Origin: a virus
Virus record (IMG/VR): IMGVR_UViG_3300046740_000164
Span: 1-28,792 of that record
Length of the DNA stretch: 28,792 bases
Strand: one strand, 5' to 3'
The notes beneath the pieces are model-generated. The model was not told the origin of the DNA. It ran no database searches and saw only the letters and a program-made list of their open reading frames with translations. The position numbers and the translations under genes are program-made. The number at the start of each line of letters is the position of its first letter. Position 1 is the stretch's first letter. Of the stretch, positions 1 through 28,792 are shown one piece after another.

Positions 1-22
1 GTTCGGTCATCGAACTCGTCAC
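1..22 (-). CDS. Start of a further gene, cut by the window edge
   Basis: Immediately after the endolysin stop (TGA at 21-19) there is a GTG at 22-20 overlapping that stop in the GTGA arrangement common in this window. An in-frame ATG follows at 10-8, preceded by a GGTGACGAG stretch that could serve as a ribosome binding site. Only about seven codons lie inside the window, so no product can be named. The call rests only on the coupling pattern of the neighbouring genes. Confidence 0.3.
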
Positions 23-459
23 CGGCCATGCCAGCGACGCAAATGCTTGTCGCCCGGGATGAATGTGTCCACGTGCAGCCAGCCCGATGCCGGGTAATCG
101 CCCACCCCGCCCAGCAACGGGAGCTTGCCGTCCTCGTATGCCGTCCAAACCACCCTGAGAAGCTGTGGGACGTCGACAGAGCCCCGAGTTGTCCTGAGGT
201 CGGCCGCATGCCCCTCGATGTGCATCGAGCCGCTAGCGACGCCGTGGGTGCCTTTGGCGGCATCCTCCTCGAGCAGCCGTTGGTTGTGAGCGAGGGTCCT
301 GAAGCCAGAGACGACGATCAGCGGCCCGCCCCACATGTCCCGCACCGCATCGCAGAGGGAGACGAGCTTCCACCATCGGTCCTCCCAGTCGCGGGGATAT
401 GGAGTTCCGTCGTGGCAGGCGAACTCGGCCGCCTTGAAGTGTCGGCCGTCGGGGAGCAT
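19..459 (-). CDS. Endolysin, M15-type zinc peptidase (D-Ala-D-Ala carboxypeptidase-like)
   Basis: This 146-aa protein carries the signature of the M15A metallopeptidase family, whose phage members cut peptide bonds in peptidoglycan. Visible motifs are SGFRT at about 51-55, S-x-H80-x2-G-x-A-x-D87, and W127-L-H129-V-D131. His80, Asp87 and His129 would be the zinc ligands and Asp131 lies next to the active site. There is no signal peptide, so it should depend on the holin-like protein encoded immediately upstream. Its ATG overlaps the holin stop as TAATG, a translationally coupled arrangement. The length suits a single catalytic domain with no separate cell-wall-binding domain. A virion-associated hydrolase is possible, but the position at the end of a small membrane-protein cluster favours lysis. 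Confidence 0.88.
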   Translation of the reverse strand: MLPDGRHFKAAEFACHDGTPYPRDWEDRWWKLVSLCDAVRDMWGGPLIVVSGFRTLAHNQRLLEEDAAKGTHGVASGSMHIEGHAADLRTTRGSVDVPQLLRVVWTAYEDGKLPLLGGVGDYPASGWLHVDTFIPGDKHLRRWHGR

Positions 460-698
460 TACGGGGCCGGGGCGTTCCCGCCGTGACCGGGCATCGCCTT
501 GGCCGCGATGACAGCCGCCGTGCCGCTGACGACGAGCACCTTGGTTGCAATCACGCCAACCGCAGCAGGGATGCCGATGCCCGGGATGGCCGCCACTCCA
601 GCAACCACGCCAGCGATGCCACCGATGGAGGCAATGGCGGCGAGAAACTTGCCGTTGAGCCCGGCGACCACATCGAGCGCTTTCTTGAACCAGTTCAT
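459..698 (-). CDS. Holin-like small membrane protein
   Basis: A 79-aa protein with a short amphipathic, basic N-terminus (MNWFKKALD). It has two long hydrophobic stretches, about residues 18-40 and 42-68, rich in Ala, Gly, Ile and Val, and a short Gly/Pro/Ala tail. Size, two candidate transmembrane helices and position directly before the peptidoglycan peptidase gene are what is expected of a holin, which opens the inner membrane to release the endolysin. The start is supported by a GGAAGA ribosome binding site. Its ATG overlaps the preceding stop (ATGA) and its stop overlaps the endolysin start (TAATG). I recognise no named holin family, so the call rests on topology and context. Confidence 0.65.
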   Translation of the reverse strand: MNWFKKALDVVAGLNGKFLAAIASIGGIAGVVAGVAAIPGIGIPAAVGVIATKVLVVSGTAAVIAAKAMPGHGGNAPAP

Positions 699-949
699 GG
701 TGTCTTCCTTTCTGTTACGTAGCTTGGGAATCCGACGGTGAGGACAAGAAGTCCGGTACGGCGCGAGAGCCCGGCGAGCTGTCGTTCAAGGTCGTCTCGA
801 GCAATGCGTGAAAGTCCCGGATAGACTTCGCGAGCTCGGCGAAAGGCTCCCTGCAATGCAGCCAGCGCTCCCTCGCATTCGCGCCAGATTGCAAGGGTGC
901 ACTCGATGTCGGTCGTGGGCTCACCGCTATCTCCTTCGCTTGGGCTCAT
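695..949 (-). CDS. Small hypothetical protein in the lysis cassette
   Basis: An 84-aa protein of unknown function. The middle (about residues 18-65) is predicted by eye to be helical and is rich in Arg, Ala, Leu and Glu. A short hydrophobic stretch (LLVLTVGF) lies near residues 67-74. It overlaps the spanin-like gene upstream by 23 bases and the holin start by 4 (ATGA), which fits a coupled lysis cassette. A competing frame at 715-924 in the same region was set aside because its composition is Ser/Pro/Arg-rich and shadow-like and it makes no start/stop junction. Because of the hydrophobic stretch, a holin regulator or antiholin is imaginable, but nothing in the sequence proves it. Confidence 0.55.
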   Translation of the reverse strand: MSPSEGDSGEPTTDIECTLAIWRECEGALAALQGAFRRAREVYPGLSRIARDDLERQLAGLSRRTGLLVLTVGFPSYVTERKTP

Positions 950-1214
950 TGATTGCGTCCAACTTCTGATTCACGGCCCGGAAGCCTTCATCGAGACGGA
1001 CGTTGATCGCCTTGACATCACCTTTGACCGTCTCCTGATCCAGCCTGACCTTGAACACATCGCTCTGGAGGGCCTTCGTGTCGTCGGCGCTGGCGCGGGT
1101 GTGAAGCCAGGTAGTCCCGCTCCAGACTGCCCCGGCGACCACGATGGCGGTGCCGACGACAGCGCCCCAGTGGGTTTTCGGCTTGAGAAAGCGTTTGAGC
1201 TCGTCATCGGTCAC
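927..1214 (-). CDS. Single-pass membrane protein with coiled coil, inner-membrane spanin-like
   Basis: A 95-aa protein with a short basic N-terminus (about residues 1-16), one hydrophobic helix at about 17-37, and a charged heptad-like helical stretch from about 44 to 90. This N-in, C-out layout with a periplasmic coiled coil is that of Rz-type i-spanins, which link inner and outer membranes in the last step of lysis of Gram-negative hosts. I chose the GTG at 1214-1212 because it overlaps the stop of the preceding gene as GTGA. The frame stays open farther upstream, but that stretch lies inside the preceding gene and is low quality. No nested outer-membrane partner with a lipobox is visible here. 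A holin accessory protein is the main alternative. Confidence 0.5.
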   Translation of the reverse strand: MTDDELKRFLKPKTHWGAVVGTAIVVAGAVWSGTTWLHTRASADDTKALQSDVFKVRLDQETVKGDVKAINVRLDEGFRAVNQKLDAINEPKRRR

Positions 1215-3172
1215 ACCGCATAGACCCCGATCTGATTGACCCCTGCCGTGGCCGCTGCGCTCGTAGCGGTCAGACGGATGGCGTTCGTGCTGACTGCGTT
1301 GAAGGTATGCGTCTTGTTCGGGGATGCGTTCCCCGTAACTGCGATGGGAGTCGAGAAGTCCGTCCACACGCCGGCCAACAGGTACTGGACCGTGTAGTCC
1401 GCAAGCGGAGCCGGCGTCGTTGTGTCCGTGTAGGTCGCGTAAACAACCCCAACCGTGGTGGCGACAAAAGACAGTTCGATACGAGACAGCGTGACAGTGC
1501 CGGCCCAGTTGAGCTGCAAGTAGTGGGAACTATCGTTCGCCTTGCGCCATGTGTTGGCTGTCCCGAGGACGTTCGAGAAGTTGCCGGAGATAGCATTCGC
1601 GGCGCTTCCGAAGCCGGCCGAGTCAGTCTCGGCAAACGCCGTCAGCGCCAGGTTCGCCGCCGTCGGGGCGCTGATGTTCATCGTCGAGTAGACGACGACC
1701 GAGTGCCCCGGGATTGTGTTAGTCGGGATACTCGATGTGATCCCCGGGAATGCCTGTCCCCAGGACAGCAGATAGGCGGGGTTTGCCGCTGTCGTAGGGG
1801 GCGTTTCGCCTGAATAGCTGTATTTGTAGAACGTTCGCCCCGAAGGAAGAACCTGCCCCAGGTTGATCTTCACGTTTGCCGCTGAGCTTTCGTTGATGAC
1901 GACGAACGACCACTCGCCGCGCGGGTCGGTCGCGTTCTTCACGCCTGGCGGAACCCATGCCGCCGTCCCATGAAGCGTTGCGGCCCCGCCGGTGCAGCGG
2001 TAGAGTTTCGTCCCGCCACCGCCACCGGTCAGATTCGCGAGCATTGAGTAGGCGTACCAGGCAGGCTTGACGAGGTTTCCGTCAGTCGCGATCCATTTCA
2101 TGACGCCGTACTGAAGGTTTGTCCCTCCGAGTACCGGCTGATCGCTCAGGAGCCAGATATAGGACGCGACGCAGCCGGCCTGCATGTGCCCGTCAATCAG
2201 TCGGCACAGCTGCCATCCTGCGTCCGCCGTAGCTCGATATCCCGTACTGTCCGTGTCCCCGCCGACAAGAAAGCCGCCTTCGTCGGCCGAGAACGGCCGC
2301 GGTGCGATGTAAGTTACCGGGTCAGTGAAGCGGTCGATCCACGCCTGATATCCAGCGCACTCCGTCGCCGTAAAGCCAAACGGGGCGAAGCCTGGAGTTG
2401 TGCAGTAGGAGTGGCCAGCGTTCTCGTCAAACAGACTGCCGAAGTTGTCGAACAGGTACTCGGTCCAATCGAACGTCGTGAATGTCTGCTCGCTGGGACC
2501 CGATAGCTTTATGCGCGGGCGGATGGGCGTTCGGCTCGCGTCGTCGGCTACGATCTTGTCCCTGACGACGGTGACGATATGGCCGTAGTAGTCGACGGAC
2601 GTGTATCCCGCAGGGATGCTGCCGATGGTCGACGTGCTGGGTTCCGTGAAAAAGAAACAGCCGATGACGTTCGTGAAGCCGTGAACGTTGATGAACTGGT
2701 CCAGCGACCACGAGACCCACGCCGCGAAAGTGGCTTCGTTGGCCGGGGTCGGCGTGATTGGAGCCGCGCCGGTCAGGGCTCCGACGTTCTGGGGCCAGTG
2801 CCACCCCATCTTGATCATGACCTTGATTCCGGCGTCCTTCATCGCCTGCAAGCCGGCACAGAAACCCAACATGTCGGCGGTGGTTCCATCGGGTGACCCC
2901 AGCGGGTAGAGCGGCATCGCCAGGCTCTGTAGGTACTCCGTGCTGATGATTTTCACGCCCGACAGCGCGACCCGGGCCCACTCGGTCGCCAACGTTGCAG
3001 GCGAGAGGCCGTACTCGGGGAGTGCGGCCCGCAGCATGTAGTTTGCGCAGGCCCCCCTCCAGTCGTTCTGAAACGCCGTGCCTTCGAATGTGAGCGTCGT
3101 CAGGCCCGTCGGAGACGGCAACACCGGGATGTTAGGCGGCGGCGGGACCGGTGGTATTGCGACGTACGACAT
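1211..3172 (-). CDS. Glycoside hydrolase-like tail protein (clan GH-A type barrel) with F5/8C-like C-terminal domain
   Basis: A 653-aa protein. The Pro-rich N-terminus (residues 4-20) leads into a region with TIM-barrel features. IKVMIKMGWHWP at about 116-127 resembles a barrel strand. FFFTEPS at about 173-179 matches the position of the acid/base Glu (E177) of clan GH-A. H254-S-Y256 matches the HxY motif after strand 6. FSADEGGF at 294-301 could carry the nucleophile (E298), and W340 follows. Residues about 500-653 are a beta-rich region resembling discoidin or F5/8 type C carbohydrate-binding domains. No family-level match was checked. The gene lies between virion structural genes and the lysis cassette, so it is probably a virion-exposed depolymerase or receptor-binding protein. 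Confidence 0.6.
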   Translation of the reverse strand: MSYVAIPPVPPPPNIPVLPSPTGLTTLTFEGTAFQNDWRGACANYMLRAALPEYGLSPATLATEWARVALSGVKIISTEYLQSLAMPLYPLGSPDGTTADMLGFCAGLQAMKDAGIKVMIKMGWHWPQNVGALTGAAPITPTPANEATFAAWVSWSLDQFINVHGFTNVIGCFFFTEPSTSTIGSIPAGYTSVDYYGHIVTVVRDKIVADDASRTPIRPRIKLSGPSEQTFTTFDWTEYLFDNFGSLFDENAGHSYCTTPGFAPFGFTATECAGYQAWIDRFTDPVTYIAPRPFSADEGGFLVGGDTDSTGYRATADAGWQLCRLIDGHMQAGCVASYIWLLSDQPVLGGTNLQYGVMKWIATDGNLVKPAWYAYSMLANLTGGGGGTKLYRCTGGAATLHGTAAWVPPGVKNATDPRGEWSFVVINESSAANVKINLGQVLPSGRTFYKYSYSGETPPTTAANPAYLLSWGQAFPGITSSIPTNTIPGHSVVVYSTMNISAPTAANLALTAFAETDSAGFGSAANAISGNFSNVLGTANTWRKANDSSHYLQLNWAGTVTLSRIELSFVATTVGVVYATYTDTTTPAPLADYTVQYLLAGVWTDFSTPIAVTGNASPNKTHTFNAVSTNAIRLTATSAAATAGVNQIGVYAV

Positions 3173-3174
3173 GT

Positions 3175-3807
3175 CTACGGGTCAACGAAGCCCCACATGG
3201 CCCGGGAGATCGTCGAGTCCGTCAGGGTCGTCGCGATCGTGAACATGCAGACCGATTCATCCACCACATTCGTGAGTGTCGTCGTCGCTGCCATGAGCAC
3301 GTTGTCCACATAGGCCGAAACGGTCGTCGCATTTCCAGTGAGAGAGAACGTGTGCGGGTTGCCGTCGGCGGCGATGGTGCCGACAGTGTTTGTCGCGCCA
3401 GCTCCATCGAACCGGAGGACCCACTTCGTGGCATCGGTGGCGAAGGTGCTCGTGATGTAGAGGTCGTGGCTGAGCGCCGTATTGATGAGCCCCGTTCCCA
3501 TGCTCTTAGCGCTGACTGGGGCCGCGATGGTCCCCCGCCACGTAAGCGCCCATTTGCCAGTTTTCAGCGTCTGGAAAATGCCGTTGGTGAACGTCCTGAT
3601 GACGCCGGTTGTGATCGCCGACTCGGCCCCGCCTTCCTTCGCGGCGTCCCCGGTCATTGACGTAGCGGCGGTTGTGCCATAGGCGGTTGGGCCGATCTTC
3701 AGATATTCAAACCGCGTGAGTTGCGGGAGAAGGCTCTTGAGAAAGTTCTGCTGCGTGGCCTGCCAGCGGTCGATACCGACACCGGGCGGGATTGTCTGGT
3801 AGGCCAT
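3175..3807 (-). CDS. Virion protein with LamG/concanavalin-like beta-sandwich features
   Basis: A 210-aa protein of unknown exact function. From about residue 60 it alternates short strands typical of a jelly-roll or LamG-like domain: KWALTWRGTIAAP (about 84-96), KWVLRFDGAG (about 127-136), HTFSLTGNATTVSAYVDN (about 150-167). It ends with an aromatic tail. The N-terminus (MAYQTIPPG) resembles the opening of the next gene (MSYVAIPPV), perhaps a shared short attachment segment. Its ATG overlaps the stop of the previous gene (TAATG). It lies between a small virion-type protein and the GH-like protein, which suggests a tail or fibre-associated carbohydrate-binding component. Confidence 0.5.
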   Translation of the reverse strand: MAYQTIPPGVGIDRWQATQQNFLKSLLPQLTRFEYLKIGPTAYGTTAATSMTGDAAKEGGAESAITTGVIRTFTNGIFQTLKTGKWALTWRGTIAAPVSAKSMGTGLINTALSHDLYITSTFATDATKWVLRFDGAGATNTVGTIAADGNPHTFSLTGNATTVSAYVDNVLMAATTTLTNVVDESVCMFTIATTLTDSTISRAMWGFVDP

Positions 3808-4205
3808 TACGTGGCCGCCGATCTGTCGCCACGGATTAGTACGACGCTGGGGCGCCAGGTCGTCTGCGCCGACCCACCGTTGACCCAGTCAAGTTTGACG
3901 TCGCGATAGGGGTCAATCAGGAAATCGTATGGGCCGTTGATGTCCGTCGCGGCATTGGCCGCCACGGCGATATCGCCGCCCGTCTGGTCCCAGTTCGTCC
4001 CGCCGTCGGTTGACGTGTAGAACTTCAACGTTCCAGCCTGGTCGTTGACCAGGCGCAACTCCAGGCGGGAGATGTCGTGCGCGGTCATCGTCGTCGATCC
4101 ACCGGACGGGGACGCAAACGCGACCGTGCTGTCGAACATGTTGTAGGTGTTCGAATTTGCCCCCGGCGTTGCCGAGACGACTTTGACCTGAATGTTCTCT
4201 CTCAT
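3807..4205 (-). CDS. Hypothetical beta-rich virion protein
   Basis: A 132-aa protein with alternating beta-strand-like segments. The stretch GTLKFYTSTDGGTNWDQ (about residues 58-74) contains an S-x-D-x-G-x-x-W motif of the kind seen in BNR/Asp-box hairpins. One such motif is not enough to call a sialidase-like propeller. There is no signal peptide or transmembrane segment. The ATG is supported by a GGAAAG ribosome binding site and lies 3 bases after the preceding stop. Its stop overlaps the next start (TAATG). By context it belongs with the two following exposed virion proteins and could be a small adaptor or decoration subunit. Confidence 0.5.
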   Translation of the reverse strand: MRENIQVKVVSATPGANSNTYNMFDSTVAFASPSGGSTTMTAHDISRLELRLVNDQAGTLKFYTSTDGGTNWDQTGGDIAVAANAATDINGPYDFLIDPYRDVKLDWVNGGSAQTTWRPSVVLIRGDRSAAT

Positions 4206-4208
4206 GAC

Positions 4209-4373
4209 CTACTTTCCTTTCCCTGAAAACATCTTGCTTAGCGGCCCCGCGCCGTCCTTGCCGACGTGGTAGGGCAGCTTTTCGCCCTTCGGCGTGGCGG
4301 CCTCGAATTCCTTCGCGAGCTTCGGATGCTTCGCGTACATGAAGCCGCGTTGCGCCTGTGACTTGAACGGCAT
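4209..4373 (-). CDS. 54-aa basic conserved phage protein (SQAQRGFMYAKHP type)
   Basis: A short frame read directly from the minus strand, starting at ATG 4373-4371 and ending at TAG 4211-4209. The product begins MPFKSQAQRGFMYAKHPKLA and continues to a Lys/Gly-rich tail ending SGKGK. Its ATG overlaps the stop of the 571-aa gene upstream (TAATG), and it fills what would otherwise be a 160-base gap. From memory, small phage proteins with the pattern S-x-x-Q-R-x-F-M-x-A-K-H-P are widespread next to structural genes, but their function is not known. Its high Lys/Arg content would allow nucleic acid or scaffold contact, which is inference only. Confidence 0.72.
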   Translation of the reverse strand: MPFKSQAQRGFMYAKHPKLAKEFEAATPKGEKLPYHVGKDGAGPLSKMFSGKGK

Positions 4374-6088
4374 TACTGCGGACCTCCGTTGAGAAGAAAC
4401 TGAGCGGCGAGGGCGGCCGGAACACTTCCCTTTTCGAGCGGAGCGCCGAGGCGGTATGCGCCGACGAGGGCCGGCTCGAGGTTCTTCTCGAGCAACCCAT
4501 GCTTGCCGACGCGGCGGAAGAATCCGCCTTGAGGCTCCACGCCGGCCGTCATCCGCTCTTTCGCCGCGAGCAACCGGGCGACGTCGAACATCGACTTGTG
4601 GCGGGGGTTCTCGGCCAGGAATTGCTCCGTGCCGAGGTCGCCGGCATCCTGAATACCAGTTCCTGGGGCCTCGTCGTTGGCGCGGCGCTGGATGATGTTG
4701 GCGATCCGGCGCTCCTGGACGTCTCGGCGTCCGCCCTCGGCCGTCCCCAACTGTTCATGCTGGCGAGAGATGCGCTGGCGGCCCTTGTGGTAGTTCTCGT
4801 TGATCGGGCCCATCTCCGTGTCGTCCACGGCTCGTTTGATCGACTGGCGGACGGTATCGAGCGCCGGGTGAGCAGCATCGCCGGGGCCGGTCCCAAAGAT
4901 GTCGCCGACCTTCGCGCGGAGGTCGTTCAGGTCGTCGAGCGTCATGCCACTGGGGTACTTGTCGAGGACGTCAATGACCTCGGACTGGATCGCCGACCGC
5001 TGCCCGTGCGTCAGACGTTCGCTGGACAGCAACTTTTGCGCGTCGGCCTTGACCGCCTCGGTGTCGATGCGGCCCTCCAGGAATCCCTGATCGCGGGCTG
5101 ACGCCTTCTCGCGGGCATAGTTGTTGTTGAGCGCGGTGCGCTCCTCGTCCATCGCGTTGGTGACGTTCTCGGCCGCCCGCCGGGAGGCCATGCCCTGCTC
5201 CCGGGCGGTCCCTTCCAAATCGCGCGCGAATGGAGAGTCGAAGAAGCCGCCCCTCGGGCCCAGGGGCGACGGTTTCGCCCCGTACGACTCCACGAGGCGG
5301 ATGTCTCGGCCCGTCTGCCCGGTTTCTCGGATGCCGCGAGCCGCGCCGCTGGCGGCCCCGAGCGCGGCGCCGGTGATCGGGTTGATCAGGCTCGTGGCTT
5401 CTTCCTTCATCGCCGGAATCGGGTTCTCGCCGCGGACGGCAGCCTGCCCACCCGCAATCACCGGCATCGCCATCTCGTTGGCGACGGCCCCGCGAACGCC
5501 ACCCAGCAACATGTTGCCGAGGAAGCCCTTCCCGGCGCTGGCGATGGGAGCCGTGACAGCCATCGCGCCCTTGCCAACGAGTCCGGTTAGGCCCTTGCCA
5601 GTGAGCGCTCCGCCGATGCGACCGTAATTGCGTGCGTTCGGTGACTCCTGCTCGTCCTGCGCTTGCTGATTGGCCGAGAACGACGGATTGCCGACGAGGT
5701 CGCCGACCTTCCCCGCCACCTTCTGGCCGAGGCCGAACGTGAGCATATCGTCCATGCCGCGCTCGAACTGGCGCCGGTTCGGAGCCGACGCAATGACCAA
5801 CGCCGCGCGCTGGTTCAGCGGAAGATTCTGCGCGCCGCTGTCGACGCCGAGTTGTTCGTCCTTCGTGGGCGGGAGGCCGAACTCGTCGGCGCTGGCGAGC
5901 TCGCCATGGACGTCGGGAGCCCGCAGGCTCGGATCGGGACGAGAACCGGCATCCCGATTCGGGTCACCGACGTTGATCTTGGGGAGCTTGGACAGAATAC
6001 GCCGCGCCTGGTCGGCATTCGGCCCACCCTCCGACGCGATGGCGTAGGCCTTCTGGCGGATTCGGTCGAGCTGGGAACTATCGTCCAC
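4373..6088 (-). CDS. Large internal virion protein, candidate DNA-ejection protein (P22 gp16-like by position)
   Basis: A 571-aa protein starting at a GTG preceded by a strong GGAGG site. Residues 1-110 are charged and helical. About 155-255 is Gly/Ala-rich and hydrophobic, with short segments such as KGLTGLVGKGAMAV and GAALGAASGAARG that could interact with membranes. About 290-480 is a long charged helical region (repeated Arg/Glu/Ala stretches), and the C-terminus is again partly hydrophobic. No enzymatic motif is visible. It overlaps the previous gene by 11 bases. Third in a run of 230, 565 and 571 aa proteins after the gp10-like hub, it matches the order and approximate sizes of the P22 ejection proteins. 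That is inference from synteny, not from sequence identity. Confidence 0.55.
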   Translation of the reverse strand: MDDSSQLDRIRQKAYAIASEGGPNADQARRILSKLPKINVGDPNRDAGSRPDPSLRAPDVHGELASADEFGLPPTKDEQLGVDSGAQNLPLNQRAALVIASAPNRRQFERGMDDMLTFGLGQKVAGKVGDLVGNPSFSANQQAQDEQESPNARNYGRIGGALTGKGLTGLVGKGAMAVTAPIASAGKGFLGNMLLGGVRGAVANEMAMPVIAGGQAAVRGENPIPAMKEEATSLINPITGAALGAASGAARGIRETGQTGRDIRLVESYGAKPSPLGPRGGFFDSPFARDLEGTAREQGMASRRAAENVTNAMDEERTALNNNYAREKASARDQGFLEGRIDTEAVKADAQKLLSSERLTHGQRSAIQSEVIDVLDKYPSGMTLDDLNDLRAKVGDIFGTGPGDAAHPALDTVRQSIKRAVDDTEMGPINENYHKGRQRISRQHEQLGTAEGGRRDVQERRIANIIQRRANDEAPGTGIQDAGDLGTEQFLAENPRHKSMFDVARLLAAKERMTAGVEPQGGFFRRVGKHGLLEKNLEPALVGAYRLGAPLEKGSVPAALAAQFLLNGGPQ

Positions 6089-7775
6089 CTTGGCCTCCGA
6101 GCGAGTCTAGGTAGGACTCGATTTCGTCGAGTTGCGTCCGCTTCGTGCCGCGCGGGGCAACCGTCGGGCGCTTACCGGTCCCGAGCGTCACTCCACCCTC
6201 GGTGGTGTAGAGCGGCGGGAGGTCCTTAATTCCGAGCTCGGAACCCATGCCCTCGTAGAGCTGCTGGGCCTGGTCGGGCATCATGTCGAAGCCCGACCCC
6301 GGGCCGAGCATGTGCCGGGCTACATCGGCGAAGCGCTGTTTGTCCTGCTCGTGTTCGTGCTGGACGGTCTTGGCGCTGGCGCGTAGTTGGCGCATTTGCT
6401 CGGCGGACAGGTCGCCCTTCGACATGCGGGCGACGAACTGATTCCACTTGTCCGCCGTTCCACCGAGGTTGTTGTAGAGCATATGCATCTCGCCCTCGGT
6501 GGGCTGGGCCTGGCGGAAGAAGCGGGCGAGTTGGATTTGCGCGTCGGCGTGAGCGAGCGGGACGGCTCCCGTGGCGATGTTCGCCATGAGCCCGCGAACC
6601 GTCTTGTCGTTGGCGGCGAGCTTGCCGAACTGAGACGTGTTGCGGATGGCCGCGCCTTGCTGGCGGAGCAGGCCCATGTCCCGCGAGTTCGCCGCATCGG
6701 CCTTCAGACCCGGGGCCGCAGCTTGGACCTTGAACTTGCCGGCCTCGTCGACCAGTTCCATTCGGCCGGCGTGCGTCTCTTTGTACTTCTCGTTTTCGCT
6801 GCGCGTGAAGTCCTGCCGTCCGCCTTGCAGCTCGCGGCGTGAATCGATCTGCGAAGCCACCCGGTCGGCGATGGCCTTCTGCCCCTGGTCCGCCTTGTAC
6901 TGAGCCGCGACAGCCTTCCGCGCTTCCTTCGGGTCCGCCCCGTCGTCGAGGTAGAACTTGAGCATCTCGTCGTACTGCGGGCCGAAGGGGGTCTTCTCCG
7001 ACTCCTGCGGCACCTCGAAACTGTGCCCCTGGTAGTTTGCGATCACGCGGCGTGCGGGCGGCTCGGACGTCGAGCCGAAGGCGTTCGCGGCGGCCATCGA
7101 ACGCACGTCAGTCGGCATCGCTGCGACCTCGTCCGCGCGTCGCGCATCGGGCGAGGCACCCATCATGAGGTTGTCCAACTCCGGGTCGGCGGCGCCCGGA
7201 GGGGCGAATTTCTCGGCCTCGCCCAGTGGCGATAACTCGGGGCCTTCGACGTTACGCGGGAGATCGCGCTCGTTGCGGGCGCCGCGCACCCCAGGATTCG
7301 CCGGCTGCGCGGCGCCACTTGCGTCGGCCAACGCCTGATCCAATTCGGACGATGCATCCGGAGTTGCCGGCGCCGGCTTTCCCATCGGCCCCCCGCCCAT
7401 GACGAACCTAGCCGCCTCCGCCGTGGGGTACATCGGGCCTTCGGTGCCGGCCGGGAGTTGATCCCCGGCCACGTCGAAGTGGAACCCATATGGGTTGATG
7501 TTCGCCGCTTCGGGGGACTTGTTCGCCAGGCGGAAGACAGCATCCCGGTTGGTGAATGCCTCGATGTCGTGCTTTCGTTTCAGCTCTTCGGCGTCGCGGA
7601 CGTCCTGGGCGGACTGCCGTTCGGCGTTCCGCTTCATCGCGTCCCGCTCCATGCCCAGATACTCGTCCGAGCGCTTGTTCGCCCGGTGCTGGTTGCGGGC
7701 GGCCAAAAACATGGAGATGCCCGGCGTCAGGTCTGGCGCAACCGGAGCATCGATGGCGTAGCGCGGATCGGCCAT
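6078..7775 (-). CDS. Large internal virion protein, candidate DNA-ejection protein (P22 gp20-like by position)
   Basis: A 565-aa protein of unknown family. The first 80 residues are strongly charged and helical (MERDAMKRNAERQSAQDVRD at about 43-62). Residues about 120-240 are Pro/Ala/Gly-rich and probably disordered. From about 270 to 470 the sequence is again helical and rich in Gln, Lys, Arg and Ala. The acidic C-terminal segment (TQLDEIESYLDSL) precedes a Gly-rich end. No signal peptide, membrane span or catalytic motif is seen. Its start overlaps the preceding stop as TAATG. Large, helical, low-complexity proteins directly after the tail hub are typical of podoviral ejection proteins, which leave the capsid with the DNA. 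The function is inferred from position. Confidence 0.5.
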   Translation of the reverse strand: MADPRYAIDAPVAPDLTPGISMFLAARNQHRANKRSDEYLGMERDAMKRNAERQSAQDVRDAEELKRKHDIEAFTNRDAVFRLANKSPEAANINPYGFHFDVAGDQLPAGTEGPMYPTAEAARFVMGGGPMGKPAPATPDASSELDQALADASGAAQPANPGVRGARNERDLPRNVEGPELSPLGEAEKFAPPGAADPELDNLMMGASPDARRADEVAAMPTDVRSMAAANAFGSTSEPPARRVIANYQGHSFEVPQESEKTPFGPQYDEMLKFYLDDGADPKEARKAVAAQYKADQGQKAIADRVASQIDSRRELQGGRQDFTRSENEKYKETHAGRMELVDEAGKFKVQAAAPGLKADAANSRDMGLLRQQGAAIRNTSQFGKLAANDKTVRGLMANIATGAVPLAHADAQIQLARFFRQAQPTEGEMHMLYNNLGGTADKWNQFVARMSKGDLSAEQMRQLRASAKTVQHEHEQDKQRFADVARHMLGPGSGFDMMPDQAQQLYEGMGSELGIKDLPPLYTTEGGVTLGTGKRPTVAPRGTKRTQLDEIESYLDSLGGQGGR

Positions 7776-8467
7776 TACGCGAAGAGGCTCCCGAGGCTGA
7801 TCATGTTCGTGAGGCCCTGCTGCTGGGACTTCTGGTCAACGCCGGCTTTGTTCAGCGTGAACCCGAGGGCGGCAGCCAGCGCATCGCTCATCGACTTCCC
7901 GGCCGAGAGGTCATAGGCGCTGTTGATGCCCGACTCACCGGCCGCAAGGCCCTGGCCCTGGCTGAACATAGAGTTCAGGCGCCCCTGATGCTCGCCTGAG
8001 GCCCCGGCCGCCAGTGTGTCTAGCTGGCCTTCGCGCTGAGCGCCCATGTTCGCGGCGTAGTCGGAGAGCTGCTGTCCACGGGCTCCCGAGTTGTAGGAGC
8101 CGCCGGCCGCCATGCGGTTGTCGATCGCATCCCCGCCGCGCTTCATTGCGTACTCGTAAGCGGGGTCTGTCCCGTTCGCTCGCTGGTTGAACCAGTTCTC
8201 GAGGATGCCGGGGCCAGACGCATAGCCGTACGGGCTAGCAGGCGGAGCGACCGGGGCCGCTGGAGGCGGAGCGGCGCCGGCCTTCGGTTGCTGCGCGGGT
8301 GCGCTGAATCCACCGGCAGTAGGGATCGGCGTGGCCTTCGGAGTTCCACCGGTATTCCCACCGATGCCAGTGACGTCGTACGCCTGGTTGGTGTTCGGCT
8401 TGCCGTAGTCGGCCGGCTTCTGAGGCTGCTGGTAAACCGGATTGGTTCTCGTCGGATCGAAGCCCAT
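7775..8467 (-). CDS. Internal virion protein, candidate ejection protein (P22 gp7-like by position and size)
   Basis: A 230-aa protein. The frame is open farther upstream, but the ATG at 8467-8465 is chosen because it overlaps the preceding stop as TAATG and the upstream extension is Arg-rich shadow sequence. Residues 1-85 are Pro/Gly/Ala-rich and likely disordered. From about 87 to 230 it is Gly/Ala/Ser-rich and helical, with the segment GGDAIDNRMAAGGSYNSGARG, of a kind I recall in phage internal virion proteins where small residues alternate with Arg and Gln. Its length is close to that of P22 gp7 (about 229 aa) and it holds the same place after the hub. Homology cannot be shown by eye. Confidence 0.5.
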   Translation of the reverse strand: MGFDPTRTNPVYQQPQKPADYGKPNTNQAYDVTGIGGNTGGTPKATPIPTAGGFSAPAQQPKAGAAPPPAAPVAPPASPYGYASGPGILENWFNQRANGTDPAYEYAMKRGGDAIDNRMAAGGSYNSGARGQQLSDYAANMGAQREGQLDTLAAGASGEHQGRLNSMFSQGQGLAAGESGINSAYDLSAGKSMSDALAAALGFTLNKAGVDQKSQQQGLTNMISLGSLFA

Positions 8468-8790
8468 TACTTGCCCCCGTACATTTGCGAGAGAGGGCCA
8501 ACGCCCGGGGCCTGCGGCGTTTGCGGAGCCTGAAGACCTTCGGTCCCATAGGCAGCGGAAAACATGTGCTGGAGGGGGGCGTAATACTGCTGCGCCTTCC
8601 CCTGCTGGCCCATCAGGAAGTTTTTGATGTTCTCGCTGCCCGTCTGCGACATCTTCGCGGCATCGTCGTAAGCCTTCTTCTGCGCGTCCGGGTCGCCGAA
8701 GAGCATCTTTTTGACGCCGCCGAATCCCTGCTTGTTGATCCCGGTGATGTAACCGCCGGGGTCGCCGACGAAGTTCCAAAAGTCGCTCAT
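8467..8790 (-). CDS. Small virion-cluster protein of unknown function
   Basis: A 107-aa protein starting MSDFWNFVGDPGG at ATG 8790-8788, which overlaps the gp10-like stop (ATGA). Longer starts in the same frame would lie inside the gp10-like gene and give Arg-rich sequence, so they are rejected. The N-terminal 35 residues are aromatic and Gly-rich, residues 40-70 are helical (DAQKKAYDDAAKMSQ), and the tail is Gln/Pro/Gly-rich. Its place between the tail hub and the candidate ejection proteins corresponds to small accessory genes such as P22 gene 14. No motif allows a firmer call. Confidence 0.5.
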   Translation of the reverse strand: MSDFWNFVGDPGGYITGINKQGFGGVKKMLFGDPDAQKKAYDDAAKMSQTGSENIKNFLMGQQGKAQQYYAPLQHMFSAAYGTEGLQAPQTPQAPGVGPLSQMYGGK

Positions 8791-10217
8791 GACTCCTCCA
8801 CGTTCACGGACATGGTCGCGCCCGCGAGCACGAAATCGCTGGCATTGGTGAACGAAATCTCGTGTTGCCGCTGGCGAAACTGGCCCTTCGCCCACTTCGT
8901 GACGACGGGCTGATACGAACCGCCGAGGGCGATGAAGTCCGACTGCGACCACGTCCCGAGTGAGTCGCGGTAGCGGTACTCCACGCGCGGGTCGGTGGCC
9001 GTGGCTCCGACGGCCTGATCCCGACGAAGCTGGAAGTCAACCCGCTGGCACGTCTTCCGGTTGAAGGTGCCCCCGTCGACAAAGCCCGTCCGCGACAGAC
9101 CTCGGAGGTCGAAATCCATGTCCGTGGTCGCGTCCATTGTCAACTCCGCAATTCTACCGTCTGAGAGGCCAACGAGGTGCAGGTTTCGTTCGGGCCAGTA
9201 CATGTAACTCGTTGGCAGCCACGCAATCCACTCGCCATTCGCGTCAGTTGAGCGGAATTCCCCCCACTTCGAGGTGATGCGGTCGAAGTAGATCGTCCGT
9301 TTCTCCGTCGGAAACGACCACGCCAGCAAATCCCACGTCTGGAACTTGATTCGTGCACCCCAGCAATCAGAAATGACAGCCAGATTGGCAATGTCTTTTG
9401 CCATGCCAGGACTACTCAGCACTTTGAAGTCGCGCCCGTTGGATTGGGTCAGACGACGGTCGTTGTCGAGCCACGCAAAGTCCGTGTCCGTGTTGATTAC
9501 CGAGTAGGCCGCAGCGCAGCCGACCGCAACCGTCGCGGCTACCGAGAACGCGATGGAGGGGTCGGGGACATAAACCTGGGTTGTTTCGGTCCCGAACAAG
9601 AACGCCTCGTTGGCGTTGCAGTAGAGGGCGATGAGCGAGTCCGGCGACGCCTCGGCCTCGGCGAAGTACGGGCCGACGACGGGCCAGCTCGTGTGATTGC
9701 CGGGTCCGGGCGGGGTCCACTGGAAGGTCCCCGAGTTGTTGTTGTCGTTCGCCAGGAAGCGCTGAGCGAGGTAGCCGATGTGGGTGAAAGCCAGCGGTGA
9801 GCCGTCGGGCATGATCTGACCGGGAGCCAGGTCGGTCGCCGGGCCGACTCCTTGCCAAGCCGCCGGTGCTCCTCCGCCCGTTACGACGACCCTGGTTGAG
9901 TCATAAGCCCAGATGGGCCTCCCAGTGCCACCGAGGTTGTAAGCGAGGTTCAGGAACGAGCCTGGGGCCGTCATGGCCCACATAGAGCGGTCCTCGAAGA
10001 CCATCAAGACGTTCCCGCGCCAGACGTAGGAGCCGATGACCGCGACGCCGGGATTGGGCGAGGTCCCGAAGTCTTCCCAGGCTCTGATTCCAGGACGGAC
10101 GTGGAGCGCCCCCGCCGCATCGGGTAGGACGTTCCAAGCCATGGGAGCGGCGCCGGAGAGCTCGGACAGGCCCGCTGCCTCGCCAGAACTGAACGGGATG
10201 GGCTGCGGATCAGCCAC
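8787..10217 (-). CDS. P22 gp10-like tail hub / packaged DNA stabilization protein
   Basis: About 476 aa, close to the 472 aa of P22 gp10, which forms the hexameric tail hub that binds the gp4 ring and closes the portal channel. The N-terminal region moves from a short QPIPFSSG segment into NVLPDAAGALHVRPGI, matching the typical opening 'N...P...G.L...PGI' of this family. A series of beta-propeller-like strands follows, including NEAFLFGTETTQVYV and NLHLVGLSDGRIAEL. An ATG at 10232 gives five more residues, but the GTG at 10217 has an AGGTG site just upstream and yields an MADP start like a neighbour, so I prefer it. The match is by recognition of pattern, length and synteny with the gp4-like gene. 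Confidence 0.72.
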   Translation of the reverse strand: MADPQPIPFSSGEAAGLSELSGAAPMAWNVLPDAAGALHVRPGIRAWEDFGTSPNPGVAVIGSYVWRGNVLMVFEDRSMWAMTAPGSFLNLAYNLGGTGRPIWAYDSTRVVVTGGGAPAAWQGVGPATDLAPGQIMPDGSPLAFTHIGYLAQRFLANDNNNSGTFQWTPPGPGNHTSWPVVGPYFAEAEASPDSLIALYCNANEAFLFGTETTQVYVPDPSIAFSVAATVAVGCAAAYSVINTDTDFAWLDNDRRLTQSNGRDFKVLSSPGMAKDIANLAVISDCWGARIKFQTWDLLAWSFPTEKRTIYFDRITSKWGEFRSTDANGEWIAWLPTSYMYWPERNLHLVGLSDGRIAELTMDATTDMDFDLRGLSRTGFVDGGTFNRKTCQRVDFQLRRDQAVGATATDPRVEYRYRDSLGTWSQSDFIALGGSYQPVVTKWAKGQFRQRQHEISFTNASDFVLAGATMSVNVEES

Positions 10218-10269
10218 TGCGCACCTGTTCATCTAGCGCAGAGCGGCGAGATGGACACACACTGTGCCC

Positions 10270-10500
10270 ATGCGCTACATCATCCTGGCTCTGTTTCTGG
10301 TTGGCTGCGGTGACGTTATGCCGCCCGCCGAGATGCCGCCGCCGCTTGTCACGGTATCGGCGTCCGATCCGTTCGCGTGCAAGCTCGACGCAGATCAGGT
10401 CGCATGTCACTGCACGATCCCCGCATTCTCCTCCGAGGCCCTCGCGGAGAGCGGTACGCGCTGCGACTTCCTGCGCGGCGTGGCGGCGAACCTCTACTGA
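10270..10500 (+). CDS. Small lipoprotein on the opposite strand
   Basis: The only gene I can support on the plus strand. The 76-aa product starts MRYIILALFLVGCGD, a short lipoprotein signal peptide with lipobox L10-V-G-C13. The mature part has a Pro-rich stretch (about 18-25) and four more cysteines (C37, C46, C48, C65), which could form disulfides in the periplasm. It fills the 270-base space between the tail hub gene and the tailspike gene almost exactly and ends 2 bases from the convergent tailspike stop. A GTG at 10264 is an alternative start, and neither has a strong ribosome binding site. It could be an outer-membrane spanin, a superinfection-exclusion or conversion lipoprotein, or an independently transcribed moron. 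None of these is proven. Confidence 0.65.
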   Translation: MRYIILALFLVGCGDVMPPAEMPPPLVTVSASDPFACKLDADQVACHCTIPAFSSEALAESGTRCDFLRGVAANLY

Positions 10501-10502
10501 CA

Positions 10503-12062
10503 TCAGGTCACCGTGTCTCCGCGCGAGCACTCGCGAAACTTCGAGGACGCTTTGTCCCAGCGAAACCTAACCTGGATGGTATGCGCGGCAGTGGCGGGCA
10601 CAGCGACGGCGCCGCTTAGGACGTAGATTGCGTTCGTACTCCAGGTGACCGCTCCGCCCGATGCATTGATGAAAACGAAGTCCCAGTAGAGATCAACGTC
10701 GGTCGTGCCAGTGCCCGGCAATATCGCGGGCGCCGCCACGGTCTGTGTCCCGGCCCCGCCACTGGTGGCCGACAGGATGATTTCTTTGCCCTTATAGAGA
10801 ACCGGCGTCAGCGTGTTTCCGATTGCTGCCGAGAACGCGACCGCATCGACGTTGTTGCCCCACTGGCGGAAGTCGGGAAGCGTCGAGAGCGCTGAGACAT
10901 CGAACGCAACGGAATAGCCCGCCGTTCCGATCGATGGACACCCGAACACGCGAAAGCGAACCCCGGTGCCACCGGATGTCCACACTATGGCCTTGCCGGT
11001 CCCCGTGAAGTACGTGGAAGAGACGGTCACGTCCCCGGTGTAGCCGGCGAATTCCATGCACACGCCGTTCGGATTGCCGTGAAGGATCGAATCCACGACG
11101 TTTACGACGGTCGTGTTGGAGAGTTTGAGAGCCCGCGCAGTCGCGTCATCCTGGCACGTCAGCGCGCAATGCTCGAACGTCATGCCACTACTGAGACCAG
11201 TCGAAATCGCTGCGCTGATCGCCGTCAGAAATAGGGCCCCAGCATTAGAGTCAAGCGCGACGCCGACGACGGCCAGATCGTTGCAATCGGTGAATGCAAT
11301 GCCCGCCCCCGCGCTAGACGATGAGCAGTTAAGCCGCAGGCCGCTAACCTCGAACGAACTGCAACTGGCGAAACTGAATATGCTGGCAGTGGCATGCGAG
11401 GTGATGATCCGAGTCACGCCGAAAGATTCGCCGCGTACGCTCACGTGCGCGCTGCTTATCGTGATCGCCTGACTGATTTTGTAGGTCCCGGCAGGGAGGA
11501 ACAGATTCGTCGATAGCGACTTGGCCTCATTCGCTGCGTTCTGTATGGCCGTCGTATCGTCGGCGACGCCGTCTCCGACCGCGCCGAAGTCCTTCACGCT
11601 GATCCCCTGCTCCGCGAACTTCGACTTGATCGTCCGCGACGTCGCCCCGCCGCTCTCCTTGTACTTCCAGTCCTGCCCGCCGAAGCTCGTGAACGCCTTC
11701 GTCAGAACGTCGTTGAGGTTCGAGTCCGTGAAGCCAGCATTGCTCACGCCCACATCCCCCGCCGACGCCGGGATGTACGTCGTATCGACCACGATGTTCG
11801 TGTTCACGTCCTGAACCAGCACGCGAACAGGCTGGGTGACGTAGATTCCGTTGGGGAAGTCGGCGAGGTTGATCAGGCCGCCTGAATTCAGCGTGACCGG
11901 CTGGGTGATGATGGTCGTCGCCGCTGCGTCCGAGTAGACGTTGACCGGGGTGTTCGTGCCGGGGCGGAAGAAGTAGACGGTCCCAGAGCTATTCGGCGTC
12001 CCGTCAGACAGACGGGAGCCGGCGACAGAGAGAACGTCAACGAGGGCGGCGAAGTTGGACAT
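10503..12062 (-). CDS. Tailspike protein with pectate-lyase-type beta-helix
   Basis: A 519-aa protein. Residues about 10-95 form a beta-rich N-terminal domain with the pattern GTVYFFRPGTNTPVNVYSDA, common at the start of phage tailspikes, and probably attach to the tail. A short linker (about 100-150) leads into ISVKDFGAVGDGVADDTTAI at 154-173, the classic opening of the Pectate_lyase_3 beta-helix family. Repeating short strands continue to about 430. The last 80 residues are a separate beta domain ending in a charged strand. Such trimeric spikes bind and often cleave capsule or LPS glycans. Catalytic residues cannot be assigned by eye. The start overlaps the previous stop (TGATG). Confidence 0.85.
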   Translation of the reverse strand: MSNFAALVDVLSVAGSRLSDGTPNSSGTVYFFRPGTNTPVNVYSDAAATTIITQPVTLNSGGLINLADFPNGIYVTQPVRVLVQDVNTNIVVDTTYIPASAGDVGVSNAGFTDSNLNDVLTKAFTSFGGQDWKYKESGGATSRTIKSKFAEQGISVKDFGAVGDGVADDTTAIQNAANEAKSLSTNLFLPAGTYKISQAITISSAHVSVRGESFGVTRIITSHATASIFSFASCSSFEVSGLRLNCSSSSAGAGIAFTDCNDLAVVGVALDSNAGALFLTAISAAISTGLSSGMTFEHCALTCQDDATARALKLSNTTVVNVVDSILHGNPNGVCMEFAGYTGDVTVSSTYFTGTGKAIVWTSGGTGVRFRVFGCPSIGTAGYSVAFDVSALSTLPDFRQWGNNVDAVAFSAAIGNTLTPVLYKGKEIILSATSGGAGTQTVAAPAILPGTGTTDVDLYWDFVFINASGGAVTWSTNAIYVLSGAVAVPATAAHTIQVRFRWDKASSKFRECSRGDTVT

Positions 12063-12304
12063 CAGCGGTCTCCAAACAGGCGGGCGAGGACACGCGGGTC
12101 AACCGGGGGCTCGGGGCCTGCCTGCTGCGGGTCGCGAAATCCGCCCATCGGGGCTTCGGTGCGGTCCATCGGGGTTTTGTAGAACGCGCCGTAGTCGTCG
12201 TAGAAGGCGGGCGACAGGGCCCGGCCCTTCGGCATCGGCTCGCCCGGTTGTCCGCCTCGCTTTGCCATCTCCATCGCGTACATCTGTGCCAATGGGCCGG
12301 TCAT
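12062..12304 (-). CDS. Small hypothetical protein between adaptor and tailspike
   Basis: An 80-aa protein starting at ATG 12304-12302, which overlaps the adaptor stop as TGATG and is preceded by an AAGAGGTGG ribosome binding site. The N-terminal helix (MTGPLAQMYAMEMAKRGG) is followed by a Pro/Gly-rich, aromatic middle (FYDDYGAFYKTP) and a short helical end (PRVLARLFGDR). There is no membrane span or enzymatic motif. Its own stop overlaps the tailspike start. Position between the head-tail adaptor and the tailspike suggests a minor tail component or spike-attachment factor, which is inference from context only. Confidence 0.55.
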   Translation of the reverse strand: MTGPLAQMYAMEMAKRGGQPGEPMPKGRALSPAFYDDYGAFYKTPMDRTEAPMGGFRDPQQAGPEPPVDPRVLARLFGDR

Positions 12305-13002
12305 CACCACCTCTTGGGGAATTTGATTCCAGGTTCGACGACAAACCTTATGGGGCCGCGCTCCGTGTCGTCGTTCACGGCGGACTCCTTCGCATCCTTC
12401 AAGTCGTCTTTGAGCTGCGCCTTCCGGGCCGATTGGCCGTAGTGGTCGCAGAGAGCAATCGCGAGCGAGATGACGACCGTGTTCAGGTAGCGCGTCGGCA
12501 GACCCGTCGTGTTGGCTGACGACACCATGTCCGGCTGCAAAATCACCGCTGGATAAGTCACCGTCGTGTATTGCGAGTCCGGCGTGGGATAGAGAAAGTA
12601 GGAGAGCGTCTCGCCTTTCTCGACGTAAATCTGCGACGGCACGCCTTGGCTGTCGGGGTTCGACAGCGCCATGTACTGGCCGCGTGACTTCTTCTCGAGC
12701 GGCAGATTGATGCCGGAGGCGTTCGAGACATACGGCGTTCGTTCGTCGATGTCGATGACGTTCGACGCAGCCTGATATTGCTTCTGGCCCGCCACGAGGT
12801 TGTCAGTCGTGCGCAGGATGCTCCGAAGTTGGATGCCCTGCGTCTGCAGGTCCGTGAGGACAATCTGCAGGAAGTCCCGGCCCATCGCGTACTGGTTCGA
12901 GTCCGGGTCTTGCCCAGCCGCGACGATACCGCACCGCTGGTGAGCGACGCGGATAATCCCAGACGTCGACAGGTCGAACGAGTAGCTGTTGCTGGTGCTC
13001 AT
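12304..13002 (-). CDS. Head-to-tail adaptor, P22 gp4-like tail accessory factor
   Basis: A 232-aa protein with the pattern I associate with the P22 gp4-type adaptor, the ring added beneath the portal after packaging. An N-terminal helical part around GRDFLQIVLTDLQTQGIQL (about 41-59) leads to LVAGQKQYQ (about 69-77). A stretch of strands follows (LSNPDSQGVPSQIYVEKG, LSYFLYPTPD), then a C-terminal helix pair LNTVVISLAIALCDHYG. P22 gp4 is shorter (166 aa) and has been reported to have muramidase activity; I see no such motif here. The stop and start junctions with both neighbours are overlapping. Synteny with the gp10-like hub supports the call. Confidence 0.7.
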   Translation of the reverse strand: MSTSNSYSFDLSTSGIIRVAHQRCGIVAAGQDPDSNQYAMGRDFLQIVLTDLQTQGIQLRSILRTTDNLVAGQKQYQAASNVIDIDERTPYVSNASGINLPLEKKSRGQYMALSNPDSQGVPSQIYVEKGETLSYFLYPTPDSQYTTVTYPAVILQPDMVSSANTTGLPTRYLNTVVISLAIALCDHYGQSARKAQLKDDLKDAKESAVNDDTERGPIRFVVEPGIKFPKRW

Positions 13003-15506
13003 GACCGCGCCTCTCTGAACGAGCGTCCGAACTGCGCCGCCCGAACGGCGTCGTTGACCATGATCGCCGGTGCGACCAGCCCCAGGTAACGCCCCGCCAG
13101 GTATTGGCTCTGCTGCGCCCTCTCGTCATCGTCAAGGACGTGGTCCCACACGAACACCTCGGAGATGCTTCCGAAGAAGTTCAGCCCCCCCGAGATTGCC
13201 CGGCCAATCGCGAAGCTCGTGGTGGCCGGTGCAGTTGGGCCCGGCATCACACTCGGCGTCAGCACGGTCAGAACGCCGTTGATCCGAACCTCGATGTTGT
13301 CGAAGCCCGACGACGACCACTCCACAAATAGCGTCGCGCCGTTGTAGGGCCCCGTAGACCCTCCCGGCGTATCCGGCCCTCGTAGAGCTCCAGGGAAGCC
13401 GATGTCCTTCCATCCCTTGGACCACAGGTAGAACGCGTTCGGGAACGAGCCGTCTTCGAGGTCGAAGATGGGCTGAAACGTCGGCGTAGAGCCGAACTCG
13501 GCGACGATTCCCCCAGTGGGCTTCACGTCGAACGCGACCACTTCATAGGCCGGCTTGATGACGGCCATGAAGGTTCTGGCCTGCGTCTCCCCGGGACCGT
13601 AGCCGAGGTGGTTCCCGTTGCGGTCGACGAGCCCGTTCGGGGCCTCACGGTAAAGACCCCTGTTCGTCCCAGCGAACACGGGGAACGTGACGGCGGGGAT
13701 TGTGCCGATGGTGTCGACGCCGGTGTTTGGTCCCGGATTCGCGGGGAGGTCGGTGACGTTTTGCCCGAAGCCGCTCTGATCGGCCCACAGCGTCGCCTTC
13801 CCGGCAACCGACGTAAGCCCGACGTCACCCTTCACCCAGAACACGAGCCCGACAGACGGAGGCGAGGACGTCGATTGCCCCGACCCGCTGGCCGGGAATG
13901 CATTGCCGCTCGAATCTGCCGTGAAGGCAGTCTGAAGCGTCAGGCCCGACTCGCCGCGCAGGATGATTCGATCGGACGTCAGCCCATCGTTGAAGTTGCC
14001 GTCGAAGTACCGCTGAACGATGTTGAGCGGATAGAGCCGCGAGTTCATGAAGCTGGCCCGATTCCGTGACGCCCAGATGCGGGAGAGCATCCCGAAAGAG
14101 CCCCAGTCGTAGAGGCTCGCGGCGTTGATCTTGGTGTCCGCAAACGTGTCCGGGTCGCGCACCTGGAGCAAGGTGGCCGGGGCAATCGTCGGGTCGTAGG
14201 TCCCCGTCGTGCCGTGGTAGAGCACGGACGTCGACGTGTTTGCGGGCGTCTCGAAATCGGCGTTCGAGGTGAACGACCGCAGCCAGTCAGAAATGGTCGT
14301 GACCTGGCTTGTGGCCCCCTCGTAGTTGTAGAGAGCCTCCAGGGCCATTGCGAAGTTCTGCGAGGTGATTTCCGTACCGACAGCCGAACCGCCATCGACG
14401 TACTCCCACAGCCCCGTCCCAACGACCGTGAATCCGGTCTTCAGTAGAGGGTAGGCGTTGAAGAATTCGCGCGGGGTCGTGGAAGAAAACCCGTTGACCA
14501 GCGTTCCAGTTGAGTCGGTGATACCGGTCTCCCAGCAGGCCCGCATGTCCGCGATGGACTGCGACAGAAGCTGAGCGGGGATGGAGTCGAAGCCGTCGAG
14601 GAGCGCCGAGGCGCCGATCTGCTGGTCACCGTCGGTCGTCTTGATCTCGTTCCAGAACTCCAGGGCAACGAGGCCGCCTGGGTAGAACAGATGGTTGGAG
14701 TAGAACCGTTCGCCCGGGTCAGCGCCCGAAACCGTCGACACCTCGGAGCAAACAGCCCCCGTGTAAAGCCGGCCCATACCCGCAGCGTTCGTTGACGTGT
14801 GCTGGGTGGCGTTCGAGCCGATGGCCTGGACGTTGCGCAGGTAGGAGGCGGCGGCGCGTGCACCAACGAGATAGACCTGGGCCCCCGTCACGCGGTAGGC
14901 GTAGAGCAGCGCCAGGCCAGCGGTCGCTGTGTCGTTCGTGACGTATTTCGTTGCCCCGGAGGCCAGGAGGCCGCCGTAGTAGAGGTAGTTGGCCCGGGTG
15001 GCCAGCGGCTGGAGGCCGAATCCCTGCTGTCTCGTCTGGAGGTAGTCGGCGATCGTCGCGAGCAGCTCCTTTGCCTTCGGGATGAGCAACGCCCGGCTAG
15101 GCTCGTTCGCTTGGATCAGATCGTAGAAATATCGAGCCGCCCACGACAGACCGGCGAACGCTTCCCCCAGCGACGTTGCTACCGCATGCCCGGACGAGAC
15201 GTATTCGTAGCGGCATAGAGCGGATACCTGCTGAGTGAGGAAGTTGAAGACCGCCGCGTCGTCAGTCTCGAGGAGGTTCGGGTAGTAGTGGCCCCAGGGC
15301 TTGGGATGCGGGACTGGTTTGATCGTGAACGGCCGCTGACGGGCATTGCCTCGGTCGAGTTGCGTGCGGACTCTCTCGCCGTGGTCGTAGGTGCAGACCC
15401 ACAGTTCGTCCTGAAGGTGCATCTCTTCGATCTGCCGAAGCAGGCCGCAGATGTCGCACGTCCGGCGATAGCTGTGGCGCTGGTAGCGGCCAGCCATCTC
15501 AGACAT
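12999..15506 (-). CDS. Multidomain virion protein: Cys-rich N-terminus, helical toroid-like domain, LamG-like C-terminus
   Basis: An 835-aa protein with three recognisable parts. The N-terminus has C17-D-I-C20, C38 and H42, a pattern able to bind zinc. Residues about 85-430 consist of helix pairs with aromatic and Gly turns (for example AFAGLSWAARYFYDLIQA and LLATIADYLQTRQQG), as in (alpha/alpha)-barrel glycan-processing enzymes. Residues about 555-815 resemble a LamG/concanavalin domain, with VGLVFWVKGD near the start and SEVFVWDHVLDDDERAQQSQ near the end. A GGAG site supports the ATG. It overlaps the adaptor gene by 4 bases. A tail-associated glycan-binding or degrading protein is likely, but neither an enzyme class nor catalytic residues can be assigned. 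Confidence 0.55.
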   Translation of the reverse strand: MSEMAGRYQRHSYRRTCDICGLLRQIEEMHLQDELWVCTYDHGERVRTQLDRGNARQRPFTIKPVPHPKPWGHYYPNLLETDDAAVFNFLTQQVSALCRYEYVSSGHAVATSLGEAFAGLSWAARYFYDLIQANEPSRALLIPKAKELLATIADYLQTRQQGFGLQPLATRANYLYYGGLLASGATKYVTNDTATAGLALLYAYRVTGAQVYLVGARAAASYLRNVQAIGSNATQHTSTNAAGMGRLYTGAVCSEVSTVSGADPGERFYSNHLFYPGGLVALEFWNEIKTTDGDQQIGASALLDGFDSIPAQLLSQSIADMRACWETGITDSTGTLVNGFSSTTPREFFNAYPLLKTGFTVVGTGLWEYVDGGSAVGTEITSQNFAMALEALYNYEGATSQVTTISDWLRSFTSNADFETPANTSTSVLYHGTTGTYDPTIAPATLLQVRDPDTFADTKINAASLYDWGSFGMLSRIWASRNRASFMNSRLYPLNIVQRYFDGNFNDGLTSDRIILRGESGLTLQTAFTADSSGNAFPASGSGQSTSSPPSVGLVFWVKGDVGLTSVAGKATLWADQSGFGQNVTDLPANPGPNTGVDTIGTIPAVTFPVFAGTNRGLYREAPNGLVDRNGNHLGYGPGETQARTFMAVIKPAYEVVAFDVKPTGGIVAEFGSTPTFQPIFDLEDGSFPNAFYLWSKGWKDIGFPGALRGPDTPGGSTGPYNGATLFVEWSSSGFDNIEVRINGVLTVLTPSVMPGPTAPATTSFAIGRAISGGLNFFGSISEVFVWDHVLDDDERAQQSQYLAGRYLGLVAPAIMVNDAVRAAQFGRSFREARS

Positions 15507-15520
15507 GGCGGACTCCGGAA

Positions 15521-16336
15521 TCAGGCCGTGAGAAGCACATTCCCCGTGCCTCCCATGTTCAAGCCGAAAATCTGGTAGGTCGTCCCGGTGACCGTGTGGC
15601 CGAGGTCAGAGCGGTTGATGAACGTCAGGTCCGTATAGGTCAGCCCCAGGGCCGCCGCCGACACCTTGAGCGCGTAGTCAGTCCACCCGTACGAACCACC
15701 GTCGAACACGCACGACTCGATGAAGTTGTTGCCGTTGGCGCCGGAGACTTCGAGGCCAATGGCCGGCCGCGAGGCCGTGGTCACAAACGAGCAGCCAGAG
15801 ACGCGGCAACCGCTGCCGGAGGCGGAGAGTCGGAGCGCCCTCGACGTGTCATTGGCGCCGCACTCGAAGTAGCAGTCTTTGACCACGCAGTAGGGAGCTC
15901 CGAGGTCGATACGGCTGGTCGGGACGGCGGTCGATGCCGGGAAGTAGATGTTCTCGACCCACGCCCCGCCCGCGTTGCAATTGAGCATTACGACCGAGCC
16001 GGTGCAGGTATATCGAGGTCGGCTTGAGCCAGTCCCGCAGCCGAAGATGGACAGGTTCGCTACGTTGATGACCTGGGACACGGCGATCGACTCGGACGAG
16101 CCTTCGCCGATGATGATTTTCCCGTTCGCGGCCGAGTTCGTGACCGCTTGTGCCAGGGTCTTGACCGGCAACTCGGGAAGGGTGCCGGCGTTCGAGTCAT
16201 TCCCGCCGATCGTGTCGAGCCACTGAACGAGGCCCGACAGGTAGGTAGGGCCGGCGAGTTGGAGAGTCGTCGGGCCGTTCGCAAAGACCGTCCCGGCTAG
16301 GTTCAGGCCCCCCGGATATGTGTTCGGTGAGGCCAT
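15521..16336 (-). CDS. Right-handed beta-helix virion protein, distant member of the three-copy family
   Basis: A 271-aa protein. LDTIGGNDSNAGTLPELPVKTL (about 40-61) resembles the 'D...GNDSN.G.....P..TL' opening of many parallel beta-helix proteins. Its core repeats short strands with Asn, Gly and Cys turns. The region KIIIGEGSSESIAVSQVI through VVMLNCNAGG aligns by eye with the corresponding part of the two tandem paralogues at 16548-18485, so I read it as a diverged third member. No catalytic site is visible. A GGAGGG site precedes the ATG. Its position in the capsid-to-adaptor interval leaves open whether it decorates the head or belongs to the tail. Confidence 0.6.
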   Translation of the reverse strand: MASPNTYPGGLNLAGTVFANGPTTLQLAGPTYLSGLVQWLDTIGGNDSNAGTLPELPVKTLAQAVTNSAANGKIIIGEGSSESIAVSQVINVANLSIFGCGTGSSRPRYTCTGSVVMLNCNAGGAWVENIYFPASTAVPTSRIDLGAPYCVVKDCYFECGANDTSRALRLSASGSGCRVSGCSFVTTASRPAIGLEVSGANGNNFIESCVFDGGSYGWTDYALKVSAAALGLTYTDLTFINRSDLGHTVTGTTYQIFGLNMGGTGNVLLTA

Positions 16337-16353
16337 TTACCCTCCGATATTTC

Positions 16354-16548
16354 TTAGGCTCGCGCCCTGACCTTGGCGATGACGTCCGGTCGGCTGGCCT
16401 CGCAGGCTGCATGCCAGCGCGCATGGCCGGCAACACCTGAAAGCTCGCCCTCGTAGCTTCCGCACACGACACAGCCGGTCTTGGGCTCCGGCTCGACAAC
16501 GGGAGCCAGCTTCGAGATGGGCGTGATGTCTTCCTTGTTCTTCGCCAT
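16354..16548 (-). CDS. 64-aa C2H2 zinc-finger-like protein
   Basis: A short frame starting MAKNKEDITPI at ATG 16548-16546, overlapping the preceding stop (TAATG). The open frame continues upstream inside the neighbouring gene but is Arg/His-rich shadow there. The product has C26-V-V-C29, then twelve residues, then H42-x3-H46, the exact spacing C-x2-C-x12-H-x3-H of a classical C2H2 finger, with another Cys at 49. The N-terminus is Lys/Pro-rich. Phages carry small C2H2-like proteins of unknown role. Here it is embedded among virion genes, so either a structural zinc-binding minor protein or a nucleic-acid-binding regulator is possible. Confidence 0.65.
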   Translation of the reverse strand: MAKNKEDITPISKLAPVVEPEPKTGCVVCGSYEGELSGVAGHARWHAACEASRPDVIAKVRARA

Positions 16549-17513
16549 TACGCGCTCACCGGGGTCATCAGGGCGCCGTTCTCGGCCGCCAGGTTCGCGG
16601 TGTAGTCGCGGAAGTGCTGGGGACCATCGCCAGCTCCAGCGGGAACCCAGCCCGCCAGCGTGGCGTTGTCGAGGATGCCGTAGCCGTTGTCGGCGCAGAC
16701 GCCCAGGACGCCGTTCATCTGCGTCACCGCATGGATGCTCGACGCCTTCTTGTTCACGATGAGGTTTCGGCGGAAGCTGATGCCGATGGAGGCCGTCGTG
16801 ATGAAACGGACAGACCCGACCGTAGTCGAAGAGGTCGCGCCGTCGATCACGTTGTCCCAGACCTCGCAGTAGTCGGCGCCGACCAGATACATGAACGACG
16901 TGGTGAGCGTCGAGCCCGCCGTCACGTCGCAGAAGCAACTGTTGTTCTTGAACTCGAAGTAGTCCGCGGCAGCGGTCGTCGTCACGCCGATGGTGACACC
17001 CTGATCGGCGTCGATGCCGTAGTTGATGAAGCAGCCGACGATCGCGCAGCCGTTTGCCGACACCGTGATCGGAGCGGCAACGGTGAGAGCCGCAGTGGCC
17101 CCCAGCGGACCCGCGAAGTACAGGTTGCAGTTCTGCAGGCGGAAGTTCGCCGTGTCGAACAGAACCGTCGAGCCAGCCGTGGTCCAGGTCAGTTGCGGAC
17201 GATTGGTCCCGCGGCCCATGCCGATGATCGTGACGTCCGTGGCCGCGAGGGCCGACCACGAATCAGCCGCCGCGATGCTCTCCGTGTAGCCCGGGAGAAT
17301 GTAGATCACATCCCCTCGGCCCGACACGCAGGCGCCGAGCGCCGTATTCACGTTCGCAAAGCACCGGCTCGACACGCCGGGGGCGGCGTCGCCGATGCTC
17401 GACAGTTGAGCGGAGGTCCCGACGTAGAAGACGTAACCTCCCGTCACCGAGAGGAAAAGGTTCCCGATTTCCTCTACGCTGTTCTGAGTGACGGGGTTGT
17501 TTGGTCGCGACAT
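16548..17513 (-). CDS. Beta-helix virion protein, tandem paralogue B
   Basis: A 321-aa protein. After a short head containing FYVGTSAQL (about 29-37) it has YILPGYTESIAAADSW (about 70-85), VTIIGMGRGTNRPQL and a ladder of short strands with Asn, Asp and Gly turns, typical of right-handed beta-helices. It is closely similar along its whole length to the protein encoded just upstream at 17526-18485. Identical blocks include ALTVAAPITVS, TIGVTTTAAAD and GATSSTTVG, and both end LAAE-x-GAL-x-TPVS. A strong AGGAG site precedes the ATG. Position after the capsid gene suggests an abundant exterior virion protein. No enzymatic motif is visible. Confidence 0.65.
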   Translation of the reverse strand: MSRPNNPVTQNSVEEIGNLFLSVTGGYVFYVGTSAQLSSIGDAAPGVSSRCFANVNTALGACVSGRGDVIYILPGYTESIAAADSWSALAATDVTIIGMGRGTNRPQLTWTTAGSTVLFDTANFRLQNCNLYFAGPLGATAALTVAAPITVSANGCAIVGCFINYGIDADQGVTIGVTTTAAADYFEFKNNSCFCDVTAGSTLTTSFMYLVGADYCEVWDNVIDGATSSTTVGSVRFITTASIGISFRRNLIVNKKASSIHAVTQMNGVLGVCADNGYGILDNATLAGWVPAGAGDGPQHFRDYTANLAAENGALMTPVSA

Positions 17514-17525
17514 CCGCCGCTCCTA

Positions 17526-18485
17526 CTAGGTGCTCACGGGGGTGGTCAGCGCGCCTTCTTCGGCGGCCAGGTTCGCCGTGTAGCAGGCGAAGAACTGCGG
17601 GCCGTTGCCAGCGCCCGACGGAACCCAACCCGCGAGAGTCGAGTTGTCGAGAATGCCGAAGCCGCACTGACGAACCGTTCCGGTCAATCCAGCCATGCCC
17701 GTGACGGCATGAACCGAAGAGGCCTTGTAGTTCACGATCACGGAGTCGCGGAAGTCGATCGCCAACGACGCCGTGGTCAGGAAGCGAATCGGCCCAACCG
17801 TGGTCGAGCTGGTCGCGCCCTGGATGTTGTTGTTGTAGAAGGTCATGTTGTCGGCGCCCACGACCTGGAGGAACGTCGTGCACTCGGCCGCCGTCGCGCC
17901 GTAGCACTGGTTGCGGCTGAACTCGAAGTTGTCCGCCGCTGCCGTGGTGGTGACACCGATGGTGACGATCTGATCGGCATCCACGCCGAAGTGGATGTAG
18001 CAATCGGTGATGAAGCACCCAGCCCCGGAGACGGTGATGGGCGCAGCGACCGTGAGGGCAGTCGAGGACGCCGGGTCACCGGCCATGTAGAAAATGCAGT
18101 TCTGGATGCCGAAGTTGCTCTGATCCATCAGGATCGTCGCGCCGGCCGCCGAGTAGGTGAACGTCGGCCGCGCCATGCCGCGGCCGAGGCCCACGATGGT
18201 GACGTTCGTTTTCGACCCGAGGCTGGACCACTGGTCAGCAGACGAGATCGTCTCCGTGTACCCAGGCAGAACGTAGACGAAGTCGCCACGCCCCGAGACG
18301 CACTGGTTCAGCGCCGCGTTGACGGTCGTCGAGACACGGGAGGCAATGCATTCCCCGGTCTCGCCGAGCGCGGCAACCTGCGCCGCCGTGCCGACATAGA
18401 AAACCGCCCCGCCCTGCGGAGAGATGACAGCCCCGATGACTTCGTTGACACCGGGGAAATTCGCGAAGACGTTGCGATTCGCCAT
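17526..18485 (-). CDS. Beta-helix virion protein, tandem paralogue A
   Basis: A 319-aa protein immediately after the major capsid gene in transcription order. It shares the architecture of paralogue B: a short head with FYVGTAAQV, the segment YVLPGYTETISSADQW, VTIVGLGRGMARPTF, and then regular short strands consistent with a right-handed beta-helix. It ends LTTPVST. The near-equal length, the shared C-terminus and the adjacency show that A and B arose by tandem duplication. The head regions differ most, and the strand-forming core is best kept. By position it could be a head fibre, decoration protein or tail component, and the sequence alone does not decide. Confidence 0.65.
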   Translation of the reverse strand: MANRNVFANFPGVNEVIGAVISPQGGAVFYVGTAAQVAALGETGECIASRVSTTVNAALNQCVSGRGDFVYVLPGYTETISSADQWSSLGSKTNVTIVGLGRGMARPTFTYSAAGATILMDQSNFGIQNCIFYMAGDPASSTALTVAAPITVSGAGCFITDCYIHFGVDADQIVTIGVTTTAAADNFEFSRNQCYGATAAECTTFLQVVGADNMTFYNNNIQGATSSTTVGPIRFLTTASLAIDFRDSVIVNYKASSVHAVTGMAGLTGTVRQCGFGILDNSTLAGWVPSGAGNGPQFFACYTANLAAEEGALTTPVST

Positions 18486-18495
18486 TGTTCAGGCC

Positions 18496-19407
18496 TCAGA
18501 TGCTCGAGCCGTACACATCGCGCCAGTCGCTCCAACCAACGCCAAAGCGCTGGATGCCGACGAAGCTCTTGGTGTAGTTGTCCTCGGTGTTGTGCTCGCG
18601 CAGCAGCGGCTTCTTCCGCCAGATGAAGCGCAATCCGTTGTCCAGGTCCGACACGCCCCACCAGTTCGTGGTACTGGTGAAGTAGCGGTCCGAGGCGATC
18701 TTCACGCCCATGCCCTTCATGAAGTTGAGGGCGTTGTTCGCCGTGTCGTTCTGCTTCTCCGAGCGCAGGATGCGGTTCGCGCGCGGCTCCAGCGACTTCG
18801 GGACCGACAGCTGCTTGAGCTCGTAGCCGGCCTGGATGTAGCCGTTCGAGCCCGGGAGCTGGCTCATGTTGATCCACATCTGCTCGACCGCCGTCTCGGA
18901 GAGAGACATCGGGTTCGCAAAAGTGTTGGAGGCGGTGCCACCGCGAGGGAGCGGGTGGGATGCGCTGCAGAGAGCGACGGCGTCGCCTCCAACGAAGCTC
19001 GAGGAGAACGAGTTGATGAAGATGTTCGCCGTCTCGAACTCCTGCGTGAGACGGAGAGACCGATTCACCGACTTCGTTGCCGCGATGGCGTCTTCGTACT
19101 TGCAGTCGTCGAGGGCTTCCTCGCTGACCACGATACGAAGGCCGTACTTGATCATGTAGTAGCGCTTCGAGTAGCCCTGCGTCACGGCGTCGAGCGGGAT
19201 CATCTGAGCTTCCGCGACAGCCGGGGCCACGCCGGTGTGGGCGTACTCCTGGTCGTCGACGTAGGCGTCAGTGGTGTTCGACTGCTTGAAGCCGATCTGC
19301 ATCCAGTCGAGGTTGTTCATCGGCTGGTCACCCCAGGCTTTGTCCAGGGTGAGCTTGAGGGCCTTCGAGACTACTGTCAGCCCAACGAATGCGTTTGGTC
19401 CAGGCAT
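18496..19407 (-). CDS. Major capsid protein
   Basis: A 303-aa protein with features seen in HK97-fold major capsid proteins of podoviruses. It has an N-terminal helical part, a central segment RYYMIKYGLRIVVSEEALDD (about 82-101), and then the region ALCSASHPLPRGG (about 144-156), similar to the '(L/F)-(x)-S-x-x-H-P' landmark of Mu-like and related capsid proteins. It ends with a strand-rich tail. It sits directly after the scaffold and capsid-associated genes, the standard place. No N-terminal protease or delta domain is apparent, consistent with use of the separate scaffold. The stop of the preceding gene is 3 bases from its start. Family assignment below HK97-type was not possible by eye. 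Confidence 0.82.
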   Translation of the reverse strand: MPGPNAFVGLTVVSKALKLTLDKAWGDQPMNNLDWMQIGFKQSNTTDAYVDDQEYAHTGVAPAVAEAQMIPLDAVTQGYSKRYYMIKYGLRIVVSEEALDDCKYEDAIAATKSVNRSLRLTQEFETANIFINSFSSSFVGGDAVALCSASHPLPRGGTASNTFANPMSLSETAVEQMWINMSQLPGSNGYIQAGYELKQLSVPKSLEPRANRILRSEKQNDTANNALNFMKGMGVKIASDRYFTSTTNWWGVSDLDNGLRFIWRKKPLLREHNTEDNYTKSFVGIQRFGVGWSDWRDVYGSSI

Positions 19408-19410
19408 GGC

Positions 19411-20061
19411 TTACAGCCCCGTCGTGGTGTAGGAGGGCCAGATACCCTCGTTGACGACCACCAGGAACTTGAAGCGAGTGACGGTGGGGTCGTTATCCAG
19501 CGTCGAGAACCCGGCTTGCAGCGTGTAGTTTCTGATTCCGACGATGCGGAAGTTCAGCGTCGTCGTGGCGTGGGTCGAGATGTCCAGGGCGAAGCCCGAG
19601 ACGCCCGTGGTCGGGTCCGCCGTCCCGGTCGCGAGGTCGGCGTTCTCGCCGATCATTGCGATCTGAGTCGCCGCCGTCGTCGCCGTGGTGCCGTCGTCGG
19701 CGTCGACCTCCAGGATGACGTCCGCCGTGAGCGGAACGTACTGGACCAGCGAAGCGTTCGCCGAACCGACCGTGGTCGGGGAGAACACCGTGGTCGCCGG
19801 GAGGTAGTTCGACAGCGAGCGGCCGATGGTGATTCCGCCGGCCACATAGCTGATGCCGGTGATGACCCCCAACAGCTTGTCGTTGTCCGACGCAGCCGCG
19901 CGAGCGACCGTGCCGTCGGAGACCGGGATGATGATGTCCCCGATGCCGAGGGCCGTGCCGTAGCTGCTTGCCACTTCCTGGATGAAGTTGGTGGGCATCG
20001 CCCCCTCTCCACCAGTTACGGTTCCCCAAACTCGGAAACCTCCCATTTGAACGTTAGCCAT
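19411..20061 (-). CDS. Capsid-associated structural protein (decoration-type)
   Basis: A 216-aa beta-rich protein. The pattern is one I recognise from proteins encoded just before the capsid gene in many podoviruses. GTALGIGDIIIPVSDGTVARA (about 35-55) is followed by LLGVITGISYVAGG, then VILEVDADDG, then TGVSGFALD (about 152-160), and a C-terminal strand set ending RFKFLVVVNEG. Related proteins are usually annotated as structural or head decoration proteins, but their exact role is not known to me. An AGGAGATGACC ribosome binding site precedes the ATG, suggesting strong translation, fitting for an abundant virion component. Confidence 0.6.
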   Translation of the reverse strand: MANVQMGGFRVWGTVTGGEGAMPTNFIQEVASSYGTALGIGDIIIPVSDGTVARAAASDNDKLLGVITGISYVAGGITIGRSLSNYLPATTVFSPTTVGSANASLVQYVPLTADVILEVDADDGTTATTAATQIAMIGENADLATGTADPTTGVSGFALDISTHATTTLNFRIVGIRNYTLQAGFSTLDNDPTVTRFKFLVVVNEGIWPSYTTTGL

Positions 20062-20071
20062 TGGTCATCTC

Positions 20072-20512
20072 CTACTGAATCGAACGTGCGTACTCGTGTT
20101 CGGAAACGCTGGCGTACTGGCCGCCACCGATTTGCTGAGCGGCGCCACCCCGAAGGGCCGCCGTGCGCTGCCGGGCAATCGCAAGCGCCTGACCCTGGAT
20201 GCGGTCGTAGCGCTCCTGCTTGATCTTCATCATCGTCAGCCCTTTCACGTTGAAGTGGGCCTCGCCGGTTCCCTGGCGGATGTCGAAGAATGGCGTCGCC
20301 TGCTCGTTGCCGCGAACGCAGCGAACGTAGCCACGTCCCAGCATCTCGGGCATGTCGTCATCCGAGACGAGCGAGTAAACGAAACCGGGCTCTTTGTTGT
20401 CGATCCGATCGCAACTCAGGTTGCCGTCAACGGGGGCCGGGTCGGCGTCGTGCCTGACCTTCTTGGGCCTGCCTCGCTTCGCTTTGACGGGAACGGTCGC
20501 TTCGTCCGACAT
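20072..20512 (-). CDS. Capsid-cluster protein with AT-hook-like N-terminus
   Basis: A 146-aa protein. The N-terminal segment KAKRGRPKKVR (residues 10-20) contains the R-G-R-P core of an AT-hook, which binds the minor groove of AT-rich DNA. Residues about 42-95 form a small alpha/beta region with GRGYVRCVRGNE. The end is helical and Arg/Gln-rich. It is the first gene after the 157-base hairpin gap and starts at an ATG with an AGGAG site. Proteins of this size between scaffold and capsid genes are common in related phages, but their job is unclear. The AT-hook could bind DNA during packaging, or it may just be a basic tail. Function is not assigned. Confidence 0.6.
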   Translation of the reverse strand: MSDEATVPVKAKRGRPKKVRHDADPAPVDGNLSCDRIDNKEPGFVYSLVSDDDMPEMLGRGYVRCVRGNEQATPFFDIRQGTGEAHFNVKGLTMMKIKQERYDRIQGQALAIARQRTAALRGGAAQQIGGGQYASVSEHEYARSIQ

Positions 20513-20598
20513 GCGGTCTCCTGGTGCTGGCCGGGAGAGGGAAACCGTTCCAGGACACCAGCTAAACCATCCTGAGGCTCACCGCTTGTCGGGAAACT

Positions 20599-20620
20599 TT
20601 CAGTCTCGCGGAAGACTGAA
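20599..20620 (-). promoter_or_regulatory. Second hairpin in the scaffold-capsid gap
   Basis: TTCAGTCT at 20599-20606 and AGACTGAA at 20613-20620 form an 8-bp perfect stem with a 6-base loop (CGCGGA on the plus strand). In the minus-strand transcript it follows the larger hairpin by only 4 bases and is followed by AGUUUCCC, a weak U-run. That falls short of a clear intrinsic terminator. It may act with the larger hairpin as a partial terminator or RNA-stability element. Confidence 0.5.
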
Positions 20621-20624
20621 GCTA

Positions 20625-20651
20625 CCCATGAGGATTTCTTATCCTCATGGG
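20625..20651 (-). promoter_or_regulatory. Perfect 11-bp hairpin in the scaffold-capsid gap
   Basis: CCCATGAGGAT at 20625-20635 and its exact reverse complement at 20641-20651 flank a 5-base loop (TTCTT on plus). An outer AGCTA/TAGCT pair (20620-20624 and 20659-20663) could extend the structure with an asymmetric 7-base bulge. There is no U-tract directly after it on either strand, so it is not a standard Rho-independent terminator. It lies about 113 bases before the AT-hook protein start. Attenuation, RNase processing or a protein-binding site are all possible. Confidence 0.6.
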
Positions 20652-20669
20652 GAAGTCAATAGCTTTTCT

Positions 20670-21602
20670 TTATGCTCCCTGTCTTTTTGCTTTCGAGCCG
20701 ATGTCCTTCGCAAACTTCGCGAACGCCTGCGGGGCTTCGAGTTGGGGATACGCCGCGAGGGCCATGCGTTTGAGGGGCAACGAATTCTCCACCTCCTCCG
20801 CGCTCATCGACCCCGACGAAGCGCCGTCGTCATCCTGCCCGTCGCGAGCCGCGAAGCCGGCATAGCGCTGACGGCTTGCTTCGCTCGGGGCCGACCCTCC
20901 TCCGAGGCGGAGCATCTTCGCGGCGTACGTCAGCGCCTCCTCCATCGTCTGGCGGGTTGCCGGGCGACCGGAGCGCAGGAGGGCGGCGAAGCGCCCGTCG
21001 GCCAATGACCGGCCCTCGATGTTCGTCTCCACCCACGGGTACTTGGCCGAGATGTACTGCCGCTCGCTCAACATGTCCTGGTTTGGGATTTGCCCCTGGA
21101 TTTCACCGCGCCGACGTTCCCACTCTTTCTCGGCCCAGATTTCGCGGCGGATGTCCTCGGCCTCGTCGGTGAGTTCCTGGTGCTTGTTCCAATACTCTCG
21201 CGCGAGAGTCGGGTTGTTGTTCGCTTCGGCTGCGCGGGCGAGATAGAGCTGCGCTTGCTCGCGGAGTTGCTTGACCTTGCCCATCTTCTCCGTCGAGGCG
21301 TCCTGCTGGCGCGTCTGCTGCTGGCGCTCCTCGACCGTTCGGCGAAGTTCCGCCATCTGCTGGTCTTGCGCGGCGAGGCGTGAGCGCAACTCGTCGCGGT
21401 CGCGCTCGGCGGCCTGTCTCGCCATCGCCGCTTCGCGCATGGCGTGCTTCCGGCGTTCTCCACGGGGCGCTCGAGCCGGCGCGTCGTCGGTTGCGGCCTG
21501 TCGTTCGCCTGCGTCGGCCTCTGGCGCGTCGTCGACTTCGTCAGTGGACGTATCGCCCGTGTCTTCGGTCTGCCCACCGGATTCGATGTCTTCGTCGGCC
21601 AT
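20670..21602 (-). CDS. Capsid scaffolding protein
   Basis: A 310-aa protein that reads as a scaffold. It has an acidic, disordered N-terminus (residues 1-50, rich in Asp, Glu, Thr, Gly), then a long charged coiled coil from about 55 to 165 (including RQAAERDRDELRSRLAAQDQ). A less charged middle follows, then a short basic C-terminal helix ending KDIGSKAKRQGA. Podoviral scaffolds such as P22 gp8 bind the coat through a basic C-terminal helix, and the composition fits that. It lies between the co-chaperonin and the capsid genes. No protease motif is present. The AAGGA site supports the start. Confidence 0.78.
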   Translation of the reverse strand: MADEDIESGGQTEDTGDTSTDEVDDAPEADAGERQAATDDAPARAPRGERRKHAMREAAMARQAAERDRDELRSRLAAQDQQMAELRRTVEERQQQTRQQDASTEKMGKVKQLREQAQLYLARAAEANNNPTLAREYWNKHQELTDEAEDIRREIWAEKEWERRRGEIQGQIPNQDMLSERQYISAKYPWVETNIEGRSLADGRFAALLRSGRPATRQTMEEALTYAAKMLRLGGGSAPSEASRQRYAGFAARDGQDDDGASSGSMSAEEVENSLPLKRMALAAYPQLEAPQAFAKFAKDIGSKAKRQGA

Positions 21603-21604
21603 AG

Positions 21605-22030
21605 CTACTTGTCCTTTCGCTGATACATGGTTTTGCCTTCGTCATCCAAGGCGAGCTCGAAATCAGCCCGCCGTTTCACCGCCTCGACGCTTCCCAAGAC
21701 GTCTTCGGCCTTCAGTTCGAGAACCTTCGTCGGGGGTCTGCCGGCTTGCTTGTCGGCGACCTCGCGGTCCCTGCCGGCGTAGTGGGCGAGCATCACTTCG
21801 TCCCCGACTTGGATCAGGGCGTCGTTCAGCTTGTCGTAGGCCTCCAGGCCCATCGCAAGCAGGATGCCGCGAGAGAACACGGGCCTAGCAGTCTCGGGCA
21901 TGACGATTCCTCCGGCCGTCTTCTCCTCGGCCTGGATGCGGAAGATGAGGACGTTGTTCATTCCCGGGAGGTAGGGAATGGGCGAGATGTCGCGCTTCTC
22001 CCGGGCCTTGTCGCTGATGACGTTGCTCAT
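21605..22030 (-). CDS. GroES-like co-chaperonin (Cpn10)
   Basis: A 141-aa protein with a clear Cpn10 pattern. NVLIFRI (about 26-32) is the first strand. EEKTAGGIVMPET (35-47) matches the GroES mobile loop with its G-G-I-V-hydrophobic core, which docks on GroEL. VGDEVMLAHYAGRD (75-88) matches the VGD...YAG strand pair, and VLELKAEDVLG (103-113) matches the terminal '(V/L)-I-x-E-x-D-I-L-A' strand. It is longer than bacterial GroES (about 97 aa), with extra N- and C-terminal segments. The frame opens at a GTG (22042), but the ATG at 22030 has a GGTGGAG site at the right distance. Like T4 gp31, it probably adapts host GroEL to fold the phage capsid protein. Confidence 0.87.
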   Translation of the reverse strand: MSNVISDKAREKRDISPIPYLPGMNNVLIFRIQAEEKTAGGIVMPETARPVFSRGILLAMGLEAYDKLNDALIQVGDEVMLAHYAGRDREVADKQAGRPPTKVLELKAEDVLGSVEAVKRRADFELALDDEGKTMYQRKDK

Positions 22031-22042
22031 GGTTGTCTCCAC

Positions 22043-22267
22043 CTATTTGTCGTTTTCCATCACTCGGATTGCCACCTCGAACCCATCGACCCGACCGGCG
22101 AAGCGGCGCGCGCGGTTCACGGCCTCGTCATCCTCGGCGATCAGCGCCGTGACGACTTCGTCCTTGGCCTCTACGATTTGCCCTCGGATGGCGTCGAAGT
22201 AGGCAATCGTCGACGGATGGTCACGCCACTCTCTCCGCTCTTCGTCGGTCAGCTTGAACCAGCTCAT
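22043..22267 (-). CDS. Small charged hypothetical protein
   Basis: A 74-aa, highly charged, probably all-helical protein starting MSWFKLTDEERREWRDHP. The helical run from about residue 20 to 60 mixes Ala, Glu, Asp and Arg. No membrane span, zinc ligands or known motif is visible. Its ATG overlaps the preceding stop (ATGA), and its stop is 12 bases before the co-chaperonin ATG. It belongs to the portal-scaffold interval, where small genes of unknown function are frequent. It may be a host-interaction or assembly factor, but nothing in the sequence points to a specific role. Confidence 0.6.
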   Translation of the reverse strand: MSWFKLTDEERREWRDHPSTIAYFDAIRGQIVEAKDEVVTALIAEDDEAVNRARRFAGRVDGFEVAIRVMENDK

Positions 22268-22449
22268 TTAGCTTTCTCCATGGCTTCCTCGGATACGACG
22301 AACCGCTCGCCGCAAGAGCACGTAAGCAACAACTCCAGGGATGAATCGAAAAACCACACTCTCTTGGCCTCGTGGTCAGCGTGGTCGGGGTGGTTCTTGC
22401 GTACGAGGTTCCACGCTGGCCCCATTGCTCGCTCTTGATCCGCGTTCAT
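22264..22449 (-). CDS. Small hypothetical protein with C-x-C motif
   Basis: A 61-aa protein starting MNADQERAMGPAWNLVRKNH. It has three histidines in the first half (H20, H23, H26) and TCSCGERF (about 43-50) near the end, which together could bind a metal ion, though no standard finger spacing is seen. The strand-like stretch VWFFDSSLELLLTC precedes the Cys pair. Its ATG overlaps the portal stop (ATGA) and its stop overlaps the next start (ATGA). Function is unknown. Confidence 0.6.
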   Translation of the reverse strand: MNADQERAMGPAWNLVRKNHPDHADHEAKRVWFFDSSLELLLTCSCGERFVVSEEAMEKAK

Positions 22450-24737
22450 GACGTCGCCAGTCCCGAGTTAGCCGGCGTCGCGCCAGCGTTGGGGACCGTT
22501 GGGCCTGGGTTCTCTGGCCGGGGCGGTCCGTTGCCCTTCGCCTTCCCGTTCGGCGGCGGCGGGCCCTGCGGCGGCTGCCCTGGCGCTCCCGGTTGCTGCT
22601 GGCCGGGCATCATCATCCCCGGGGGAGGCTGCATCTGGAGGGCGGCCATCAGTTCGGGGTCGTCCATCGCCCGGAACATCTTCTTGGCGACGGCGGCCAT
22701 CAGGAACGGGTTTTGCGCCAGGTATGGGTTCGTATTCACGAGGTTGAACGCGGCTTGCGCTTCGGCCATGCGCTGAGGCTGGGAGGCCATCCGCTGGTCT
22801 GCTGTGATCGTGATGTCGACGTCTTCGAGGTAGTCCCTGCGAGCTACAACGACCTTCTCCACCGACGGAGCGAAGTCTCCGCCCGGTTGCGCAGGGGGAA
22901 TCCGCTTGTACGGGTCGACGACGGAGAAATACTCCTCGTCGCCGAGATAGACCGAGTTGAGACGGGCGAGCTTCTGTCCCTCGCAGGTTCTGGCCCGGCC
23001 ATAGTCCTTGTTCCAGATGGCAATCGCCTGGAGGGCCTGACCGATGCGAATCTGGGTCGTCGTTGCGGTTTCGTTCGACCCGCCGACCTCGCCCGAGAGG
23101 ATGTCTCCAGCGGAAGAGACGTCGTCGGCGTCTTCCTGCTGAGCCTTGATCATGTTCCCCATCGCGGGGTCGGGCGGGGCGAAGTCGAGCTTTTTGATCC
23201 CCTTGTCCAAGTCCTGGGGGTTCAGGTCGGTCTGTGTTCCCTCGCCCGGGCGGATGCGGAACTCCCCCCGGCCCAACTTCGCCTGGCGGGAGTAGATGAA
23301 CGTTGCCGTGCTATTCAGGAACGCCGCATCGACGACGTACGAGGCCAGGGTATCGGCCAGCTGGTTGTTTCCTTCGAGCAGGAAGCCGATTCCGTAGCCG
23401 TAGACACCCTCGGGGTTGGGGATGCAGACGTAGTGGGTGAAGAAGTGGATCGGAACCATCTTCGGAGGTGCAGGAGGCGGTGGCATCTCCGGTTGCATGG
23501 GAGGAGGTTGCGCCATCGGCATCATCGGCCCCGTCGAGTCCATCGCCCCCGGCATAGGCATCCCCGTTGAGTCCATCGGGCCCGCCATGGGCATCTGGGT
23601 TTGGTTCATCTCATACGCCTGCATGTCCATCTGCCACTGCTGCATGGCTGCGGCGTACTGAGCCTCGTTTGCGTCCTGCTCGAGGTTGTAGCGGGCTCGG
23701 TCTTGCGGGTCTTCGTCCTCGCGGAGGCGAACGGACACCACAATCTTCGTGTCTCGGTCGATGGTGACGATTACCGGCCTTTGGGGCTCTTTCTTGTCCT
23801 TCTTCGGCTCGCTTCCCTCGTCCATCAGGCCCGCGGGCTCGGCCATCTCCTCCAAGGGCGAGTCGACGGGTGCAGCCTTGGCCTTCGGCAGCGAAAGCCA
23901 GCGGTGTTGCTCGAGCAAGACCCTCGGAGAGTCGGAATCGGACTCTTCGTCCTTCTCGACCCCGCTCGCCTTGTCGGTTACCTCCTGGATCGAGCCGGAT
24001 TTCTGGGAGTCCTCCTGGTTTCCGCCGGCTTGCCCCTTGTCCATCTTGTCAAACAGCTTGTCGACGTTCTGGAAGTACCCGGTTGCCGCTTCCGCTTCGA
24101 GCTCGTGGCGCTGCATGCGGAGAATCCGCGTGATTCGCGGCATGTCGGCGAGGTTTGGGTCAGTGGACTTGCGCTTGTACGGAAGGACGATGTCCTCCGT
24201 CGCGCAAACCTCGTGGCAGGGGCGGTTTTTGCTCGCCGACCAGTACGTATACGAGAACGCCGACCCGTACAGGAGCCACTGCATGATCAGGGCCTTGTGA
24301 TTCGGGACGTACTCGGGGATTTGGTGAAGAATCTGCCAGTTCAGGTGCTTGGCGACCCTGATTGACCGGTCCAGGTCGAAAGCGTCGGTCGGTTTGACGC
24401 CGAAAAACTCGCCGTTCGACGGGAACTGCTGGTCGTAGATGCGCGCGTGAATGCGGATGCACGCTTTCGCGATGATGGAGAAGTGAACCTGCGCCCCGTC
24501 GTTCTCCGAGGGGGGCAACATGCCGATGAAGAGCTTGAGAATGCTCGCGCGCTTCTCCCGGTACTTCTCCGAGCTGCGCAAATCGCGCTCGTAGTCCTTG
24601 AAGACGCGAGAGGCAATCTTGCTTTGCTCGTCGTCGGGTATGGAGTCAAGCAGGTTGACCGATTCGGGGGCCTTCCCCATCAACAGCATGTCGACGGGGG
24701 GCGCTGCGGGCTCTAGTTCTTCGCTTTGTGTGTCCAT
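22446..24737 (-). CDS. Portal protein
   Basis: About 763 aa. It lies directly after the large terminase gene and is large like P22-type portals. It forms the dodecameric ring through which DNA is packaged and ejected. Landmarks are an N-terminal helical region, the segment ALIMQWLLYGSAFSYTYW (about 149-166), and YGYGIGFLLEGNNQLADTLA (about 446-465), typical of the portal core. A Met/Pro/Gln-rich insertion at about 362-426 contains two copies of MDSTG. The Pro/Gln/Gly-rich C-terminal tail (last 60 residues) is probably disordered. I chose ATG 24737, preceded by GGTG. The GTG at 24746 overlaps the terminase stop as GTGA and is an alternative start. Confidence 0.85.
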   Translation of the reverse strand: MDTQSEELEPAAPPVDMLLMGKAPESVNLLDSIPDDEQSKIASRVFKDYERDLRSSEKYREKRASILKLFIGMLPPSENDGAQVHFSIIAKACIRIHARIYDQQFPSNGEFFGVKPTDAFDLDRSIRVAKHLNWQILHQIPEYVPNHKALIMQWLLYGSAFSYTYWSASKNRPCHEVCATEDIVLPYKRKSTDPNLADMPRITRILRMQRHELEAEAATGYFQNVDKLFDKMDKGQAGGNQEDSQKSGSIQEVTDKASGVEKDEESDSDSPRVLLEQHRWLSLPKAKAAPVDSPLEEMAEPAGLMDEGSEPKKDKKEPQRPVIVTIDRDTKIVVSVRLREDEDPQDRARYNLEQDANEAQYAAAMQQWQMDMQAYEMNQTQMPMAGPMDSTGMPMPGAMDSTGPMMPMAQPPPMQPEMPPPPAPPKMVPIHFFTHYVCIPNPEGVYGYGIGFLLEGNNQLADTLASYVVDAAFLNSTATFIYSRQAKLGRGEFRIRPGEGTQTDLNPQDLDKGIKKLDFAPPDPAMGNMIKAQQEDADDVSSAGDILSGEVGGSNETATTTQIRIGQALQAIAIWNKDYGRARTCEGQKLARLNSVYLGDEEYFSVVDPYKRIPPAQPGGDFAPSVEKVVVARRDYLEDVDITITADQRMASQPQRMAEAQAAFNLVNTNPYLAQNPFLMAAVAKKMFRAMDDPELMAALQMQPPPGMMMPGQQQPGAPGQPPQGPPPPNGKAKGNGPPRPENPGPTVPNAGATPANSGLATS

Positions 24738-24742
24738 CGTGT

Positions 24743-26296
24743 TCACCAAACCATTCGGCGCTTCGTTCGGCGTGACGAGAGTTCGTCATCGCCCCAGAGA
24801 TGCGCCTCGCGGGCGCTTCGGATGTCGGTCTTTTCGTTCTCGCCCATGATTGGGCGGCTCATACAGGCGTAGCCGGCAGAGTCGGCGTCGTGGTCGTTGC
24901 CCTTCGTGTCCCACTTCTCTGGATCATCCGGATCGCTTTGGAGAACGGGGATTGTCACAATTGGCCCGACCTTGATCTTCTTACCTCCTGGCGTCTTCAC
25001 CTTGCTCGTGCAGATGTCGAACCAGCGGATTCCCGGGATGATGTAGGCTGGCTCGCCTCGTTCGTCTTTCACCGTCGGGTGCGGCTTGCGTGATTTCATG
25101 CGGATGCGCATCTGGTCCGCCATGCCCTTGCGATCCTTGGTGCACTTGAAGAAGTGGCATCCGTTCTCCATGAGCGTCTCGGCGATGGTCGGTCCGACGT
25201 GCCCCGCATCACCCCAGCAGGACGAATCGAGCGGGCCCGTCAACGTCGAGCAAGCGCGGTTCGAGTCCCACTCGCCGGCATCGCGCTCGATGATCTGAAT
25301 GTCCTCGGCCAGTTCGCGCGAGTTACGGCCGGTACACGTATAGCTGCGGTAGCACACCATGTTGCCATCCGGGTCCACCGCCCACCATTGGACCGAAGAC
25401 ATGCCGGGGTACGCATAGCCGTAGTCCGACGATCGGAACTTGTACCAGCCAGCGGGAATCTTGAACGGCCTGCAGATGTGCACCGCCGGGTCCCACAGGT
25501 CAGAGAAGAAGGCGTCGGCGGAAACGTTCCAATCGCCATCGCGAAGTGCTCGCCGAACGGCAGGCGGCTTCGTTGCGAGAGTGGCCGAGTATTCCGCTTG
25601 GTCAATACTCGGGTTGTCCTCGATGCGGGCGGGGATGAAGATTTGCTCCCGCTGCACTTCGACGACGCGCTCAACGCCGTTCTCGTTTACCTTGACGGGA
25701 ATGTTGACGATGACCGGCGTGTTCGGCGGTGCAATCTCGACGAACCGACGGCGAACCCACTCCAGGCCTCCCCCCACCGGGTTTGTGCCGGCGCGGATAT
25801 AGAGCATGTCCTTGAGAACTGGATCAGAGCTTCGGAGCCGAGTGTCAAGCTGGTCGAACTGTTCCTCGGTGAACGTTGTCAGTTCGTCGAACAGAATCTC
25901 CGTGAACTCGAAGCCGTAGTATTTGAGCCAGTCGGACTCGTCCTCCATCTGGCCGAACATGTACTTGTAGCCGCAGGAGAACGTCCACGTCTTGGTCTGC
26001 TCGTGCCAGCCCTTCTCTCCCATCATTGGGTCGATGAGCGGGAAGTAGCGGCGGGCGCGATCCATCACCTCCCGCAATTCAGGCATCGTGCGGCGGAAGA
26101 AGATTGCGCGGCCGGTCGATGACGGAATTTCTCCGCTGGCTACGCGCTCAGACTCAATGTGAATCTGACGAAACGGATCAAACAGGAGGCACTGGGACTT
26201 CCCTCCTCCCGCCGCTCCACCGTAGAGCGCATAGCGCCCGTCCCACTGCATGAACCGCGTTTGCGCCCCCGGGTGAGGCTTAAAGACGACGTTCAC
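24743..26296 (-). CDS. terL: Terminase large subunit
   Basis: A 517-aa ATPase-nuclease that pumps DNA into the prohead. Numbering from the chosen GTG start, the Walker A motif is GGAAGGGKS at 26-34. Walker B is ILFDE at 134-138, with catalytic Glu138. The coupling motif GTNP is at 170-173, and RDGDWNV near 252-258 marks the end of the ATPase domain. The nuclease domain starts with SSDYGYAYP (Asp291). CWGDAG (Asp362) and the DHDAD cluster at 467-471 supply further acidic residues. A TTG at 26311 gives five more codons, but the GTG at 26296 overlaps the fibre stop (GTGA) and has an AGAGG site 5 bases upstream, so I prefer it. Confidence 0.95.
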
Positions 26297-27483
26297 GCGG
26301 TCCTCTGCCAAAGGTTGATGACGATGAAGGGCGGGAGAATCGCCATCGACGTGCCCGAGAACACCGGGGCACTGTTCGTTCCCGCTGGGGTGAGCGTGTG
26401 CTGGTGAGTGCCGAGGGCGGAGCCCGTAAAAGTCGGGGCTGCGACTGTTCCCGTTGCCGTCGTGGTGTGCTGATGTGTTCCCAGTGCACTGCCAGTAAAG
26501 GCAGGGGCGCTGTTTGTACCCGCTGGGGTACCGGCCGTGATGGCCTGTGTCTTGAGTACGGCGATCGAAGTCGTGTTCGCGGTCGGAGCCGCTGAAATGG
26601 ATTCAGGGGCTCGAGACGTGCCGGTGCCGAAGATGGACGAGGCGATCATCTCGAGTTGCCCGGTCCCTCCCGCGGTCTTGCCGAAGGGTAGTTCGTGGGA
26701 GTGGGTCGCTAGGGCCGAGCCGGTGAACACTGGAGCGGCGACGGTGCCCGCTGGCGTTCCGGCGGACACCGCAGAGCTTGTATCCGTCCCGCCGGTGAAT
26801 GTAGGGACCGAGTTCGTTCCGGCGGGGGTTCCGGCTGACACCAGCGACGTGTTGATCGCCGATGTTCCCGTGAATGTCGGGGCGGTCACCGAGCCGGTTG
26901 GGGTTCCGGTCTTCGTGCCTCCAGTGCCGAGCAAGGTACCGAAGTCCGGATCGCCCTGGCTGAACGACACGGGCATCTTCCCAGCCCCAAACGCGACCCA
27001 CGTACCGAAGCCAAGAAGCGTCGAGGGATTCGTCGCAACGGCGGACATGAAGATTGAGCCGACCGGCCAGCAGGCGGAGACGCTACCGGCCTGCCCCGTG
27101 TTCCCCTGGGGACCTTGCGGCCCGATGTTTCCTTGTGGTCCCTGTGGGCCCGCTGAGCCGGCGGTTCCTTGCGCCCCTTGAGGGCCGGTTAGCCCAATGT
27201 CACCCTTCGGCCCCTGGGGACCTTGCGATCCAGTTGGTCCAGCAGGACCAGTCGGACCCTGCGCTCCTGCGGCACCGGGCGGCCCCTGGGTACCGCTTTC
27301 ACCCTTGGTCCCAGGAGGTGGGGGCTGCCAGCCGTAGGCGGTAGAGGCGAGAATCCAGTCGACGAGTCCGGGACCAGACTTCGTCCATACGAGTCGGGTT
27401 TCGGTGTCGATGATTCGATCGCCCACCAGCCCATCGCACCCCATGCGGGACGGGTTGCCGCGGAACTGACGAATCGCCTCCAC
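26293..27483 (-). CDS. Collagen-like receptor-binding tail fibre with HxH motifs
   Basis: A 396-aa protein. After an N-terminal domain (1-57) come 25 uninterrupted Gly-X-Y triplets (58-132), a collagen-like trimeric stalk. [20 protein letters not shown] (141-160) is the opening of a receptor-binding domain found in many phage fibres, and the end [14 protein letters not shown] matches the usual '(L)PPY.V...W.RTA'. Between them are six repeats of the form AGTPAG-x4-P-x-FTG. H261-S-H263, H337-Q-H339 and H360-Q-H362 are HxH motifs, like the metal-binding ones at the tip of T4 gp37. The start is a GTG that overlaps the previous stop. Its position directly upstream of the terminase is unusual. Confidence 0.82.
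26344..26916 (-). repeat. Six-copy protein repeat in fibre C-terminal region
   Basis: Six imperfect repeats encode the motif (A)GTPAG-T-x3-P-x-FTG-S-A, several followed by L-x-T-H-x-H. Five copies read [60 protein letters not shown] and [12 protein letters not shown], and a sixth, shorter copy ends PVFSG. Copies two to four share most residues, which suggests recent duplication or recombination. Such repeats can vary in number between related phages. Confidence 0.7.
27088..27312 (-). repeat. Collagen-like Gly-X-Y repeat region
   Basis: These 225 bases encode 25 consecutive Gly-X-Y triplets, with frequent GPQ and GPT triplets. Runs of GGN codons in a fixed period of nine bases make the stretch internally repetitive. 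In phage fibres such segments form trimeric collagen-like rods; prolines here would not be hydroxylated in a bacterial host. Confidence 0.85.
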
Positions 27484-27950
27484 TACGGGCCGACCTCTTG
27501 AGTCCCGACCGTGACGGACCAGTTAACCGTTTGCGCCCCGTCGTCCTGGACCTGGACCTCGACGTGATTGCCGACGACGAGAAACTGGACGGCGTAGCCG
27601 GGGGAGTTCTGTGTGTAGATAGCCGCGGTCGCTCCCTGCTGCAGGAGACCGACGACGTTCAGGAACGTACCCGTCCGCTTGAACACGGCGCAGTCACCGG
27701 CCGCCGGGGCAATGCCCATGACCGTGAAGTCGATGAGGACGAGCTGATTGACGGCCGGTTCGGCCGAGGTCCAGATGGTCGTGAACGTTCCCGTGCCGGC
27801 CGTGGTCGTCGCTGACTGCGAGGTGCCGACGTAGTTTGAGAACTGCCTAACCTGCTGGAGGAAGGGGAGAAGTTCGCGGTTCACCCACGATTGCAACTCC
27901 TCCGTTGGCACCGGACGGTTGCGGAGCGGCTTTGTGACCGATGGGGTCAC
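27483..27950 (-). CDS. Hypothetical virion protein next to the collagen-like fibre
   Basis: A 155-aa protein. I chose the GTG at 27950-27948, which overlaps the previous stop (GTGA). An upstream extension in the same frame is Arg-rich and lies inside the neighbour. Residues about 15-45 are helical ([20 protein letters not shown]), and the rest is beta-rich with strands such as [16 protein letters not shown] and [19 protein letters not shown]. This is the layout of a small fibre or adaptor subunit. Its stop overlaps the fibre start (TAGTG), and that coupling suggests the two products act together. No family is recognised. Confidence 0.55.
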
Positions 27951-28177
27951 AGGGTCTTTTTGCCGACAGGCCTCACCAGGAGGTCGCCGAAGTTGCATTC
28001 AATGCCAAGGCAACCGAGGCCGGGTAGCATCTTGCCGACCAGGATCATCGGCACCCCGTCTCGGTACCGAACGTGGCCTATCTGCGTGCCGTCTTCGCCG
28101 AAGTCGACTTCGATCTGATCGCCCTCCTTGAAGACCTTGCGAGCCTCCTGGGTCATCATCTGGATGAAGTCGCTCAC
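27947..28177 (-). CDS. Small hypothetical protein
   Basis: A 76-aa protein with a GTG start that overlaps the previous stop (GTGA). The N-terminal helix (MSDFIQMMTQEARKVF) is followed by short strands, including DQIEVDFGEDGTQIGHVRYR and GVPMILVGKM, suggestive of a small SH3-like beta-barrel. Two cysteines (C56, C61) are present. No membrane span is seen. It lies between the candidate small terminase and the fibre-associated gene. The function is unknown, and any role in packaging or fibre assembly would be a guess. Confidence 0.55.
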   Translation of the reverse strand: MSDFIQMMTQEARKVFKEGDQIEVDFGEDGTQIGHVRYRDGVPMILVGKMLPGLGCLGIECNFGDLLVRPVGKKTL

Positions 28178-28644
28178 TTGTCGTTCACTTCCACCTCGAT
28201 GACGACCGGCTGAACCGTCGAGGCAGCTTTCTCGGGAAGCTGCACCACGTGCATGTTCTCGACGTGGACCTTGACCGAGCTCTTCTCGGCTTGAGCCCGG
28301 GTCTCCGCCTCGATCAACTTGGCCGCCGATTCGACGCCGAAAGCTGTTGCCTTCTTCGGTTCCTCGAACTGACGGACAATCTTTCGTTGTTGGAGGGTCA
28401 GGCCTGCGGCAACTAGCTCGTCGTCCTCCTTGAACATGTACTTGCGGAGGTTCGTGATCCGAGCGGCGTCCACCTTGACTGAGGCGATCAACTCCTTCAG
28501 CTCGGACTGCCGGCGGGCAGCCACGATGGCTCTACGCTCCGCCTTGAGGCGCTTGCGCTCGGTGATTGCCGCCTCCTCTTCGGGAGTGCGGACAACCAAG
28601 GCTTGCTCAGCCAACGTCTGTCTTTTTCGCGACCAGTCGGTCAT
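28174..28644 (-). CDS. Candidate terminase small subunit (helical, basic)
   Basis: A 156-aa protein, strongly helical and charged, with KRLKAERRAIVAARRQSELK at about 31-50 and a second helical region at about 100-122. The strand-rich C-terminus (SVKVHVENMHVVQLPEK, 123-139) ends in repeated V/E residues. The small terminase is expected near the large one, and a DNA-binding, oligomer-forming helical protein with a beta-rich end would suit that role. However, no helix-turn-helix is obvious and three genes lie between it and terL. I chose ATG 28644; an ATG at 28677 gives 11 more residues. It overlaps the preceding ORF by 38 bases. A different head or DNA-handling protein is quite possible. Confidence 0.45.
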   Translation of the reverse strand: MTDWSRKRQTLAEQALVVRTPEEEAAITERKRLKAERRAIVAARRQSELKELIASVKVDAARITNLRKYMFKEDDELVAAGLTLQQRKIVRQFEEPKKATAFGVESAAKLIEAETRAQAEKSSVKVHVENMHVVQLPEKAASTVQPVVIEVEVNDK

Positions 28645-28792
28645 ACATCCGTGCCTTGCAACGGTCGCAGTACCCATGCGGAGTGTTCACGCACTGGCAC
28701 ACGTCTTCGTTCCCGTTGCCCATCACCCGCTGCATCTCCCAGTACCGTTGGTTGGCGTCTGAAACCGTGAGGTCTTGCGAGATGGCAATCTC
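28607..28792 (-). CDS. Partial gene, C-terminus with CxC...CxxC motif
   Basis: An open frame enters at the window edge (28792) and ends with TGA at 28609-28607. The visible 61 residues include SDANQRYWEMQRVMGNGNED and then C-Q-C-V-N-T-P-H-G-Y-C-D-R-C, a C-x-C-x7-C-x2-C pattern that could bind zinc. Its end overlaps the start of the next gene by 38 bases. It may be a small DNA- or protein-binding protein, with the upstream part missing from this window. The call rests on the open frame, the Cys spacing and the absence of another candidate in this stretch. Confidence 0.55.
   Translation of the reverse strand, partial: EIAISQDLTVSDANQRYWEMQRVMGNGNEDVCQCVNTPHGYCDRCKARMYDRLVAKKTDVG

Follow-up and report, generated by a model that had tools for sequence, protein, structure and literature searches.

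The stretch 21605-22030 of a viral DNA fragment encodes a Cpn10/GroES protein, and we consider it likely that this protein is the co-chaperonin of a conserved phage head module, which serves as a lid on host GroEL for the folding of head proteins and chiefly of the major capsid protein. The window, meaning the whole stretch of DNA analysed here, corresponds to one entire virus entry of IMG/VR, 28,792 bases long, and as it is linear it is probably a fragment. The genes and signals of its head region are as follows.

24743..26311, minus strand: terminase large subunit (Pfam Terminase_3/Terminase_6N; PHROG 979, E 3.9e-39)
22446..24749, minus strand: portal protein, 767 aa, 84.7 kDa (weak match to PHROG 332; homologues annotated as portal or head-to-tail connecting protein)
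22264..22449, minus strand: 61-aa ORF (weak zinc-ribbon match to PF05207, E 0.003, below the cut-off)
22043..22267, minus strand: 74-aa ORF upstream of cpn10 (conserved in relatives L002, L011 and L012)
22037..22043, minus strand: ribosome-binding site GGTGGAG of cpn10, overlapping the stop codon of the 74-aa ORF (by inspection of the sequence)
21605..22030, minus strand: cpn10/groES-like co-chaperonin gene, 141 aa, ATG at 22030 and stop at 21605 (Pfam, PHROG, PDB, AlphaFold)
20670..21602, minus strand: scaffold-like protein, 310 aa (named from where it lies, its size and its charged composition; relatives have a homologous gene at the same place)
20072..20512, minus strand: conserved head-module protein, 146 aa (same place in relatives)
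19411..20061, minus strand: protein of 216 aa, the size of a decoration protein, encoded immediately upstream of the capsid protein (profile matches, same place in 25 relatives)
18496..19407, minus strand: major capsid protein, 303 aa, 33.7 kDa, of the Mu gpT / Phage_capsid_4 type (family matches; annotated capsid proteins in relatives)

The search of Pfam with the 141-aa protein gave 45.1 bits for PF00166 Cpn10 (E 1e-11), above the curated cut-off of 21.1. The protein also matched PHROG 3188, co-chaperonin GroES (E 3.8e-7), and solved GroES/Cpn10 chains in the PDB by sequence search, and NCBIfam GroES models were hit with E-values down to 8.7e-11, yet all well under their strict per-clade cut-offs. 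The motifs pointed out in the first-pass annotation, namely the mobile loop EEKTAGGIVMPET, VGD..YAG and EDVLG, were all found in this ORF, and the GroES-like identity claimed there was confirmed by these matches together with the predicted fold described below. In the subclade to which the window belongs, cpn10 was under purifying selection, as dN/dS was 0.05 and 0.06 in two close pairs.

The same annotation had placed the gene between portal and scaffold and supposed that it is co-expressed with the capsid genes. Indeed, cpn10 was located downstream of the portal gene, with two small ORFs in between, and upstream of the scaffold-like gene, which begins 2 nt past the cpn10 stop codon, so that the gene is packed into the head operon. 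The 310-aa scaffold-like protein had no match to a Pfam or PHROG family; its name was given from size, composition and position, as was that of the decoration protein, neither coming from a family match. For the capsid family, 17 of 19 members matched PF10124 (Mu gpT) and 16 of 19 matched PF25209 (Phage_capsid_4).

Other genes of the fragment were also inspected. Just downstream of the capsid gene, two adjacent 320-aa proteins are encoded at 16548-17513 and 17526-18485 (minus strand), which are tandem duplicates with 58% identity and no Pfam or PHROG match; their homologues directly follow the capsid gene in relatives. Upstream of the terminase gene, at 26293-27483 (minus strand), lies the gene for a protein that resembles tail fibres; it is collagen-like (PF01391) and has a T4 gp10 C-terminal-like domain (PF21939). 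The genes for an SU10-type adaptor protein (12304-13002, minus strand), a head-closure Hc3 protein (8787-10232, minus strand; PHROG 578) and a pectate-lyase-like tail spike (10503-12062) are consistent with a short-tailed phage. A Peptidase M15-type endolysin (19-459, minus strand; PF08291, PHROG 894) lies at the edge of the fragment.

The relatives of the capsid protein were then searched for Cpn10. When the window Cpn10 alone was used as the query against IMG/VR, no match was obtained, and a five-sequence Cpn10 alignment was required as the query to detect the relatives there. A capsid relative was encoded in 545 of 600 candidate IMG/VR stretches. Within the best 80 capsid stretches, Cpn10 was present upstream of the capsid gene, at a distance of 2.2-3.0 kb, in all 46 that had more than 3.2 kb of upstream sequence, and it stood between portal and capsid in all 38 contigs of this set with a detectable portal. 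The second viral set, collected with the window's own subclade as the query, had Cpn10 in 43/43 contigs whose sequence upstream of the capsid gene exceeded 3.4 kb, so that all 89 IMG/VR contigs with enough upstream sequence carried it. The bacterial-genome contigs with enough upstream sequence gave the same result (24/24), and apparent prophages with both capsid and Cpn10 were detected in Gluconacetobacter, Phenylobacterium, Bradyrhizobium and Zavarzinia, one Phenylobacterium copy being frameshifted.

The capsid protein also matched 21 named phage records, and Pfam Cpn10 was above the cut-off in every one of them. Cpn10 was within the portal-to-capsid interval in 18 of the 21, based on annotation of the interval in 13 and on position in the other five, where record lengths or match positions were equal to annotated ones. 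Three distant genomes had Cpn10 outside the usual slot: in vir526, which has been assigned to methanogenic archaea as a virus, it sits upstream of the terminase gene, and in MW202601 and MW202604 a long distance separates it from the head genes. The retention of Cpn10 after it left the slot suggested a functional need, not linkage alone. Coordinates of relocated Cpn10 are 9327-9683 in L247 (BK063670.1) and 13798-14013 in MW202601.1. The Pfam search, which does find T4 gp31, detected no Cpn10 in P22, T7, N4, SU10, Mu or D3112. As D3112 possesses a distant capsid relative (26 bits) without Cpn10, the pairing does not span all gpT-type capsids. Two matches to Acinetobacter 'phages' were set aside, H1 being a bacterial groES-groEL operon on a phage-labelled contig. 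The record L027 (CAKLQH020000021.1), labelled Acinetobacter phage MD-2021a, has ordinary bacterial genes including groS-groL over the part that was read and is probably a mislabelled bacterial contig.

Cpn10 was thus present in every capsid relative that could be checked, which is the co-occurrence that the first-pass annotation had proposed to look for. Its view of the gene as a rarity did not hold, as the gene was universal in all that was tested of its capsid lineage and GroES has been published as one of 13 core genes in 82 HTVC023P-type pelagiphage genomes (PMC9599517). The cpn10 gene is ordinary for its capsid lineage, not exceptional.

The inheritance of the gene was compared with that of its neighbours. 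The pairwise distances over 85 non-redundant loci were correlated between Cpn10 and capsid (r 0.74), Cpn10 and portal (r 0.80), and capsid and portal (r 0.86), each with p 0.0005 by permutation. A local replacement of cpn10 was considered for L002, whose identity to the window is 91% for the capsid protein and 55% for Cpn10, but with 48% for the scaffold and 49% for the 146-aa protein these two were equally diverged, so no special replacement event is needed. In a tree of 121 columns including four host GroES, the window's subclade formed one well supported group. This subclade apparently grouped with host GroES, which is no demonstration of a separate capture, as rooting on host GroES left the phage sequences as one group. 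The tree is thinly sampled, with four host GroES only, and more than one capture of cpn10 may have taken place.

The elements of the protein that are relevant to its function are the following.

21872..21937, minus strand: mobile loop, residues 32-53 (alignment with GroES and relatives)
21899..21907, minus strand: predicted GroEL-binding hydrophobic tripeptide I42-V43-M44 (GG-IVM at the loop tip; conservation in relatives)
21821..21847, minus strand: predicted helix replacing the roof beta-hairpin of GroES, residues 62-70 (AlphaFold, block pLDDT ~95; loop shortened in the subclade)
21737..21757, minus strand: insertion, residues 92-98, largely confined to the window's subclade (column occupancy 0.03-0.23 for 92-97 and 0.51 for 98)
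21608..21682, minus strand: C-terminal extension, residues 117-141 (predicted helix 117-123 and strands 124-128 and 134-138; AlphaFold)

The AlphaFold model of the window Cpn10, built with 46 related sequences, had a mean pLDDT of 86.1 and a pTM of 0.76, while the five-sequence input gave a pLDDT of only 60. Foldseek matches to this model in the PDB were Cpn10 down to rank 29, with T4 gp31 among them. VIA-align Z scores against Cpn10 chains ranged from 9.9 to 6.9, and the first non-Cpn10 structures (GroES-like domains, alcohol dehydrogenases) were at 5.4. The comparison with GroES and T4 gp31 that had been suggested earlier accordingly returned a Cpn10 barrel with a mobile loop. The C-terminal extension follows the last barrel strand and is missing in GroES and in the majority of the other phage Cpn10s aligned; the extra N-terminal segment had no confident predicted structure. 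It is possible that the changes in the roof and the C terminus, of which the helical roof and the C-terminal helix/hairpin are predictions for a single chain and not for the ring, could alter client handling. An enlarged folding cage as in T4 gp31, which the first-pass annotation had inferred from the extra segments, was not supported, because the mobile loop is not longer than that of GroES and the capsid protein is only 33.7 kDa.

The loop of the window Cpn10 has 22 residues between R31 and R54, and that of E. coli GroES likewise has 22 (R14 to R37). Among 46 relatives (35 effective), G40 and G41 were approximately 90% identical and a hydrophobic residue was found always at position 42, in 89% at 43 and in 86% at 44, the GG-I-hydrophobic-hydrophobic residues being among the best-conserved parts of Cpn10. 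The mobile loop of free GroES is disordered and becomes ordered only through its contact with GroEL. As it is GroEL that constrains the loop in GroES, the conserved mobile loop speaks for GroEL binding. The GG motif was lost, with the hydrophobic stretch mostly kept, in L028, L041, L052, L106 and L044. The GG-less loops belong to 3531-3872 of L028, 5599-5934 of L041, 7544-7933 of L052 and 7093-7539 of L106, and these four may dock on GroEL in a different manner.

The absence of a GroEL gene from the window, mentioned in the first-pass annotation, was reproduced with PF00118, which matched nothing in this 28.8-kb linear fragment, in L005 or among 15 named phage records, of which all but the circular assembly vir526 are titled complete genomes. 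Own copies of groES and groEL were found in four bacteria that harbour related prophages. Since GroEL was not found on the phage side and these four bacteria have both genes, host GroEL is the expected partner.

The function can accordingly be pictured as a series of steps, each of them proposed. The lineage, whose capsid protein is Mu gpT-like, consists for the most part of short-tailed phages, and Cpn10 is part of its conserved head module, where it would be produced together with the scaffold and the capsid protein. Cpn10 would assemble into a seven-membered ring, which could dock on host GroEL via the tripeptide IVM of the mobile loop and serve as the lid over the folding of new phage head proteins, with the capsid protein as the presumed chief client. 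A lid for host GroEL is supported by homology, the predicted fold, the intact loop, purifying selection, co-inheritance, co-occurrence and the absence of phage GroEL. Precedents are T4 gp31, with which GroEL folds gp23 (PMC6318259), and Mu, whose head and tail assembly is reportedly blocked in groEL and groES mutants, according to the title of Grimaud and Toussaint (1998) as listed in the references of PMC6950654. Several observations are against the view of a lid for the capsid protein: with 34 kDa, the capsid protein is small enough for host GroES, degenerate mobile loops occur in L028, L041, L052, L106 and L044, and no Cpn10 gene accompanies the gpT-type capsids of Mu and of D3112, a distant relative. 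Linkage alone could also reflect inheritance of the module, although the three relocated genes argue otherwise.

The partnership with host GroEL could also be retained with another head or tail protein as the main client, such as the 85-kDa portal, the scaffold or the tail spike, which we regard as unlikely but worth keeping in mind. The position of cpn10 between portal and scaffold would agree with this, and the Cpn10 distances follow the portal slightly better than the capsid (r 0.80 vs 0.74). However, the portal of 84.7 kDa is too large for the GroEL-GroES chamber, which is generally understood to be too small for a protein of that size, and Cpn10 persists in vir526 and MW202601, where the portal profile scored only 43 and 107 bits and the capsid 144 and 154 bits. 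It is improbable that Cpn10 redirects host GroEL generally, without a specific phage client; the mobile loop is intact and GroEL binding would bring competition with host GroES, but the gene is in the head operon and co-inherited with the head genes, and temperate relatives also carry it. Least probable of all is a GroEL-independent reuse of the Cpn10 fold in head assembly, for example as a ring aiding portal and scaffold in procapsid nucleation, which the location of cpn10 between these two genes, the predicted altered roof and extended C terminus, and the degenerate mobile loops of some relatives would suit, since the residues for GroEL contact rank with the best conserved ones and three genomes carry cpn10 away from portal and scaffold.

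Returning to the capsid protein as the client of a host-GroEL lid, a wider proposal can be made tentatively, with a chance that we put slightly short of even. The whole lineage of gpT-like capsids, in very different hosts, would depend on a private co-chaperonin because the capsid protein, or an intermediate of its folding, is handled poorly by host GroES, so that the gene is kept even off the head operon, and in the window's subclade the lid would have been rebuilt for that client with the helical roof and the C-terminal element. The textbook phage co-chaperonin, T4 gp31, is explained by the size of gp23. An ordinary-size capsid protein of 34 kDa accompanied by a private GroES in every checkable relative indicates that size is not the general reason for phage co-chaperonins. 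The pairing was seen in prophages as well as in phages from marine, freshwater and other environments, and it offers many capsid/co-chaperonin pairs for testing the dependence, some of them in cultured phages such as Caulobacter RW and Alcaligenes QDWS535.

A general pairing of capsid and Cpn10 was stated in no paper found in the open-licence literature. Besides the core gene of the HTVC023P-type pelagiphages, GroES has been labelled in Roseobacter phages CRP-901/902 (PMC10149686) and noted in myo-, podo- and siphoviruses (PMC4294664). Compared over their head genes, the HTVC023P-type pelagiphages, CRP-901/902, Pag-Yong1, Caulobacter phage RW and vB_Af_QDWS535 have the capsid, portal and Cpn10 families in common with the window, as well as the order terminase-portal-cpn10-scaffold-X-decoration-capsid, with extra genes in some. 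In contrast, the identity between their Cpn10s and that of the window was only approximately 17-28%, and the window's subclade differs from them by the shortened roof loop with its predicted helix, the 92-98 insertion, the C-terminal extension and the lack of an NDD motif towards the barrel end.

T4 gp31, which folds gp23 together with GroEL (PMC6318259), shares with the window protein the Cpn10 fold (Z 8.8 for 2cgt_O and 7.9 for 1g31_A) and the absence of the roof hairpin, along with the expected host GroEL partner and the expected capsid client. The identity is 12-13%, and the window gene is located in the head operon. While gp31 gains room for its client, gp23 of ~56 kDa, through longer loops (22 vs 16 residues by that paper's own count) and the lack of a roof (PMC6318259), the window protein has a loop of GroES length and an expected capsid client of 34 kDa. 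Bacterial GroES from E. coli, Thermus and H. thermoluteolus resembles the window Cpn10 in the barrel and in the equal-length loop with GGI-hydrophobic-hydrophobic, with 31% identity to the E. coli protein in the multiple alignment. The window Cpn10 differs from them in having no adjoining groEL, a predicted helix in place of the roof hairpin, and extra N- and C-terminal segments. What is new compared with these systems is the divergent environmental subclade and the extension to the whole capsid lineage of a tight pairing previously described for no more than a part of that lineage.
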